Translations under genes and position numbers: made by a program
Notes under the pieces: model-generated
Database searches by the model: none
What the model was told of the DNA's origin: nothing
Seen by the model: only the letters and a program-made list of their open reading frames with translations
In this document: piece after piece, positions 1 through 64,000 of the stretch
Position numbering within the stretch: the stretch's first letter is position 1
Layout: every line of letters starts with the position of its first letter
Assembly: GCF_943736985.1 (NCBI RefSeq)
Contig: NZ_CALSFS010000010.1
Span: forward strand, 62,001-126,000
DNA from: Clostridium sp. Marseille-Q2269
Lineage (GTDB): Bacteria; Bacillota; Clostridia; Clostridiales; Clostridiaceae
DNA: 64,000 nucleotides
Reading direction: 5' to 3'

Positions 1-88
1 CTATATAAAATGATTTCAATAATTATGTACAAGTAACTTTAATAATACAAATCTATCTATATTCTCATCCTTTTATATAAATTTAAAA

Positions 89-157
89 AGGTAAACTGTA
101 TCCTGCAGCATAGCACAGCCTCTTTTCTGTGTCTATTCTACAGGATACAGTTTACCT
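89..157 (-). terminator. Terminator downstream of metH
   Basis: Two perfect 17-base arms (89-105 and 141-157) face each other across a 35-base loop that holds a smaller CACAG/CTGTG hairpin. On the minus strand the stem is followed by a T-rich run, as expected for an intrinsic terminator ending the metF-metH operon. The long loop is unusual for a simple terminator. Confidence 0.7.
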
Positions 158-202
158 AAATTTCTTATTTTATAAAGTTTAATTTTCTTATTAATATAAT
201 TT

Positions 203-2581
203 TTAAAAGCCTCCAAAAAATCTTTTAGCTATATCTACTGCTTCCTTTGCATCTTTAGCATAATAATCTGCCTTTATCATTTGTGCATATTCCTCATTAA
301 GAACTGCTCCTCCCACAAAAACTTTGCAGTCTACTCCACGCTCTCTCAAAAGCTTTATGGTATTTTCCATGCTCTTTACTGTAGTAGTCATAAGGGCACT
401 TAATCCAACTAATTTTATATTATTCTTTTTTGCTTCTTCTACTATTCTTTCCTCTTCAACATCTTTTCCTAAATCTAAAATATCAAATCCGTAATTTTCT
501 AATATAACTTTAACTATATTTTTCCCTATGTCATGAATATCTCCCTTAACAGTGGCTATTAATATTTTGCCCTTGCTTATTTTAGGGGAATTACTATCTT
601 TAAAATTCTCTTTTATAGCTCCAAAAGATTTTTTTACTGTTTCTGCGGATTGAATTAACTGTGGTAGAAATATTATACCCTTTTCATATTTATCTCCAAC
701 CTCATCTAGGGCAGGAATTAATTCTTTATTTATTATGGAAAGTTCCTCTCTATCTTTAAGAAGCTCCTTGGTTTTATTATATGCTTCTTCTTTTATTCCT
801 TTAACAACCATTTCTTTTAAAGTTAAATCATGATTTTCTGTTTTAGGGCCATTGTGTTTTATATCTTTATTACCATAAGTCTCTATATAATTTACAGATC
901 CTTTATCTTCATTATTTAAAACCTTAAATGCATTTATAATATTTATCATTTCTTTATTATTAGGATTTAATATAGGTAAATCTAATCCTGAGTTAAGACT
1001 CATAGCCAAAAATGTTTTATTTATAAGCTCTCTATTAGGAAGTCCAAAGGATATATTAGATACTCCAAGTACTGTTTTAACTCCTAATTTATCTTTAACC
1101 AAAGTTACAGCCTTAAGAGTCTCTCTAATTTCTTCTTGCTGTGCTGATGCTGTTAAAACCAAACAATCAATAAATACATCCTCTCTTCTTATTCCATATT
1201 CTAATGCTTTATTAACTATTTTTTTAGCTATTTTTAGTCTTTCTTCAGCCTTTTTAGGTATACCTTTGTCATCTAAAGTAAGACCTACAACTGCAGCTCC
1301 ATATTTTTTTATTAATGGTAATACATTTTCTAATATTTTGTCTTCCCCATTTACAGAATTAACTATAGCTTTACCATTGTATAATCTTAATGCACTTTCT
1401 ATAACTTTAGGATTATTTGAATCTATTTGAAGAGGTGTATCTATTATAGATTGAATCTCCTTTATAACTTTTTTTATGGTTTCTTCTTCATCTATTTCTG
1501 GGAGACCAACATTTACATCTAATAAATCTGCCCCAGCTTCAACCTGATTTATAGCCTCTTTTAATATATAATCTATGTCATTATTTTTAAGAGCTTCTTT
1601 AAATAGCTTTTTTCCTGTAGGATTTATTCTCTCTCCTATTATCTTAACACCATCTATTAACACGGCATTTGTAGCAGAACATACACCAGTTATATTTTTT
1701 TGTTCTAACTTTTTTACTTTTACGTTTGTTAAAGCACACGATATTTCTTTTATAAACTTATCTGTAGTTCCACAACATCCCCCTACTATTCTTACTCCTT
1801 TTTCTACAATACTTTTTTGAAAATCTGCAAATTCTTTAGGTTTAACATCATAAATAGTTTCTTCATTTATAACCTTGGGAAGACCAGCATTAGGCTGAAC
1901 CATTACAGGTATGCTTGAATATTTTATTAATTCATCTACAATATCACCTAATTCATTTGGTCCTAGAGAACAATTAATACCTAAAGCATCCACTCCTAAT
2001 CCTTCTAATGTAAGAACCATGGATAAAGGAGTGCATCCTGTGAAAGTTCTCTTATTTTTTTCAAAGGTCATAGTACAGAACACAGGCAAGTCTGTATTTT
2101 CTTTTACTGCTAAAATTGCTGCTTTAGCCTCGTAAAGATCTGTCATAGTTTCTATTAAAATTATATCTGCTCCACTTTTTTTACCCTGTACAACTTGTTT
2201 TTTAAAAATTTCATAGGCTTCTTCAAATTTTAATGTTCCCATAGGCTCTAAAAGTTGACCTATTGGTCCTATATCCAATGCTATAAGTATTTCTTTATTT
2301 CCTTTTGCCACCTTTACATTATTTATGGCTGCATCTATAATGTTTTCAACAGAAAACTCACTAGTTTTAAGTTTAAGTTCATTTGCTCCAAAGGTATTAG
2401 TTGTTACAACCTGCGCTCCTGCATCTATATATTTCTTATGTATATTTATTATTTTTTCCGGTTGTTTTATGTTTAAGTCCTCTGGCAAATCAGAAATCTT
2501 AAGACCTGCTTTCTGAAGCATTGTACCCATAGCACCATCAAATATTAATGTATTATTTTTTATATATTCTCTAACATCCAC
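203..2581 (-). CDS. metH: Cobalamin-dependent methionine synthase, lacking the reactivation domain
   Basis: Transfers a methyl group from methyltetrahydrofolate through cobalamin to homocysteine, giving methionine in the cytoplasm. The domain order is homocysteine-binding (about 1-290; zinc cysteines in GINCSLGP and GGCCGTT), pterin-binding (about 310-575, beginning at the VKIIGERINPTGKK motif), the B12 cap, and the Rossmann B12 domain with the DIHDIGKN signature supplying the axial histidine (about residue 683). The protein ends there, at about 792 residues, so the C-terminal AdoMet-dependent reactivation domain of the 1200-residue enteric enzyme is missing; the next gene upstream supplies it. 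The GTG at 2581 is preferred because AGGTGAG sits correctly before it; a GTG at 2590 is also in frame. It overlaps the upstream gene's stop, so the two are translationally coupled. Confidence 0.95.
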   Translation of the reverse strand: MDVREYIKNNTLIFDGAMGTMLQKAGLKISDLPEDLNIKQPEKIINIHKKYIDAGAQVVTTNTFGANELKLKTSEFSVENIIDAAINNVKVAKGNKEILIALDIGPIGQLLEPMGTLKFEEAYEIFKKQVVQGKKSGADIILIETMTDLYEAKAAILAVKENTDLPVFCTMTFEKNKRTFTGCTPLSMVLTLEGLGVDALGINCSLGPNELGDIVDELIKYSSIPVMVQPNAGLPKVINEETIYDVKPKEFADFQKSIVEKGVRIVGGCCGTTDKFIKEISCALTNVKVKKLEQKNITGVCSATNAVLIDGVKIIGERINPTGKKLFKEALKNNDIDYILKEAINQVEAGADLLDVNVGLPEIDEEETIKKVIKEIQSIIDTPLQIDSNNPKVIESALRLYNGKAIVNSVNGEDKILENVLPLIKKYGAAVVGLTLDDKGIPKKAEERLKIAKKIVNKALEYGIRREDVFIDCLVLTASAQQEEIRETLKAVTLVKDKLGVKTVLGVSNISFGLPNRELINKTFLAMSLNSGLDLPILNPNNKEMINIINAFKVLNNEDKGSVNYIETYGNKDIKHNGPKTENHDLTLKEMVVKGIKEEAYNKTKELLKDREELSIINKELIPALDEVGDKYEKGIIFLPQLIQSAETVKKSFGAIKENFKDSNSPKISKGKILIATVKGDIHDIGKNIVKVILENYGFDILDLGKDVEEERIVEEAKKNNIKLVGLSALMTTTVKSMENTIKLLRERGVDCKVFVGGAVLNEEYAQMIKADYYAKDAKEAVDIAKRFFGGF

Positions 2582-3251
2582 ATGTCTCACCTATCCTTCT
2601 AAAATTACAGCTTTCAAATTTATTGCATCCATTACAAGATTTCTTTTTTACTACAGTCTCTTTTGGAATTATACCTATAATGGCAGTTACAGATTTTCTA
2701 GGTATTAGTATATTATGAGATGAAGCTGTTAATCCAATAGTTCTCTCCGCATTCAATGATTTTAATAAATTTCCCTGTACTGATATATCTAGATCACCAT
2801 ACCCAGGGCTATATCTCCAATTTGTATTTAGATTTTCTTTATCTGCCTCTTTTTTTATCTTATTTTCTACAAAATCGCAATATGCTTCTATTGCTGTTGT
2901 AGCACAGGCATCTAAAATCACTGCTTTAGTCATATTAAATTTTTCATAATATAATATTTTTCTATCAATATTGCTTCCTAATGTAGCTGCCATTACACAG
3001 CATTTATTAGATGTTTTAAGATGATTTGCAATATCCTTTCCCTGAAGTTTTAAATGAATATCTATTAAATGAACTTGATTATCTATTTTAATTCGTGAAT
3101 ATTTATAAGTACTTCTTAAAGTTGATAAAATTTTTATTTCTTTTATACACTCTTCTATGAGAGTATGTATTTCACTTGATATATTCTGCCCCCTATATGC
3201 TAAATATCTTAATATTTCATTTTTATCTATATTTAAATTATTGTTTTCCAT
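2571..3251 (-). CDS. Stand-alone MetH reactivation-domain protein
   Basis: About 226 residues resembling the vitamin-B12-dependent methionine synthase activation region, which uses AdoMet to re-methylate oxidised cob(II)alamin on MetH. Visible family features are the YRGQ near the N-terminus and the central RYSPGYGD stretch, the AdoMet-binding signature. A cysteine-rich tail (CNGCNKFESC...CGC) follows, of the kind seen in clostridial stand-alone versions. It lies between metF and metH and overlaps metH, so the split enzyme is made from one operon. ATG at 3251 is chosen because AGGGTGA lies six bases upstream; a TTG at 3272 would add seven residues. Confidence 0.88.
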   Translation of the reverse strand: MENNNLNIDKNEILRYLAYRGQNISSEIHTLIEECIKEIKILSTLRSTYKYSRIKIDNQVHLIDIHLKLQGKDIANHLKTSNKCCVMAATLGSNIDRKILYYEKFNMTKAVILDACATTAIEAYCDFVENKIKKEADKENLNTNWRYSPGYGDLDISVQGNLLKSLNAERTIGLTASSHNILIPRKSVTAIIGIIPKETVVKKKSCNGCNKFESCNFRRIGETCGC

Positions 3252-3475
3252 GCTTTTCACCCTATCTATCAAAATTACAATATTAATTTAAATCTTTATA
3301 ATTTCTGGGTATACATTCATATTTTCTTATATAGAAACATAAAATATTCTATAATTAAATAACTAACTTATAAATATTTTGTTTAATATAAATTTAAAAT
3401 TATTATAATCACATTTTATTTCTCATGATTTACCCTACGATGAGAAATTTCTACATGCCATATTAAATACAAATT

Positions 3476-4363
3476 TTAAACTGCTATATCTTTATTTATA
3501 GAATTAAATATGGATTTTGTGCTTTCTGTTATTTTCTTTGCTATATATGGATTATTCATTGTATATAAATGTATTCCTTTTACTCCACTGGATACTAAAT
3601 CTACTATCTGTTCTACTGCATATGCTATTCCAGCATCTCTAATAGCATCTTTATCATGTTCATATTTATCTAATATTTTTATAAACTTTGTTGGTAATGT
3701 AGCACCGGATATTTTAACTATTCTCTCAATTTGTTTTTTATTAACTACAGGCAGTATTCCTGCTTGGATAGGTATATTTATATTATTTTCCTCAGCTTTG
3801 TTTAAAAATTTATAAAATAAGTTATTGTCAAAAAACAATTGAGATATTAAATGTTCTGCACCTTGGTCTACCTTTCTTTTTAATTGTTTTACATCCTCTT
3901 CTAAACTTTCACATTCAATATGTCCTTCTGGATAGCAAGCCGCTGCCACTCCAAAATTATTACTTGTTTTTATTTTATTTATAAGCTCAAAAGCATAATT
4001 ATATTCTCCCGTAACACTTTTATCTTTTGGGATATCTCCTCTTAGTGCCAATATATTTTCAATATTATTATCCTTAAGTTGATTTAATATTAAATCTATA
4101 TCACTGCTAGTTGAATTTATACAAGTTAGATGTGCTAATGCTTCTATGCCATATTTATTTTTCACCAAAGATGAAAGTTCACAGGTTTTATTGTCTCTTA
4201 AGCTTCCCCCTGCTCCATAGGTTACGCTTATAAAATCTGGAGTTAAATCTTTTAGCTCTTCTAAAGTATCATATATTGTATTTATAGATGATGTAACTTT
4301 CGGTGGAAAAATTTCAAAGGAAAAAACCAATTTCTTTTCGTTAAATAGTTCTTTTATACGCAT
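3476..4363 (-). CDS. metF: 5,10-methylenetetrahydrofolate reductase
   Basis: Reduces methylene-THF to methyl-THF, the methyl donor for the MetH encoded downstream. It is a TIM-barrel flavoprotein of 295 residues, the normal family length. The N-terminal FSFEIFPPK, the SVTYGAGGS motif, LALRGDIP and the AAACYPEGH block are classic MetF signatures. AGGAGG precedes the ATG. It is the first gene after the SAM-I riboswitch, so it and probably the whole minus-strand unit are shut off when SAM is plentiful. The roughly 220-base gap to the next gene carries only a weak 9-bp hairpin (3418-3448), so read-through is likely. Confidence 0.95.
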   Translation of the reverse strand: MRIKELFNEKKLVFSFEIFPPKVTSSINTIYDTLEELKDLTPDFISVTYGAGGSLRDNKTCELSSLVKNKYGIEALAHLTCINSTSSDIDLILNQLKDNNIENILALRGDIPKDKSVTGEYNYAFELINKIKTSNNFGVAAACYPEGHIECESLEEDVKQLKRKVDQGAEHLISQLFFDNNLFYKFLNKAEENNINIPIQAGILPVVNKKQIERIVKISGATLPTKFIKILDKYEHDKDAIRDAGIAYAVEQIVDLVSSGVKGIHLYTMNNPYIAKKITESTKSIFNSINKDIAV

Positions 4364-4439
4364 TTTAAAGCCTCCTAATATTAAAACAATTTTTGTAATT
4401 TATATAATATTTAAAATATTCAAACTGAGAAACTTTAAA

Positions 4440-4590
4440 ATAAAAAACCTAAAGGATAAATCCCTTAGGTTTGAAATTCCTAGATGTATATCCTCATCTC
4501 TCAGCTTATGCTGCAGGATTTAGCACCTTATAATTATATATAGGTTGCCGGGCTTCGCAGGGCCAGTCCCTCCACCTCTCTTGATAAGTG
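4440..4590 (-). promoter_or_regulatory. SAM-I (S-box) riboswitch with terminator
   Basis: On the minus strand the leader begins CTTATCAAGAGAGGTGGAGG, then shows the S-box core GGGACTGGCCCTGCGAAGCC and CCGGCAACC, followed by the GCTGAGAGATGAGG segment that closes P1. It ends in a hairpin made from CCTAAAGG and CCCTTAGG followed by six T residues. This is an unmistakable SAM-sensing aptamer with a transcription terminator, placed to turn off metF and the downstream methionine genes. Confidence 0.97.
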
Positions 4591-4599
4591 TGAAATTTT

Positions 4600-5044
4600 A
4601 ACTTACTAAATTTTAAGTGTAATTATATACTAAAAAACTACCATTGTAAAGATTTTTTTAATATTTTTTATTAGAAAATATTTTTATACTTTAAACATAT
4701 AAAATTTATATAAAAATCTATAAAGTAAATTATTGAATATATCTGTTTCATTCTTTGATTTTATTTGGAAATTTTTATTTTTTTATTCTAATTTATAATT
4801 AAAGTGCTACTATAAATAAATTGCTATTTATATGAAAAATTTAAGTTATGTTAAATAATTTTTAATTATAAACATTATTTCATATAATTATTTATTTTTA
4901 CCTTAAATAAATTAATTTGCATTTTAACCAAATATATGTATAATAAATAATATATTACTACTTTAATATTTTTATTAATAAAATTAAACTTTTTATTAAA
5001 TATTAAGGTAATACAAATAACATTTATTTTGTGAGGTGTAAATA
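4600..5044 (+). other. AT-rich leader upstream of collagenase
   Basis: About 440 bases with no coding potential that I can recognise. It separates the divergent metF riboswitch from the collagenase gene. GAGGTG at 5033-5038 is the collagenase ribosome site. I see no convincing inverted repeat or obvious consensus promoter; the base composition is too A/T-biased to assign one by eye. Confidence 0.5.
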
Positions 5045-8000
5045 ATGAAAAGAAAATTTATTAAAATGCTGTGCTCATTAGCAATGACTTGTATGATAAG
5101 TGGAAGTTTTGCAGCTAGAGTATATGCATCCCCTAAACCTATTACTAATACTAATAAAGCTAATATTTCAACAAACAGTAATAATCCTGAGAGAATTCCT
5201 ACTACTCAATCTAAGCCTTTAGGTTTAAATTATGCTAAGGCTAATACAAAAAAATATTCCTTTAATGATTTAAACAGGATGAGTACTAGAGAAATTTTAG
5301 ATCTAACTTCTAAAATAAAATGGAATGATATTTCTGACCTTTTTGAGTATAACGGAGATACTTATGCTTTTTATTCAAATAAAGAACGTGTACAAGCATT
5401 AATAGATGGTCTATATGAAAAGGCTCAAACCTATACTAGTACGGATGATAAAGGAATTGATACATTAGTTGAAATTTTAAGATCTGCATTTTACTTAGGT
5501 TATAATAATGATTCTTTAAAATATTTAAATGATAGAGCACTGCATGATAAATGTATACCTGCAATGCTTGCTATAGAAAATAATCCAAACTTTAAACTAG
5601 GTGAAAAAGGTCAAGATACAGTAATTAATGCTTTAGCTAAACTTATTGGTAATGCTTCTTGTAATGCTGAATTAGTTAACAAAGCCACTCCTATTTTAGA
5701 ACAATATTATAGAGAAATGAGCACTTATCCAAAGGATAAAATAAAAGCCGATGGTGTTTATAATATTATGAAACAAGTAGAATACGATATATCACAATAT
5801 ACATACGAACATAATATTAGAGACGGTAAAAATACTCCTTGGAATAATAAAATAGATACTTTTATAAATGCTGTCTCAAAATTTGCACTTATATCTAATA
5901 TTACAGAAGACAATGCTTGGATTGTAAACAATGGTATTTACTATACTAGTAAATTTGCTCCATATCACACTAATTCATCCGTTCCTCATGCAATATTAGA
6001 TAAATGCCTTCAAACACTTCCTGCTTATAGTGACTCATACTATGTGGCAGTAGAAAGATTAAAAACAGATTTTAACAGTAAAGATTCAAAAGGAAACCCT
6101 ATAGATATTGACAAATTAATTGAAGATGGTAAAAAGCATTATCTACCTAAAACTTATAGTTTCGATAATGGAAAAATGATCATAAAAACTGGAGATAAAG
6201 TAGATGAATCAAAAGTTCAAAGACTTTATTGGGCATCTAAAGAAGTAAAATCTCAATTTCATAGAGTAATAGGCAATGATAAACCTTTAGAAAAAGGTAA
6301 TGCAGATGATGTTTTAACTATGGTAATATACAATAGTCCAAAGGAATATAAACTTAATAGAACTTTATACGGATATGGTGTAGACAATGGTGGAATGTAT
6401 ATTGAAGGTGATGGTACTTTCTTTACTTACGAAAGAACTCCTGAAGAAAGTATATATAGCTTAGAAGAACTTTTCCGTCATGAATTTACTCATTACTTAC
6501 AAGGTCGTTATCTAGTACCAGGCTTATTTGGCAGAGGTGATTTTTACAAAGGAAATAATTCAAGAATTACATGGTTTGAAGAAGGTTCTGCAGAATTCTT
6601 TGCAGGTTCAACTAGAACTTCTGTACAACCTAGAAAATCAATGGTAGGTGGAATAGGTAGAACTGCTCAAGAAAGATTTACTGCAAATAAAACATTACAT
6701 TCAAAATATGACGATGGATGGACTTTTTATACATATGGCTATACTTTCTCAGATTATATGTATAATAACAACAAAAAACTTTTCAGTGATTTAGTAACTA
6801 CTATGAAAAATAATGATGTTAAAGGTTATGAATCTATAATACAGAAATTAAGTAGCGATCCTCAAGTTAACCAAAGCTACCAAGATCATATGCAAAAATT
6901 AGTTGATAATCAAGAGAATTACTCAATACCTTTAGTATCTGATGATTATATGAAAAAATATGATAGCAAAAGTTTAGATGAAGTAAAATCTGATATTGAA
7001 AAAACTATAAATTTAACAAATTCAAAAATAACTAAGGAAAGTTCTCAATACTTTGATACTTACACTCTAAATGGAACTTACACACTAGCTTCAAACAAAG
7101 GTGAAGTTAATAATTGGAATGACATGAACAATAAGATTAATGAATCTTTAAATAAACTTGATAAATCAGGATGGGGTGCATATAAAACAGTTACTGCTTA
7201 TTTCTCAAACCCTAGAGTAAATTCAAATAATCAAGTTGAATATGATGTTGTTTTCCATGGATTACTATCTCATAATAAAAACTTTAATGAACAACCAACA
7301 ATTAAAGTTGACTTCCCTAAGACATGTAATGCAGATGAGGAAATTAAATTTTCTAGTGAAGGTTCAAAAGATGACGGTAAAATAGTTTCTTATAGTTGGG
7401 ATTTTGGAGATGGTTCTACTAGTAGTGAAAAAAATCCTGTTCATGTTTATAAAAATGGGGGAACTTATGCAGTAAAACTTACTATTACAGATGATAAAGG
7501 TCTAAAAGCAGAAAAAACTTCAAATATAACTATAAATAAAGTTTTAAAAGGAAATGCAAAGTCAGAAAAAGAAGACAACAATGATTTTCAAATGGCTAAC
7601 CCAGTTTATTCTAAAGATTTAGTAAATGGTTCTGTTAGTTCTAAAGATAGCAGAGATACTTTCACATTTAATGTTACTAAACCTTCAGACATAACTATAA
7701 CTCTAGAAAAAAATAATAAAGATAACGGAAAAGTAACTTGGCTTTTATATAGTGATGAAGATAAATCAAACTATATTACTTTCCCTAAGAAACAAATAGG
7801 AAATCAGCTTTCTGATACTTTAAAAATAGATAAGCCTGGTAAATATTATTTAGTAGTTTATGTCTCTGATGGAGAAAAAGCTGATTATAAATTTAATATA
7901 GACGGTGCCATATCAGCCTCTGCAGCAGGTGATAAAGATACTGACAATAACAACAAAGATGACAATACCGATGCAGATAAAGATAAGATAGTTATATCAG

Positions 8001-8707
8001 AAAAAGAAGATAATAATTATTTTGATAAAGCTAATAGAGTTTGTAAAAATCAATCAGTAAAAGCTTTGTTAGATAGTAATGATGCTAATGACACTTATTA
8101 CTTTGATGCCTTAGCTGCTGGAACCATAAATGTAACTATGGAAAATACTGATAATAACTCTAATACATTTAATTGGCTTGCTTATAGTAGTGATAATACA
8201 AGTAAATATATTGCATATCCTACTAAAAAAGAAGGTAATAAGCTTTCTGGAAGTTTCAAAGTAGATAAACCTGGAAGATATTATATAGTAGCATATAAAA
8301 ATTCTACAAATAAAATCAACTATAAATTAAATATAGATGGTAATATTGATAATGCTCCACTTAAAAATGATATCCATGAAAAAGAAAACAATGATTCTTT
8401 CAAGTCTGCAAATAAAATTGTTCTTGATGCTCCTGTATTAGGGGGATTAAGCGCAAATGATGTTCAAGATACTTATTCATTTGATGTAAGTGAAGCTAAG
8501 GATTTAGATATAAAGCTAAATAATTTAAATAATTTAGGATTAACTTGGACTCTTTATAGTGAATCAAACTTAAACAATTATATTGCTTATGGTTCAAAAT
8601 CAGGTAATACCATAATAGGAAAATCTCATGTAACTCCTGGTAAATATTATCTATGTGTATATAAATACTCTGGTAACTCTGGTAATTACTCATTTACAAT
8701 AAAATAG
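5045..8707 (+). CDS. colA: Secreted M9 collagenase with PKD and three collagen-binding domains
   Basis: Zinc metalloprotease that digests native collagen outside the cell. Residues 1 to about 29 form a signal peptide (KRK, hydrophobic core, cleavage near VYA). The activator/peptidase region carries the zinc motif HEFTH at 479-483, and the downstream WFEEG supplies the third ligand (about Glu513). A PKD domain (about 752-831, with SYSWDFGDG) follows. Then come three pre-peptidase C-terminal collagen-binding domains (about 839-953, 984-1098, 1109-1220), each opening with an EKEDN/EKENN-type calcium motif. A D/N/K-rich linker (about 960-982) separates the first two. ColG has one PKD and two such domains and ColH two PKD and one, so the module count here differs from both. 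At 1220 residues it appears intact, and the gene stands alone. Confidence 0.95.
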   Translation: MKRKFIKMLCSLAMTCMISGSFAARVYASPKPITNTNKANISTNSNNPERIPTTQSKPLGLNYAKANTKKYSFNDLNRMSTREILDLTSKIKWNDISDLFEYNGDTYAFYSNKERVQALIDGLYEKAQTYTSTDDKGIDTLVEILRSAFYLGYNNDSLKYLNDRALHDKCIPAMLAIENNPNFKLGEKGQDTVINALAKLIGNASCNAELVNKATPILEQYYREMSTYPKDKIKADGVYNIMKQVEYDISQYTYEHNIRDGKNTPWNNKIDTFINAVSKFALISNITEDNAWIVNNGIYYTSKFAPYHTNSSVPHAILDKCLQTLPAYSDSYYVAVERLKTDFNSKDSKGNPIDIDKLIEDGKKHYLPKTYSFDNGKMIIKTGDKVDESKVQRLYWASKEVKSQFHRVIGNDKPLEKGNADDVLTMVIYNSPKEYKLNRTLYGYGVDNGGMYIEGDGTFFTYERTPEESIYSLEELFRHEFTHYLQGRYLVPGLFGRGDFYKGNNSRITWFEEGSAEFFAGSTRTSVQPRKSMVGGIGRTAQERFTANKTLHSKYDDGWTFYTYGYTFSDYMYNNNKKLFSDLVTTMKNNDVKGYESIIQKLSSDPQVNQSYQDHMQKLVDNQENYSIPLVSDDYMKKYDSKSLDEVKSDIEKTINLTNSKITKESSQYFDTYTLNGTYTLASNKGEVNNWNDMNNKINESLNKLDKSGWGAYKTVTAYFSNPRVNSNNQVEYDVVFHGLLSHNKNFNEQPTIKVDFPKTCNADEEIKFSSEGSKDDGKIVSYSWDFGDGSTSSEKNPVHVYKNGGTYAVKLTITDDKGLKAEKTSNITINKVLKGNAKSEKEDNNDFQMANPVYSKDLVNGSVSSKDSRDTFTFNVTKPSDITITLEKNNKDNGKVTWLLYSDEDKSNYITFPKKQIGNQLSDTLKIDKPGKYYLVVYVSDGEKADYKFNIDGAISASAAGDKDTDNNNKDDNTDADKDKIVISEKEDNNYFDKANRVCKNQSVKALLDSNDANDTYYFDALAAGTINVTMENTDNNSNTFNWLAYSSDNTSKYIAYPTKKEGNKLSGSFKVDKPGRYYIVAYKNSTNKINYKLNIDGNIDNAPLKNDIHEKENNDSFKSANKIVLDAPVLGGLSANDVQDTYSFDVSEAKDLDIKLNNLNNLGLTWTLYSESNLNNYIAYGSKSGNTIIGKSHVTPGKYYLCVYKYSGNSGNYSFTIK

Positions 8708-8740
8708 TTTTGTATATTAAAACTTAAATTATTTTTCACA

Positions 8741-8780
8741 TAAATACACTATTGAATAATTCTATTCAATAGTGTATTTA
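8741..8780 (+). terminator. Terminator of the collagenase gene
   Basis: Perfect 18-base arms (8741-8758 and 8763-8780) with a four-base loop lie 33 bases after the collagenase stop. The T tail is weak and interrupted. Confidence 0.8.
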
Positions 8781-8975
8781 TTACTTTAATTTTATATTTT
8801 AATATAAAATTTTATTGTTCTACTATTCCAATTATATAAAATCTTCTCCAAATACCCTATGTTATGTTTATGTTTTTAATATTACTTATTTATACTTTAT
8901 ATTAATTTACTCAATTGGATTCATTATTAAATTCATTTTTTAATATAACCATTAACATTCCTTAGAATATAGTCA

Positions 8976-9060
8976 TTATAATTACAAACAAATTATAATT
9001 ACTTAAATATGCTTAAATTAACTTGATTAATTCCTTATAAATGCTTATAATTAATTTATA
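8976..9060 (+). promoter_or_regulatory. Direct-repeat region upstream of DeoR gene
   Basis: The rest of the 8781-9086 gap is AT-rich and non-coding. Within it ATTATAATTAC occurs twice about 16-17 bases apart (from 8977), and further on ATGCTTAAATTAA and ATGCTTATAATTAA form a second spaced pair. DeoR-family proteins often bind direct repeats, so these are possible autoregulatory sites. The AT richness makes chance repeats likely. Confidence 0.25.
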
Positions 9061-9086
9061 AAGTTTTATTATGGAGGATTAAGAAA

Positions 9087-9854
9087 TTGTATCAAGAAGA
9101 ACGAATGGATAAAATACTTGATCATTTAAAAATAAATAAACGTATAAGAGTAGATGAAATATGCAAAATGTGTAATGTTTCAAGAGATACTGCACGGCGT
9201 GATTTAGTAAACCTTGAAAAAAACGGTTTAATTCTTAGAACTCATGGTGGAGCTATACTACCAAATGTAAAGGATAAAATAAAAAATTATAAAGATAGAC
9301 TTCATTCTTGTTCTAAAGAAAAAAAGCTTATAGCAAAACTCGCCACTTCTCTAATAAAAAATGGTGACAAAATAATAATGGATACATCAACTACAGTACA
9401 AATTTTCGCAGAAATGCTTGAAGTTGATAATTGCTCTATTATAACAAATTCAATAAATTTGGCTGATATATTATCAGGAAAACCTGATGTAGATATTCAT
9501 TTATTAGGAGGAATACTAGATAACCAACATAAATTTTTATATGGTTCCAATACCATAACTATGCTTTCCAATTATTTTGCTGATAAAGCATTCATCGGTG
9601 CTCTTGGAATGTCAGAAAATGGTGTAACAGTGGCTGACGCAGAAGATGCTTTTGTTATGAAAAGAATGATTGAACAATCTAATGAAACTATAGTTCTAGT
9701 AGACCACAGCAAATTTGGTACTAATGGTTTTTTTAAAGTATGTGATTTATGTGATATTGATTTAATAGTTACAGATAAATTACCTAATGAAAATTTAACT
9801 AAGATATTTGAAAAAAACAACATAGATATCATATCAGTAAATGAGAAAGGTTAG
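9087..9854 (+). CDS. DeoR-family transcriptional regulator
   Basis: A 255-residue sugar-responsive repressor: N-terminal helix-turn-helix (RVDEICKMCNVSRDTARRDLVNLEKNG, the DeoR signature) and a C-terminal sugar-phosphate sensor domain (about 75-250) with MDTSTTV and GxxGxxxxGV-type elements. It starts at TTG, supported by GGAGGA nine bases upstream and by the conserved YQEERMDKIL N-terminus. A Cof-type phosphatase gene begins 11 bases after its stop, so the two are almost certainly co-transcribed. The likely effector is a phosphorylated sugar that the phosphatase also handles; which one cannot be read from the sequence. Confidence 0.9.
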   Translation: MYQEERMDKILDHLKINKRIRVDEICKMCNVSRDTARRDLVNLEKNGLILRTHGGAILPNVKDKIKNYKDRLHSCSKEKKLIAKLATSLIKNGDKIIMDTSTTVQIFAEMLEVDNCSIITNSINLADILSGKPDVDIHLLGGILDNQHKFLYGSNTITMLSNYFADKAFIGALGMSENGVTVADAEDAFVMKRMIEQSNETIVLVDHSKFGTNGFFKVCDLCDIDLIVTDKLPNENLTKIFEKNNIDIISVNEKG

Positions 9855-9865
9855 GGTGGACAATA

Positions 9866-10723
9866 ATGAAGTTAATAGCATTAGATCTAGATGGTACATT
9901 ATTAAATAATGATAATGTCATAAGTAAAGAAAATGCAGAAGCAATTAAGTATGCTCAAAGTAACGGAATAGAAGTCACACTTTCTACAGGGAGATCTCAT
10001 TTTGATGCTTCTTCTATATGTGAAAAAGCCAATATATGTACACATATAATTAGTAATAACGGTGCTTCTATTCATAATAAACATAATACAAAGCTATATT
10101 CTCTATGTATAGATAAAAACCATGTAAAGGAAATATTACACTGGCTAGACCTTAATAACTTTTATTATGAAGTATCTACAGATAAAACTATCTATACTCC
10201 CTTTAATGGTAAAGATATATTAAAAATAGAAGTAGATAAATTAATTAGTACTAACCCTAGATATTTTAAAATGGAGAAACTCCAACAATCTTTAGAAAGA
10301 CAATTTGTTCAATTGGGATTAGTTTCTGTAAACAATTATAAAGAAATATTAGATAAAGATGCTGATTTTTCCAATATATTAGCCTTTTCATTTGACGAGG
10401 ATAAAAGAAAATCCTCTATGGATTACTTGAAAAATTTAAATAAATTTTCAGTATTCTCCTCTGGAGATCATAATTTTGAAATGGTAAATAAACATACCTC
10501 AAAAGGAGCTTCACTTGAAAGATTAGCATCAATTTTAAATATATCCCTAGAGGACACCATGGCTTTTGGTGATAACTATAATGATGTGTCTATGTTTGAA
10601 AAAGTAAAATATAGTGTAGCTATGGGCAATGCAGATGACCGCATTAAGTCCATGTGTAGATTAGTTACAGATACTAATTATAATAACGGAGTGGCAAAAA
10701 TGATCTATAAATTCATAGACTAA
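9866..10723 (+). CDS. Cof-type HAD-family sugar phosphatase
   Basis: A 285-residue member of the HAD superfamily, class IIB (Cof subfamily), which dephosphorylates small sugar phosphates or cofactors. The nucleophile motif DLDGTLLN is at the N-terminus, the STGRS motif II near residue 40, a lysine (KGAS) as motif III, and GDNYNDVSMF as the metal-binding motif IV. It is co-transcribed with the DeoR regulator just upstream (GGGTGG ribosome site overlaps that gene's end). Its substrate is unknown; the pairing suggests it removes a phosphosugar sensed by the regulator. Confidence 0.9.
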   Translation: MKLIALDLDGTLLNNDNVISKENAEAIKYAQSNGIEVTLSTGRSHFDASSICEKANICTHIISNNGASIHNKHNTKLYSLCIDKNHVKEILHWLDLNNFYYEVSTDKTIYTPFNGKDILKIEVDKLISTNPRYFKMEKLQQSLERQFVQLGLVSVNNYKEILDKDADFSNILAFSFDEDKRKSSMDYLKNLNKFSVFSSGDHNFEMVNKHTSKGASLERLASILNISLEDTMAFGDNYNDVSMFEKVKYSVAMGNADDRIKSMCRLVTDTNYNNGVAKMIYKFID

Positions 10724-10740
10724 TTTTATAAAATAGTCTA

Positions 10741-10830
10741 AATTAACTTGTTGTGCTAGTTAAATTAGACTATAGAATCATACTTTGCACGTTAAACCAA
10801 GGCTAGATCAACTGACAGTAATATTAGCTT
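10741..10830. repeat. Dispersed non-coding repeat, copy A
   Basis: About 90 bases that recur at 26015-26103. The first 24 bases (opening AATTAACTTGTTGTGCTAG) are identical and most of the rest matches, including AAGGCTA and CAGTAATATT. Copy A also forms a hairpin (arms 10734-10748 and 10758-10772, one mismatch). Both copies lie shortly after a stop codon. No reading frame is conserved. I do not recognise the family. Confidence 0.65.
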
Positions 10831-10857
10831 ATTTAAAATAATAAAATTAATTAATCT

Positions 10858-10920
10858 CTTATGGGCGTGACCTTTTGGGCGTAACCATAAGTTATTAATA
10901 CAGTCAGGATATTTTTCCTG
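10858..10920 (+). ncRNA. Possible structured RNA with paired GGGCGTRACC motifs
   Basis: A 7-base stem (10858-10864 with 10885-10891) encloses two near-identical decamers, GGGCGTGACC (10863-10872) and GGGCGTAACC (10877-10886), which are conspicuously GC-rich for this genome. A second small hairpin (CAGGA/TCCTG, 10905-10920) and then a strong terminator follow. The arrangement resembles a riboswitch or small RNA, but no plus-strand gene follows and it matches no class I know. Confidence 0.4.
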
Positions 10921-10925
10921 TACGG

Positions 10926-10958
10926 AGACTGTTGATAAAAATATTTTATCAACAGTCT
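10926..10958 (+). terminator. Strong terminator after the structured element
   Basis: Perfect 15-base arms (10926-10940, 10944-10958) with a three-base loop, followed by a T run on the plus strand. It lies about 200 bases beyond the HAD gene, so it ends a transcript covering the non-coding stretch. The core GACTGTTGATA/TATCAACAGTC also occurs in the terminator at 29956-30013. Confidence 0.85.
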
Positions 10959-11063
10959 TTTTAACTGAATTTTCAGTTAAGTATTAAACTAAAAATCTAA
11001 CCTATAATAACTTCTGGAATTCTACACTTAGTTTTGAATTTTTTCATAAAGCATATTGTGATA

Positions 11064-11825
11064 TTAATATAATTTAACCTCATACTCTTTTAAAACTTTT
11101 AATATATCTTCACTTGGAGCTTTATCTGTAATTATGCCCTTAATACATTGTAAAGTTGAAAATGCGTATATACCTTCATAATAAAACTTTTCCTGCTCCA
11201 TTAGTATATATGATTCATTACTTTGAGATATTATAGCTTCCTTAGTATTTCCTTCTTCTAAATCAAAATTACAAACAGTTCCATTTTCTAATTTCACACT
11301 AGAACTTCCTATAAAAGCTTTATTAAATGTATATTTTTTTAAAGTATTAATAGTTTCTGCTCCAACATTTCCACCTAGCTCCTTATTATACACACCCCCT
11401 ATTACAATTAAATTGCAATTAGAATCTTCACCAAACAAGATAGGTATAGAACACATATTAGTTACTAAAGTTATTCTCTTATTTCCCTCGGCAATGAACT
11501 GAGCTAACAAAAAATTAATACTAGATATGTCTAAAAATATAATATCCTTTTCCTCTATTAAATCAAAAGCTTTTTTAGCAACCACTTGTTTATTCTCAAT
11601 ATTTTTATATATTCTAGTATTAATATTTATACTCTTTTTAAGATTACCATTAGCAATTGCCCCTCCATATGTTCTTTTTAAGTCTCCTTGTTTCTCTAAT
11701 TTCTGAAGATCTTTACGTATCATTCCCTCAGACACATTAAACATTTCACTAAGATCTTTTACTAAAACTTTACCTTCTTTATTAATTATATCTATTATTT
11801 TTTCTAATCTTTCCTCTGCAAACAT
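11064..11825 (-). CDS. DeoR-family regulator of the divergent glycyl-radical operon
   Basis: A 253-residue DeoR-type repressor with an N-terminal HTH (VLVKDLSEMFNVSEGMIRKDLQKLEKQG) and a C-terminal sugar-phosphate sensor domain. It is transcribed away from the glycyl-radical activase, glycyl-radical enzyme and aldolase genes that start at 12093, so control of that operon is the natural inference. Direct repeats of TAATAAACAAAAC in the shared promoter region are candidate sites. ATG is preceded by TAGGAGATA. In E. coli the pflD/fsaB gene neighbourhood encodes a similar set of functions. The gene looks intact although its presumed targets are frameshifted. Confidence 0.85.
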   Translation of the reverse strand: MFAEERLEKIIDIINKEGKVLVKDLSEMFNVSEGMIRKDLQKLEKQGDLKRTYGGAIANGNLKKSININTRIYKNIENKQVVAKKAFDLIEEKDIIFLDISSINFLLAQFIAEGNKRITLVTNMCSIPILFGEDSNCNLIVIGGVYNKELGGNVGAETINTLKKYTFNKAFIGSSSVKLENGTVCNFDLEEGNTKEAIISQSNESYILMEQEKFYYEGIYAFSTLQCIKGIITDKAPSEDILKVLKEYEVKLY

Positions 11826-11970
11826 TTTATATCTCCTATATTGTTTAATATTATACTTTTACAATTCTTGTATTTAACTAAAGACTTTACAATAAAAATA
11901 AAATTTAGTTTATCACTATATCATATTTTTAAATTTATATATTATATTTATATATTATAACCTAAATTGA

Positions 11971-12076
11971 TAATAAACAAAACAGAATAATAATAAATTT
12001 TCTTGACAACAAATACAAATACTACTACAATATAATTAAATAATAATAAATGATATAAAATAGTAATAAACAAAAC
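11971..12076 (+). promoter_or_regulatory. Promoter of the glycyl-radical operon with direct repeats
   Basis: TTGACA (12003-12008), 17-base spacing and TACAAT (12026-12031) form a near-consensus sigma-A promoter. A 13-base direct repeat, TAATAAACAAAAC, occurs at 11971-11983 and 12064-12076, one copy on each side of the promoter. Related AATAATAAA copies lie between them. These are plausible DeoR operators. Confidence 0.6.
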
Positions 12077-12092
12077 TATAAGGAGTAGTGCT

Positions 12093-12994
12093 ATGGAAAA
12101 AACCCTCATTTGTAATATAGAAAAATATGCTACCCATGATGGACCTGGAATTAGAACTGTAGTTTTTTTTAAAGGCTGCCCTTTAAAATGTGCTTGGTGC
12201 AGTAATCCTGAAACTCAAAAAAAAGAAAATGAACTATATTATAATAACAAAAACTGTGTGAGTTGTGGAAGTTGTGTAAATGTTTGTACGAAAAATGCCA
12301 TTTCTATCAAGTATGGCTCAATATATATTGATAAATCTAAATGCATTAATTGTGGTAAATGTACAGACATATGTCCTATGAATGCTTTAAATTTAGTTGC
12401 AAAAGAAATGGATGTAGAAGAAGTATTCAAAGAAATTATGAAAGATGAAATTTTTTATAACAAATCTGGTGGAGGTGTAACCCTATCTGGTGGTGAAATA
12501 TTAACTAGCGGAAATTTTGCTTTAACCTTACTAAAAAATGCAAAAATAATTATATAAATACAGCATTAGAAACTAGTGGATTTGGGAGCTTTGACATACT
12601 TTCAACGTTATCACAATTTTCTGATTTAATAATGTTTGATATTAAAAGCACAGACAATGAAATTCATAAAAAATTTGTAGGTGTGGATAATTCTTTAATA
12701 CTTAAAAATTTAGAGCAACTTAGCAAAATTCACAAAAATATTATTTTAATAATTCCCCTAATACCTGGTATAAATGATACTTATAAAAATATAGAAAAAA
12801 TTATAGAATTAGCTTTAAAAAATAATATTAAAGAAATTCATATTTTACCCTATCACTCTCTAGGTAAAGAAAAATACAATCAATTAAACAAAGAATATTC
12901 TCTTCAAGAACTAAGATCTCCTGATAACGATAAAGTTGATAGGTTTAAAACAATTATAGAAAAAAATAATATTAAATGTGTTGTTGGAGGTTAA
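12093..12994 (+). pseudogene. Glycyl-radical-enzyme activating protein (PflC-like), frameshifted
   Basis: Radical-SAM activase that installs the glycyl radical on its partner enzyme. The cluster motif is CPLKCAWC, and two ferredoxin-type 4Fe-4S motifs ([22 protein letters not shown]) form the insert typical of the non-PFL activases. The [11 protein letters not shown] motif follows. The frame then breaks: reading stops after residue 154, and the rest (NTALETSGFGSFD..., ending at 12994) continues one frame over. Adding one A to the five-A run at 12542-12546 restores a 300-residue protein of normal length. It is either a real inactivating mutation or a homopolymer sequencing error. GGAG precedes the ATG. 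Confidence 0.88.
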
Positions 12995-12998
12995 ATAT

Positions 12999-15403
12999 AT
13001 GAAAAATTATATTATTAAAAGTGAAAGAATAAAAAAATTAAGAGAAAATATATTAAACAAAACCCCTTCTGTTTGTATTGAAAGAGCTAAATATTTTACA
13101 CAGTCCTATAAAGAAAATGAAGATAAACCTATATACATTAAAAGAGCCAAAGCTCTTGAAAAAACTTTAGAAAATATGAGTATCTATATTAAAGATGGAG
13201 AATTAATAGTTGGAAATCAAAGCTGTAACGAAAGAACTGCACCAATCTTTCCTGAATATGCAGTGCAATGGATAGAAGATGAATTAAAGGAAAAAGGTAA
13301 TTTTAACAAACGAGAAGGTGATAACTTTTACTTAGAAGAAAACAAAATAGATGAACTTCTTGAAATAATACAATATTGGAAAGGAAAGACTTTAAAAGAT
13401 AAATGCTATGCTATAATGCCAAAAGAAATAGAAGACGCTATCAATGTAAAAATAATACATGGAGAAGGAAACATGACTTCTGGAGATGGTCATATAATTC
13501 CAGATTTTGAAAAAGCTCTAAAGCTAGGACTTAATGGTATTATTAAAGAAGCAGAACATGCTTTAAAAAATATTGATATATGTGAAAATAACTCCTTTAA
13601 AAAAATAGCTTTTTTAGAATCTACTATAATTGTAAATAAATCTATTATAAATTTTGCATTAAGATATAGTAAACTAGCAAAAAAACTAGCTTCTAATACT
13701 AAAGATAGTATTAGAAAAAATGAATTACTTTTGATATCTAATATATGTGAAACTGTTCCTAAGAACCCTCCTAAAACTTTTATGAAGCTATTCAAATGGT
13801 TTGGTTTATACATTTAGTAATACAAATAGAGAGTAACGGACATTCAGCTTCTCTAGGTCGTATGGATCAATATTTATATCCTTACTACAAAAAAGATATT
13901 GAATCTGGTAAATTACAAAATAATTTTGCTAAAGAACTATTAGAATGTTTATGGATAAAATTATTTTCCATATTAAAAATACGTCCAACCTCTCATGCAG
14001 GTTACGGTGCTGGTTACCCTACCTATCAAAATGTAACTATAGGTGGTTCTAATGAATTCGGATATGACTGCACTAATGATTTGAGTTATTTAATATTGCA
14101 ATCTGTTGGTGAAATGAAGTTAACTCAGCCAAATCTTTCTGCAAGACTTTTTGAAAATAGCAGTGAAAGATTTATAAGAGAATGTGCAGAAGTTATAAAA
14201 ACAGGTTTTGGTATGCCTGCTCTCCATACAGATGAAATAATAATATCCTCTCTACTAAACAAAGGAGTGAATTATAAAGATGCATACAATTATGCTATGG
14301 TTGGTTGTGTTGAAGTAGCTGTTCCAGGGAAATGGGGCTATAGATGCACTGGTATGTCATTTTTAAATATGCTTAAAGCTATAGAATTAGTTTTAAATGA
14401 TGGATATGATGAAAGAACACATAAAACTTTATTTAAAGGGAATGGTACTTTATTAGATTTTAATACTTTTGAAGATCTATGGTGTTCTTGGGAAAAAAAT
14501 ATATCTTATTACACTAAGCTTACTGTGGTACTAGATAAAATTGCAGATACAAACTTAGAAGAATTTCCTGACATATTCTGTTCATCTTTAGTAAGGGATT
14601 GTATAGGAAGAGGAAAACCTGTAAAAGAAGGTGGTGCCATATATGATATAGTATCTGGCCTACAGGTAGGCTTAGCAAATGCATCAAATTCATTATTTGC
14701 TTTAAAAGAACTAGTTTTTAATAAAAAACTTATTTCTCAAAAAGAAGTTATGAACGCATTAAAAAGCAACTTTGCTGGTACCAAAGGTGCTAAGATAAAA
14801 AAAATATTAAGCTCTGCCTCAAAATACGGAAACGATATAGAAGATGTAGATATTATGGCTAAGAAAATTTATGAAACCTATATACAAGAAATAAATAAAT
14901 ATACCAACACACGATATAAAAGAGGTCCTATTGGAGGTATTTATGGACTTTCAACCTCTGGAATATCATCAAATGTTCCTATGGGATGTGTTACAGCTGC
15001 AACACCTGATGGGAGATCTGCATGGACTCCAGCATCGGAGGGAGCATCTCCATCTCAAGGTTCTGATACTCAAGGCCCTACAGCAGTTTTGAAATCTATA
15101 AGTAAATTGCCTACTATATTAATGACAGGTGGACAACTATTAAACATGAAGTTCTCTCCTAATTTATTAATAGGAGAAGATGAATTTTTAAAATTTATAA
15201 GTCTTATAAAATCCTTTGTAGCAATGAAATGTTGGCATATACAATTTAATATTATAGATGCTGAAACTTTAAAGGCAGCACAACAAAACCCACATAAATA
15301 TAGAGATATAATTGTTAGAGTGGCAGGCTACTGTACCCAATTTGTAACTTTAGATAAAACTACTCAAGAAGATATAATATCAAGAACAGAAAAAGCACTT
15401 TAG
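12999..15403 (+). pseudogene. PflD/YbiW-like glycyl radical enzyme, frameshifted
   Basis: Glycyl-radical enzyme of the dehydratase/lyase type. The catalytic thiyl loop is MVGCVEVAVPGK (Cys codon at 14306) and the C-terminal radical loop is RVAGYC (Gly 25 residues before the end). The gene is broken near 13778-13781, where one T is missing from a T run: the first frame ends at 13817, and the second picks up the conserved MVWFIHLVIQIESNGHSASLG. Restoring it gives 801 residues, the size of YbiW (810) and PflD (765). Next to an Fsa aldolase this suggests an anhydrosugar-6-phosphate lyase. ATG at 12999 is preferred (GGAGG upstream). It may be a pseudogene or a sequencing artefact. Confidence 0.88.
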
Positions 15404-15414
15404 GAGGTTTTATT

Positions 15415-16083
15415 ATGATATACATGATAGACACTGCAAATATTAATGAAATAAAAGATGCTATGGAGTTTTATCCACTTCATGGTGTCACCACAAATCC
15501 AACTATTCTTTCAAAAGAAAATAAAAATCCTATAGAATTATTAAAAGAAATTAGTAGCATCATAGGAGAAGAAACACCGTTACATGCCCAAGTAGTCTCC
15601 ACTTCTTATGAAGGCATTATTAAAGATGCCAAATATTTAAAAGAAAATATTGATGGAAACTTATATATAAAAATTCCCGTTACTAAAGAAGGGATAAAGG
15701 CTATCAAATATCTTAAGTCTAAAGACTATAAAATAACTGCTACAGCAATTTTTACAGCTCAACAAGGATTGATGGCATCTGTAGCTGGTGCTGATTATAT
15801 AGCTCCCTATGTAAATAGAATTGATAATATAAGTGGTAATGGTATAGAAGTGGTATCCTCTTTAATGGATATGTTAAAAAAATATAAACTATCTACCAAA
15901 ATATTAGCAGCTTCATTTAAAAATGTACAACAAGTTAATGATCTAAGTAAAATTGGAGTTCACTGTGTTACTGTAAATAAAGATATTTTTGATAAAATGC
16001 TTCACCATCCTATGACTGATTGGAGTGTTGATAATTTCGCAAAAGATTGGGAAAAGTCTTTTCATAGAACTTCTTTAATTTAA
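15415..16083 (+). CDS. fsa: Fructose-6-phosphate aldolase (FSA/TalC family)
   Basis: A 222-residue small transaldolase-family TIM barrel. It matches FsaA/FsaB along its length: FIDT-like MIDTANI start, PLHGVTTNPTI, the Schiff-base lysine in YIKIPVT, TAIFTAQQGLMA, AGADYIAPYVNRID, LAASFKN and the C-terminal FHRTSLI. FSA cleaves fructose-6-phosphate or 1-deoxyfructose-6-phosphate to glyceraldehyde-3-phosphate plus dihydroxyacetone or hydroxyacetone. It lies 11 bases after the glycyl-radical enzyme gene, behind GGAGG. In E. coli the 1-deoxy product of PflD/YbiW is split by FsaA/B, so the neighbourhood fits that pathway. This gene is intact. Confidence 0.92.
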   Translation: MIYMIDTANINEIKDAMEFYPLHGVTTNPTILSKENKNPIELLKEISSIIGEETPLHAQVVSTSYEGIIKDAKYLKENIDGNLYIKIPVTKEGIKAIKYLKSKDYKITATAIFTAQQGLMASVAGADYIAPYVNRIDNISGNGIEVVSSLMDMLKKYKLSTKILAASFKNVQQVNDLSKIGVHCVTVNKDIFDKMLHHPMTDWSVDNFAKDWEKSFHRTSLI

Positions 16084-16209
16084 CTATGTAGATTTTAAAA
16101 TTTTTATGTAGGTTTAAACAAAATCCTCCATAGAGTGGATGTTAACATAAAATTGTTAATAGATTCTATATATTAAATAAAACTACAATAACCCCTTCAG
16201 TATATATTT

Positions 16210-16248
16210 AAAAGGCCCTAGATAAAATATACTTATCAACGGCCTTTT
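16210..16248. terminator. Terminator between convergent genes
   Basis: Eight-base arms AAAAGGCC (16210-16217) and GGCCTTTT (16241-16248) enclose a second GATAA/TTATC pairing. It sits between the fsa stop and the converging gene at 16271 and could serve both strands. Confidence 0.75.
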
Positions 16249-16270
16249 AATATATATTATTTTATTTATA

Positions 16271-17179
16271 TTAAACATATATACCTATAGGAATTATTTG
16301 TATAGCAGGTGCATTTATTTCCGTTATTATATTTTTAGGTATAGCTATATTGTTATTTCTAAGTATATCTAAGTATGGATTTAAATTATTTATAAAATCC
16401 ATATAATAATCATCCATACCTGTTTTATCCATTAAGCATATACTTTTCTCATTACTCACACACCTTAAAACTTTTCCTAATACTGTACAAGGGAAATTTG
16501 AATTATCATATACATTTTTACAACAAAAAGACTTTTTATCTACATTTAACACTGCTCTACATTTATTGAAATCCGTTACTACATTAGCAGAATCATTAGA
16601 TTCAAAAATCTTTTTTAAAATATCCAGTTGTTTTTCTATTACAGAGTAATTAGTAATATTATTTTTCATATCTGTAGTTTGTAGTAGTTTATTTAACTCT
16701 GATGGCTCATAACATTTTATAGTATTACATATGTTTGTTATTTCATTATAAGTATACTCTGTCATAGTATTAGAATTAAACTCTACATATTCTCCGGATT
16801 GTATATTATTATTAATAATATCATCTTCTGTAATATATCTTAACATATTTCTATTTATAAGATTATTTCTCAAATCATAAAATAAATAAAACTTAGTATA
16901 TATCTTTTTTATAGTCAATTCATTTCTATTAGCAGACCTATCATCTAATGATCCTGAAAAATCATTTATTGTAGTTTCTGAAATATCTTCCACTTTATTA
17001 CGATCTTTATCGTTATTAGATATCTTATTGTCCTCTGAACATTGATTTTTACATCCCTTTTGCAATCTTATAAAATCACTTTTATCTCTGGTACATCTTA
17101 TAGATTTGCTTTCTATAAATCCATCTATAACTATAGGATAAATATCTAATAATAATCTTTCATTTAAATAAATAGGCAT
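16271..17179 (-). CDS. Hypothetical protein
   Basis: About 302 residues that I do not recognise with confidence. The N-terminus (MPIYLNERLLLDIYPIVIDGF) and the C-terminus (INAPAIQIIPIGIYV) are hydrophobic-patterned. The middle (about 50-95) is polar and low in complexity (S/N/D/K-rich) with no motif. There is no signal peptide and no clear membrane span. The overall plan faintly recalls DUF6414-type proteins, but this is a guess. ATG at 17179 is chosen over a TTG at 17197; neither has a strong ribosome site. It stands alone between convergent fsa and tspO. Confidence 0.6.
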   Translation of the reverse strand: MPIYLNERLLLDIYPIVIDGFIESKSIRCTRDKSDFIRLQKGCKNQCSEDNKISNNDKDRNKVEDISETTINDFSGSLDDRSANRNELTIKKIYTKFYLFYDLRNNLINRNMLRYITEDDIINNNIQSGEYVEFNSNTMTEYTYNEITNICNTIKCYEPSELNKLLQTTDMKNNITNYSVIEKQLDILKKIFESNDSANVVTDFNKCRAVLNVDKKSFCCKNVYDNSNFPCTVLGKVLRCVSNEKSICLMDKTGMDDYYMDFINNLNPYLDILRNNNIAIPKNIITEINAPAIQIIPIGIYV

Positions 17180-17314
17180 TACTCTTAATCCATTCAAAGA
17201 TAATCTGAATCCATAATCAGATTTTCACCTGCCTTATATATTGATACTTATCATATCTATATATATTTTATTAAAATGATATAAATTACTTTTTAAATAT
17301 ATTTATTAAATTAA

Positions 17315-17809
17315 TTACCTATTAAGAATCCATATAGAGTAATTTAGAATGCCAGCAAAACTTACCCATATTATATATGGTATCATTAAGTAAGCTGCTA
17401 CTTTATCAATTTTATAAAATTCAAAGGTAGTTAATAAAATAAATATAAGTAATAATAGCAATTCTAAAAAAGCTACTCCATATAATCTAAATCTAAAAAA
17501 TATAATTGTCCATAAAAAATTCAATGCTAATTGTATAAAAAAATATACAAGTGCTTTACTTATGTCTTCCCCCTGTTTTCCTTTTATTATTATTTTATAA
17601 AGCGCTACTGCCATAAGTAGATACAATATGGTCCAAACCACAGGAAATACCCATCCTGGTGGAGAAAAAGCTGGTTTTATAAGTTTAGTATATAAATTTT
17701 TATCAACCATTCCTAAAAATCCTGATATTAATCCTAAGCTTTCTATTGCTATAACAATAAATATAAGTAGTTTTATATCCTTCCAATGTTTTACTTTGAA
17801 TATGTTCAT
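17315..17809 (-). CDS. tspO: TspO/MBR-family membrane protein
   Basis: About 164 residues with five hydrophobic segments, the fold of the tryptophan-rich sensory protein/peripheral benzodiazepine receptor family, which binds porphyrins and related ligands in the membrane. The family signatures are visible: KPAFSPPGWVFPVVWTILYLLM near the first loop, ALNFLWTIIFF, and a C-terminal YLMIPYIIWVSFAGILNYSIW. ATG at 17809 is chosen because GGAGATAATT precedes it; an ATG at 17821 overlaps that ribosome site. It is monocistronic, and its physiological role in clostridia is unclear. Confidence 0.93.
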   Translation of the reverse strand: MNIFKVKHWKDIKLLIFIVIAIESLGLISGFLGMVDKNLYTKLIKPAFSPPGWVFPVVWTILYLLMAVALYKIIIKGKQGEDISKALVYFFIQLALNFLWTIIFFRFRLYGVAFLELLLLLIFILLTTFEFYKIDKVAAYLMIPYIIWVSFAGILNYSIWILNR

Positions 17810-17995
17810 AATTATCTCCATGATTATTAATATCTATTACATTATATGATCTCTTATTTTTTATATACTTACAAAGGAATTTTTATCTTATATAAATCAT
17901 ATATTTTTAATATTAAAAATTATAGAATCAACAAAAATTTTATAAATCTAATACTATAGATTTTAATTTTATACTAATCTAAAAATTTCAAACCG

Positions 17996-18086
17996 AAAGC
18001 ACACCTACATTTAATAGGTGTGCTTTGAAAAGATGTGTCTTTTTAATTAAATACATAATAATGTTACATTATTATGTATTTAATTA
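17996..18086 (-). terminator. Two consecutive hairpins after the probable spore genes
   Basis: One hairpin has perfect 11-base arms AAAGCACACCT/AGGTGTGCTTT (17996-18006, 18016-18026). The second is a nearly complete palindrome with 21-base arms (18044-18064, 18066-18086) and a one-base centre. Both lie downstream of the minus-strand gene ending at 18141. The rest of the 17822-18140 gap is AT-rich without other features. Confidence 0.7.
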
Positions 18087-18140
18087 GAATTTACTTTATA
18101 AATTATTTTAAACCATAAGCTGTACTTAAAGTCATTTATT

Positions 18141-18587
18141 TTAGCATGGGTTAGTATAGTTAGCAATTATTCTTACTCTTACATTCATTGATGAACATAA
18201 GTCTCTTGTTGGAAGAATAAAGCTAAATCTTCTATTAACATTTGTACATGGTGAACTAGTTTCATCTGAGCAGCCGCATCCACCGTGACCACTTACAGTA
18301 AAGGTTTGAGATCTAAAAGCTAATACGTTATTAGAGTCATCTATAATTATACATCCTACAGTTAATTCCTTTCCAATACAAACATTTCTTAAAACTACAT
18401 TTACTTGTAATAGTCTTGATGTATCAGCCACATTTATAGGATCTGTTACTGTTCTTTTACAAATTTCACAAGGTTTAAAATGAATACAATTACTTCCTTG
18501 TTCTGCATTACAGAATTCTGATATAGTAAAAGTATTTACATCTAAAGCTTCTTTGTTTACCATCTTTTCTTCTGAAGATTTACTCAT
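18141..18587 (-). CDS. Cysteine-rich hypothetical protein, possibly spore-associated
   Basis: A 148-residue soluble protein with about 12 cysteines, several in pairs (CIHFKPCEIC, CGCSDETSSPC, NPC at the end). It has no signal peptide or membrane segment. The body alternates beta-like stretches (LLQVNVVLRNVCIGKELTVGCIII, RRFSFILPT, VRVRIIANY), suggesting a disulfide- or metal-stabilised beta sandwich. It follows the SPOCS-domain gene by about 100 bases on the same strand, so a role in the spore coat or exosporium is plausible but inferred only from the neighbour. AGGGGGAT precedes the ATG. Confidence 0.65.
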   Translation of the reverse strand: MSKSSEEKMVNKEALDVNTFTISEFCNAEQGSNCIHFKPCEICKRTVTDPINVADTSRLLQVNVVLRNVCIGKELTVGCIIIDDSNNVLAFRSQTFTVSGHGGCGCSDETSSPCTNVNRRFSFILPTRDLCSSMNVRVRIIANYTNPC

Positions 18588-18690
18588 AACATTTATCCCC
18601 CTTTAACTAATTTAAATTGCATGAATTAAACGTCCTATACTATACTATATTAATGGGTGTTAATAAATGTTACCCTTGTTTTTTTATTTG

Positions 18691-19989
18691 TTAAGCCTCA
18701 TCTTCACCTAAATTCATATCATACTCCATATCTATATTTATAGAGTTTTCTTTTAACTTTTCTATATCAATTTCACTAAAATTACTGTTATCCAAATTTA
18801 TTTCTTGTGATTCTAAATTATTTAAATCATGGGATAAATCTATTTTTTCTATATTGGGCATTTCCATTTCATCTGTATTTTCCTGTTTTATTTTATCCAC
18901 ATTAATATTCTTTATTTCTTCCTGTGGAACTTTTTTCTCTACATATACATCGTTATCTTCCTCGTAAGGCACTTGTTGTTTTAGCCTTATATCCTCATTT
19001 TCATACTGTACTTCATCTTTTACAATTATATCTTTTTCTTCATTTTGCTCTTTTTCTTTTAAATTATAATCTGTTATTTCTTCCTTTAGAACTTCTTTAT
19101 TCATATATTCATCTGTTACTTCTTTATGTGGAACTTCTTCTTTTATTTCTACATCTCTTATTTCCTTATATGGCGTATTCTCTTCTATATTTACATCATT
19201 TACTTCTTCATATGGAATCTGTTGCTCCATATTTATATTTTTTATTTCTTCATATAAATGTTCTTCTTCTATATTGGTTTCTGGTATATCTTCATATATG
19301 GTGGCCTCTCTTACATTTACGGACTGCACATCTTCATATTGTACATCTTTCATATTTTCATACTGTACTTGTTCAATATCTTCATATTCTACATCTTCCA
19401 TATTTTCATACTGTACTTGTTCAATATCTTCATATTCTACATCTTCCATATTTTCATACTGTACTTGTTCAATATCTTCATATTCTACATTCTCATTATA
19501 ATTAATTCCTTGGTCATAATCTTCCATAATTTCTGTGTATTGATTTTCTGTGTCTAAAATTGTCCCCATACCAATCAATAAAGATAGTGAAAATTTATTT
19601 TCGTTTAAAGCTGCAATAAATGCTTCTTCAACAAATAGAATTGGCTTTATATCATCTGCAAAATTAACATCTACTGGAAGCAATCCAGAAATGATCTTAT
19701 TAACTTCTGTAGAATAAATATTGTCATCATATGGATTTTCTGAAAACAATATTCTTATATTTATAGACCCTTCTATAAAAATTTTATACTCTTCTTGAGT
19801 AAATATATACTGCCACTCAGTTATTTTAGGCTCTACAAAAACTTTTAAAATTTCTCCTATTTTTAGATTATTATTTACAAGACCTATTGTATAAGATTTA
19901 CACAATTCTTTATAGGGATATTGTATATTATGTTTACTTATTTCCTCTTGAGAAGTAATTCCTTCTATTTCTATAGGTTTATTTTCCAT
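18691..19989 (-). CDS. SPOCS (DUF3794) domain protein with long acidic repeat tail
   Basis: 432 residues in two parts. Residues 1 to about 150 resemble the SPOCS/DUF3794 domain of clostridial spore proteins such as SipL: PIEIEGITSQEEIS, YKELCKSYTIGL, LKIGEILKVFVEPKITEWQYIFTQ and FIEGSINIRILF. Residues about 165-400 are an extremely acidic, Y/E/V/N-rich tail of roughly 15-16-residue units of the type VEYEDIEQVQYENMED. Three consecutive units are near-identical and later ones are degenerate. The tail is probably extended and may mediate assembly. AGGAGTGTT precedes the ATG. Expression during sporulation is inferred from the domain, not from a visible promoter. Confidence 0.8.
   Translation of the reverse strand: MENKPIEIEGITSQEEISKHNIQYPYKELCKSYTIGLVNNNLKIGEILKVFVEPKITEWQYIFTQEEYKIFIEGSINIRILFSENPYDDNIYSTEVNKIISGLLPVDVNFADDIKPILFVEEAFIAALNENKFSLSLLIGMGTILDTENQYTEIMEDYDQGINYNENVEYEDIEQVQYENMEDVEYEDIEQVQYENMEDVEYEDIEQVQYENMKDVQYEDVQSVNVREATIYEDIPETNIEEEHLYEEIKNINMEQQIPYEEVNDVNIEENTPYKEIRDVEIKEEVPHKEVTDEYMNKEVLKEEITDYNLKEKEQNEEKDIIVKDEVQYENEDIRLKQQVPYEEDNDVYVEKKVPQEEIKNINVDKIKQENTDEMEMPNIEKIDLSHDLNNLESQEINLDNSNFSEIDIEKLKENSINIDMEYDMNLGEDEA
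19351..19490 (-). repeat. 48-bp in-frame tandem repeat
   Basis: Units begin at 19351, 19399 and 19447 (48-base spacing) and are essentially identical until the third diverges near 19491. Each encodes 16 residues (VEYEDIEQVQYENMED) and is itself two related 24-base halves. This is a minisatellite inside the SPOCS gene, where copy number can change without breaking the frame. Confidence 0.9.
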
Positions 19990-20237
19990 AATAACACTCC
20001 TTTCTTATAGAATTTGTCCTTTCATAAATAGTTTATGTTCTTTTATTTATAACGTGTAATTTTTAACTATAATAGAAATGAAATTTTTAGGAAAGATATA
20101 AATTTACTCAATACATTTTAAAATTAAATGTTCAAATTTAAACTTGTTTTTTTAATTGATATTAAATAAATAATTTTAATACTTATGATGTAGGTTATAA
20201 TAATAATAAATCCATATAGAAAGGAATATATAAAACA

Positions 20238-20573
20238 ATGGAATTTGAATTTGTTAAAATAGAAACCTTTATACCAGAAGAATATATAAGCCAATTAAGA
20301 AATGAATTAAATCATATAGGGGCTCTTAGCATAGGTGGAAACTATGATAACTGTATGATGATTTCTAAAGTTAATGGTTCATGGAGAGCTTTAGAAGGAT
20401 CAGATCCCTTTAAAGGTGAAATAGGTAAAATATGTGAAACAGAGGAATGTAAGATAGAATTTTGTTGTAATAAAGACGTATTAGAAAATGCAATATCTAC
20501 TATAAAAAAAGTTCATCCATATGAAATACCAGTGATAAATATAATTCCTATATTAAATCCTTTTAAATTTTAA
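20238..20573 (+). CDS. YqfO/NIF3-insert-like (CutA-fold) protein
   Basis: 111 residues resembling the alpha/beta insert domain of YqfO/NIF3-family proteins, which also occurs alone. Features are KIETFIPEEYISQLRNELNHIGALSIGGNYDNCM, the SWRALEGSDPFKGEIGK motif, and a final KKVHPYEIPVINIIPI. The family fold is a CutA/PII-like ferredoxin sandwich, probably homotrimeric. The molecular function of stand-alone versions is unsettled; a metal or nucleotide sensing role is a guess. It is a single gene facing convergently onto the broken response regulator, divergent from the SPOCS gene, with AAGGAA upstream. Confidence 0.85.
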   Translation: MEFEFVKIETFIPEEYISQLRNELNHIGALSIGGNYDNCMMISKVNGSWRALEGSDPFKGEIGKICETEECKIEFCCNKDVLENAISTIKKVHPYEIPVINIIPILNPFKF

Positions 20574-20585
20574 TTATATAAAATA

Positions 20586-20631
20586 AAAAATAAGAAAGTA
20601 TAACTTAGGACTTTTATTCTTTCTTATTTTT
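20586..20631. terminator. Bidirectional terminator
   Basis: Thirteen-base perfect arms (20586-20598, 20619-20631) rich in A on the left and T on the right, with a 20-base loop. It lies between convergent genes and has a T tail on either strand. Confidence 0.75.
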
Positions 20632-20649
20632 AATTAAAATACTTAAATT

Positions 20650-21330
20650 TTATATTCTATATCCTACTCTTCTAACAGTTTTTATATACATACAGTTTTT
20701 TGGATCTGTTTCTATCTTTCGCCTTATATTTGATATATGAACCATTACAGTATTATCCGATTTAAAAAAATTTTCTTTCCACACTCCTTTGTAAATTTCA
20801 GGTATACTCATGACTCTCCCCTTATTTTTTGCCAAAAGATCTAAAATACAAAACTCTTTTTGTGTGAAAATAATCTTTCTATTACCTATGAAAACTTGTT
20901 TTGTATTAGAATCAATCTTCAAGTCTCCTATTTTAATTATTGATTCACAATTGCAGCCTTTGGTAACTTTACTGTGCTTTTTTATTTCCAATCTTACTCT
21001 TAATATAAATTCTTCTCTAGTAAATTGCTTAGTTGTATATTCTGATGATAATCCAATTATTTTATCAACCACCTTACCTTCTTTTGTAGATAAAAATATT
21101 ATAGGTTTATTACATTTTTCTCTTATTTCATTACAAAGTTCAATTCTATTCAATTCATCTATCATTATATCTAATATTACTAAATCTACACACTCTTCCT
21201 TTATAATCTTTAAAGCATTATGACTATCTGAAACCTGTATTTTATCATAACCTTCATTTCTAAGATATGTAGAAACAGTGTTTGTTATTATATTATTATT
21301 ATCAACTATTAATATTTTTTCTAAGATTAA
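20650..21330 (-). pseudogene. OmpR-type response regulator, start codon lost
   Basis: The frame encodes KILIVDNNNIITNTVSTYL (receiver strand 1), LVILDIMID (phospho-acceptor Asp), a degraded TTKQFTREEF (Lys kept, Pro replaced by Gln) and a C-terminal OmpR winged helix ending in VMVHISNIRRKIETDPKN...TVRRVGYRI. No ATG, GTG or TTG occurs in frame between the upstream stop (21331-21333) and the receiver's first strand. The expected MEKILIVDD reads TTA-GAA-AAA. The second acidic residue of the usual DD pair is also Asn. The first internal start, at 21165, would remove most of the receiver. No sensor kinase is adjacent. It is probably a decaying orphan regulator. Confidence 0.7.
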
Positions 21331-21550
21331 TTATAGATTTTGTATGCACCTTCTTTTTTTCTATAAAAATAGTATAAAATATAAATATTAAAATATTAGT
21401 AAAGAATTCTTACGAATTATTAACATTATTAAATTGTTTATACTTATATTTAGCATCAATTGATAATTAAAAGGACAATTCATAAATTCATTATGCAATG
21501 GTTTTCCCATTATATAAAACATAATTCTTTTATAACAATATTGAAAGTAA

Positions 21551-21595
21551 ATAAACTATAGGCATTAGCTATTATAGCTAATGCCTATAGTTTAT
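21551..21595 (-). terminator. Terminator of the glucokinase gene
   Basis: Perfect 20-base arms (21551-21570, 21576-21595) with a five-base loop, 70 bases beyond the glucokinase stop. The rest of the 21331-21664 gap is AT-rich and shows nothing else. Confidence 0.85.
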
Positions 21596-21664
21596 TAATA
21601 ATGGTAATTTTATAACTTTGGAAATATATAAATTAATCATCTATACCATGTTAACTTTAATACA

Positions 21665-22612
21665 TTAATTTTCACTTTCAGTTATTGCCAAAGCTGCAGC
21701 TCCTAATACTCCTGCTTTTCCTCCAAGCTTTGCTTTTTCTATTTTACAGCTATCACTAATAGCCTTCCAACATCTATCTTTAACTTCTTTATTTATTGTA
21801 TTTATAACAATTTCTCCTCCGTTTATAACGCCTCCACCTATAACAACCATTTCTGGATCAAAGGTATTTACTATATTGGCTACAGTTATACCTAAATAAG
21901 ATAGACAGAATTCTAAGACTTCCTTTGAAATCTTGTCTTCATTTTTAGCTTCTTCAAAAACTTCCTTAGCAGTTAAATTGTCATATTTATTTAAAGAACT
22001 TTTACCATTTTTTTTACAGGCTTCTTTTGCCCTTTTCATTATTCCAGTACCAGAACCTAAACTTTCTGCACATCCTCTATTTCCGCAACCACATTCTGGG
22101 CCATCCTTCATAACTGTTGTGTGACCTATTTCTAAAGCATTTCCTGTATGTCCTCTATATATTTTATTATTTATTATAGCCCCTCCGCCAATACCTGTAC
22201 TAGCAGTTATGTATATCATATTTTCCGTGCCTTTTCCTGTACCAAACATAAATTCAGCTAAAGTAGCTACATTAGCATCATTATCTAAATATGCTGGAAT
22301 ATTATATTTCTCTTCTATAGGTTTAACCAAGCTAAAATTTTCAAAAGGTAAATTTGAAGATGAAAGTATTATCCCTCTCTTAACATCTAATGGTCCTGGT
22401 GAACCTATTCCTATAGCTCTAATTTCTTCTGTATTTATACCTTCTATAACATGATCAATAGTATCTATTATTTTATGTAATACTTCATTTTCTCCCTTAC
22501 TTGCCTCTGTTTTAACATGTCTTTCTTTTATTACATTTCCCTCTAAATCAACAAGTGCTGTATAAATCTTTGTTCCACCTAAATCAACACCTACTACATA
22601 TTTTTTATTCAT
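21665..22612 (-). CDS. glcK: ROK-family glucokinase
   Basis: 315 residues, the usual ROK glucokinase size; phosphorylates glucose with ATP in the cytoplasm. The phosphate-1 motif GVDLGGTKIYTALVDLEG opens the protein. ASTGIGGGAIINNKIYRG and EIGHTTVMKDGPECGCGNRGCAESLGSG carry the catalytic and zinc-binding (CxCGNxGC) residues, and VVIGGGVINGG is near the end. A LacI-type operator lies upstream and the LacI regulator gene lies just beyond, on the same strand, so this gene is likely its target. AGGTGATAAC precedes the ATG. Confidence 0.92.
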   Translation of the reverse strand: MNKKYVVGVDLGGTKIYTALVDLEGNVIKERHVKTEASKGENEVLHKIIDTIDHVIEGINTEEIRAIGIGSPGPLDVKRGIILSSSNLPFENFSLVKPIEEKYNIPAYLDNDANVATLAEFMFGTGKGTENMIYITASTGIGGGAIINNKIYRGHTGNALEIGHTTVMKDGPECGCGNRGCAESLGSGTGIMKRAKEACKKNGKSSLNKYDNLTAKEVFEEAKNEDKISKEVLEFCLSYLGITVANIVNTFDPEMVVIGGGVINGGEIVINTINKEVKDRCWKAISDSCKIEKAKLGGKAGVLGAAALAITESEN

Positions 22613-22830
22613 GTTATCACCTCAATAGTTAGTAATGTATATTTTTAAATTTTATGTTATAATTTTTAAATTTTATGTTATAATTTATAAAATTTATTGT
22701 TCATTTATATGATTTTCATTATATCAATGCTAGTAAAAGTTTACAACAAAAGGTGTTTTCAAATTCATTAATATCACTAATTTATTATGGTAAATTCAAC
22801 AAAATACTCACTATTTTTAGTATATCCTTG

Positions 22831-22846
22831 TGCAAACGTTTGTCCA
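22831..22846 (-). promoter_or_regulatory. LacI/GalR-type operator upstream of glcK
   Basis: TGCAAACGTTTGTC contains the perfect decamer CAAACGTTTG (22833-22842) with the central CG pair typical of LacI-family operators and of cre sites. It lies in the glcK upstream region, about 220 bases before the start and about 50 bases beyond the LacI gene's stop. The 22613-22897 gap also holds a 21-base tandem duplication (about 22641-22686) of AT-rich sequence. Confidence 0.6.
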
Positions 22847-22897
22847 AAAGTTTATATTAATTATATGTATTTTTATATACTATATAAAAATACCAAT

Positions 22898-23899
22898 CTA
22901 TCTAAAGGATTCTCTTTCCATAAAAATTGTTTCCACTATATAATGAGTTCTTGAATTATCTATTCCTTCTATATTATCTATCAATAACTTAGTAGCATAA
23001 TATCCAAGGGCTGACCCATTTATATCTACAGAAGCTAATTGAGGTCTTTGAAATATATCTAATGGTATATTATTAAACCCAACTATAGAAGTATTATTTA
23101 AATTTTTTTCTTGTAATGCCTTCATAGCCCCTATAGCTAATAAATCATCCATTGCAACTACTGCTGTAGGAATTGTTTTTTGTAATAATTTATTCATCTC
23201 AGCAAAACCTTCTTCTTCTTTAAACTCCTGCCCATAACTAATCAGCTTTTTATTAAAACTAATTCCATTCATCTCTAGCGCTACTCTATATCCCATTTCT
23301 CTATGCTTGCACATATTTAAATCCTTTTCAGCTCCTATTAAAGCTATCTTTGTATGTCCTTTATTTATTAATTTACTAACTATTTTATACATAACCTTAA
23401 AATTATCATTATCAACCCATAGTATTCCTTCTGTATCTTTCAATCTTCCCATAATAACAAAAGGAAAATTTATATCTTTTAAATATTTTATATTTTCATC
23501 ATTTTCTTTTGGCCTTAGTAAAAGTATACCTTCTATTAATCCACTACTTGTTAAATCTCTTATATGTTTTTTCTCACTTTCTTTATTATTACTAAACGCA
23601 TAAGTTATGTAATATTCTTTTTTTTCAGCATAGGAACTTATACCTTTCATAGCTTGTATAAAGAATGGATTTGATAATAAATTTTCTGCTTCTTCTGGAA
23701 GCACTACTCCTAATATTCTAGTTTTATTATTAACTAATCCCCTTGCTATTGCATTGGGTTTATATTTAAGTTTTTCTATAATTTTGTATACCTTTTCTTT
23801 TGTTTCATCACTTATTCTTGGATGATTTGATAATACTCTTGAAACTGTAGAAGGTGAAACGTTTGCTTCTTTAGCCACATCTTTTATAGTAATTTTCAT
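22898..23899 (-). CDS. LacI-family transcriptional regulator
   Basis: 333 residues from the ATG at 23899, chosen because MKITIKDVAKEANVSPSTVSRVLSNHPRIS is the invariant LacI start and AAAGGAGATAA precedes it. The headpiece and hinge (RGLVNNKTRILGVVLP) lead into a periplasmic-binding-protein-like sensor with AVVAMDDLLAIGAMKALQE and SIVGFNNIPL. It probably represses the adjacent glucokinase and itself through CAAACGTTTG-type sites. The sugar effector is not evident, but maltose-type regulators have a similar layout. Confidence 0.9.
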   Translation of the reverse strand: MKITIKDVAKEANVSPSTVSRVLSNHPRISDETKEKVYKIIEKLKYKPNAIARGLVNNKTRILGVVLPEEAENLLSNPFFIQAMKGISSYAEKKEYYITYAFSNNKESEKKHIRDLTSSGLIEGILLLRPKENDENIKYLKDINFPFVIMGRLKDTEGILWVDNDNFKVMYKIVSKLINKGHTKIALIGAEKDLNMCKHREMGYRVALEMNGISFNKKLISYGQEFKEEEGFAEMNKLLQKTIPTAVVAMDDLLAIGAMKALQEKNLNNTSIVGFNNIPLDIFQRPQLASVDINGSALGYYATKLLIDNIEGIDNSRTHYIVETIFMERESFR

Positions 23900-24083
23900 T
23901 CTATTATCTCCTTTTAATACATTATATATAGTAACACAAAACTTTATTTTACTTATATTATCCATATATTATATAATTTTATGTTACAAATAAATATTTT
24001 AATTAAAAGTAATCATCTATAGCTTACCAACTAATTTAAATTTTCTCAAGAAAAAATTATAAATAAGAAAAATTTAAATATTA

Positions 24084-24118
24084 AAGCCTATAAATTGTAA
24101 CAATAAATTTATAGGCTT
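24084..24118 (-). terminator. Terminator of the ferritin-like gene
   Basis: Perfect 13-base arms AAGCCTATAAATT and AATTTATAGGCTT (24084-24096, 24106-24118) with a nine-base loop, just downstream of the minus-strand gene ending at 24171. Confidence 0.75.
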
Positions 24119-24170
24119 ATAATATAAATTTCCAATAATAATTTACTCATAAAAATTTACTATTTTTATA

Positions 24171-24626
24171 TTATCTATTATAGTTTCTAATAATTTCGTT
24201 AAGAGTATTTAAATGAGTGTAATAATCATTGACTATAGCAATAACTTCCTTCATCAAACTAGAATCTAAGTCCTTATTTTCTTCTTTAAACTTTTCTGCT
24301 TGCTTTATTCCCATTTCCATAGCTTTTATAGCATGATCACAAACTTCTAGGTCATTATTTACAGGTATTAGCTTTATCTTTTGAAAAAATTCTGCCATAG
24401 TTCCAGAAAAACCCAAAGTATCTGGAGCATTTTCTCCCATTTGTTCTATTCTATTAGTAATAGCTTCTTCATGTCTTTTAAAAGACTCTATAATATTTCT
24501 TAATTCATCTTTAAGTTCTACATTTTGAGCCTTATCAAGATAATCTTTAAAAGTACTACCACCCATGTGTATACCTTTTAAAAATTTATCCATTTTTTTT
24601 GCATCCTTTTCTAATAATGTATTCAT
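24171..24626 (-). CDS. DUF2383 ferritin-like four-helix protein
   Basis: 151 residues, almost entirely helical by pattern, matching the DUF2383/PA2169 ferritin-like four-helix bundle. There are carboxylate/histidine pairs in helices 2 to 4 (ESFKRHEEAITNRIEQMG, EVCDHAIKAMEMGIKQAEKF, NDYYTHLNTLNEII). Such proteins are found in sporeformers and under oxidative or stress control, but their substrate is not established; a di-metal site is inferred from the helix motifs. AGGTGATTTTACT precedes the ATG. The gene is single. Confidence 0.8.
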   Translation of the reverse strand: MNTLLEKDAKKMDKFLKGIHMGGSTFKDYLDKAQNVELKDELRNIIESFKRHEEAITNRIEQMGENAPDTLGFSGTMAEFFQKIKLIPVNNDLEVCDHAIKAMEMGIKQAEKFKEENKDLDSSLMKEVIAIVNDYYTHLNTLNEIIRNYNR

Positions 24627-24866
24627 AGTAAAATCACCTCAACTTATTTTTATCCTATAGCATCTTTATTATACTTATATAAATTTCAAAAAATAAAAGA
24701 ACTGTCTCATAATGTATGAAAATACAATATAAGAAGTCCTTTCTCTATTCTATATCTAAATTTTATTTAAAAAATTAATAATTAACAATATATTTTAGAT
24801 TATTTTAAAATATTTTTGTATAACAATTTATTTTGACTCAACCTCTTTATTATATTAATTATATAA

Positions 24867-25535
24867 TTAGATCCATTCAATAACTTCCTTTTTTGATTGT
24901 CTTGTTTTTTCATATATTTCAGCTTTTGGTGAGCGATATCCGAAAGCTACCATAACTGAAGCACTATAATGATCTGAATCCATTATATTGTTATTTTTTA
25001 ATATTTCATTTATTTTTTCTCTATCAAAGCCCTCCATTGGACAAGAATCTATTCCAATTTGTGCAGCCGCAGACATCATATTAGCTAATGGAATATATGT
25101 TTGCTTTGAAGCCCAGTCAAATAATTTTCTTTCATCAGTTAAATCAAAGTCATTTTTTTGAAATTTAGAATAAAAATCTGCCTTCATTTCTACAACATCA
25201 GATGGCAATTTTTGTACATTATTCATTATATTAAAAGTGTAATCAGATCCTGCAGCAGTATCAATAGCTTTTCTTGCAAGAATTATAACAAAGTAACTAG
25301 CTGTTGGTAGTTGACCTTGAGCTCCCCATGAATATTTCTTTAATTCTTCTCTTATTTTTTTATCCTGTACTACAATAAATCTCCATGGTTCAAATCCAAA
25401 TGAGCTGGGTGATAATCTAGCTGTTTCCAATATAAAATCAAAGTCTTCTTTAGAAACCTTTTTTTCAGGATCAAATTCCTTACACGCATATCTAAATTTA
25501 AAAGCATTTAAAATTTCTTGTTTTTTATTTTCCAT
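24867..25535 (-). CDS. Nitroreductase-family NAD(P)H oxidoreductase
   Basis: About 222 residues of the NfsB/YdgI type, an FMN enzyme reducing nitro, quinone or enone substrates with NAD(P)H. Evidence includes the FKFRYACKEFDPEKKVS arginine-rich FMN-binding start, ARLSPSSFGFEPWRFIVV, the MMSAAAQIGIDSCPMEGFD segment, and the C-terminal MVAFGYRSP. ATG at 25535 is chosen because AAGGAGT lies seven bases upstream; a GTG at 25544 overlaps that ribosome site. The gene is divergent from an HxlR regulator that probably controls it in response to electrophiles or oxidants. Confidence 0.9.
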   Translation of the reverse strand: MENKKQEILNAFKFRYACKEFDPEKKVSKEDFDFILETARLSPSSFGFEPWRFIVVQDKKIREELKKYSWGAQGQLPTASYFVIILARKAIDTAAGSDYTFNIMNNVQKLPSDVVEMKADFYSKFQKNDFDLTDERKLFDWASKQTYIPLANMMSAAAQIGIDSCPMEGFDREKINEILKNNNIMDSDHYSASVMVAFGYRSPKAEIYEKTRQSKKEVIEWI

Positions 25536-25562
25536 TACTTTCACTCCTTTTCTTACTTATAT

Positions 25563-25633
25563 CTTAGTGTTATACTAAGAATAAATTAATATTCTATTAA
25601 TAACAAGTATGCACTTATTTGTTAGATACTAAC
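25563..25633. promoter_or_regulatory. Candidate HxlR operators in divergent promoter
   Basis: Two short imperfect palindromes, CTTAGTGTTATACTAAG (25563-25579) and GTTAGATACTAAC (25621-25633), lie between the nitroreductase and HxlR genes. They share TTAG...CTAA half-sites. HxlR-family regulators of divergent reductases bind such paired sites. Confidence 0.45.
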
Positions 25634-25650
25634 TTAAAGGAGAGCAATGG

Positions 25651-25989
25651 ATGAATAAAGAACAAAATGATAAAAAAATATGTTTAAGAGCTACATGCCC
25701 AATGGAATTTACCATGAATGAAATCGCTGGCAAATGGAAGCTAGTTATACTTTGGCATATTTATGATGAAAAAAATATTAGATACGGTGAATTAAAAAGA
25801 GCAGTAAATAATATATCCCACAAGATGTTAAGCAATCAATTAAAAGAATTAATTGATTCTGAATTAGTCCATAGAAAATTATATAATGAAGTCCCTCCTA
25901 AGGTAGAATATTCATTAACCACTAAAGGTAAAACCCTTATACCCTTATTAAATATGATGTATAATTGGGGATTAGAATTTATGAACTAA
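25651..25989 (+). CDS. HxlR-family regulator
   Basis: 112-residue winged-helix protein of the HxlR/HypR group. The N-terminal CLRATCPMEFTMNEIAGKWKLVILWHI carries the conserved Cys before CP that senses thiol-reactive compounds in HypR and YodB. The recognition region KRAVNNISHKMLSNQLKELIDSELVHRKLYNEVPPKVEYSLT is canonical. It is divergent from the nitroreductase gene, the usual arrangement for electrophile-responsive pairs. AAAGGAGA precedes the ATG. The inducing ligand is not readable from the sequence. Confidence 0.9.
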   Translation: MNKEQNDKKICLRATCPMEFTMNEIAGKWKLVILWHIYDEKNIRYGELKRAVNNISHKMLSNQLKELIDSELVHRKLYNEVPPKVEYSLTTKGKTLIPLLNMMYNWGLEFMN

Positions 25990-26014
25990 ACATTGTATGA
26001 TAACTTTGTATATA

Positions 26015-26103
26015 AATTAACTTGTTGTGCTAGTTAAAGTCAGCTTATAAAATTATATTTTACACATTAAACTAAGGCTAAGAACTGTCAGTAATATTGG
26101 CTC
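26015..26103. repeat. Dispersed non-coding repeat, copy B
   Basis: Second copy of the element at 10741-10830. The identical 24-base opening is followed by a region with roughly three quarters of positions matching. It begins 25 bases after the HxlR stop. Downstream, 26104-26262 is AT-rich without another recognisable feature. Confidence 0.65.
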
Positions 26104-26262
26104 AAAGTTTAACTTATCAAAATATGATTTCTAAAGCCACTTTAAATAGCACGAGATATTAGTTTTTGTACTTAGCTATAATTATATTAAATTCTTTAAT
26201 CTAAATGTAAATATAATTATATTAATATATTCTAAATAAAATAAAAACTATAAAAATACTAT

Positions 26263-27078
26263 CTACTTATCTTTATTACGTTTTATTTCTTCTTTTAGTG
26301 CTTTTATTTCCTTATCCTTAGTGGCTATTATTTTCTCATACTTTCCTTCTCTTTCCCCCCAATTTTTATTAAGTAAATTTATAAACGAAGCCATTTCATC
26401 TGCACTTCCTGAAATACGATTAAATAAAAGAAGATTTAATGCTAACACTTCTGGAATTTCTTTATGACAATATCTCAATTGATGATCAATTTCTCCATAA
26501 CCTTCTTCAAATATTGTCCTTACTTGAATTTCTGCTATAACCCTTTGATTTGTTGGAAAAAATTCTATTAAATAATGCACAGATCTATATCCGGATTTTC
26601 TTGATTGAATTTGAATATTAAGTTCATCAAATCTTTTAGTGTCATCTCCTTCTCTAACATTAGCAGTTATCTCTATAACTTTCCAAGTATCCAAGATGAA
26701 TTTATGTATGTCTTCCCAATCCTGTTTAAATATATGTATAACCCTAATACCTATTAGATCATTTATTTCCTCTTTATAATTCTCAACAGTAAACTGAAAA
26801 TCTTCACCATATTTTTCTTTTCTATTAGGAGTCTTTCTAATAATTTTTTCTATTAATCTTTCAGGATCTTTAACCCTAGATTTAACAGAATGTATTTTGT
26901 TATGGGTTCTTAATATATTAGATATAAAATCACTTTGGCTTTCGTAAGTATCTCTATATTTATTAAAATCTAAATATATATCATTTAAATTATCCCATTG
27001 TATTTTGTTTTTAATAATATCTTGTTCTATTGAAGGATACTTTTTAAAAAAATCTTCTTTTATAAGTTTGTTTTTCAT
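26263..27078 (-). CDS. RelA/SpoT-domain small alarmone synthetase-like protein
   Basis: 271 residues with a single RelA/SpoT synthetase domain (about 60-210) and a C-terminal coiled coil (YEKIIATKDKEIKALKEEIKRNK). Synthetase motifs are present: DLIGIRVIHIF, SRKSGYRSVHYLIEF and EIQVRTIFEEGYGEIDHQLRY. There is no HD hydrolase, TGS or ACT domain. Proteins of this kind transfer pyrophosphate from ATP to GTP or GDP and work without ribosomes. It is longer than RelP/RelQ (about 210). It follows a degenerate locus behind a truncated T-box, so it may now be read from upstream. GGGAGGAAAGC precedes the ATG. Confidence 0.85.
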   Translation of the reverse strand: MKNKLIKEDFFKKYPSIEQDIIKNKIQWDNLNDIYLDFNKYRDTYESQSDFISNILRTHNKIHSVKSRVKDPERLIEKIIRKTPNRKEKYGEDFQFTVENYKEEINDLIGIRVIHIFKQDWEDIHKFILDTWKVIEITANVREGDDTKRFDELNIQIQSRKSGYRSVHYLIEFFPTNQRVIAEIQVRTIFEEGYGEIDHQLRYCHKEIPEVLALNLLLFNRISGSADEMASFINLLNKNWGEREGKYEKIIATKDKEIKALKEEIKRNKDK

Positions 27079-27115
27079 GCTTTCCTCCCATTTGATAGAC
27101 TTTTTTGTTATGCCT

Positions 27116-27321
27116 TTAAATATGAATTATATAAACTTCTACATATGAATTCTTATAAAAATAAAATTTAGGAATTACAAGAGATGATGTGAAATCACTT
27201 ACTCCTTGATCAAATGTTATTACCTGGGAAATTCCACTTAATACAATCATTAATTCTGTAAAAATTTTACTATATTTGAATATTTATCAAAAACTATATC
27301 TATAAGTTCTCTTAAATTCAA
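27116..27321 (-). pseudogene. Broken small gene downstream of a T-box
   Basis: An excellent ribosome site (GGGAGGTGATAAC) precedes a TTG at 27321 that starts MNLRELIDIVFDKYSNIVKF, but the frame ends at 27250. Moving one base over at the A/T run near 27263 continues as FTELMIVLSGISQVITFDQGVSDFTSSL and runs to a stop at 27116. Read together this is a protein of about 68 residues with a one-base deletion. I do not recognise the family. The 27322-27540 interval has no other feature. Confidence 0.45.
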
Positions 27322-27540
27322 TAGTTATCACCTCCCACATTATTATATATCAAGAACATGGGTATTTTAAAATATATTTTTCTATGTGATTTTAAACTTT
27401 AATGCTTTAAATATAAACATCCACCTAATAAATATATAGATTAACTATTAGTTGAATATTCTTTTATTTTTAAAATTATTTCTTTTGTCAGTTGATAATA
27501 TCATCCTTAATGTCAATATCCATTTCATCGCCCTGTTTAA

Positions 27541-27726
27541 AATATAAAAAACCCGTCTCTTAAATAAGGGACGGGTTAAACCGCGTTACCACCCTAATTC
27601 TATAAAAAGACCCATGCAAAAGAGACCTTTTATAGCTCTTAGTTACGTATACACCAATATGCTGATCTTTTAACCATAAAAGATTCCGACAAAACTTATT
27701 AAACTAATTTTAAGGATATGGGTTTC
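27541..27726 (-). promoter_or_regulatory. T-box leader, apparently truncated
   Basis: On the minus strand AGGGTGGTAACGCGG (27581-27595) is the T-box antiterminator signature. It is followed by a strong terminator hairpin (ACCCGTCTC with GGGACGGGT, 27550-27576) and a T run. A stem III-like helix lies upstream (CTATAAAA...TTTTTATAG). Only about 145 bases separate the signature from the preceding gene's stop, and I find no stem I with AG-bulge or specifier loop. The amino acid cannot be deduced. Confidence 0.8.
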
Positions 27727-27739
27727 ATGATTTTATAAA

Positions 27740-29059
27740 CTATTTTAGTTCTGGAAAATATTCTTTGTTTGCTTCAATAAGTGCATCTAATATCTCTTTT
27801 GCTTTATGAACTGAAGGAACAGTAGCATTTAATGTTAATGCCTTAAGGGCTTTATCGTATGATCCCTCTAGTGCAGCATCAACAGTTAACTTTTCATAAG
27901 TATTTTGATTTACCATCATTGCTCTATAGAATGTAGGTATTTCTATGGAACTATTAACTTTTGCACCATCTTTCCCTATTGTTCCGAAGGTTTCTATAAC
28001 AATATCATCATCCATATTAGAAAAGCTCCCATTGTTAACTACATTCACCATAAATCTTTCATTTGTATCGTTGGCTATAGCAACAGCCTGATCAACTATA
28101 AAGTCTCCATGAGCATCTAATGAATGTTCAAATTCCTTAATAGAATTAGCCTTTATAACTGCCTTGGCCTCTTCAAAAATCTTCTTTCTTCTTCCATCCA
28201 TAACTTGATTTGCTCTTGTATAATTAGGATCTGATTTTTTAACCATAGCTTCTGGAAAATAATAATACTGCATATAAGTTAATGGTATATACTCAGGAAA
28301 GGCTTTTACTCCCTTGGCTATATTTTCAAATGTTTTTACCCAGCTATCATCTAGATGTCCAAAATCAACTAGTTTCATTTTGTCACCTTTTAACATAATA
28401 TCTCTTAATTTATGAATTAACTCTTCTCCTAATTTATTTTTAATTGAAGTAAACCATCCAAAATGATTCAATCCAAAATATTCAAATGTTAGTTCTTTTT
28501 CTTCATATCCAAGGGTTTGAGCCATAGCCATTTGTTGAACTATAGGCATATCACATATAAATAAAGATTTTGATTCAGGCACTTCTCTTCTAACAGCTTC
28601 TGCTAAAATTGGAAGTGGATTTGAATAATTTATAACCCATGCATTAGGAGCATATTTAACTACATCTTTTGTTATTTTAATTATTGAATAAATGCTTCTC
28701 ATTGCAAAAGCAAATCCACCTGGTCCACATGTTTCTTGACCAACTAAACTATGAGCTAAAGATACTTTCTCATCTTTCTCACGCATTTCTAATCCGCCTG
28801 TTCTTATTTGAGTAAATACAAAATCTGCTCCTTTAAAAGCTTCTTCATTAGAAGTAGTCCATTTAACTTCTGCTTTAAAATTTTCATCCCTAAATAATAT
28901 CTGAAGGTATTTTCCCATTATTTCTAATTTTTCTTTATCTACATCTTGTAATACTAATGTTTCAATAGGCATTCTATCATAAGCATTCATAATACTTCTT
29001 ACTATTCCAGGTGTATAACTACTTGCTCCTCCAACAATTACAATTGTATACTTTTTCAT
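27740..29059 (-). CDS. 6-phospho-alpha-glucosidase, glycoside hydrolase family 4
   Basis: 439 residues, normal for GH4. These enzymes use NAD+ and Mn2+ in a redox-assisted hydrolysis of phosphorylated disaccharides delivered by a PTS. The Rossmann start is IVIVGGASSYTPGIVRSI. The metal-site cysteine lies in CDMPIVQQMA and the histidine in FGLNHFGWF. CDMP rather than CNVP is the motif of the 6-phospho-alpha-glucosidase group (MalH, GlvA), so maltose-6-phosphate-type substrates are likely. The GntR/UTRA gene lies 93 bases upstream on the same strand. No PTS permease is next to it. Confidence 0.88.
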   Translation of the reverse strand: MKKYTIVIVGGASSYTPGIVRSIMNAYDRMPIETLVLQDVDKEKLEIMGKYLQILFRDENFKAEVKWTTSNEEAFKGADFVFTQIRTGGLEMREKDEKVSLAHSLVGQETCGPGGFAFAMRSIYSIIKITKDVVKYAPNAWVINYSNPLPILAEAVRREVPESKSLFICDMPIVQQMAMAQTLGYEEKELTFEYFGLNHFGWFTSIKNKLGEELIHKLRDIMLKGDKMKLVDFGHLDDSWVKTFENIAKGVKAFPEYIPLTYMQYYYFPEAMVKKSDPNYTRANQVMDGRRKKIFEEAKAVIKANSIKEFEHSLDAHGDFIVDQAVAIANDTNERFMVNVVNNGSFSNMDDDIVIETFGTIGKDGAKVNSSIEIPTFYRAMMVNQNTYEKLTVDAALEGSYDKALKALTLNATVPSVHKAKEILDALIEANKEYFPELK

Positions 29060-29152
29060 AAATATCTCTCCTTAGTTTTAAATATTTTTATTTTCTATTA
29101 TGATTTCTATAAAAAATTCTTTAACTATAATAAGTTATTTTAGTAGTATACT

Positions 29153-29872
29153 CTAGCTATCAATTGTCATAACCATAGTATAAGCATCTCCCCTATAATA
29201 ATTAAGGGTACATTCTATGGGAGTATCTTTTGAATAGGTTACTCTTTTACGTTTTAAAATAGGTTCATTAGCATTTATTTGTAAAAATTCACTAAGTTCA
29301 TCATTGGATAAAATAGCCTGAACTTCTTGAAATGCTTTTGATGGCTTATATCCTTCTTCAGTTAAAATTTCATATATGGACTCAACAGATAAATCAGCTT
29401 CAAGCAATCTGGGGCATAGTGAATGTGGAACATATGACTTTTCTAGATTAATAATCTCATTATCTGCTAATCGCAATCTTTGTGTAAAAATAACCTTTTC
29501 ATTTTCTAAAATTTGAAGTTTCTCACATAAATATTTATCTGGCAATATTATATCCTGACATATTACTTTACTTGATGGTTTCATATTTTTATTTCTAATA
29601 ATTTCAGTAAATCCCATAAGTCCTGGAAAGAATCCTACTTTATTTTTAGATACAAAGGTTCCTTGCCCTCTTTTTCTATATAAGATCCCTTCTTCAACTA
29701 AGTTATTAATTGCTTTACTTATCGTCATTCTACTTAAATTAAATTCATCACTTAAAATTCTTTCCGATGGTATTTTTTCATCAACCTTATACTCACCTTC
29801 TTGAATTTTTTTTCTAATTATATTTTCTAATTGATAATATAATGGAATTTTACTATTATCATCTAGTTTCAT
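29153..29872 (-). CDS. GntR/HutC-family (UTRA) regulator
   Basis: 239 residues: winged-helix domain (IPLYYQLENIIRKKIQEGEYKVDEKIPSERILSDEFNLSRMTISKAINNLVEEGILYRKRGQGTFV) and UTRA effector domain (about 85-235). It lies upstream of the GH4 hydrolase on the same strand and has an operator of the TGGTATAGACCA type directly in its promoter, so it probably represses itself and the hydrolase until a phosphosugar binds. AGGAGATAAA precedes the ATG. Confidence 0.9.
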   Translation of the reverse strand: MKLDDNSKIPLYYQLENIIRKKIQEGEYKVDEKIPSERILSDEFNLSRMTISKAINNLVEEGILYRKRGQGTFVSKNKVGFFPGLMGFTEIIRNKNMKPSSKVICQDIILPDKYLCEKLQILENEKVIFTQRLRLADNEIINLEKSYVPHSLCPRLLEADLSVESIYEILTEEGYKPSKAFQEVQAILSNDELSEFLQINANEPILKRKRVTYSKDTPIECTLNYYRGDAYTMVMTIDS

Positions 29873-29899
29873 TTTATCTCCTCTTTCTTAATTTGGAAT

Positions 29900-29955
29900 A
29901 GTGGTCTATACCACTTCCTTGATTAAAATATACCATATACTTTTTACTAAGTCAA
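29900..29955 (-). promoter_or_regulatory. Promoter and operator of the GntR-GH4 unit
   Basis: On the minus strand TTGACT (29950-29955), 17 bases, and TATATT (29927-29932) form a good sigma-A promoter. Twelve bases past the -10 lies AGTGGTATAGACCACT (29900-29915), whose TGGT...ACCA halves match operators of UTRA-type GntR proteins. Placement at the transcription start fits repression. Confidence 0.75.
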
Positions 29956-30013
29956 TGAAGAATTTAAAAGACTGTTGATAAAATGTATTATCAACAGTCT
30001 TTTAAATTCTTCA
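29956..30013 (-). terminator. Very long terminator of the threonine aldolase gene
   Basis: Perfect 25-base arms (29956-29980, 29989-30013; 26 if the next pair is counted) with an eight-base loop. The arm ends exactly at the -35 box of the GntR promoter, insulating it from the threonine aldolase transcript. The inner GACTGTTGATA/TATCAACAGTC is shared with the terminator at 10926-10958. Confidence 0.85.
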
Positions 30014-30065
30014 TATTCTATATACTTATCTATCATATTTATAATTTATAAATTCATTACATCTT

Positions 30066-31094
30066 TTATTTTTCTAAACATTTAAACGCTTTGATAAATT
30101 CAAGTACGGCTTCTTCTTTAGTTGCCCAAGAAGTAACTAATCTAATAGCATAATTCTGATCATCTATCTTTTCCCAAATGTTAAAAGAAAATTTTTCCTC
30201 TAATATTCTTATATATTCATTACTTAAAATTGGAAAAATTTGATTACTATTAGATTCCACAAAAAACTTACAGTTTTCTTCTTTTAATCCTTTAGTTAAA
30301 ATAGAAGCCATTTTATTGGCATGCTTTGCAAGATCAAAATAAAGATTGTCTTTAAATAATTCTTCAAATTGTATTCCCAAAAGTCTTCCTTTAGCAAGAA
30401 GAGCACCTTTTTGTTTTATATGATATCTAAAATCTTCTTTTAACACTTCATTTTTTATAACTAAAGCTTCACCTATAAGTGCTCCATTTTTAGTTCCACC
30501 TATAAAGAATGCATCTGAAAAATCACACATATCTTTTAAAGTTAAATTTGATTCTTTAACATAAAGAGCAGAACCAATTCTTGCACCATCTACATACAAA
30601 ATAAGATTATTAAGTTTACAAAATTCACTTAAAGCTTTCATTTCTTCTTTGTTATATACTGTTCCTACTTCTGTGGCATTAGAAATATAAACAAGTCTTG
30701 GTTTTACAAGGTGTTCATTATTATAAGCATCTAATACTTGCCGAATTTTATCTGTAGCAATTTTTCCATTAGTTGAATCAACAGTTATTACTTTGTGACC
30801 AGTATATTCAATAGCACCTGTTTCATGTCCTGCAATATGTCCTGTATCCACGCATATACAAGCTTCGTGAGGTTTTAAAAAGGCACTAATGGCAATTAAA
30901 TTTGTTTGAGTTCCACCGGATATTAGATGAACATCTACATTCTCATTTTGTACTAATTTTTTTATTATAGAAACAGCATTTTTACTATGTAGATCCTCCC
31001 CATAACCTTCTTCTTGATCCATATTTGACTCTGCTAGTGCCCTTAAGATTCTTGGATGACATCCTTCACTATAATCATTTCTAAAACTATACAT
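30066..31094 (-). CDS. Low-specificity L-threonine aldolase family (PLP)
   Basis: 342 residues of the beta-eliminating lyase/threonine aldolase family, splitting threonine or allo-threonine to glycine and acetaldehyde with PLP. It opens FRNDYSEGCHPRILRAL, has VDVHLISGGTQTNL for cofactor phosphate binding, YVDGARIGSAL for the ring-stacking and Asp region, and FFIGGTKNGAL with the Schiff-base lysine. GGAGGGTTATTATT precedes the ATG. It appears monocistronic, ending in the long hairpin. The upstream gap (31095-31343) holds nothing I can name. Confidence 0.9.
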   Translation of the reverse strand: MYSFRNDYSEGCHPRILRALAESNMDQEEGYGEDLHSKNAVSIIKKLVQNENVDVHLISGGTQTNLIAISAFLKPHEACICVDTGHIAGHETGAIEYTGHKVITVDSTNGKIATDKIRQVLDAYNNEHLVKPRLVYISNATEVGTVYNKEEMKALSEFCKLNNLILYVDGARIGSALYVKESNLTLKDMCDFSDAFFIGGTKNGALIGEALVIKNEVLKEDFRYHIKQKGALLAKGRLLGIQFEELFKDNLYFDLAKHANKMASILTKGLKEENCKFFVESNSNQIFPILSNEYIRILEEKFSFNIWEKIDDQNYAIRLVTSWATKEEAVLEFIKAFKCLEK

Positions 31095-31343
31095 AATAAT
31101 AACCCTCCTTTTTTAAATGCGCCTAATTCTAGTATGTCGCTATAGTAAAATAGCTATTTCATAAAATTAAGAATACTATAGAAGCATTTATTTTACAAGG
31201 ATTATTTAAGAAAATTCAAAATCATCTGTCTTTGTCACAAAATTATCTTTGAATACTTACAAACTAATATATCTTAATAAATTTATTTTATATTTATATA
31301 AAAATTTCACACTTATATTTTTATTTTAAATCATAATCTATAA

Positions 31344-32489
31344 TTATTTATTTCTTATTGTTAAAGCCAAAATTCTGGTTATATTTTCACTGGCTTTTTC
31401 CATGTTTATTTTTCCTTCTTTAAGTGCAGTTTTTAAGTCTATAGCTCCTCTTAAAATGTTTACTATAGAATCAATACCGTTTTCATATAAAACATCCACA
31501 TCATCACCTATACGACCTGCAAAAGCTATAACTGGTATATCAAATTCTTTTGAAACCCTTGCTACTCCTAAAGGTGTTTTTCCGAAAATAGTTTGAAAAT
31601 CAATACTTCCTTCTCCTGTAAATACAAAATCTGCCTCCTGTACTTTTTCTCTTAATTTTGTATATTCAATTACAAGATTAATTCCTCTTGCAAGCTTAGC
31701 ATTTAAAAAAGCTATAAGAGCAAAACCTAATCCGCCTGCGGCGCCTGCTCCTTCTAGATTTCTTAAATCCTTACCTATTTTATTTTCTGTAATATCTGCA
31801 AAATAAGATAGATTTTTATCTAATTTTTCAACTATATCCTTTGTTGCACCCTTTTGTGGTCCAAAAACATGGGAAGCCCCCTTTTCTCCTACAAGTGGAT
31901 TATCAACATCGCAAGCTACTCTTATATCTATATCTATAAGTCTTTTATCTAATCCATCTAAATCAATTTTATTTAATTTATCTAGATTTCCTCCACCAAA
32001 TGGTATTTCTTTTTCTTTTTCATCTAAAAACTTAGCTCCAAGAGCTGTAAGCATCCCTGTACCAGCATCATTAGTTGCACTTCCTCCAATACCAATAAGT
32101 ATTGTGGAAACCCCTTTATCTAAGGCAGCTTTTATAAGTTCTCCTGTTCCATAAGTTGTTGTATATAAAGGATTCCTTTTTTCCTTTTGTATAAGATGAA
32201 GTCCACTAGCACTAGCCATTTCTATAGCAGCAGTTTTACCATCTCCTAATATTCCAAACATAGCATCTACTTCACTTTTACCATCTGGACCAGTTACTTT
32301 AACATTAACTATTTCTCCCTTTGTTGCATCTACCAAAGATTGAACTGTTCCTTCCCCTCCATCTGCCATGGGTACTTTTATACATTCTGCATTTTTTAAT
32401 ACTTTTTTTATTCCTTTTTCCATAGCATCTGCCGCTTCTTTTGCAGTCATGCTTTCTTTAAAAGAATCCGGAGCTAAAACAAATTTCAT
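31344..32489 (-). CDS. Glycerate 2-kinase (GarK/GlxK family)
   Basis: About 381 residues of the bacterial class of glycerate kinases, phosphorylating D-glycerate with ATP to 2-phosphoglycerate for glycolysis. Signatures are the start MKFVLAPDSFKESMTAKEAADAMEKG, VPMADGGEGTV, IGIGGSATNDAGTGML, GAAGGLGFAL and FTGEGSIDFQT. ATG at 32489 is chosen because that start is conserved and GGAAAGGA precedes it; an ATG at 32525 adds unrelated residues. It follows the GntP permease gene by about 110 bases, making a CdaR-controlled glycerate uptake and activation unit. Confidence 0.93.
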   Translation of the reverse strand: MKFVLAPDSFKESMTAKEAADAMEKGIKKVLKNAECIKVPMADGGEGTVQSLVDATKGEIVNVKVTGPDGKSEVDAMFGILGDGKTAAIEMASASGLHLIQKEKRNPLYTTTYGTGELIKAALDKGVSTILIGIGGSATNDAGTGMLTALGAKFLDEKEKEIPFGGGNLDKLNKIDLDGLDKRLIDIDIRVACDVDNPLVGEKGASHVFGPQKGATKDIVEKLDKNLSYFADITENKIGKDLRNLEGAGAAGGLGFALIAFLNAKLARGINLVIEYTKLREKVQEADFVFTGEGSIDFQTIFGKTPLGVARVSKEFDIPVIAFAGRIGDDVDVLYENGIDSIVNILRGAIDLKTALKEGKINMEKASENITRILALTIRNK

Positions 32490-32597
32490 TTTATTCAATC
32501 CTTTCCATACTATTGCTCTAGTCATTGTATATATTGTTATAATTGGTATTACTTAATAAATATTTATATCATAAAATTTAAATATAGAATAATAGGT

Positions 32598-33851
32598 CTA
32601 CTTTGAAAATATTCCAAATATTAAAGTTGAAGCTATGGTCATTGAAAGACCTACAATTGATTCATAAGGTATAAGATATAATCTTTCCTTCATTTTCATA
32701 AATACACTTCCTCCTGTGGAATGAAAGAAACTTCCATGAGGAAGATGATCTAAAACAGTTGCTCCTGAATGTATCATTGCTCCTGCTGACAAAGGCTTTA
32801 TACCAAGCTCAGTTATAGTTGCTCCAAATATTTGACTTGCAACAGCTGACCCTGAAGTTGTTGAAGCGGTTGCACCAGACATTAATATTCCTGCCACTGG
32901 AGCTAATGCAAAAGCTGGTAGTCCAACTACATTAAGTCCTGCCACAATTGCATCTTTAAGTCCTGAATTTGCTATAATACCTGCTATAGTTCCAGTTCCT
33001 ATAAGTAGTATTGCAACTGGTGCCATTTTATTTATTCCACTAATGGCATATTTATTTATACTTTTTATTTTTCCCATAAACAAGCATCCAACAATTCCAC
33101 CTAATGGAAGTGCAATAAGGGGATCTATATTTATATTAAATAAAGGTCTAAGAGATAATAACACTATTGCAAGTAATGGACCTATAATTGCTGAGAAAAA
33201 TCCTGGCATATCTTTTGATGAAGATGAAAGTTCTTCTGATACCACAAAACTTCCTTTTTTAGTTAACCTTTTTGCAATTATGCATGTGACTATAAGACCT
33301 ACTATTCCTGGAATTATTCCCGCTACCATAACTGATGTAAGTGGTACTTTAAAAGAATCTGATATAGCTATAGCATTAGGATTAGGGGACATTACATTTC
33401 CTGCTTTTCCTCCTCCGATCATAGCTAACAGTATTGATGTTTTTGAAAGATTAGCTCTTTTGGCAATAGCTAGAGCTATAGGTGCTACTGTTATAACAGA
33501 TACATCTACAAATACTCCTGCTGCTGTAAGTACTAACGTAGAACAGGCTAAAGCTATTAAAGAATTTGTATCCCCTATTTTATCTATAATTGTTTCTGCA
33601 ATTTTCCCTGCTGCACCTGATTCTATAAGTACACCTGCAAGAACACCTGCTGTTAATATTCTAAGTATAGCTGGCATTATTCCCTGGGCACCTTTTATCA
33701 TTAATGTTACAGTATTAGCAAGCCCTGCTCCTCCAACTAACCCTCCTACTATAGCCCCAAGTATAAGACCATAAGCTGGATGCACTTTTTTTATAATAAG
33801 CGCAATTGCCACCGCTAGTCCCACAATGGCTCCTAAAGCTGTTACTTCCAT
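32598..33851 (-). CDS. GntP-family permease, probably for glycerate
   Basis: 417 residues, about a dozen hydrophobic segments, of the GntP/gluconate:H+ symporter family. Recognisable parts are LILGAIVGGLVGG, the IGGGKAGNVMSPNPNAIA loop, the ATASTTSGSAVASQIF segment and GATVLDHLPHGSFFHSTGGS near the C-terminus, which is conserved in GntP members. Its partner gene is glycerate kinase and the next upstream gene is a CdaR regulator, so glycerate or a sugar acid is the likely substrate. ATG follows GGAGGTATATTT. Confidence 0.9.
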   Translation of the reverse strand: MEVTALGAIVGLAVAIALIIKKVHPAYGLILGAIVGGLVGGAGLANTVTLMIKGAQGIMPAILRILTAGVLAGVLIESGAAGKIAETIIDKIGDTNSLIALACSTLVLTAAGVFVDVSVITVAPIALAIAKRANLSKTSILLAMIGGGKAGNVMSPNPNAIAISDSFKVPLTSVMVAGIIPGIVGLIVTCIIAKRLTKKGSFVVSEELSSSSKDMPGFFSAIIGPLLAIVLLSLRPLFNINIDPLIALPLGGIVGCLFMGKIKSINKYAISGINKMAPVAILLIGTGTIAGIIANSGLKDAIVAGLNVVGLPAFALAPVAGILMSGATASTTSGSAVASQIFGATITELGIKPLSAGAMIHSGATVLDHLPHGSFFHSTGGSVFMKMKERLYLIPYESIVGLSMTIASTLIFGIFSK

Positions 33852-33952
33852 AAATATACCTCCATCCTTTGTTTTCGTTTACATATTATATATAAATTAT
33901 AATTTTCGCCTATTATTTTTTCATTATTCATAAATATAATTAATAAAAATTT

Positions 33953-33974
33953 TTTTTGTTCATTTGAACAAAAA
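33953..33974 (-). promoter_or_regulatory. Palindromic operator candidate for CdaR
   Basis: TTTTTGTTCA and TGAACAAAAA (33953-33962, 33965-33974) form a perfect 10-base-arm palindrome with a two-base centre, about 100 bases upstream of the permease start and between it and the cdaR gene. Confidence 0.5.
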
Positions 33975-34091
33975 CAGAAGAATATCTAACTTTTGTTTAC
34001 AATTTTTAAGGGTAACTACTAATATTCACCATTCACACAAAAACTCTTAAACTCTCTCTAACTTTACAGTTAAAAGTTTAAAATCATAGAT

Positions 34092-34130
34092 ATATATACT
34101 GTAATTTCATATTGAAATTACAGTATATAT
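34092..34130 (-). terminator. Terminator of cdaR
   Basis: Perfect 18-base arms (34092-34109, 34113-34130) with a three-base loop, downstream of the cdaR stop at 34184. The remainder of 33852-34183 is AT-rich. Confidence 0.8.
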
Positions 34131-34183
34131 TAAAAATATCACCTTGAAATAATTAACAAATTAAAGCAAAACAAACAATATCT

Positions 34184-35239
34184 TTACTTTAATTTATACA
34201 CAATATACGCTACATAAAGTTCTAACAGATCTATAACTTTTTTAGGATCTTTACCTGTTATTTCCTTAATTTTCTTTAATCTATAATTAAGACTATTTCT
34301 ATGTATAAACATTCTTTTAGCAACTAGATTTAACTCTCCATTAAGGAAAATATAATTTTTTAATGTTTCTATAAGTTCTATCCCCTTATTCTCCTCTTTT
34401 AATTTGTCTATTGTTTTTAAAAATTTTTCATTATTTTTTTGTTTAGATAAATAATCCATAAATTCTACTTGTTCATATTTGTATATATCATTAGGCATAT
34501 CTAATTTCTTTATAATATTAATTACTTTTTTTGCTTCTTTTACTGACTTTGCAAAAAACTCATTTCTGTTACCTATAGCAATCTTATCTATACATTTAAA
34601 TATATTTTTTATGTTCTGTATCCTTTTTTCTAATTCCCTATCCCATTTCATAAAAATTAATATGTTTTCTTGATTAAATTTTAAAATATACTCTGTAGCA
34701 TACAAATATGCATTAATAAAATCTATGTTATTTTTATTATCATTAAAGTTAATTATTACAGCTACTCTCTCTATATTTAAATCTACATTTAAAAGATTAG
34801 CTCGTTCTAAAAAATTATTATCATAATCACTTACATAGGCCCATTGATATAAAAACTCCTCTTTTATTTGTTCTTTAACTCTCTTTTCTTTAAATACATA
34901 TTCTTGCTCTATTAAAAGTTCTGCAGTTATTTTAACCAAAGATGCAAAAGGCATAACTTTTTCAGGTTCACCACTTATTCCAATAACTCCTATTACATTA
35001 TTGTGAAAAACTATAGGCATATTTACTCCAGGTCTTGCTCCACCATTTTCTTTGTAAATAGTGATTATTTCATTATTTAAAATAGCCTGCAATGCTCCTT
35101 GGTGTAAGTCTCCTATTCTTTTTTTATCTCCACTATCTATAATAACACCTTTATTATTCATCATATTAATATTATATGGTATGACTTTCATTACTTTTTC
35201 TACAATTTTTTTTGCATATTCTTTTGTAAGATTATTCAT
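34184..35239 (-). CDS. cdaR: CdaR-family sugar-diacid/glycerate regulator
   Basis: 351 residues. The N-terminal sugar-diacid recognition domain (about 1-135, with the INMMNNKGVIIDSGDKKRIGDLHQGA and GGARPGVNMPIVFHNNVIGVIGISG motifs) is followed by a GAF-like middle and a PucR-type C-terminal HTH (LNLVAKRMFIHRNSLNYRLKKIKEITGKDP). CdaR proteins activate glucarate, galactarate and glycerate genes, and the downstream GntP permease and glycerate kinase fit that role. AAAGAGGGATTAA precedes the ATG. Confidence 0.92.
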   Translation of the reverse strand: MNNLTKEYAKKIVEKVMKVIPYNINMMNNKGVIIDSGDKKRIGDLHQGALQAILNNEIITIYKENGGARPGVNMPIVFHNNVIGVIGISGEPEKVMPFASLVKITAELLIEQEYVFKEKRVKEQIKEEFLYQWAYVSDYDNNFLERANLLNVDLNIERVAVIINFNDNKNNIDFINAYLYATEYILKFNQENILIFMKWDRELEKRIQNIKNIFKCIDKIAIGNRNEFFAKSVKEAKKVINIIKKLDMPNDIYKYEQVEFMDYLSKQKNNEKFLKTIDKLKEENKGIELIETLKNYIFLNGELNLVAKRMFIHRNSLNYRLKKIKEITGKDPKKVIDLLELYVAYIVYKLK

Positions 35240-35520
35240 TTTAATCCCTCTTTAAGGCTTATATTTTAATATTTATTATACATCTTATTTATGTATATAA
35301 TGAAAAAAACTTTAAAAATAAATATATTATTAATATAGCTTCATTTCAAATCTATAATAAAAATCAAAAAACTCATCCTAATATTCCACTGAATGTTCCT
35401 TTTAGCTAGCATAATTTATATTCTAATTGTAAAACATAAACTATATGTAGTATATGTATAAATCAAATAAAAATAAGTCTCATTCTAGTTACTAGAGGAC
35501 ATATTAATAGGAGTGATATT

Positions 35521-36318
35521 ATGAGCAAAATATTAATTACAGGCGCAGGCTCTGGCCTTGGAAAAGCTGCTTCTATTGCTTTAGCTAAAAGAGGTCATAA
35601 AGTTTATGCCACCACTCATACAAAACCTGAAGCAGATGATTTAAAAGAAATAGGTTTAAGAGAAAACATAAGTAAAAATATTGAAAGCTTTAAATTAGAT
35701 ATAACCTTAAAAGCAGATAGAGATATTGCAAAAGATTTAGATGTAGATGCATTAATTAATAATGCTGCTATAGGAGATTCTGGTTCAGCATCAGAGGTTC
35801 CAGTTGATAAATATAGAACTGTATTTGAAACTAATGTATTTTCCCCTTTAGAACTTACCCAGATTGTATTTAAAAATATGGTTAAAAAGAGTGAAGGAAG
35901 AATTATCTTCTTATCCTCATTGTCTGGTAGAATAACAATGCCTTTTTTATCACCATATACTTCTAGTAAATTTGCTTTGGAAGCAATAGTATCTTCTCTA
36001 AAAGAAGAGGTAAAAGAACTTGATAACTCAAATATTGATATAATTTTAATTGAACCTGGAGCTTATAAAACTGGATTTAACCAAAAAAACATTGATAAAC
36101 AATTTGTATGGATGATGGAAAAATCTTATTTTAAAGATAAATCATCAAAACTAAAAAATAAACAATACAATTATTTTGAACTAACAGAGGAAAAATCCTT
36201 TGATTCTATAATAGCTCAATATATAAATGCTATAGAAGATAAAAAACCTAAGTTTAGATATAAAGCGCCTTTAATTCAAAGTGCTTTTACTCAAGGACAA
36301 AGGATATTAGGTAAATAA
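35521..36318 (+). CDS. Short-chain dehydrogenase/reductase
   Basis: 265 residues of the classical SDR family. The cofactor motif is GAGSGLGKAAS, LINNAAIG is the NNAG-type structural motif, and the catalytic Ser and YxxxK lie in FLSSLSG and SPYTSSKFALEA. The C-terminal third has a substrate lid. It uses NAD(P)H; the substrate is unknown. It is a single gene behind AGGAGTGATATT, closed by a strong terminator, with no pathway clue from neighbours. Confidence 0.9.
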   Translation: MSKILITGAGSGLGKAASIALAKRGHKVYATTHTKPEADDLKEIGLRENISKNIESFKLDITLKADRDIAKDLDVDALINNAAIGDSGSASEVPVDKYRTVFETNVFSPLELTQIVFKNMVKKSEGRIIFLSSLSGRITMPFLSPYTSSKFALEAIVSSLKEEVKELDNSNIDIILIEPGAYKTGFNQKNIDKQFVWMMEKSYFKDKSSKLKNKQYNYFELTEEKSFDSIIAQYINAIEDKKPKFRYKAPLIQSAFTQGQRILGK

Positions 36319-36325
36319 AATCTGT

Positions 36326-36364
36326 ATAACAAAAAAGATAACAAATTGTTATCTTTTTTGTTAT
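36326..36364 (+). terminator. Terminator of the SDR gene
   Basis: Nineteen-base perfect arms (36326-36344, 36346-36364) with a one-base centre, containing a six-T run on the plus strand. Confidence 0.85.
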
Positions 36365-36397
36365 TTATATTGTATATTTGTATCTTCCCAGGTTTAC

Positions 36398-36883
36398 TTA
36401 TATAAATGCTAAAATCTTATTTTCATTAATTATATATTGTACTTTTTCACTATCTTCTGTTTTTATCTTTATTTTACGTATAACACCTAGTTTATTAATC
36501 TTAAACTTTAAAAGTCCATAATCCCATTCATAGCCATCGATTTCTTCCCATTTAAAAAAAGCACCATAATCTATTGTGACTCCATTTTCGCCTATAGTAT
36601 AATATTTGCTTGAAAAAGTTGAAACCATCTGTCTAGTACAAATTGCCACGAATATTGCATGTATTATATATCCAATATTTATAGATTTGAAATCAGAATA
36701 ATCTATCATAAATATAAACAAAATAACTGTTCCTATAATGGCTACCATAAGCTTTAGGTTTTTTCTTTTCACTATAACTTGTCCCAATTTCTTCTTAGCT
36801 AAATATTCTCTAGACAAAAATATTATAGTAACTAAAATACTTATGATAGAAATAACCATTTGTAAAATATCTAGCTTAAACAT
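36398..36883 (-). CDS. Membrane protein of unknown function
   Basis: 161 residues: three hydrophobic segments in the N-terminal half (about 7-23, 44-62, 68-86), then a soluble C-terminal part with beta pattern (YYTIGENGVTIDYGAFFKWEEIDGYEWDYGLLKFKINKLG). The latter looks like the PH-like DUF5673-type domain that follows membrane helices in many Firmicute proteins. Function is unknown. It lies 70 bases downstream of natB on the same strand and may be co-transcribed. AGGAGGATAAATC precedes the ATG. Confidence 0.75.
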   Translation of the reverse strand: MFKLDILQMVISIISILVTIIFLSREYLAKKKLGQVIVKRKNLKLMVAIIGTVILFIFMIDYSDFKSINIGYIIHAIFVAICTRQMVSTFSSKYYTIGENGVTIDYGAFFKWEEIDGYEWDYGLLKFKINKLGVIRKIKIKTEDSEKVQYIINENKILAFI

Positions 36884-36952
36884 GATTTATCCTCCTGTAT
36901 ATTTTCATTTGTGATCATATATAATCTATCATAATACCCAATTATGTTATAT

Positions 36953-38131
36953 TTACGTTCTAAATATAACCTCTTCTTTTGAAAACATGTATCTTGCAAA
37001 CAAAATAGCTCCCAATATATATACAGCTATCCATCCAAAGGTTATTGCTATATGAGTATAATTATAAATTCCACCTAAAAATTCTTTCATAAGACATACT
37101 CCATTTGTAAGTGGTATATTAAAATAAATCATGGGTATATTTTTAGGGTCTTTCATCATAACCATATAAATTAAAACCATTGCTATAACAGTCATAGGAC
37201 TTAAATAAGTTTGAGCTTCTTTAAATGATCTTGCATATATACTTATAGCAAGTTGAATTGCTCCAAACACCATTGTATATAAAATAGGTAAAATCATAAT
37301 TAGCACCAAAGTAGCTGGTCCTAAATTTAATCCTGCTTCTCCAAACATTCCATTTGGTTGCTTCATTGTTAGTATTATTCCTAATAAATAAGCAAAAGAC
37401 ATTAATATTCCCATTACCGTTATTGCAAGAAACTTTCCTACAAGTAGGGATGCTCTTCCTGCTTTTGTGGTAAGAAGTGGTTCTAAAGTATCTCTTTCTT
37501 TTTCTCCTGCACCAAGATCTACAGCTGCTCCGATTGTACTTGTTGCACTATAAATCATTAAGAGTAATGGAATCATCATGGAACCAATCATTTTACCCAT
37601 TCCATCATTTTTATCTCCCACTATATTGTCTACAACATTAACTGGATTTAATATAGATTGATCTATGTTTTTCTTTTCAAGTCTTTTTGAAACTATTTGC
37701 TTGGAATACTCAGTTATATACTCCTTAACTATTGATACAGCTACCATAGCATCACTACTAGAATTATCATATTTTAATTCTATTTTTTCATTTTTATCCT
37801 TTGATATAGCCTCATCAAATCCCTTTGGAATGGTAAGTTTTAAGAATATATCCCCTTCTTTTATGCCCTCATCAATATTTTTAGACTTTACAATGTTAAC
37901 ATTTTTATGAGATTTTATAAATTTAAAAAAGCTGCTATTTCCCTTATCTTCTATTGCTATCTTAAGGTTATCCTGCACATTTTTCTCATCTGAATTACCC
38001 ATTTTACCAATAAAAAAAGACATGGCTGGTAGAAGGATTATTGGAATTAATATACTTAATATTATTGTTTTCTTGTCTCTAAATAAATCTAAAAGTTCTT
38101 TTTTTAGAACTACTAATGTTATATTTTTCAC
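36953..38131 (-). CDS. natB: ABC-2 type exporter permease (NatB-like)
   Basis: 392 residues. One membrane helix near residues 20-42 is followed by a large extracytoplasmic domain (about 45-190). A C-terminal bundle of five or six helices follows with the ABC-2 motif GAAVDLGAGEKERDTLEPLLTTKAGRASLLVGKF. This is the NatB layout, a Na+-extruding ABC exporter, though other cationic substrates or antibiotics are possible. It starts at GTG with AGGTGATTAT upstream, 40 bases after the NatA-like ATPase gene, so the two form one unit. Confidence 0.85.
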   Translation of the reverse strand: MKNITLVVLKKELLDLFRDKKTIILSILIPIILLPAMSFFIGKMGNSDEKNVQDNLKIAIEDKGNSSFFKFIKSHKNVNIVKSKNIDEGIKEGDIFLKLTIPKGFDEAISKDKNEKIELKYDNSSSDAMVAVSIVKEYITEYSKQIVSKRLEKKNIDQSILNPVNVVDNIVGDKNDGMGKMIGSMMIPLLLMIYSATSTIGAAVDLGAGEKERDTLEPLLTTKAGRASLLVGKFLAITVMGILMSFAYLLGIILTMKQPNGMFGEAGLNLGPATLVLIMILPILYTMVFGAIQLAISIYARSFKEAQTYLSPMTVIAMVLIYMVMMKDPKNIPMIYFNIPLTNGVCLMKEFLGGIYNYTHIAITFGWIAVYILGAILFARYMFSKEEVIFRT

Positions 38132-38171
38132 ATAATCACCTACTTTTTTTATATTATCTTGAAATCCACCT

Positions 38172-38891
38172 TTATTTTCCTATTAATTTTATAAATATTT
38201 CTTCTATATTATTATTATATTTTTCTTTTAAATCATTAAGCTTGCCATCTTCTACTATTTTACCTTTGTGGATTATAACAATTCTATCACATAGTTTTTC
38301 TACTTCTGGTATTGTATGACTTGAAAATATAATTGTTCTACCATCCTTTTTACATTTTAATATAAAGTCTTGTACAATTTTCGCAGAAGTTACATCTAAT
38401 CCTATAGTTGGTTCATCAAACAAAACTACAGATGGGTTATGTACTATAGATCTTGCAATAGCTACCTTTTGTTTCATACCTCTTGAAAACTTACCTACTC
38501 TTCTATCGAGATATTCCGTCATTTCTAAACTTTCAGCAATAGCTTGTATACTGTTATGAGTTTCTTCATTAGACATACCATTAAGCTCTGCAAAATACCT
38601 TATATTCTCTCTTGCTGTAAGTCTATCATAAAGTCCTACCTCCCCACCAAATAAAATTCCTATTTCTCCTCTTACTTGGTCCGCTTCTTTACTTACGTCA
38701 TGTCCATTTACCACAGCTTTACCTTCTGTAATCTTAAGCATAGTTGCAAGCATTCTAAGAGTTGTGGTTTTACCTGCTCCATTTTCTCCAAGTAAACCAA
38801 GTATCTCTCCATCATTTGCTTTAAAGCTTATATTATCCACAGCAGTGACACCCTTTTTAAAACGCTTAGTTAAATTTTTAACTTCAATCAT
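38172..38891 (-). CDS. natA: ABC transporter ATPase (NatA-like)
   Basis: 239 residues, a complete nucleotide-binding domain. Walker A is GENGAGKTTT, the signature is FSRGMKQKVAIARS (variant of LSGGQ), Walker B is VVLFDEPTIGLD, and the switch histidine is in SSHTIPEVEKLCD. It pairs with the NatB-like permease directly downstream. AGGAGGTTTAGATAAAGGA precedes the ATG. In B. subtilis NatAB is induced by sodium and uncouplers; no regulator is visible here. Confidence 0.9.
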   Translation of the reverse strand: MIEVKNLTKRFKKGVTAVDNISFKANDGEILGLLGENGAGKTTTLRMLATMLKITEGKAVVNGHDVSKEADQVRGEIGILFGGEVGLYDRLTARENIRYFAELNGMSNEETHNSIQAIAESLEMTEYLDRRVGKFSRGMKQKVAIARSIVHNPSVVLFDEPTIGLDVTSAKIVQDFILKCKKDGRTIIFSSHTIPEVEKLCDRIVIIHKGKIVEDGKLNDLKEKYNNNIEEIFIKLIGK

Positions 38892-39160
38892 TCCTTTATC
38901 TAAACCTCCTTAATAATAGTTTTTATTATACTAAACTAATTTTAGTATATAGTAAAATATTCCTTTATTAAAATTAAGAATATCATATAATCATTATTAT
39001 TACAATAATTAACATAATCCTCTTTTTTCTTGTTAACTATAATAAAACTATGTATTATGTATATTATTAAATTATAAAAAGTACATTTTGCATTTTACAA
39101 CTACATATTACTATTAGAACAAATTATAATAATTATATCTCTAAAGTTTCTATAAATATA

Positions 39161-39208
39161 AAAATGCTCTTTAAATTAATAAAATATAATTAATCTAAAG
39201 AGTATTTT
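39161..39208 (-). terminator. Hairpin downstream of the 39253 fragment
   Basis: Twenty-base arms (39161-39180, 39189-39208) with two mismatches and an eight-base loop. It is placed to end a minus-strand transcript from the small fragment, supporting the idea that a real gene once lay there. The rest of 38892-39252 is AT-rich and empty. Confidence 0.65.
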
Positions 39209-39252
39209 CACAATTAATCTCTACCACATTTTATTGTTTATATAATGTTCTA

Positions 39253-39453
39253 TTAACCATATAACTTCCTTAATTTTTTATAATCTATTTTATCTACTGT
39301 ATCTTCATTAGTACTTATCCAAGGCAAAGCTAATTCATTTTTACCTTCTTCCTTTATAAAATTAGCTCTTGTTATGGTAAACATATTAAATTTGTTCTCA
39401 TGAAAATTATTGTAAATACCATCTAAGAATTGACCTACTAAATATTTTAACAT
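39253..39453 (-). pseudogene. Small unrecognised ORF, possible C-terminal remnant
   Basis: Up to 66 residues (MLKYLVGQFLDGIYNNFHENKF...KLRKLYG). The composition is protein-like, but no ribosome site precedes the ATG. The frame stays open a further dozen codons upstream without a start and then meets a stop. A terminator follows it. It reads as the tail of a longer deleted gene or a small orphan. I do not recognise the family. Confidence 0.35.
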
Positions 39454-39611
39454 AATAAGGTTAATTTTAATTATTTTTGTTATATTTTAAATAATACTTT
39501 ACAATCATTTCCTTTAAGTTAATACTTTATTATATTTGTATCACAATTTAACTATATCGTAGTTATATTTTAAAACTTTAAAACTCTATTATTAAATATG
39601 TCTGATACCCA

Positions 39612-41051
39612 TTAAATTTCTCTTATAGTCTTAATACTCACTCTTTCAGACATCTTTACTGAATTTTTTCCTCTTATGGTAATATATTCTATTGGTATAC
39701 CTACTTCTCTTGCTATTATAGCTTTTACCCTTTTCCTACAGAAATTACCTTGACAAAATCCCATACCTGCTCTAGTACGCCTTTTTATAGCATCTGTAGA
39801 TTTTATTGGTATTCCTCTTTTTATAGCATCTATTATTTCTGCTTCTGTTACCTTTTCACATCTACATATTATGTTCTTTTTAGGATCCTCATCATCTATT
39901 TTTCCTTTAAATGTTTTGTCCTTTTTAACGATTATAGCTTTCCTATAGGGATTAAAATCTTTATCTTTTATAAATTTTAATCCAGATTCTTTAAGAATTT
40001 CAACTATTTTTTCTGCTATAGCTGGTGATGATGTAAGTCCTGGTGAATCTATACCTGCTGCATTTATAAACCCTTTAATTTTACTTTCTCCTATTACAAA
40101 ATCTCCTGTACTACTAATTGCTCTTATGCCTGCAAAAGTAGTTAAAGATTTTCTCACATCAAAATCTGGTATAGATTTTCTAGCTGTTTTTATTATATAC
40201 TCTATGCTTTCTATATCTGTTCCTATATCTTCTTTATTATCTACATCCTGTGCATCAGGGCCTATCATAAAGTTTCCATGATAAGTAGTAGTAACTAATA
40301 TTCCTTTACCTTTTTCATTTGGTACTTGAAATATAACCTTGTTTACAAGATATCCTTGATCTTTTGTAGAAAGTACATATTGTCCTCTTCTTGGTAATAT
40401 TTTAAAATCATCCATTCCTAACATGTTTGCTACCTTATCACTATACAAGCCAGCAGCATTTATAATATATTTACTTTCTATTTCACCGTTATTGGTCCTT
40501 ATTATAAAATCTTTATTTTTCTTAACTATATCTAATACTTTTGTTTCTAGTTTTAAATCTACACCATTTTTTATAGCATTTTCAGTGAAAGCTATAGTCA
40601 TCTCATAAGGGGATGCTACACCAACACTTTTATCGTATAATGCTACTTTAACATCTTGATTTATATGGGGTTCTAATTTTTTTATTTCATTTTCATATAT
40701 TATTTCAAGATCATTACATCCTACTTTAATTCCATTTTCATATAATTTCTTTATTCTATTTTCATCTTCTTTGTCAAAACCTATTACTAGTGCACCTGTA
40801 TTTCTATATCCAAAATTAAGCTCTTTTTCAAGTTCTCTATACATACTGTTTCCTTTTATGCATAACTGTCCTTTTAAAGTTCCATATTTAGCTACATATC
40901 CACCATGAACAATGCCACTATTTGCTTTTGAAGCCCCTGTTCCAACATCTTCTTCCTTTTCTATAAGACATATTTTAAAATCATATTTTGATAGTTCCCT
41001 AGCAATAGCTGATCCAACTACTCCTGCACCTATGATGGTTATATCATACAT
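39612..41051 (-). CDS. FAD-dependent oxidoreductase with BFD-like 2Fe-2S domain (GlpA/LhgO-type)
   Basis: 479 residues. The dinucleotide-binding start ITIIGAGVVGSAIARELS and a DAO fold (about 1-370) resemble glycerol-3-phosphate dehydrogenase and L-2-hydroxyglutarate oxidase. From about 395 a BFD-like domain carries four cysteines (CRCEK...GFCQGNFC) for a 2Fe-2S cluster. It is related to anaerobic GlpA-type enzymes, which usually sit with GlpB/GlpC-like partners; none is here, so the electron acceptor is unclear. AAGAGGGTGAAATT precedes the ATG. Confidence 0.85.
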   Translation of the reverse strand: MYDITIIGAGVVGSAIARELSKYDFKICLIEKEEDVGTGASKANSGIVHGGYVAKYGTLKGQLCIKGNSMYRELEKELNFGYRNTGALVIGFDKEDENRIKKLYENGIKVGCNDLEIIYENEIKKLEPHINQDVKVALYDKSVGVASPYEMTIAFTENAIKNGVDLKLETKVLDIVKKNKDFIIRTNNGEIESKYIINAAGLYSDKVANMLGMDDFKILPRRGQYVLSTKDQGYLVNKVIFQVPNEKGKGILVTTTYHGNFMIGPDAQDVDNKEDIGTDIESIEYIIKTARKSIPDFDVRKSLTTFAGIRAISSTGDFVIGESKIKGFINAAGIDSPGLTSSPAIAEKIVEILKESGLKFIKDKDFNPYRKAIIVKKDKTFKGKIDDEDPKKNIICRCEKVTEAEIIDAIKRGIPIKSTDAIKRRTRAGMGFCQGNFCRKRVKAIIAREVGIPIEYITIRGKNSVKMSERVSIKTIREI

Positions 41052-41172
41052 AATTTCACCCTCTTTCTTATACTTAGTTTTGAAATTGCTAACAATTAAT
41101 ATCTTTTAATATTTTTTATTACCATAATATTATTTTAAATCTTAATATATGAAAACAAAAGCATAATTTATA

Positions 41173-41724
41173 CTATTTAATTTGCATTCTATCTCTCATC
41201 AATAAATCCAAATATAGCTTATAATTATATTCATCAAAACACACAAACATAACTTTCTCTATATTTTTATATTCTATTAAGCTTTCCTTTACAGCATTAT
41301 AAGCAACCTTTGCCGCTAAATCTTTAGGGTATTCATAAACACCTGTGCTAATATTAGGGAAAGCCACAGTTTTAATATTATTTTCACAAGCTAATTTTAC
41401 ACTATTTTTATAACAATTAAATAAAAGAGCTTCTTCATTATTATGCCCTCCATGCCATATAGGACCTACAGTATGAATAACATATTTAGCTTTAAGATTT
41501 CCTCCTGAAGTTATTACTGCTTCTCCTGTACTTAAAGATCCTATTTTATCTACAATTTTTTTACATTCTTTAAGTATATTTTCTCCTTCTGCTCTATGGA
41601 TGGCACCATCTACACCACCCCCACCTAGTAAGCCGCTATTAGCAGCATTAACAATAGCATCTACATTTTCCTTTGTAATATCTCCTTTTATTATATTTAT
41701 TTTGTTTATATATGATGTACACAA
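41173..41724 (-). CDS. Macrodomain protein (O-acetyl-ADP-ribose deacetylase-like)
   Basis: 183 residues, a single macrodomain of the YmdB/MacroD type that binds ADP-ribose and removes O-acetyl or mono-ADP-ribose. It shows [24 protein letters not shown], the [25 protein letters not shown] loop and [20 protein letters not shown]. The start is TTG, supported by AAGGGG eight bases upstream. It lies 27 bases beyond the DUF1294 gene on the same strand. A role in DNA-damage or toxin ADP-ribose removal is possible but not shown. Confidence 0.92.
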
Positions 41725-41751
41725 AATATAACCCCTTCTCTAAAAAAACAA

Positions 41752-42012
41752 TTAATATAATTTATTTAAATATAACACTACAATTAGCTGAACTAAAATT
41801 ATAAATGGAATACCATATTTAAATTTAATATGTTTTGTCTTATGCCTAAATGTTTTCATGCCTATATAAGATCCTATACTTCCTCCCAATATACATATGA
41901 ACAATAAAGTATTCTCCTTGATCCTCCATTTATTTGCCTTAGCTTTTTCTTTATCTATATACATAGACAAAAATCCTAATAAATTCAATAATATAAAATA
42001 ATATTTAATCAT
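41752..42012 (-). CDS. DUF1294 small membrane protein
   Basis: 86 residues, two or three hydrophobic segments, matching DUF1294: YFILLNLLGFLSMYIDKEKAKANKWRIKENTLLFICILGGSIGSYIGMKTFRHKTKH is the characteristic core (K-W-R-I-x-E, GG-x-GS-x-G, F-R-H-K-T-x-H). Function is unknown. It overlaps nothing and may form a transcript with the macrodomain gene. The ribosome site is weak (AGAGAAG). The 42013-42322 gap is AT-rich apart from the manA terminator. Confidence 0.8.
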   Translation of the reverse strand: MIKYYFILLNLLGFLSMYIDKEKAKANKWRIKENTLLFICILGGSIGSYIGMKTFRHKTKHIKFKYGIPFIILVQLIVVLYLNKLY

Positions 42013-42283
42013 AACTTCTCTCTTTCTTTCAAATTATCTTCATTAATGTTATCTAGTAAATAATATACGTACTTGCATTTTCAATCATATTATTAATCAA
42101 TTGTACCATATTTTTCTTTTATCTATATAAAACTGTACACAGAATTCATATAAAATTACAATAATAAAAGTGAGTTATAAAATTCATATATACATAGCTT
42201 TTTTTAAAATAATATAATTTGTTATAAGTAAAAAGTATAAATTATTATGGGTGAAGTTAGTTAAAGTAGAATTTATGTAATAC

Positions 42284-42325
42284 AAAAACACTGCCTCAAT
42301 ATTAATTAAGACAGTGCTTTTTTTA
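42284..42325 (-). terminator. Terminator after manA
   Basis: CACTGCCT (42289-42296) pairs with AGACAGTG (42309-42316), with one G-U pair. The loop is A/T, and the minus strand ends in a run of T residues. It abuts the manA stop and closes the long minus-strand cluster. Confidence 0.75.
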
Positions 42326-43300
42326 TTCAACTTCTTTTAATATTTCATTTTTTATTTTATTTATATCAGGTACATAACTTTTCAAAAGTTTCATGTTTCC
42401 CTTTAAAGTGTATTCACCTAAATAAGCTGGAACTAAGAAACTGTCACCTTTCTTAATTTGTTCTTTATTGTCACCACTTGTTATTATTCCTTCACCTTCA
42501 ACACAAGTAAATATAAAAAATCTTTCTTTGTCGCTACATTCCACTGCTTCCTCTAAAATATCATAAAGTTCTAATGAAAATTCTTCACACAAGCATAAAT
42601 AAGTTTTTTCGTATCCACTTTCTATAACTTTTAAGCCTTTTCTTTTATTTGAGCTTAATTGTAAGTTAATTACATCTAGTGCCTTCTTTACATGAATTTC
42701 TCGTCCTCTATTATAATCGTAGACTCTGTATGTGGTATCACTATTTTGTTGAATTTCTGCTATTACCACACCTTCTCCAATAGCATGGATAAGGCCACTT
42801 TTTACAAAATATACGTCACCTTTTTTTACTTGAACTTTATTTAAATGTTTTTCAACATCTCCTGATTCAAGTGCATCTTTTATATCTTGCTTTGTTACTC
42901 CTTCTTTTGTCCCTACCACAAGATTTGCACCTTCAAATGCATCTACTACATACCATACTTCTGTTTTTCCTAATTCACCCTCTACTTTTCTTGCATATTC
43001 ATTTTCAGGATGCACTTGAACAGATAAAGGCTCATTAGCATTTATAAGCTTAACTAAAAGTGGAAATTTTTCTTTATCTATTTTTGTTCCTAATAATTCA
43101 TCTTTATATTCTTCTATAACCTGCTTTAAAGTTTTTCCCTTAAAGATACCATTAGATACAATACTCATACCATTTTCATGACAAGCTACATCCCAACTTT
43201 CTCCAATATTTCCCTTAGGTAAATTATCTCTAAATAATTCTAAATGGCGTCCACCCCATATTTTTTCATAATATAAATTCTCAAATTTTAATGGATACAT
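42323..43300 (-). CDS. manA: Mannose-6-phosphate isomerase, class I
   Basis: About 325 residues; interconverts mannose-6-phosphate and fructose-6-phosphate using zinc. Signatures are IWGGRHLELFRDNLPKGNIGESWDV, the zinc ligands in LVKLINANEPLSVQVHPENEYA, GKTEVWYVVDA and SGLIHAIGEG. ATG at 43300 is chosen because AGGAGT lies seven bases upstream. It is the last gene of the minus-strand cluster containing the PTS and glycyl-radical enzyme, so it may feed a hexose phosphate made there into glycolysis; it could equally be an independent housekeeping gene. Confidence 0.93.
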   Translation of the reverse strand: MYPLKFENLYYEKIWGGRHLELFRDNLPKGNIGESWDVACHENGMSIVSNGIFKGKTLKQVIEEYKDELLGTKIDKEKFPLLVKLINANEPLSVQVHPENEYARKVEGELGKTEVWYVVDAFEGANLVVGTKEGVTKQDIKDALESGDVEKHLNKVQVKKGDVYFVKSGLIHAIGEGVVIAEIQQNSDTTYRVYDYNRGREIHVKKALDVINLQLSSNKRKGLKVIESGYEKTYLCLCEEFSLELYDILEEAVECSDKERFFIFTCVEGEGIITSGDNKEQIKKGDSFLVPAYLGEYTLKGNMKLLKSYVPDINKIKNEILKEVE

Positions 43301-43492
43301 AATCATACTCCTATTCTTAATTTTATATTTTAAAATTATTTGTAGTTTCTTAAAAAAATTATATATTACTATTCATCTAAATGTAATGGTTTATTGTATA
43401 AATAAAACTATTTTTTTCTACATACTAGGGTAAATATCTTATATCTGTATAAAAAACATATAATATATAAACTTTTCTTTTAATTATAAAAT

Positions 43493-44476
43493 CTATAAAT
43501 CTGATGGAAATACTACGCCCATCTGCTTTCTAGCTTTTTGTAATATTCTCATTACAATTTTTGAAGTACTATAAGAATTTATACTTGACTCTAATTTTCC
43601 TGATTTAATAATTTCTACAAATTCTTTTGCTTCATAATACATTGTATCCTTTGATTGAGATATTGTAATATCTTCTACTTCACCATTTTTATATGAAATT
43701 TTTATATTTTCTGGAGTGTGTATCTTATCTATAATCATATTACCATTCTCACCTTGTATTTCACTCGGTATAGAAGAATTAGCTATTTTAGAATGCATTA
43801 TTACAGCATCCATATCTTCATAATTTAAAATTAAACTTCCTTCTCCATCAACTCCAGATTCTAATAAAACACCTGTTGCGCATACTTCTTTAGGTTCTCC
43901 AAAAAGATGTACTAACGGATAAATGCAATAAATACCTATATCCATAAGGGATCCATTAGAAAATTTAGGATTAAATGTGTTTGGATTCTCTCCACCCTTA
44001 TATTTATCATATCTTGAAGAGTATTGACAATAGCTGCTAAAGTATCTTCTTATTTTACCTATCTTATGTAGATTATTTTTTATAACATAAAAGTTTGGTA
44101 AAAAAGAAGATTTCATTCCTTCCATTAATGCTACTTTATTTTCTTTAGCTATATTTATTATTTCCTCCAACTGTCTCAAATTAGATGTTATAGGTTTTTC
44201 ACACATAACATGTTTTTTATTTTCTAAAAATATTTTAGCTTGAGAGGCATGAAAAGAATTGGGACTGGCTATATATACTGCATCTATACAATTACTTTCC
44301 GCCATCTTGTTAATATCCGTAAAAATTTTACTTATTGAATATTTACTCCCGAATTCCTTTGCTTTTTCTTCTGTTCTAGAATATATTGCAGTTAACTGAA
44401 AATCTTCTACTAACTCAGCACATCTTATAAATTCTTCTGTTATCCAACTAGTTCCTACTACTCCAAATCTTATCAA
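43493..44476 (-). CDS. Gfo/Idh/MocA-family oxidoreductase
   Basis: 327 residues: Rossmann domain (VGTSWITEEFIRCAELVEDFQLTAIYSR) with the EKP catalytic-lysine motif (HVMCEKPITSN) and a C-terminal GFO_IDH_MocA domain (GGENPNTFNPKFSNGSLMDIGIYCIYPL is the typical DxGxYxI helix). Such enzymes oxidise or reduce sugars, inositols and sugar derivatives with NAD(P). It starts at TTG behind AGGAAGTGA. Its position between the GntR regulator and manA suggests action on the metabolite of the PTS/glycyl-radical locus. The substrate is unknown. Confidence 0.85.
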   Translation of the reverse strand: MIRFGVVGTSWITEEFIRCAELVEDFQLTAIYSRTEEKAKEFGSKYSISKIFTDINKMAESNCIDAVYIASPNSFHASQAKIFLENKKHVMCEKPITSNLRQLEEIINIAKENKVALMEGMKSSFLPNFYVIKNNLHKIGKIRRYFSSYCQYSSRYDKYKGGENPNTFNPKFSNGSLMDIGIYCIYPLVHLFGEPKEVCATGVLLESGVDGEGSLILNYEDMDAVIMHSKIANSSIPSEIQGENGNMIIDKIHTPENIKISYKNGEVEDITISQSKDTMYYEAKEFVEIIKSGKLESSINSYSTSKIVMRILQKARKQMGVVFPSDL

Positions 44477-44592
44477 AAAATCACTTCCTATATTACATAT
44501 TTATAAAAATGTTATTCAACATTTTTTACTATAACAAATTATGAGTTGTTTACAAATAAAAAATTCAAACTACATAATTAAAAACTTTAATG

Positions 44593-45258
44593 TTAAGTGG
44601 ATATAATTGTTACATCTGAATTATACTTAATCTGTTTACTTATTTGAATTAGTACATTGTTAGAATATAAATTATGTGTAGTTTGGATAGAATGTGTAAC
44701 CTTTTTAGGGGTATATTGGTTTATTATATGTTCATCCTCTATTAGTACACTTTTTAATTCTTTTCTATCATGTGTTAATGCATATTTCATCTCATCTTGA
44801 AAATAGCTTAAAATGCTGCCTTCACATTTTTTTACATTAAAATTTTCAAATAAATCATAAGGTACATATCCCTCTTCATAAATCACATTATCTTCTGTTT
44901 TAATTATTCGTTTATATGTGTGTAAATATTTTGAATTAAACTTCTCTCCAATATGATTTAAAATTGTTTTAAACTCTAACACAATTGTAGAATGTTTTGC
45001 TTTACTTTCAACACTTAAAGATGCAATAGTAGTATTTAAATAAAATTCTCTAGGATTTATATAATATCCTTTTCCTTGTTTAGAATTAACATATCCTTTT
45101 TCTATTAACTTTTTTAAAGCCCTTCTTACAGGCTCTCTAGATACGTTATATCTTTTACATATCTCATTTTCAGAAATTAACAATTCTCCTTCTTTAAATT
45201 CTTCATTTAATATTAATTTCTTTAATTCACCGTATACATAATCTTTTTTGGTAGTCAT
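44593..45258 (-). CDS. GntR/UTRA-family repressor of the glycyl-radical locus
   Basis: 221 residues: GntR winged helix (YVYGELKKLILNEEFKEGELLISENEICKRYNVSREPVRRALKKLIEKGYVNSKQGKGYYI) and a UTRA ligand domain (about 85-215). It follows the activase gene by about 40 bases on the same strand and is preceded by AAAGGAAGGATATAA. It is the best candidate to bind the ACTTGTAATTAYAAGT palindromes at the promoters of the glycyl-radical enzyme and of the PTS regulator; AraR-type members of this family recognise similar TTGTA...TACAA halves. Confidence 0.88.
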   Translation of the reverse strand: MTTKKDYVYGELKKLILNEEFKEGELLISENEICKRYNVSREPVRRALKKLIEKGYVNSKQGKGYYINPREFYLNTTIASLSVESKAKHSTIVLEFKTILNHIGEKFNSKYLHTYKRIIKTEDNVIYEEGYVPYDLFENFNVKKCEGSILSYFQDEMKYALTHDRKELKSVLIEDEHIINQYTPKKVTHSIQTTHNLYSNNVLIQISKQIKYNSDVTIIST

Positions 45259-45296
45259 TTATATCCTTCCTTTATGCAACTGTAGTATATAAAGTT

Positions 45297-46214
45297 TTAA
45301 ATCTTTTCATTTTCAATTATACCATTTTTTAATCCATTTTCTTTTAAAATTTTTTTCCACTTAATTTTATTTTCTTCTGAAGGAATTTGAAACTTAGTCT
45401 GTTGATTTACATATTTAAATCTATTAACTTTTATTAAATTATGATATGGTAAAATGTCTACTTGCTTGATATTTTTATATTTATTTGAAATACAAGAAAT
45501 AGCTTTAAAATGTTCTTCTGTATCATTTACACCTGGAATTATAGGACATCTTAAGGTTATAATTTTATTATTATTATTTAATAATTCTATTATCTTATAA
45601 AAATCAAATTCTCTTCCAACATATTCTTTGTATCTTTCTTTATCTGTTAACTTATAATCTAACAAATATTCATCTACAAAATCTATTGTTTTTTCTATAT
45701 TATTATTAATATCATATCCACTAATATCTAAACAAATATTAATACTTAGTTCTTTTAATTTATGGCCCAGTTCACAAATAAAATCTATTTGGTTAAGAGC
45801 TTCCCCTCCACTAAAGGTAACTCCACCTTTAGAATTATCATAATAATCTTTATCTTTCATAATAATATTAATTAATTCCTCAGTTGTATATTTCTTTCCA
45901 TACTTACTATAAGCTTTCATTGGACAAACTTCTATTAAATCAAAATTTTCATCATGCTTTGAAAAATCTATTTTTAATTCATTATTTATTATTTCTATGC
46001 CATCACCTTTTACATATTTAACACATTTGCCACATAAAATACATTTCTTAGGATTGTAATTAAATTGTATTTTAGGAGAAATAGATTCTGGATTATGACA
46101 CCATTTACATCTTAAAGAACAACCCTTAAAAAATAGGGTTGTTCTTATTCCTGGACCATCATTAACAGAAAAGCGTTGTATATCAAATAATATTCCTTTT
46201 TTACTCATTGACAC
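45297..46214 (-). CDS. Glycyl-radical-enzyme activating protein
   Basis: 305 residues, radical-SAM activase. The SAM cluster motif is CSLRCKWC, a ferredoxin-like insert carries CILCGKCVKY and a later Cys (VCPMKA), and GGVTFSGGEAL plus YLLDYKLTDKERYKEYVG complete the family core. The ferredoxin insert has one canonical CxxCxxC group and appears partly degenerate compared with the two full clusters of the paralogue at 12093. It lies 15 bases after the glycyl-radical enzyme it presumably activates. The GTG at 46214 (after GGAAGGGAAGTAA) or the ATG at 46208 may be the start. Confidence 0.92.
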   Translation of the reverse strand: MSMSKKGILFDIQRFSVNDGPGIRTTLFFKGCSLRCKWCHNPESISPKIQFNYNPKKCILCGKCVKYVKGDGIEIINNELKIDFSKHDENFDLIEVCPMKAYSKYGKKYTTEELINIIMKDKDYYDNSKGGVTFSGGEALNQIDFICELGHKLKELSINICLDISGYDINNNIEKTIDFVDEYLLDYKLTDKERYKEYVGREFDFYKIIELLNNNNKIITLRCPIIPGVNDTEEHFKAISCISNKYKNIKQVDILPYHNLIKVNRFKYVNQQTKFQIPSEENKIKWKKILKENGLKNGIIENEKI

Positions 46215-46229
46215 TTACTTCCCTTCCTT

Positions 46230-48518
46230 TTAATCATTACAGGTTCTTGCCATAATTTCTCTTTGAACATCATCTTCCAAATTAACAAATCTTGCACTAA
46301 AGCCACCTACACGAACTGTCAAGTTTTTATATGCTTCTGGATTTTTATATGCTGCTTCTAATTCTTCTTTTCCTACAACATTTATCATTAATTGGGGTCC
46401 GCCTTTTTTAAAGTAGGTAGAAAATAGAATCTTTATTTTATCTTTTTCTTTATTAAACATTTTTTTAGAAAATTTAATATTTTGTACACTTCCTCCATGA
46501 ATATCTGCTCTTATTTTAGCTAATGAGTTTAACATTGCAGTTGGGCCATTTATATCAGCTCCACTTTGTGGATTATTAGCATTACTCATATATAAACCAG
46601 CTATTCTTCCATCTGGTGATGATGCTGTAGCTCTCCCCCATTCTGTATTAACTTGATTATTTATTACAACTACTAGCCAACTATCCAATCCAACTTTAGG
46701 AGCTTGTTTAGCTACTTCATTACAAGTAAATTCATGAAGTTCCACTGCTAATGAATCTACATAGTCATCATCATTTCCAAATTTAGGGCACTCTTTCATT
46801 TCTTCTTGAACATCTTCAAATCCATCAAAATCTTTTGATAGTATTTCTTGAATTTCAGTTAATGTGTATTTTTTATCATCAAATACTAATTTTTTAATTG
46901 CTGCTAATGAATCTGCAGTACTCATATTACCATACATTTCATTTGTACCACCTAGATGTTTTACACCACCATTTAAAACCATTTTACCTCTACCTATACA
47001 ATCATCTATTAAAATACTAGTATATATAAATCCTACCTTTCTATTCATAACCTTATAGGAATGTGCATGAGCTTCTGCTGTTAATTCAATATAGTATGTT
47101 AATAGCTTTTTATATTCGTTGAAGAATTCATCAAAACTTTTAATGTGCTCCATTTTCTTTAATTTAAGTTCACCATATTTATATTTATAATTCCACTGAT
47201 CCACACCATCATGTATAAATATTGTTAAAGCTTTCAATAAATTAATGCATGCATTTGGTGTACCTACTCCTTGGCCTGAAAGTACAAATTCTCCACAACC
47301 AAAAGGAACATATTGTTCTGCTGTTCTTTCATCTACATGCATTGTTTTCATAACAGCAGGAACATTTACATCATCATTATAAATAATAGGATAAGTTGTT
47401 CCTTCACCTATAGAATTAAGAGCTATATCATATATTGCAGGATCCATTCCTTTATAAATTCTTAATGTAAATTGTGGTTCTACTAATTTTGCTCTTTTTG
47501 TAGCTTCTATAGCTAGTCTGCAAAAAACATCTGCATTTTTAGGATTTCTTCTTCCTCTGCCTCCAACAATAACCCTACCATTTACATTTGTTCTTTTAAC
47601 TTCTATCAATCTCCATTGAGACTCTATATATTCAATTGCTTCTTCTTCTGTAATTATTTTATTTTCCAAATCATGAACTAAATAATCTCCTAAATAGTCA
47701 TCCATTCTACCATAATTAACTACACCGGATACTGATGAATATAACCAAGCTAGTTGCATTGCAGAAATAAAAGAATTTGGTTTATCATTTTCAATTGTTT
47801 TAAGAGCTTTTAACAACTTCTCCATTTGATTTTTTCTTTTAGGAGAAAGACTTTCTTTTTGAAGCTTAACTTCAACCTCTCTTATGTGATGCGTAACTAC
47901 ATTTTGCAAAAGCTCTAATGCTTCAATCATAACCTGATATTCTTCTGTTGAATTAGGATTTATTTTTCTTTTTGAATTTATCAAATCTTTTAATCCATTT
48001 ATTCCATTTTCAAGTAATAAATTATAATTTAAATACATACCACTAAAACGTGCAGTAATAATTGCTGGAAATAATACATCAACAAAACGCCCTAATACGT
48101 TTTCTTTTAGTCGTTCTCTATAAAAAACCTCTCTTGTATCATTTTCTTTCCAATATTCTTTTAAATAATCAATATCTTTTTTATACTTATCTCCAAGCTT
48201 TTCAAGTAATGAATCTAATTTTTCTAATCTACAATAATGCCCTGGTCCTCCAACAGATGTAACACTTCCAAAACCAATTAGTAATGCATCTAATCTACCT
48301 AAAATTAAATCATCTTCATACATTGGTCTAAACACTTTTGGGAAAAGTACTTTTAAACACTCTATTTCTCTTTTTAATTTTTCTTCATCTGTATATTTGC
48401 TGTGTACTCTTGTATACTCTAGCATAGTTTTTAATTGTTCTAATTCATTCATATATAAAGGTTCTTTTGGTGCTACTGCTACATTGGTGTCATTTTTTCT
48501 TAATTCTCTTATTACCAT
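46230..48518 (-). CDS. Glycyl radical enzyme of unassigned specificity (GCGE active site)
   Basis: 762 residues, intact. The thiyl-radical site is YVPFGCGEFVLSGQG (Cys408, Glu410) and the glycyl-radical loop is TVRVGGFSARF (Gly739). Single Cys-x-Glu marks a dehydratase/lyase/decarboxylase-type enzyme rather than pyruvate formate-lyase, which has Cys-Cys. GCGE differs from the GCVE of the paralogue at 12999 and of most known C-O lyases, so substrate cannot be assigned. A PTS permease and PRD regulator lie upstream and a sugar dehydrogenase downstream, pointing to a phosphorylated sugar or polyol. AGGAGGGTGTATTT precedes the ATG. The protein must work anaerobically in the cytoplasm. Confidence 0.93.
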   Translation of the reverse strand: MVIRELRKNDTNVAVAPKEPLYMNELEQLKTMLEYTRVHSKYTDEEKLKREIECLKVLFPKVFRPMYEDDLILGRLDALLIGFGSVTSVGGPGHYCRLEKLDSLLEKLGDKYKKDIDYLKEYWKENDTREVFYRERLKENVLGRFVDVLFPAIITARFSGMYLNYNLLLENGINGLKDLINSKRKINPNSTEEYQVMIEALELLQNVVTHHIREVEVKLQKESLSPKRKNQMEKLLKALKTIENDKPNSFISAMQLAWLYSSVSGVVNYGRMDDYLGDYLVHDLENKIITEEEAIEYIESQWRLIEVKRTNVNGRVIVGGRGRRNPKNADVFCRLAIEATKRAKLVEPQFTLRIYKGMDPAIYDIALNSIGEGTTYPIIYNDDVNVPAVMKTMHVDERTAEQYVPFGCGEFVLSGQGVGTPNACINLLKALTIFIHDGVDQWNYKYKYGELKLKKMEHIKSFDEFFNEYKKLLTYYIELTAEAHAHSYKVMNRKVGFIYTSILIDDCIGRGKMVLNGGVKHLGGTNEMYGNMSTADSLAAIKKLVFDDKKYTLTEIQEILSKDFDGFEDVQEEMKECPKFGNDDDYVDSLAVELHEFTCNEVAKQAPKVGLDSWLVVVINNQVNTEWGRATASSPDGRIAGLYMSNANNPQSGADINGPTAMLNSLAKIRADIHGGSVQNIKFSKKMFNKEKDKIKILFSTYFKKGGPQLMINVVGKEELEAAYKNPEAYKNLTVRVGGFSARFVNLEDDVQREIMARTCND

Positions 48519-48555
48519 AAATACACCCTCCTAAATATTTATCATATTATGATAT

Positions 48556-48650
48556 ACTTATAATTACAAGTTTTATAAAGCCGTATACTTTATTATATCA
48601 TTTATATATAAATCATTGAATTTCAATAATTATGAATTGTAATTACAAGT
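48556..48650 (-). promoter_or_regulatory. Promoter of the glycyl-radical operon flanked by two palindromes
   Basis: ACTTATAATTACAAGT (48556-48571) lies between the start codon and a TATAAT box (minus strand, 48592-48597). AATTGTAATTACAAGT (48635-48650) lies upstream of the -35 region (which is weak, near 48615). The two 16-mers are near-perfect palindromes of one consensus and are about 79 bases apart, an arrangement suited to a looping repressor. The same motif sits at 52712-52727. Confidence 0.7.
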
Positions 48651-48817
48651 TAATTTTATATCTTATTTTCATATGAGTCAAGTTAAATTTAAATGAACTA
48701 TGGAATAGTTATATTATTTATAATTTTGTTAAAAATTACTTTGATTTTTTAATAATTATAAATTTAAATTACGTTATAACTTATAACGTTAATATTAAAT
48801 CATTATATAACCATATA

Positions 48818-48853
48818 AAAACAGCAACCTAATTTTTATTAGATTGCTGTTTT
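48818..48853 (-). terminator. Terminator after the PTS gene
   Basis: Sixteen-base arms around AACAGCAACC/GATTGCTGTT (one mismatch) with a T-rich loop, immediately after the PTS stop. It separates the PTS unit from the radical-enzyme unit, which therefore needs its own promoter. Confidence 0.75.
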
Positions 48854-48856
48854 ATA

Positions 48857-50761
48857 TTATGCTGCTGAGATAGATTTTTTTCTTCTTTTATTGAGTAATT
48901 TTTTCATAAATATTGTTGCAAATCCAGTTACAAGAGAACCTGCCAACATTGCTAACAATGCTAATAATGGTTTATTTATAGCTCCAAATAATACAACTAT
49001 TGGGCCACCATGAGCTACGTTATTTCTAATTCCGAATAAAAAACCTAAAACGCACGCTACTACACTACCTAACATATTAGAAGGTATTATAGCTAAAGGA
49101 TCACTAGCTGCAAAAGGTATAGCCCCTTCTGAAATACCAACAAGTCCCATTGCTAAAGCTGCTTTACCATTAGCTACTTCTTCTTCATTAAACAACTTCA
49201 TTTTTTTACCTATGAAAGTTGCTATTGCCATACCAATTGGTGCTACTGGAATAGCACAAGCTTGTGCTCCCATGAATTGAGTTTGTCCATTAGCAATTAA
49301 CCCTACACTAAACATAAATGCTACTTTACCAAAAGGTCCGCCCATATCAAATCCTTGCATCAAACCTATAACAATACCAATAACAACAAGACTTCCTGAA
49401 GATAGAGATTGTAGCATTCTAACTAAAGAATCCATTAATGAAGCTATTGGTGCACCTATAACTAATATAAATATTGCAGATATAGTTAATGAACCAAGAA
49501 TAGGTATTATCATAATTGGAACTAAAGGCTCCATCATCTTAGGGAATTTCCATGATTTAATCCATTTAACAAGATATCCAGCAATAATTCCTGCTATAAT
49601 AGCTCCTATAAACCCAGTACCTGAAGCTGCATGATAAAAAGAACCATCATTAGCTATCCATCCGCCTATCATACCTGGTGCTAATGCCGCTCTGTCTCCA
49701 ATTCCATAAGAAATATAACCAGCAAGTATAGGTATCATAAGTTTAAATCCTACTGTACCAACATTAAGTATTTGGTTCCAAAAACTATCTTTCGGTATCT
49801 GAAGACCATTTGGAGTAGGCTTACCACCTACAGCAAGAGAGATTGCAATTAATAATCCTCCTATTACTACGAATGGTATCATATATGAAACACCATTCAT
49901 CAAATATTTATATAGTCCTGTTTTTTCTTTTGAAGAACTATTTGAAGATGTTTTTTTATTATTAGATGCGTATATAGGTATATTACCATTTAAAGCCTCA
50001 TCTATAAGTTCCTTAGGTCTATCTATAGCTTCTTTTACATTTACAAATATAACTTTTTTTCCATTAAATCTATCTAATTCAACTTGCTTATCACAAGCTA
50101 CAATAATAGCCTCAGCTTTATCAATTTCAGCTTTTGTAGGTACATTTTCAACTCCTACAGACCCATTTGTTTCTACTTTTATATCCACTCCAACTTCATC
50201 TGCATATTTCTTTAAAGCCTTTGCTGCAAGATAAGTATGAGCAATACCTACAGGACAACCTGTAACACCTATTAAAAATCTTCCATCTTTCTTCTTTTCA
50301 TTAGACTCTTTTTCCTCTTCTTTAAAAAGATTAAGAACTTCCTTTGCACTGTTAGCTTTCAACAAAGCTTGTTTAAATGAAGCATCAAGTAATCTTGAAG
50401 TTATTTCAGACAATGTTTTTACATGTAAATCACTAGAATTATCTGGCATAGCTATTAAAAAGAATACTTTAGATTTCTCTCCATCTAAAGAGTTACAATC
50501 TATACCTTTTTTACTTATCCCTATAGCAATGGAAGCTTGTTTTACATTGCTTGATTTAGCATGTGGCATTACTACACCATCTTCAAAAGCCGTAGACATT
50601 TGACTTTCTCTTTCTAATACATCATTTACAAAAAGCTTTACATTTGTAATCTTATCATTTTCATATAAAAGTTCTGAAAGTTCTTTTATAGCTTCTTCTT
50701 TTGTGTTTCCCTTTAAAGAAACTTTAATTAAATTTATATTTATCATATCATTAAAATTCAT
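48857..50761 (-). CDS. Fructose-family PTS permease, EIIABC
   Basis: 634 residues that import and phosphorylate a sugar or polyol. EIIA (about 1-150) has the phospho-His in VVMPHAKS (His67). EIIB (about 160-260) has the phospho-Cys in GVTGCPVGIAHTYLAA (Cys169). EIIC (about 285-625) has eight or more membrane segments, with GxxIxxISEGAIPFAASDP, a family hallmark. The family includes fructose, mannosylglycerate and Frw-type permeases, so fructose is not implied. It lies four bases after the PRD regulator and upstream of the glycyl-radical enzyme. AGGTGATATA precedes the ATG. Confidence 0.9.
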   Translation of the reverse strand: MNFNDMININLIKVSLKGNTKEEAIKELSELLYENDKITNVKLFVNDVLERESQMSTAFEDGVVMPHAKSSNVKQASIAIGISKKGIDCNSLDGEKSKVFFLIAMPDNSSDLHVKTLSEITSRLLDASFKQALLKANSAKEVLNLFKEEEKESNEKKKDGRFLIGVTGCPVGIAHTYLAAKALKKYADEVGVDIKVETNGSVGVENVPTKAEIDKAEAIIVACDKQVELDRFNGKKVIFVNVKEAIDRPKELIDEALNGNIPIYASNNKKTSSNSSSKEKTGLYKYLMNGVSYMIPFVVIGGLLIAISLAVGGKPTPNGLQIPKDSFWNQILNVGTVGFKLMIPILAGYISYGIGDRAALAPGMIGGWIANDGSFYHAASGTGFIGAIIAGIIAGYLVKWIKSWKFPKMMEPLVPIMIIPILGSLTISAIFILVIGAPIASLMDSLVRMLQSLSSGSLVVIGIVIGLMQGFDMGGPFGKVAFMFSVGLIANGQTQFMGAQACAIPVAPIGMAIATFIGKKMKLFNEEEVANGKAALAMGLVGISEGAIPFAASDPLAIIPSNMLGSVVACVLGFLFGIRNNVAHGGPIVVLFGAINKPLLALLAMLAGSLVTGFATIFMKKLLNKRRKKSISAA

Positions 50762-50765
50762 TATA

Positions 50766-52697
50766 TCACCTCTTAGATTTAATAAGTTTCATAAAGTTTT
50801 CAAAACAATCTGCCTTTACTAATTCCAATACTCCTTTTTTATCATCTAATATTGAAAAAAGTGTATCAAATATATTTGTAAAATCTTCATCTGTCATTTT
50901 TTCAAGGGCTAATAAAAGTACAATTTGAACCATATTCTCACCCCATTGAATAGGTTTCTCTAATATCCCTATAGCAATCTTTGAATCAATAACGTTTTCA
51001 AACAATGCATGAGGTATAGCTACTAAATTACTAATAGATGTGGATGATATTTGTTCTCTTTCTATAACTGATTGTAAAAATTCTTCTGTAACACAATTTT
51101 TATCGTTTAGTAATTTACTTAATATTTTTATGACTTCAAACTTATCCTTAGTTTTTATTCCTTTAATATATAAATCCTTGTGGAACAAATCATACAATTT
51201 AATTTTTTCACTTACTTTTTCTGAGTCTTCTATAACATCTCTTATTTTTTGTAAATCTTTTTTCCCTAATAAAGAACTAACATATATAACAGGAACATTA
51301 TTAACCTTAATAGGTATAGTACTTAATATTAAGTCCGGTTTTTTTAATAATACTTCTTCAATTTTATAAGATGGATGTATACCCGTTATAATAATATTAG
51401 GAAATGTATTTCTTATTTTAGAAGCTAATAACTGTGCTGTACCTATCCCTGTAGAGCAAATTATAGCTACCTTTTTAATTGTTTTTTTCCCTATATCCTT
51501 TTTTCTTTCAAGAGAAGCTCCTATATGCATTGCTATATATCCTATTTCATCTTCATTAATCTTTAGATTAATATTATGCTCTAATACTTTGCTAGCAACA
51601 ACACCCATTTCAAAGGCACGAGGATATTCTTCTTTTATTTCATTTAATAATGGATTTCTTAAATTCATATTATACTTCACTCTATTAACGGCAGGCTTTA
51701 AATGTAAAACTAATCCATAAATTAATTTTTCGTCTTTTGAAAAATTAATTTTGTATACTTCCTCTAATTTTGTTAACATGTCATATATAATTTTAAGTAA
51801 ATTACTTCCTATAACAGCTTCTAGTTCTTCCATATTAAGCTCTTCATCTTTTAATGCTTTAATTCCAAGTAAATGTATTGTGATATATGCTTTCTCTCCA
51901 TGGGGTATACTGATACAAAACTCTTTTTCTAAAGTATTTACAATTTTCTCTGCCATTTCATATTCTTTTTTACCCTTTAGATTTGTAATTTCAGTTGGAG
52001 GTAAGCTAATATCTTTTCCTTCTTTAATTCTTTTAATTGCTATTGCAATGTGTATTATTAAATTATTAAAAGCAACATCAGATAACTTTAACGAAGTTAT
52101 TTCGTCCATATCCAGTATAATATTTCTTATTTTATCAACATTCATATTTAAAATATCTTCTATATATTTTGTATCACAAATACTCATAAAGTAATCTGAT
52201 ATAGAATATCTAAACTGCATTTCATCCCCATGTATTTTTATGCCATAATTAGGTCTTTTAATTAATTCTAAATTATTCTTTTTAACCCACTTCTCAACTT
52301 TATCAATATCGTTGTCCACAGTTGATTTACTTACATATAACTCATTGGACAATTGTTCCAAAGTTATAAATTTGCTAGTATCTAAAAGTCTTTTTATTAT
52401 ATAAAAAACTCTGTCTTCTGGAAGTATTGCTATATTGTCTTTTGTCCCTTCAGTATATTTTTTTAATACTTTGAAAGTGTTGTTATTATATGGATTAACA
52501 CTATATCCAATTCTAGGTGTAGATGTAATTTCTATTTCTTCTGTCTTTAATTCCTTATTTAATAGTTTTATATCATTCCGTATAGTCCTTGAAGATACTC
52601 CAACTACTTTTGATAAATACTCTCCTGTAATGGGCCCATTACATTCTATAAATTCACTTATTATTTTCTTTTTGCGCGCATCATAACTCAAATTCAT
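50766..52697 (-). CDS. PRD-containing PTS-regulated transcriptional activator (MtlR/LicR-type)
   Basis: About 643 residues. It has an N-terminal HTH pair (ITGEYLSKVVGVSSRTIRNDIKLLNKEL and FITLEQLSNELYVSKSTVDNDIDKVEKW) and two PTS-regulation domains (about 170-390). An EIIB-like domain follows with Cys in VAIICSTGIGTAQLLASKI, and an EIIA-like domain has His in VAIPHALFEN. Phosphorylation by HPr and the partner PTS tunes such activators. ATG at 52697 is chosen (GAGAGGTGAG upstream) over an ATG at 52730 with no ribosome site. The gene is co-transcribed with the PTS gene. Confidence 0.9.
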   Translation of the reverse strand: MNLSYDARKKKIISEFIECNGPITGEYLSKVVGVSSRTIRNDIKLLNKELKTEEIEITSTPRIGYSVNPYNNNTFKVLKKYTEGTKDNIAILPEDRVFYIIKRLLDTSKFITLEQLSNELYVSKSTVDNDIDKVEKWVKKNNLELIKRPNYGIKIHGDEMQFRYSISDYFMSICDTKYIEDILNMNVDKIRNIILDMDEITSLKLSDVAFNNLIIHIAIAIKRIKEGKDISLPPTEITNLKGKKEYEMAEKIVNTLEKEFCISIPHGEKAYITIHLLGIKALKDEELNMEELEAVIGSNLLKIIYDMLTKLEEVYKINFSKDEKLIYGLVLHLKPAVNRVKYNMNLRNPLLNEIKEEYPRAFEMGVVASKVLEHNINLKINEDEIGYIAMHIGASLERKKDIGKKTIKKVAIICSTGIGTAQLLASKIRNTFPNIIITGIHPSYKIEEVLLKKPDLILSTIPIKVNNVPVIYVSSLLGKKDLQKIRDVIEDSEKVSEKIKLYDLFHKDLYIKGIKTKDKFEVIKILSKLLNDKNCVTEEFLQSVIEREQISSTSISNLVAIPHALFENVIDSKIAIGILEKPIQWGENMVQIVLLLALEKMTDEDFTNIFDTLFSILDDKKGVLELVKADCFENFMKLIKSKR

Positions 52698-52711
52698 CTC
52701 ACCTCTCTTGT

Positions 52712-52780
52712 ACTTGTAATTATAAGTCATGTACTATGACAATGCAATTCAACAATTTTCCGCATATATTGCGGAAAATT
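52712..52780 (-). promoter_or_regulatory. Promoter, operator and upstream palindrome of the regulator-PTS unit
   Basis: On the minus strand TTGCAT (52742-52747), 17 bases and TATAAT (52719-52724) form a strong sigma-A promoter. The -10 lies inside ACTTATAATTACAAGT (52712-52727), identical to the copy at 48556. Just upstream, AATTTTCCGCA and TGCGGAAAATT (52754-52764, 52770-52780) form an 11-base palindrome, a candidate site for the PRD activator itself. Confidence 0.75.
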
Positions 52781-52889
52781 TATTAAGGGAGTTTTAATGA
52801 GAACTCAAATGTATTTTAATTAAATCAATTCATAATTTTCATGATAAATATAACTTTTTAAAAAATTACTTAATATTTAGCAAATTAAA

Positions 52890-52929
52890 ATAACTAGATA
52901 TTAGTATTCCAATACTAATATCTAGTTAT
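52890..52929 (-). terminator. Terminator of the PhlG-like gene
   Basis: Perfect 19-base arms with a two-base centre (52890-52908, 52911-52929). It lies about 95 bases after the minus-strand gene ending at 53025. The rest of 52780-53024 is AT-rich. Confidence 0.75.
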
Positions 52930-53024
52930 TCAGTGTATTATAAAACATATTTTAAAACAGTATAAAATTTTATGTTATATTTTCAAAATAGATTTAATTT
53001 TATTTTTTCATATTATTTTAAAAT

Positions 53025-53804
53025 TTATTCCTTGTGCTTTTCTTCTTCATAAACAGAAGGTAATATTTTTGCTAAGTTGCTATATTCTTTAATATTATGA
53101 AGAAGCAACCTCTTTGCTACTTCTAATGGCACCTTATCACCTTCTGGTAAAATCTTAACTGGTTTTTTATCTACAATATTATATCCAATCCAAAATCTTG
53201 AACGAAGTTCTATTCCATGTTCTACTGATCTTATTGAATGACACATAACTGCATCATCCCCATTTCCTGAAACTATTGACAAAACATTAGATTGTTTTAA
53301 AAGTTTCATATCAAATCCCATATCTTCTGGAGACATAAAGTTTATATAAATAGTCCTTGATCCAAATCCTGTATCCTCATCAACAGTGTGAGTGACTCCC
53401 CATATTCTTTCTTCCATAGGAATGTTTTTATTCAATAGCCTTTCCCGTTTTGTAGTTTTAATTCCAAAATGATCTTCTCTATTCCATATTTTATATCTTA
53501 ATGGTTCTAATCCATGCCAAGCAAACCACCAATCAAACATTTCTTTAGTAACTTTGGGCATTTTTATAATATTAGAAACAAATCCAGTACCATTATCCAT
53601 TACACAATAACCTACTTCAGCATCAAGGTATCCTATGTTTAATAATTCATCCTTATTTTCTATAGTTAGTGCTTCCTGTGATTTTATTGGTCCTTCCATG
53701 ATTTTTTCTAGTGAATCTTTTGGCTGTTTTGCCATTTCCATATAATAATATTTAGAATAGCTAATATTCTTTTCATAATCTTCTAACTCTTTTATATATG
53801 ACAT
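53025..53804 (-). CDS. PhlG/phloretin-hydrolase-like C-C hydrolase
   Basis: 259 residues resembling the 2,4-diacetylphloroglucinol hydrolase (PhlG, DAPG hydrolase) family, zinc enzymes that cleave a carbon-carbon bond next to a phloroglucinol ring. Phloretin hydrolase of gut flavonoid degraders belongs to the same family. Visible motifs are WWFAWHGLEPLRYKIWNREDH (about 92-112), a zinc-ligand type HTVDED and the C-terminal HxxxE (His236, Glu240). It lies downstream, on the same strand, of two reductase genes and shares their direction. GGGGGAATAAGT precedes the ATG. The true substrate is not known. Confidence 0.82.
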   Translation of the reverse strand: MSYIKELEDYEKNISYSKYYYMEMAKQPKDSLEKIMEGPIKSQEALTIENKDELLNIGYLDAEVGYCVMDNGTGFVSNIIKMPKVTKEMFDWWFAWHGLEPLRYKIWNREDHFGIKTTKRERLLNKNIPMEERIWGVTHTVDEDTGFGSRTIYINFMSPEDMGFDMKLLKQSNVLSIVSGNGDDAVMCHSIRSVEHGIELRSRFWIGYNIVDKKPVKILPEGDKVPLEVAKRLLLHNIKEYSNLAKILPSVYEEEKHKE

Positions 53805-53972
53805 ACTTATTCCCCCATTATTTATTTTTACATATATTGTTTGTTCATTGATTTTAATAATTATAATATTCTATAATTATTTCAAACTGCAAAATCTTAA
53901 TTATTTTAGGATTAATTATATTAACACAGTAAATACTTATAAAACAGTTTGTCAATAATATGTAAATAAATA

Positions 53973-55973
53973 TCAAATTTCTATTGCCATATTAAATCCT
54001 GCATGAACTGCACTATATACATTACCTATTTCTTTGCCATCTCCAATTACATAAACTTCTGTTTCTGGAATTGTATGTCTCAGTGTATCTATAGTTTTCC
54101 TACGCCTTTTCATTCCTAAAGCTAATAGAACTGTATCAGCCTCATATTCCTTCCATTGAAACTTAGAATTAATTGTCTTGATGCCTTTTTCGGTAATTTC
54201 TTCCAATTTAGTATTAGTTACAACTTTAACTCCATGTTTTTTTAGTAAAGATTCTAGGGAAAATCTATTAATTAATGAAGCTCCATTAAGTAAAGCCTCT
54301 GAACCTTGCATTTCTATTAAAGTAACTTCTTTGCCTTTCATAGCTAGACTAACTGCTGATTCTGCACCTGTCAGTCCACCACCAATTATTATAACGCTTT
54401 GTCCAACCTCTACTTTTCCACAATCTGCATCACCTGACCAATGAACATGACCCTTATGAATTCCTGGAATATTAGGAATAAGTGGTGTTGCACCAACAGC
54501 TAAAATTAATGCATCTGGATTTTCTAATTTTATAGTTTTCTCTGTAGCTTCTGTATTTAACTTTACTGTTGCTTTACTCTTTAAAGTTTGATTAACTATC
54601 CACTTTAAGTAATTTCTTAGATCTTTTTTAAATTCAAGATCTATAGCATAATTTAAACTACCACCTAATTTATCTTCTTTTTCAAAAAGAACAACTTCAT
54701 GTCCTCTTTCAATAGCAGTAAGTGCAGCTTGCATTCCAGCTGGTCCACCTCCAACTATTACTACCTTTTTCTTACTATCTGCCTTTGGAATTTTACCATT
54801 AGGATAATCTATTTCACGTCCATTTATTGGATTAACTGCACATCTAGTCTTTTTAAAAAAAGCTGAACGACCACAACATGTATTACAACGTAAGCATGGT
54901 CGTATATCATCTGTTTTTCCAAGAACAGTTTTCCTCATAAACTGAGGATCTGCTACAAAAGGTCTTGCCATTGCTACAAAATCAACTAATCCTCTTGATA
55001 ATATTTCTTCTGCATTATCTAAAGTCATTACCGAACCAACTGCAGTTACATATATATCGCTACCAACTGCTTTCTTAATTTCTTCCGCAAAATGTATATT
55101 TAACATATACGGTATATACATAGGTTGAATCATATATTGAATTGTAAATTGGTTAGGAAGCATACCAGCGGAAACATGTAGAATATCAATCTTATCTTTT
55201 ATTAATTTTACAAATTCAATTACTTCCTCAGTTTTCATGCCACCATGAACCAGTTCATCTGCACTAATTCTATATTCTATAATAAAATTTTCACCAACTC
55301 TTCTGCGCACAGCATCTAATAATTCAATACAGAACCGTGCTCTATTTTGAAAACTTCCCCCATATCTGTCTGTGCGTTTATTTACATAAGGAGATAAAAA
55401 CTGTGCCGGAAGCATGCCATGAGCTCCATGAATCATTACCATTTTAAAGCCACTATCTTTGCATCTACCAGCAGCATCTGCATAATCTTGAATAGTTTTA
55501 TTTATCAATGAAATATCCATTTCCTCAACTTCTCCTGGAGTCTTTCCTTGCAATTTTGAAAAATATTCATCAATTTCTGCTGGTTTTGAAGTGGAGCTTA
55601 CTGGTTTTAATCCTTTAGATGCTAGATTTATTGAATTAGCAAACCGTCCTCCATGATTTAGTTCTATAGAAATTAATGCTCCAAATTTTTGTACTTCATC
55701 TGCTAAATGATCTAGTCCCATCTTAACATTATCATTACCTAAATTAATTTGTCCTTCATGATCCATAGCATGTTCCCAGTTCACAGCAGAATCTCCTACT
55801 GTAACTATTGCTGCACTTCCCCTTGCAAAAGTTTTATAAAATTCTATAAGTTCCTTTGTAATCCATCCTTCTGGTGTGGCCATACAAGGTACCATTGGTG
55901 CTACTTCAATTCTATTTTTAAATTCTACACCTTTAATTATTATAGGTTCAAATACATGCTTATACTTCTTCAT
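53973..55973 (-). CDS. Old-Yellow-Enzyme type NADH:flavin ene-reductase (FMN, FAD, 4Fe-4S)
   Basis: 666 residues, like 2,4-dienoyl-CoA reductase, BaiCD and cinnamate-type reductases. The FMN TIM barrel (about 1-350) includes the HGAHGMLPAQFLSPYVNKRTDRYGGS motif, where the proton donor sits. The 4Fe-4S cysteines are CLRCNTCCGRSAFFKKTRC. The FAD/NAD domain starts at VVIVGGGPAGMQAALTAIERG, with an inner VIIIGGGLTGAESAVSLA. It reduces activated C=C bonds anaerobically. Grouped with a PhlG-like hydrolase and a flavodoxin-fold reductase, a plant phenolic or flavonoid is a plausible substrate. GGGTGTATTTTTT precedes the ATG. Confidence 0.88.
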   Translation of the reverse strand: MKKYKHVFEPIIIKGVEFKNRIEVAPMVPCMATPEGWITKELIEFYKTFARGSAAIVTVGDSAVNWEHAMDHEGQINLGNDNVKMGLDHLADEVQKFGALISIELNHGGRFANSINLASKGLKPVSSTSKPAEIDEYFSKLQGKTPGEVEEMDISLINKTIQDYADAAGRCKDSGFKMVMIHGAHGMLPAQFLSPYVNKRTDRYGGSFQNRARFCIELLDAVRRRVGENFIIEYRISADELVHGGMKTEEVIEFVKLIKDKIDILHVSAGMLPNQFTIQYMIQPMYIPYMLNIHFAEEIKKAVGSDIYVTAVGSVMTLDNAEEILSRGLVDFVAMARPFVADPQFMRKTVLGKTDDIRPCLRCNTCCGRSAFFKKTRCAVNPINGREIDYPNGKIPKADSKKKVVIVGGGPAGMQAALTAIERGHEVVLFEKEDKLGGSLNYAIDLEFKKDLRNYLKWIVNQTLKSKATVKLNTEATEKTIKLENPDALILAVGATPLIPNIPGIHKGHVHWSGDADCGKVEVGQSVIIIGGGLTGAESAVSLAMKGKEVTLIEMQGSEALLNGASLINRFSLESLLKKHGVKVVTNTKLEEITEKGIKTINSKFQWKEYEADTVLLALGMKRRRKTIDTLRHTIPETEVYVIGDGKEIGNVYSAVHAGFNMAIEI

Positions 55974-56087
55974 AAAAAATACACCCCTAATATTTATACT
56001 ATAATTTAAAGCATGCTATATAAGTTTTTTAAGTAAACCTATATGGTATGTTTTAAAATTCAAATAGATAATTATAATACTATGATT

Positions 56088-57041
56088 TTATTTTTTTATT
56101 TCGATACCTGGAAATTTTAATTCTTTATATTTAGCAAACTTTTCTTTAACAATAGCTAAATTTTCTTCTGTATAAAATCCACCTTGTGTATGCTCAATTT
56201 CTCTTAAATGCTTTTCTCTTCCCTCTACAGATGTACGATCACGACTTAAACCATCTTCCTGAATCACAAACTTCCACTTGCCATCTTCTGTCTTTTCTAA
56301 ATTTCCACCTGCACCACATACTTGACATTCAACTGGGAAACGTACACCATCCCATTGCATTTCTCCCAAAATTAACGCATTAGAATGGCAATGTGGGCAC
56401 CATCCCATATTCTCTTCTCCCATCCATGCTCTTTCTTTAGCTGGAGTATTTAATGATTTCATAATGTTTTCTCCCATTTTATGAGCACGCTGAATCATGT
56501 CATCATGTAATAAGCATTGTTTTGGTGCTGGTACTCTAGTTGCTAAATACATGTCTACTACTTTAAAATCATTTGTAAAACAGGTAGCTTGTATACTTTC
56601 TAAAGCCATTGATTGCCATGAACGAGTAGAACCACCAACTGAAATTAATCCAGCAACTCTATCTTTATGTTCAATTGCTCCAATTAATTCTAAAAATGCT
56701 GACTCATATGCTAAATTTCTATGCATAAATTTTAAATATGTGGCTGTTGCCGTTAAATCATATGTAGGCGCTGATACAATTAAGGCATCTACATTTAACA
56801 TTACTTTCATGATTTCTTCTTTATCATCTTTTTTACTTAGTGTACATCCAACATTTTTCCCATTAATCATCCCCTGTGTGCAAGCTGTACAACCTGAACA
56901 TTCCATGATATTATAATCTCTTAAATTAATCATCCTTACATGTGCACCTTGTTCTTCACATGCAAGTAATGCCTCTTTCAATAAAATTTCCGAATTTGAA
57001 TCCTTTCTTCCTGCTGTAATACCTAATACTGTAAAACTCAT
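56088..57041 (-). CDS. Flavodoxin-fold NAD(P)H-dependent FMN oxidoreductase
   Basis: 317 residues. Residues 1-200 form a flavodoxin-like domain: LGITAGRKDSNSEILLKEAL for FMN phosphate, MECSGCTACTQG, and VSAPTYDLTATATYLKFMHR. The C-terminal part has two CxxC pairs (CPHCHS, CQVCG), a zinc-ribbon-like region, then a helical tail. It heads the minus-strand trio with the ene-reductase and PhlG-like gene, so it may act on the same compound rather than just recycle flavin. AAAGGAGATGACAGT precedes the ATG. Confidence 0.82.
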   Translation of the reverse strand: MSFTVLGITAGRKDSNSEILLKEALLACEEQGAHVRMINLRDYNIMECSGCTACTQGMINGKNVGCTLSKKDDKEEIMKVMLNVDALIVSAPTYDLTATATYLKFMHRNLAYESAFLELIGAIEHKDRVAGLISVGGSTRSWQSMALESIQATCFTNDFKVVDMYLATRVPAPKQCLLHDDMIQRAHKMGENIMKSLNTPAKERAWMGEENMGWCPHCHSNALILGEMQWDGVRFPVECQVCGAGGNLEKTEDGKWKFVIQEDGLSRDRTSVEGREKHLREIEHTQGGFYTEENLAIVKEKFAKYKELKFPGIEIKK

Positions 57042-57247
57042 ACTGTCATCTCCTTTTCATAATGTTAATATGTCTGTATTTTATTATTTTTTAATAAAAC
57101 ATAAATTTCTGCTTACAGAAACAAATGAATTAGTATAATATTAACATGTATAGAAATGCCATTCATCCAAAATAAGTTTTAAAATATTAACTTGAAATAT
57201 ATAATATTTAGACATTTTTATAATTATAATAAAGTAAGGAGAAGCCT

Positions 57248-58501
57248 ATGCAGAAGAAATATGATTTATATAAAAAGAAATATGAACTTTATGATAGTTT
57301 ATTCACTAAAAGTACTGTAGATGAAATTGTTAATACATCTGAGAATTTTTTAGATAATCCCATTTTCATTTTAGATACAAGCTATCGTATTATTGCCAGA
57401 TCCAACCTTGCAAAGACTGAAAATTCAAGTGTTGAATCACATAACGGAGAAAATTATCTTCTATCAAATACTATTAAATTGATGAAAAAAGATAAATGCA
57501 TGGATACTATTTATAAAACAAATACTGCTTTCTTTCATTATTCTAATGAAAATTTAATCTTTTGTTCAATTAGAGTTAATTGTATCACCATTGCATATAT
57601 AACTATTTTGCAAAGCAAATGTACCTTTCAAAAAGAAGATCTAGATTTAACAAATATATTATCCAAAGTGCTTTCTATACAAATGCAGAAAGAGAACCTA
57701 TTTATAAGTAACTCTGGATTAGATGAAGAATACTATTTAATGGATTTATTATTAAATGGTTTAGATAGTATCAGTTACGCCAAAGAACGTTTAGCTCGTA
57801 GTAATTTTATCTTAAATAAAAATCTAGTAATACTTTCAATACCATTTAAACAAAAATACAAAGATTATAGACATAACTTTGCATTAAAGCAATTAATTCA
57901 ATCTGTAAAAACCATATTTAAAAATTGTATTTCAGCATATTATTCTGATAAAATTATTTTTCTTATTAGCAGCAAAGATGAGTATATTATTTATGACAAT
58001 AGAAAAAAAGATTTATTAGAATTTTTAAATTTAAATAATTTGAAATGTGGGGTCAGTATTGTTTTTCAAAACTTATTGGATATACAAGACTTTTTTAATC
58101 AATCAGTGCATGCCTTACAATTATCAATATATATGAAAATAAGTAACAGACTTAATTTTTTTGAAAATTATATAGAATATTACTTATTTTATATAGCTAC
58201 ACATCCAACCAATGATTTATATAAACTAAATTTAATAAATTTAGTTCATCCTTGGATTAAAAAACTTATAAAATTTGATAATGAGAATAATACCCAATTA
58301 TTTGAAACTCTAAAAACTTATCTAAAAAATGATAGAAATGCTAATAATACTTCCAAACAACTGCATATACATAGAAGTACTTTCTTTTATCGTTTTAATA
58401 AAATAAAGAGTTTGATTAATATGCCTTTAGAAGATAATAATAATCTATCTAAATTAGAGTTATCATTTAAGATTTTAAATTATAATGCATTACTTAAATA
58501 G
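57248..58501 (+). CDS. PucR-type HTH regulator of the phenolic locus
   Basis: 417 residues. The N-terminal region (about 1-150) resembles a GAF-like ligand sensor (FLDNPIFILDTSYRIIARS). The C-terminus ends in a PucR/CdaR-type HTH (LKTYLKNDRNANNTSKQLHIHRSTFFYRFNKIKSLI). It is divergent from the reductase/hydrolase trio, sharing a 206-base promoter region, and so probably activates it when the substrate is present. AAGGAGAAGCCT precedes the ATG. A long-range GCATCATACT/AGTATGATGC pairing (58511-58589) may end the transcript. Confidence 0.85.
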   Translation: MQKKYDLYKKKYELYDSLFTKSTVDEIVNTSENFLDNPIFILDTSYRIIARSNLAKTENSSVESHNGENYLLSNTIKLMKKDKCMDTIYKTNTAFFHYSNENLIFCSIRVNCITIAYITILQSKCTFQKEDLDLTNILSKVLSIQMQKENLFISNSGLDEEYYLMDLLLNGLDSISYAKERLARSNFILNKNLVILSIPFKQKYKDYRHNFALKQLIQSVKTIFKNCISAYYSDKIIFLISSKDEYIIYDNRKKDLLEFLNLNNLKCGVSIVFQNLLDIQDFFNQSVHALQLSIYMKISNRLNFFENYIEYYLFYIATHPTNDLYKLNLINLVHPWIKKLIKFDNENNTQLFETLKTYLKNDRNANNTSKQLHIHRSTFFYRFNKIKSLINMPLEDNNNLSKLELSFKILNYNALLK

Positions 58502-58700
58502 AAAAATAGTGCATCATACTATCTTATATGTACTATGAACATAATATTAACCCATTATTTATATGTTTAACTAAAAACAAGTATGATGCTTATATATCCT
58601 ATTTATTTCATTAATTTAATTATTTTTTTCTTAACACCATAATAGCTGAAGTTCATTTTTATTTTCTGTACTTTAAATTATAGATTATTACTATCTATTG

Positions 58701-59531
58701 CTATCTAAATTTACATTTTATTCTTTCTGTTATAGTATCATCAGAAATATTTAACATACTGTCTATAATCTCAGTTTTAAATGATCCTGTCCCCTTAGCA
58801 TGCTGAGAAAGCTCGCCACATATCCCCATAAGAATTGTAGCGAGAATAGTCCCTTCTAGTATATCATGAGAAGATATATAAGTTGCTATAATGGCCGTAA
58901 GCATGCATCCTGTACCCGTTATCATTGAAAGCATTTCACATCCATTTGTTATTAAATATGTATTAAAACCATCTGTTACTATATCTGTTTGTCCTGTTGC
59001 TACAATAATAGCACCTGTTTTCAATGACAACTCCTTCATCATTTCTATATTTTCATCAATATTTTTTTCTGTTGCAATATCAGATATACCAACATCAATG
59101 CCTATTGCGTTACTTTTTATATTACAAATTGCTTTTATCTCAGACATATTCCCTTTGATCACATTGGGCTTGCATTCTAAAATAATTTTTTTTGCATACT
59201 CTAGTCTAAGCCTACTACATCCAACGCCTACAACATCAATTATTTGTGGAATTTTATTTTCAAATGCTACTTTACCAGAAATCAGCATAGATTTCATTCT
59301 ATTATCTGTTATATTACCAAGATTAATACCCAGTGCTTTAGAAACGCCAGTAATTTCACAAACCTCTAATTGATGTTCTGCCATAATAGGTTTACCACCA
59401 ACTGCTAAAATCATATTTGCGCAATCATTCATTGAAATGGGATTTGTAATATAATGTATAAGAGGTTTTTTAAATTTAACATCCTGTTTTATTTGTAATA
59501 ACTTCTTCATTGTTATTTCTTGGTTTATCAT
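58701..59531 (-). CDS. thiM: Hydroxyethylthiazole kinase
   Basis: About 276 residues; phosphorylates the thiazole alcohol HET for thiamin salvage. Typical motifs are PLIHYITNPISMNDCANMILAVGGKPIMAE, VVGVGCSRLR, VIKGNMSEIKAI, IVATGQTDIVTDG and MITGTGCMLTAIIATY, the ATP-site glycines. It overlaps the end of thiW by about 55 bases in another frame, so translation is coupled. ATG at 59531 (GGGGG nine bases upstream) is taken; one at 59510 is also possible. Confidence 0.93.
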   Translation of the reverse strand: MINQEITMKKLLQIKQDVKFKKPLIHYITNPISMNDCANMILAVGGKPIMAEHQLEVCEITGVSKALGINLGNITDNRMKSMLISGKVAFENKIPQIIDVVGVGCSRLRLEYAKKIILECKPNVIKGNMSEIKAICNIKSNAIGIDVGISDIATEKNIDENIEMMKELSLKTGAIIVATGQTDIVTDGFNTYLITNGCEMLSMITGTGCMLTAIIATYISSHDILEGTILATILMGICGELSQHAKGTGSFKTEIIDSMLNISDDTITERIKCKFR

Positions 59532-60045
59532 AAACTCTAGCCCCCAACCTTATTTGAATTTTTTTAAGTATACCTCTTCTTTTTAATTCGACTAAAAAAA
59601 TAAATGCAATTATTCCTCCTATAAGCGTTCCCATAATAAATGAAGGAACATAAAACATCCATGTAAGTCCTGTTCTTCCCCATATAAATGTCATAATAGG
59701 GTATGAAAGTATAGCTCCTATGACTCCTGTTCCTATAATTTCACCTATAATAGCACATATCAAGATTCCTTTAGACAATCTGTATAAAATTCCAGATAAA
59801 ACTGCTCCAAAAATTGCTCCAGTCAAAGCTAAAGGTGGAATTCCCATAAAAAACATTCTTATCACACCTATCAATGTGGCACAAATCAACGAATACCAAG
59901 GGCCAAGAAGTACGGAGCATACAATATTTATAAAATGAGCCATAGGACACATTCCTTCAATTCTGAGAATTGGTGAAATCACAACCCCCATTGCCACCAT
60001 CATTGCTAGCATAAGTTTTTTTAATAATTTTGAGTTTTTTTCCAT
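59476..60045 (-). CDS. thiW: Thiazole ECF transporter substrate-binding protein
   Basis: 189 residues with five or six hydrophobic segments, matching ThiW, the membrane S-component that captures the thiazole moiety of thiamin for ECF uptake. The core VISPILRIEGMCPMAHFINIVCSVLLGPWYSLICATLIGVIRMFFMGIPPLALTG is characteristic. It stands just upstream of, and overlaps, thiM, so uptake and phosphorylation of thiazole are linked, and it lies behind TPP-responsive leader RNA. GGAGGTATTTTTATT precedes the ATG. The ECF energising module must be encoded elsewhere. Confidence 0.93.
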   Translation of the reverse strand: MEKNSKLLKKLMLAMMVAMGVVISPILRIEGMCPMAHFINIVCSVLLGPWYSLICATLIGVIRMFFMGIPPLALTGAIFGAVLSGILYRLSKGILICAIIGEIIGTGVIGAILSYPIMTFIWGRTGLTWMFYVPSFIMGTLIGGIIAFIFLVELKRRGILKKIQIRLGARVYDKPRNNNEEVITNKTGC

Positions 60046-60138
60046 AATAAAAATACCTCCTAATAATATTTAACTCCCTAATATATCATATAGGAGATAA
60101 ATGTTATTATTGAGGTATACTCTTATATACTCTTAGCA

Positions 60139-60240
60139 TAACCAAATAGCAATCCCATATATGATATAATCCATATTGGTCGGTCGAAGCTCAAAAGCTT
60201 CCTCTCACCTTGAAACACAAGTTCCCTCGCTATTTAGTTG
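60139..60240 (-). ncRNA. Second, divergent TPP-like element
   Basis: On the minus strand GTGAGAGGAAGC...GCTTCGACC closely copies the P2/P3 arm of the canonical aptamer 130 bases upstream. The key CTGAGA is GTGAGA, and the 3' half carries an extra stretch around ATATGGATTATATCATATATGG. A closing helix AAATAGC/GCTATTT (60139-60150 with 60229-60240) is visible. It may be a decayed duplicate, or an RNA with altered ligand specificity. Confidence 0.6.
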
Positions 60241-60307
60241 TTTTGTTAATATAAACAAAGGGCGCTCCCCCATTGCTTATGAAACATATACTATTTAAAA
60301 TAAAAAT

Positions 60308-60334
60308 GAGATATACCAAACTAAGGCATATCTC
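60308..60334 (-). terminator. Terminator of the canonical TPP riboswitch
   Basis: GAGATATGCC and GGTATATCTC (60308-60317 with 60325-60334) form a ten-base stem with one G-U pair, followed by a T-rich tail on the minus strand. It is the expression platform of the upstream TPP aptamer. Confidence 0.85.
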
Positions 60335-60370
60335 TTTATACTCATAAAATATATAAATAGTATAAAATAT

Positions 60371-60451
60371 TTCCTTACGTCGGCATTACCCGAATCAAGT
60401 TATAGGTCGAAGCATAAGCTTCCTCTCAGCCTGATATACAAGCTCCCTTTT
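60371..60451 (-). promoter_or_regulatory. TPP riboswitch aptamer
   Basis: The minus strand reads GGGAGC, then CAGGCTGAGAGGAAGC, GCTTCGACCTATAACTTGAT and TCGGGTAATGCCGACGTAAGGA. These are the invariant CUGAGA and GGAUAAU-type elements of the thiamin pyrophosphate aptamer. It controls thiW-thiM through the following terminator. TPP binding should stop transcription. Confidence 0.96.
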
Positions 60452-60836
60452 AAAAAAATTATATCATATTATTTTACTGGACTCAATAAAATCTTTTATT
60501 AAATCATAGTAAAAACTTATATACATAAATATTAATTAATATTTTATTTTATGCTTCATCACCTCACTTAATAATATTACTTAACTACACATTACTATTA
60601 TGTTTCAACATTTATTTTCTAATATTATCATTACTTATTTTCATTTTATATCTTTATAAAATTTATCCAAATAATTTTATTTATTAGTATTCTCTGCTTT
60701 ATAATATAATCTTTCCATATGTAATACTTATGATACTCTGTTCTATACCTTTTTAGTTTATTATTTTCAGTAAAAAATTTAATTGTTTTTGATCATATTA
60801 GGATTTTTATAAATATTTGATTTTTATATAACATAT
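60452..60836. other. AT-rich spacer upstream of the TPP leader
   Basis: Apart from the presumed promoter for the riboswitch transcript, I see nothing in these roughly 385 bases: no coding potential, repeat or RNA motif. They separate the thiamin leader from the deacetylase pseudogene's terminator. Confidence 0.4.
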
Positions 60837-60871
60837 AAAAGATCCCATTGCCAATATCAATGGGATCTTTT
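60837..60871 (-). terminator. Terminator of the deacetylase pseudogene
   Basis: AAAAGATCCCATTG pairs perfectly with CAATGGGATCTTTT (60837-60850, 60858-60871) across a seven-base loop, with T tracts on either strand. Confidence 0.85.
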
Positions 60872-60986
60872 TAAAAAATAAGGAGGTCTCTAACTATACC
60901 CAGTTTATGGGAATCTTTATATTTAATATTCTATAAGAATTTAAATATTCCTTCTTAAAATCTCTAAATAAATATTTTTTTAAAAT

Positions 60987-61720
60987 TTATTTATTTTTTA
61001 ATGGAAAATAACATTCAGGTGTTTCATCATTAATAGTCTTAAACTCATAACCTTTATCTTTATAGAATTTTATTATATCAGGTAAAACTTTACAAGTATT
61101 TTTTTTCATATAATCACAGTGCACAAGTAATATTATAGGTTCAGATTTTTTATTAATCTCTGTAGCTTTTTTAAATATTTTGTTAGGTGACATCTTTGGT
61201 TTTATACCATCTTGTGAGTCAACATTCCAATAATATACCTTAAAACTTTTTTCTCTAATTGACTTTTAAATTCTTTATTCAACCTCTTTACACTACCCCC
61301 TGGGAATCTAATTATATTTGTATTAACACCTGTTACTTTATGAATTTCTTCCTGACATCTTAACATTTCATCTATAAATACCTCATTACTAGAATATATT
61401 TTTTTGAAATCATGAGTATAAGTATGCAATCCCATACTGTGTTCTTCATTTTGTATTCTTTTTATAGTATCTTCTTATCCTTTAATTTGATTTGCTATGA
61501 TAAAAAAGTTGCTTTCACATTGTATTTTTTTAATGTATCTAGTACCTTATTAGTATTTTCACTAGGGCCATCATCAAAAGTTAAATATATTACATTATGT
61601 TCTTCTGAATGATTTTTATTAGTTACTTTATTATCAAAAGCATATACACAAATACTTGATATACATAGTAATAAAACTAAACTAATACTAAATTTAATGC
61701 TTTTTTTATATTTTTATAAT
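60987..61720 (-). pseudogene. Polysaccharide deacetylase (NodB-type), multiply broken
   Basis: Read across frames this was a secreted NodB-family deacetylase. It has a signal peptide (LVLLLCISSICVYA), the first motif TFDDGPSENT, the zinc motif GLHTYTHDF, RFPGGS, and the C-terminal LLVHCDY. Four lesions are visible: no start codon before the signal peptide, a frameshift in the A/T run near 61500, a stop codon at 61475-61477, and another frameshift near 61258. Any two would abolish function, so this is a true pseudogene rather than a sequencing slip. Intact relatives remove acetyl groups from peptidoglycan or chitin-like polymers. Confidence 0.88.
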
Positions 61721-61796
61721 TCTCTAATTGTATTATAGGAATATATATATTTTAGATGTTGAAAATCATTTCTTATTATAAAATCCTTCTTTCTAA

Positions 61797-62468
61797 TTAT
61801 TTTTTATATATATAGTTATACTCTGGTCTTCCCACATTACCATAAACAGGAGTTACTTTTACTCTATTTATATTTTCTAAATAATCCATATATTTTTTCA
61901 CTGTAACATTACTAATGTCTGTTTCACAAGATATTTCTCTAATAGTCCAAGTTTTACATTCTTTTCCTTCTAAAACTTTAGCTATTTTTTCTAAAGTTCT
62001 CTTTTGCAGTCCTTTAGGAAGATGTAATTTTTCTTGATTTTCAAGACAGGATATATTATCTATTTCCTTTTGCTTAAATTCATCACTCTTTGCTAAAACT
62101 TCCTCTATAGACATATATTTTTTTATAGCTTCACTAAATCTATCAAACTCGAAAGGTTTTACTAAATAATCTATTGCACCATAAGCAAAAGCTGTTTTAA
62201 TTTCATTTCTACTATTTGCTGCAGTTACCATAATAATATCTACAATGTACCCTTTTGCTCTTAAACTCTTTAATATATCTAATCCACTTTTTTTAGGTAA
62301 ATAAACATCCAAAATAATTAAGTCTACATGTTCTTTATCTAGTACATCAATTATTTTCTCTTCTTCTGTAACACATCCTAAATAATTTAATCCTTTTATC
62401 AAATTTACATAACTTTTATTTATTAAAGCGACCATAGGATCATCTTCTACTATAAGAACATTTTTCAT
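61797..62468 (-). CDS. CitB/DcuR-type response regulator
   Basis: 223 residues. The receiver (about 1-120) has acidic pocket EDD, phospho-acceptor in LIILDVYLPKKSG, TAANSRNEIKTAF and the Lys of VKPFEF. A C-terminal HTH (CKTWTIREISCETDISNVTVKKYMDYLENIN) is like that of CitB, DcuR and MalR regulators of dicarboxylate use. It overlaps the kinase gene's stop by one base, so they are coupled. GGAGGAAAGATA precedes the ATG. Target genes are not in the window. Confidence 0.9.
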   Translation of the reverse strand: MKNVLIVEDDPMVALINKSYVNLIKGLNYLGCVTEEEKIIDVLDKEHVDLIILDVYLPKKSGLDILKSLRAKGYIVDIIMVTAANSRNEIKTAFAYGAIDYLVKPFEFDRFSEAIKKYMSIEEVLAKSDEFKQKEIDNISCLENQEKLHLPKGLQKRTLEKIAKVLEGKECKTWTIREISCETDISNVTVKKYMDYLENINRVKVTPVYGNVGRPEYNYIYKK

Positions 62469-64000
62469 TATCTTTCCTCCTTAAATAAAGTTATAATAAA
62501 TTTCTTTTCATTTTTTTCTTCTTTCAAATTTATAATCCCTTCATGAAGTTCTACTTTTGTTTTTACAAGATAAAGACCAATACCAGCATTTTTATCACTA
62601 TTATATTTTGAAGAAATACCTCTTTGAAAAATCTTGTTTCTTATACTTTTAGGTATGGCCATACCATTATCTTCCACTTCAATATATATTTTCTCATCAT
62701 CTTCTTTTAACTTAACTTTAACTTGTTTATTATCATTATTTTCACAAGTACAAGCCTCAAAAGCATTACCTATGAGATTGCCTAATATAGTTATAAGATC
62801 ATCACTGCAAATTGGCCCATGATCTTCGTAAAGACATGAATCTTCTGATACTTCAAATTTAATATTCTTCTCTTTAGCAATAAGTTTTCTACTTATTATC
62901 ATAGCCCTAATATAAAAATCCCCTATATAAGAGTATTTTTCATTATTACTCTCTTGCATCTTTTGAGTATTCATTATATATTTTTTTGCTGCATCATACT
63001 GCTCTATATTTATAAGCCCTAATATAACATGAAGCTTATTTTTAAATTCATGAATACTAGCTCTTAAATCTTTAACCAATTCATCTGCACCAGTTATTTC
63101 CTTTGCAATCTTTTTTATATCTTTTTTATCTGTAAATATAATTACCTTACCTAAATATTTTTTTTGTTCATATATAGGATTAATTGTTACAAAAAGATTT
63201 TTTCCATTAATACGTATTTCTCTCATATTAATTAGCTCATTTGATTCCAAATATGGCTTAACCTTTTTTAAAACTTTTTCTAATGAAAAATCTTGAAAAA
63301 GCATTGCACAATTTTCATTTATCTCTACCACTTTATTACTATTATCCAATGCTATAATTCCATCACTTATGTTATCTATAATAATCTTCTTTTCCTTATA
63401 TAATCTTGCTATTTCTTCTGGTTCCATATTAAGCATTGATTCTTTTATGCCTCTTACAAAATACTTAGTAAAAATAACAGTAAATAAAATTGCCACAACA
63501 AACAATAAACAATACAATATCTGTGTTTCCCAAGTCAGCCATTTTACATCATTATAATATTTACCTACCATAACAAAACCAACTCTTTTATTATTATAAA
63601 ATACAGGCTCAAAACGTCTTAATGTAACTCCTATGGATCCTTGTGTTATAGAATAATAGGCTGTCCCTTTTTGTAGTACATCCTTTTTATCCTCACCTAT
63701 AAATATATCCCCTATTTGCTTTACATCATTATGAGAATATTTTACTCCATCTATATCACCTATTACTATTATGTCTGCATTAGGAACACTTTTTACATAC
63801 TTTTCCGCAATTTTTTGTATTGTCATATCATTTTCTTTTTTGGCAAGCTTTTCTCCTATTTTATCAATATGACTTACAGTGAAAGCTATAGTATATAAGT
63901 TGTCCTTTATACTTTTGTTTATAAATGTAGTCTTATCATACAAAAATATTCCATAGGATATTATAATAGGTATTACTGCTATCAAAATTGCTCTAATTAC
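62468..64000 (-). CDS. CitA/DcuS-type sensor histidine kinase (partial at window edge)
   Basis: At least 505 residues, and the frame stays open to the window end, so the N-terminus is missing. A membrane helix, an extracytoplasmic PAS-like sensor (about 20-155), a second helix (about 155-175), a cytoplasmic PAS (about 200-300) and a kinase core follow. The phospho-His is in SIHEFKNKLHVILG, the CitA/DcuS type, with N-box LIGNAFEAC, G-box EDNGMAIP and KNAGIGLYLVK. It probably senses a di- or tricarboxylate such as citrate, fumarate or malate. It is paired with the response regulator downstream. Confidence 0.9.
   Translation of the reverse strand, partial: VIRAILIAVIPIIISYGIFLYDKTTFINKSIKDNLYTIAFTVSHIDKIGEKLAKKENDMTIQKIAEKYVKSVPNADIIVIGDIDGVKYSHNDVKQIGDIFIGEDKKDVLQKGTAYYSITQGSIGVTLRRFEPVFYNNKRVGFVMVGKYYNDVKWLTWETQILYCLLFVVAILFTVIFTKYFVRGIKESMLNMEPEEIARLYKEKKIIIDNISDGIIALDNSNKVVEINENCAMLFQDFSLEKVLKKVKPYLESNELINMREIRINGKNLFVTINPIYEQKKYLGKVIIFTDKKDIKKIAKEITGADELVKDLRASIHEFKNKLHVILGLINIEQYDAAKKYIMNTQKMQESNNEKYSYIGDFYIRAMIISRKLIAKEKNIKFEVSEDSCLYEDHGPICSDDLITILGNLIGNAFEACTCENNDNKQVKVKLKEDDEKIYIEVEDNGMAIPKSIRNKIFQRGISSKYNSDKNAGIGLYLVKTKVELHEGIINLKEEKNEKKFIITLFKEER

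Follow-up and report, generated by a model that had tools for sequence, protein, structure and literature searches.

A glycyl radical enzyme of a separate branch, probably co-regulated with a mannose-type phosphotransferase system, in Clostridium sp. Marseille-Q2269

A locus of Clostridium sp. Marseille-Q2269 encodes a glycyl radical enzyme (GRE) that belongs to a separate branch of its superfamily and that very probably forms part of one regulon with a mannose-type phosphotransferase system (PTS). Our best explanation, to which we assign a probability of roughly 0.45, is a catabolic module under GntR/PRD control that degrades a mannose-like compound in which one bond is out of reach of hydrolases. 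GREs perform some of the hardest anaerobic reactions, and the gene partners of this one point to mannose-like 6-phosphates, so that a handful of compounds would suffice to probe the substrate question. Positions are those of the window, i.e., the whole 64-kb stretch of DNA that was analysed.

Gene content of the locus

Open reading frames and profile searches revealed seven genes between 42323 and 52730, all on the minus strand, in the order and of the families that a preliminary description had listed:

50766..52697, minus strand: PRD-containing activator with HTH/Mga and EIIB/EIIA-like domains (open frame from 52730, start at 52697 preferred)
48857..50761, minus strand: fructose-superfamily PTS enzyme IIABC, by similarity of the mannose (ManP) type (profiles and identities)
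46230..48518, minus strand: GRE, 762 aa, with Cys408/Glu410 (GCGEF) and radical Gly739 (RVGGF) (profiles, alignment, AF2 model, trees)
45297..46214, minus strand: radical SAM GRE-activating enzyme (TIGR02494, 267 bits, cut-off 174)
44593..45258, minus strand: GntR-family regulator with a TreR/UTRA-like effector part (PF00392; 80% identity to the GntR protein of Maledivibacter locus L001)
43493..44476, minus strand: Gfo/Idh/MocA dehydrogenase (PF01408)
42323..43306, minus strand: mannose-6-phosphate isomerase (ManA) of the B. subtilis type (TIGR00218, 203.4 bits, cut-off 116.2; 1qwr, E = 1.5e-61)

The GRE gene is an unbroken frame of 762 amino acids with matches to PF02901 (368 bits) and PF01228 (87 bits), and Cys408, Glu410, and Gly739 lie where the first reading had placed them. 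The sequence shows the features expected of the superfamily: a PFL-like domain, a thiyl Cys loop, a C-terminal glycine radical loop, and an adjacent activase. Meanwhile, the regulator had been called a GntR/UTRA repressor; the GntR part of that name stood (PF00392), while the UTRA half scored 20.7 bits, under Pfam's 23.8. Residues 6-176 of this protein aligned to the trehalose-repressor profile with 71 bits, under the cut-off of 212. For the Gfo protein, the best solved relative with a named function was dihydrodiol dehydrogenase, and two solved 1,5-anhydrofructose reductases were weaker relatives. The manA gene may be a mere neighbour of the GRE genes, since it lies 186 bp behind the Gfo gene and is absent from the locus of the closest relative (L001); the gap before the Gfo gene is 116 bp. 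The same window holds a second GRE locus, of the YbiW type with an FSA aldolase (12093-16083), in which neither the activase nor the GRE gene is intact, each being spread across two frames.

Operator-like sites and transcription units

The claim that these genes form one regulon was supported by a common operator-like site at both promoters, in the window and in Maledivibacter. The regulatory features of the region are:

52712..52727, minus strand: operator-like palindrome before PRD-PTS (exact; same place in Maledivibacter L001, 5920-5935)
48817..48851, minus strand: terminator-like hairpin with a T-run behind the PRD-PTS unit (-18.7 kcal/mol, z -9.0; equalled by none of 200 shuffles)
48653..48681, minus strand: promoter-like site before GRE, TTGACT, 17 bp, TAAAAT (consensus match only)
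48635..48650, minus strand: operator-like palindrome 1 before GRE, just 3' of the -10-like box (1 mismatch; L001 9878-9893 exact)
48556..48571, minus strand: operator-like palindrome 2 before GRE (exact)

The palindrome occurs three times in the 64 kb, solely before PRD-PTS and before the GRE gene, and none of 100 shuffles contained three copies. It is exact at both equivalent places of the Maledivibacter locus, where three matches were found with up to two mismatches (three being reached by 0 of 100 shuffles), the third lying elsewhere, at 20039. This common site supports one regulon of the PRD-PTS and GRE genes, and the GntR protein is a candidate reader that would bind the palindrome. Because the site at 52712-52727 sits between 52697 and 52730, the PRD protein probably starts at 52697 rather than 52730; the Maledivibacter PRD gene likewise begins 3' of its palindrome. 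The hairpin with its T-run at 48817-48851 suggests at least two transcription units, probably PRD-PTS as one and GRE-activase-GntR as another, and the Gfo and ManA genes may or may not belong to the latter. A simple terminator scanner detected no terminator in the region, missing this hairpin too. The promoter-like site is one of 81 consensus matches in the region, vs 82.3 in shuffles; a similar layout is readable in L001.

A mannose-type PTS

The PTS gene encodes IIA, IIB, and IIC in a single chain. Its earlier assignment to the fructose family holds for the superfamily and could be narrowed, as a mannose-type PTS is its closer relative when set against FruA and MngA: the window PTS shares 57% identity with a Vibrio PTS (genome G938) that is paired with manA, but 39% with FruA of E. 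coli and 32% with MngA. By this closeness the window PTS would be of the mannose (ManP) type. The G938 PTS gene ends approximately 70 bp before manA, an arrangement also described for ManP-ManA (VC1826-VC1827) in the available text of PMC9392796, according to which ManP also transports fructose. That system resembles the window locus in its layout and in having ManA, but in the same text it comes without a GRE, with AraC-type control, and with mannose as substrate, and the likeness was measured on the G938 PTS, not on VC1826. MngA (PRK09765) was the top curated profile for the window PTS (401.7 bits, under the cut-off of 763) and likewise for the mannose-type Vibrio PTS. The proposal that the PTS imports and phosphorylates the substrate of the GRE survived in part: a sugar-like substrate fed by the PTS is likely, while its anhydrosugar version is weakened by the distribution of FSA aldolases given below.

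A separate branch of glycyl radical enzymes

Going by sequence, the novelty of the GRE rests on its place in the trees and not on its motif. In a first tree, the GRE fell within a branch of 28 of the 45 rows at 100/100 support, apart from YbiW, PflD, and glycerol dehydratase, and a second tree with more relatives recovered the same branch at 100/100 (37 of 41 rows). The references were YbiW, PflD, and PFL in both trees and glycerol dehydratase in the first only; three unlabelled GREs from the relatives' genomes were compared as well, L047 in both trees and L042 and L050 in the first alone, and the window GRE did not cluster with them either. The rows came from patterns of the window GRE or a model of its group, so that the branch is sampled around the window GRE, and long-branch rows were flagged in both runs. 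Clustering had been suggested as a check on novelty; no grouping was found with YbiW and PflD, which are 1,5-anhydrohexitol 6-phosphate lyases, or with PFL (both trees), nor with glycerol dehydratase (first tree). Members of the branch occur in Bacillota, Pseudomonadota, Bacteroidota, Spirochaetota, and Chloroflexota.

The first reading had thought a new activity possible because GCGE differs from the GCVE motif of characterised C-O lyases; this reasoning found no support, GCVE being no fixed signature of such lyases. GCGE is present in 36 of the 37 branch rows (Parabacteroides has GCTE), so it marks the whole branch and was dropped as a mark of novelty specific to the window. Enzymes whose substrate is known differ at the position between Cys and Glu too, the thiyl site reading GCIE in YbiW and GCVE in PflD.

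Profile scores agree with the trees in placing the GRE outside all compared subfamilies of known substrate, a placement that they support. It scored 293.8 bits against PFL2-3 (TIGR01774), short of the cut-off of 678.2 (YbiW 1412, PflD 1356), and, for the eight full-length GRE equivalogs among the NCBIfam matches listed, it reached less than one quarter of the respective cut-off. CutC, HypD, HpsG/HpfG, and two decarboxylases were compared through NCBIfam profiles only, with the GRE far under every cut-off, and isethionate lyase only as a weak match among solved structures. Identities in a single alignment were 24.0% to YbiW, 22.3% to PflD, and 28.6% to part of glycerol dehydratase.

The AF2 model of the GRE (pLDDT 89.1) had its nearest solved fold in 1r8w (TM 0.85), the B12-independent glycerol dehydratase of C. 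butyricum, which was also its best sequence match. The two share the thiyl Cys, the Glu, and the Gly radical, but they are approximately 25-29% identical, and the branch lacks the residues aligned to His164 and His281 of glycerol dehydratase. Gly160 of the window GRE stands in the column of His164, where YbiW and PflD keep a histidine, and the 17 branch rows shown have lost the His281-Ser282 stretch to a 7-column deletion. We take these residues, so numbered, to bind substrate in glycerol dehydratase. Our literature search, with most subscription papers outside its scope, found no assigned reaction for the branch and no work pairing 'glycyl radical enzyme' with 'anhydroglucitol-6-phosphate'.

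Gene partners in related loci

We compared 26 distinct window-group loci (11 of them placed in the group by identity rather than by tree), of which 18 carry an IIABC PTS. Statements on partners across the family were made without a control set, and loci at contig ends understate their neighbours. The ORF picker gives priority to the longest frame, which can conceal genes; it did not pick the GRE of L021, and the activase of L017 and the GntR gene of L007 came to light in a translated search.

Gfo genes occur in 4 of the 26 loci, true ManA in 2, and NanE in 6. The Gfo gene stands close behind the GRE gene also in L001, L009, and Vibrio L081, the last of which has a close, co-directional GRE-activase-Gfo-ManA order. 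The ManA closing this operon is of another type than the window ManA, two further copies exist in the genome, and it could serve the PhyH branch described below rather than the GRE. Parabacteroides has the order ROK-NanE-GRE-activase, and NanE and ManA-like genes flank the GRE in Erysipelotrichaceae-type loci; the usual substrate of NanE is N-acetylmannosamine 6-phosphate, not mannose 6-phosphate. Six enterobacterial and six of nine vibrio loci consist of GntR, PTS, GRE, and activase only.

A PhyH oxygenase and an NHL propeller are encoded in 3 of the 26 loci, plus 6 other loci, and the Persicobacter PhyH is 57% identical to that of Vibrio. In the model of the Vibrio propeller (two-sequence alignment, pLDDT 79), PAL (3fvz) was the top solved fold, one among many NHL folds; PAL was absent from the seven sequence matches of this protein. 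In Vibrio, Persicobacter, and some Bacteroidota loci only, the oxygenase gene adjoins the propeller gene, reminiscent of PHM/PAL dealkylation, but PhyH is of the 2-oxoglutarate type and not a copper PHM, and the PAL-like role of the propeller is a candidate one. These neighbours would provide an independent, oxygen-tolerant means of identifying the substrate. Among 398 genomes of the Vibrio phylum, the propeller search gave three matches, one being genome G003 itself; the other two were distant, and the stretch read around them held no GRE. No literature joining 'glycyl radical' with 'phytanoyl-CoA dioxygenase' was found, and that containing both 'glycyl radical enzyme' and 'mannose-6-phosphate isomerase' includes, by title, Vibrio prophage studies.

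Alpha-mannosidases were seen near middle-group GREs (GH38 in 5 loci, GH92 in 6, two Pfam-checked); GH38 and GH92 are common in such genomes, and this count, made without a control, carries little weight. The middle-group loci also raised the idea of allose.

Proposed catabolic route

We postulate that the mannose-type PTS, judging by its similarity, would import a mannose-like compound and phosphorylate it at O6. The activase would then set the radical on Gly739, and Cys408 would take a hydrogen next to a hydroxyl, upon which the GRE, whose enzyme class is established by homology, would break the neighbouring C-O (or C-X) bond. The gene partners suggest, tentatively and at less than even odds, that a manno-configured hexose 6-phosphate leaves, to be processed by ManA in the window organism and one Vibrio and by NanE in Parabacteroides, with the Gfo dehydrogenase handling a carbonyl fragment or a keto/epimer form. 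In some relatives, the PhyH oxygenase and PAL-like propeller of the same locus may attack the same bond using oxygen.

Taken further, the branch could represent a GRE reaction of a new class, in which a radical lyase releases manno-hexose (6-phosphate) unaltered from a conjugate that is ether-like or otherwise resistant to hydrolysis; in some relatives, PhyH and the PAL-like propeller would be its oxygen-using twin. We regard this extension as unlikely. If true, one inert bond would be cut with or without oxygen. We know of no natural mannose compound that clearly fits both chemistries.

Alternative explanations

The main rival to the mannose-like conjugate is a third opener of 1,5-anhydrohexitol 6-phosphates, which we consider somewhat unlikely. 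The PTS would import 1,5-anhydromannitol or 1,5-anhydrofructose, the Gfo protein would reduce the keto form, and the GRE would yield 1-deoxyfructose 6-phosphate; in vibrios, PhyH would hydroxylate C1 with oxygen to give mannose 6-phosphate for ManA. That E. coli PflD and YbiW open such rings after PTS uptake, as the preliminary description stated, is backed second-hand by section 5.1 of PMC12441222 in its available text, which cites Ma et al. 2024 for 1,5-anhydromannitol/anhydroglucitol 6-phosphate lyases, and by the titles of 8id7 and 8id0. Like the window enzyme, these are PTS-fed GREs of the same fold with their own activase and a presumed hexose-type 6-phosphate; PflD adjoins the Frw PTS, whereas the window GRE has a mannose-type IIABC in its place. 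A mannose-type PTS would be a fitting carrier for 1,5-anhydromannitol, which is mannose minus the C1 hydroxyl. For Sinorhizobium, the same part of PMC12441222 gives an aerobic route made up of a reductase, a C1 hydroxylation by an enzyme described as P450-like but not identified, and then mannose; this route matches the Gfo, PhyH, and ManA of L081. This review also names dihydrodiol dehydrogenase, the best named PDB relative of our Gfo protein, as an efficient 1,5-anhydrofructose reductase, and the two weaker relatives are solved enzymes of that kind.

The distribution of FSA, a usual rather than a defining partner of such lyases, tends to speak against this product. Counting FSA at 220 bits or more within 5 kb of a GRE, with YbiW/PflD-type GREs taken as those above 1100 bits, we found it near 13 of 13 YbiW/PflD-type GREs (8 genomes) vs 1 of 17 window-type GREs, and the YbiW/PflD product is somewhat disfavoured for this reason. 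Nine of the 17 genomes have no YbiW/PflD-type GRE, and among these only G001 has such an FSA anywhere; five of the 17 had no FSA score above 78 bits and three more were weak (149-167 bits), in genomes of unstated completeness (G1003 has just 1.2 Mb) where a missing FSA is possibly a gap. The one positive case (G536), a point in favour of the rival, has its FSA between the window-type GRE, approximately 1.6 kb off, and a YbiW-type GRE, and could be attributed to either. The window repeats the pattern: its FSA (15415-16083) adjoins the split YbiW-type GRE on the 3' side, and none stands beside the operon of the intact GRE in the 64 kb. Citrobacter (G004) and Buttiauxella (G005) already carry YbiW and PflD orthologues, and the window GRE differs from these enzymes in identity (22-24%), in branch, and in the lost His164 and His281-Ser282 region. 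ManA in an operon without PhyH, and NanE in Parabacteroides, would be left unexplained. If this rival were true, a further route would exist for 1,5-anhydromannitol, tested as a low-energy carbohydrate in a 2026 paper, by its title (PMC13259140).

A dehydratase acting on a sugar or polyol phosphate appears quite unlikely. It would give a deoxysugar phosphate, cut by an aldolase such as DeoC, with ManA and Gfo as chance or upstream neighbours. Several solved GREs of the same fold are dehydratases by PDB title, and DeoC, found in five Erysipelotrichaceae-type loci and in L033, points to a deoxysugar there; it scores over its cut-off in L003 and in L033, where it precedes the GRE by 303 bp. L021 has a kinase over the allose-kinase cut-off and L028 an RpiB. 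However, DeoC occurs in 5 of the 26 loci compared, the 18 that carry an IIABC PTS all lack it, a further DeoC of L002 directly precedes another GRE, the minimal enterobacterial set has no aldolase, and PhyH and the propeller are unexplained.

Uptake and cleavage of 2-O-mannosylglycerate itself was considered first, from the MngA profile match, and is now very improbable. A glycerate beside a glycosidic oxygen would suit both the GRE and the PHM/PAL-like pair, and in E. coli MngR-MngA-MngB a regulator gene, presumably of the GntR family, also adjoins a fructose-superfamily IIABC. The substrate of MngA is nevertheless disfavoured because two vibrio genomes (G003 and G917) carry a separate, dedicated MngR-MngA-MngB beside the window-type GRE system; the idea was dropped on this coexistence and on the PTS identities (just 32% to MngA), and E. 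coli uses a hydrolase, MngB, not a GRE.

Plain membership in one of the known GRE subfamilies (glycerol dehydratase, PFL2-type, CutC, HypD, decarboxylase) would fit the fold, the Cys-x-Glu, and the radical loop, but is equally improbable given the profile scores and the separate branch in both trees.

Occurrence in plasmid and E. coli records

The window region had no near match among 72,556 plasmid records, and among 5,426 E. coli genomes the Citrobacter copy of the locus matched 21, over just 2% of its length at the edge. At the protein level, the search of plasmid records returned 55 records, two of which are members of the branch.

An intact glycyl radical enzyme of a separate branch

The operon under study, whose gene families were assigned by profile, is arranged as follows:

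42323-52730, minus strand: PRD activator, PTS IIABC, glycyl radical enzyme (GRE), radical SAM activase, GntR regulator, Gfo/Idh/MocA dehydrogenase (Gfo) and mannose-6-phosphate isomerase (ManA)

The catalytic residues of the 762-aa GRE lie where the preliminary description had placed them, namely at Cys408, Glu410 and Gly739. Its AlphaFold model had a mean pLDDT of 89.1, and the closest solved fold in a structure search was the B12-independent glycerol dehydratase (TM-score 0.85).

When 84,980 species genomes were searched by pattern, 39 loci with GRE relatives of 36-87% identity were recovered. In a first tree of 45 rows, the window GRE fell within a 28-row branch (support 100/100) on a stem of 2.74 changes per column, outside of which were placed YbiW, PflD, glycerol dehydratase, PFL and three unlabelled GREs from genomes of the relatives (L042, L047 and L050). 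When Bacteroidota relatives were included, the branch comprised 37 of 41 rows, again with support of 100/100; the outsiders of this second tree were only YbiW, PflD, L047 and one PFL, a row that carries a long-branch warning. The branch splits into a window group (15 of the 41 rows), a middle set and an outer set. The motif GCGE is present in 36 of the 37 branch rows, the exception being Parabacteroides (GCTE). Among the 17 branch rows displayed in an alignment, seven columns that include His281-Ser282 of glycerol dehydratase are absent, and a glycine occupies the column of its His164, where YbiW and PflD retain histidine.

The curated profiles agree with this placement. The window GRE scored 293.8 bits against the PFL2-3 profile (cut-off 678); with each of the eight listed full-length GRE equivalogs it remained below one quarter of the cut-off, and four branch relatives behaved similarly. 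The comparison with CutC, HypD, HpsG/HpfG and the decarboxylases was made by these profiles and by structure searches only. At the level of sequence, the GRE class and the separateness of the branch are established, as is the shared operator-like site described below under regulation.

Comparison with anhydrosugar-opening enzymes

PflD and YbiW of E. coli convert 1,5-anhydromannitol and 1,5-anhydroglucitol 6-phosphates into 1-deoxyfructose 6-phosphate, according to PMC12441222, and PDB titles likewise support this activity. Each of the two E. coli genes is clustered with a gene for the aldolase FSA. The window itself holds a locus of this kind:

12093-16083, plus strand: YbiW-type GRE locus with FSA; both the activase and the GRE are divided between two frames

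The C-terminal GRE piece is 48% identical to YbiW and 40% to PflD, and it is followed by an FSA-type aldolase in an open frame. The splits may be either true breaks or sequencing errors. A DeoR-type regulator and a Cof-type phosphatase are found at 9087-10723. Unlike the split GRE, the intact window GRE has no FSA adjoining it.

FSA and YbiW/PflD-type GREs were also scored in 17 genomes carrying a window-type GRE. Eight of these genomes held 13 YbiW/PflD-type GREs (>1100 bits), all 13 of which lay within 5 kb of an FSA scoring 220 bits or more, against only one of the 17 window-type GREs. In that single case (genome G536) the FSA lies between the window-type GRE, about 1.6 kb away, and a YbiW-type GRE, and could thus serve either. 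In this Vibrio-family genome, locus L082 (G536:C23:219500-239400) packs the window-type GRE, FSA and the YbiW-type GRE with its own activase into about 8 kb. Among the nine genomes lacking a YbiW/PflD-type GRE, only Maledivibacter (G001) had an FSA reaching 220 bits, three had weak matches (149-167 bits) and five had none above 78 bits, although single absences may be gaps since genome completeness is not stated. Citrobacter (G004) and Buttiauxella (G005) each encode YbiW, PflD and a window-type third GRE. Collectively, these patterns make it less likely that the window-type GRE is simply another anhydrosugar opener.

Gene partners and a possible link to manno-configured sugars

Neighbouring genes were tabulated for 63 loci, or 60 after removal of the duplicates L079, L087 and L093. 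A GRE identity of at least 50% placed 25 of these, plus the window, in a window-group set of 26 loci, 15 of which are in the second tree; partner counts were corrected by a translated recheck of the loci. The activase is present in 25 of the 26 (the contig of L016 ends inside the GRE), GntR in 22, PTS IIABC in 18, NanE in six, DeoC in five (plus L002), Gfo within 2 kb in four, a PhyH-family gene with a propeller in three and a true ManA in two. ManA-like genes occur in six Erysipelotrichaceae-type loci of this group, L016 having only a divergent 600-aa kind.

The most telling locus is that of a Vibrio, L081:

L081: PTS, propeller, PhyH, GntR, GRE, activase, Gfo and ManA, the last four co-directional

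The picked frame of Gfo shares 4 bp with the activase gene, but the first ATG in this Gfo frame comes some 15 bp past the activase; ManA starts 2 bp downstream of Gfo. This ManA, one of three in the genome, belongs to the E. coli type (TIGR00218, 306.5 bits), while that of the window is of the B. subtilis type. In Parabacteroides, a ROK kinase, NanE, GRE and activase form one run. Thus, in unrelated settings the GRE is found together with enzymes that act on manno-configured hexose 6-phosphates. Counter to this theme, the four-gene core of GntR, PTS, GRE and activase stands alone in the six enterobacterial and six of nine vibrio loci, and ManA was not found at the Maledivibacter locus.

Other loci showed further content. 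Before the branch GRE on the same contig, L002 carries at 4180-8211 a second, different GRE (798 aa, GCVE) with an activase and a DeoC-like gene; this GRE scored 681.8 bits against TIGR01774, just above the cut-off. Middle-set loci L019, L021, L023, L024, L028 and L038 have clusters with LacI-like and ROK genes, several also with amidohydrolase-like, GH13-like, Gfo, RpiB or Rpe genes, and the L021 kinase scored above the allose-kinase cut-off.

Sugar type of the PTS

The operon PTS shares 57% identity with a PTS of Vibrio genome G938 (L106), whose gene stops some 70 bp short of manA, against 39% with E. coli FruA (over 464 columns) and 32% with E. coli MngA. In V. cholerae, PMC9392796 describes VC1826-VC1827 as one operon of a mannose (and fructose) PTS, formerly annotated as a fructose PTS, and mannose-6-phosphate isomerase. 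The L106-manA pair has this gene layout. Genomes G003 and G917 each hold MngR-MngA-MngB in addition to the window-type system, so mannosylglycerate is already served there. From these sequence comparisons, we infer that the uptake specificity would be mannose-like.

The closest relative, Maledivibacter, also has a separate mannoside-like system (L137, 5952-13797), with ManA, a PRD-regulator-like gene, PTS pieces and an MngB-like gene (31% identical to E. coli MngB) in succession.

A neighbouring oxygenase gene and the proposed reaction

In three vibrio loci (L008, L009 and L081), the PTS and GntR genes are separated by genes for a PhyH-family protein and an NHL propeller. The Persicobacter PhyH gene ends 12 bp before the GRE, its product being 57% identical to the Vibrio PhyH, and a propeller encoded nearby is 33% identical to its Vibrio counterpart. 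Both genes are present in five of the seven Bacteroidota middle-set loci fetched (L153-L157). The top fold match of the Vibrio propeller was the PAL domain of peptide amidation (3fvz, E 1.5e-12). This is a weak hint of a PAL-like protein, because NHL propellers are alike, the model was built from two sequences and the sequence search gave TRIM-type NHL domains, not PAL. That an oxygen-shunning GRE is encoded beside an oxygen-needing PhyH suggests that a single inert bond may be reached by two routes.

A cluster of PhyH, a nucleoside-hydrolase-like gene, an SMP-30-like propeller, GH92, Gfo, GRE, activase and an aldo/keto reductase recurs in L153-L157; in L155, Gfo was not labelled, and a sugar-type ABC ATPase and a solute-binding protein are added. 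At L141 (8793-10763), a propeller-PhyH pair adjoins an ORF for a putative sugar transporter, with no GRE in the stretch read around it, suggesting that the oxygen-using pair works alone elsewhere.

The strongest rival explanation, a third 1,5-anhydromannitol route, accounts well for Gfo, PhyH and ManA in the vibrios but leaves unexplained both the FSA pattern and the ManA or NanE of loci without PhyH. The best explanation is that the PTS would phosphorylate a mannose-like compound with a bond beyond the reach of hydrolases, and that the GRE would open this bond. Judging from the gene partners, the final product would be mannose 6-phosphate or a closely related compound.

Regulation

With at most one mismatch allowed, the 64-kb window holds three copies of the palindrome ACTTRTAATTAYAAGT, one in front of PRD-PTS and two in front of the GRE (shuffle mean 0.08; three reached in 0 of 100 shuffles). 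At the Maledivibacter locus L001, three were found with at most two mismatches (shuffle mean 0.19, largest 2; three reached in 0 of 100): two exact copies at the corresponding two promoters, and a third, with two mismatches, elsewhere at 20039-20054. These shared sites justify the term regulon, by which the operon had initially been described. Exact copies occurred in five of the 159 fetched loci, every one from Maledivibacter, so the site is not shown for other relatives.

In both genomes, one palindrome lies directly behind a -10-like box upstream of the GRE, as a repressor site would, and the operon GntR may be its binder; promoter-like matches occur at chance frequency in this AT-rich region. 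The PRD-PTS unit ends in a strong hairpin and T-run in both.

A flavoenzyme neighbourhood beside the operon

Adjoining the operon, positions 53025-58501 hold a PhlG-like gene (PF18089), a 666-aa flavoenzyme nearest to the BaiCD and bilirubin reductase profiles though below their cut-offs, an FMN reductase-like gene and, on the opposite strand, a PucR-type regulator. This group resembles a flavonoid-degradation set of phloretin hydrolase and flavanone reductase.
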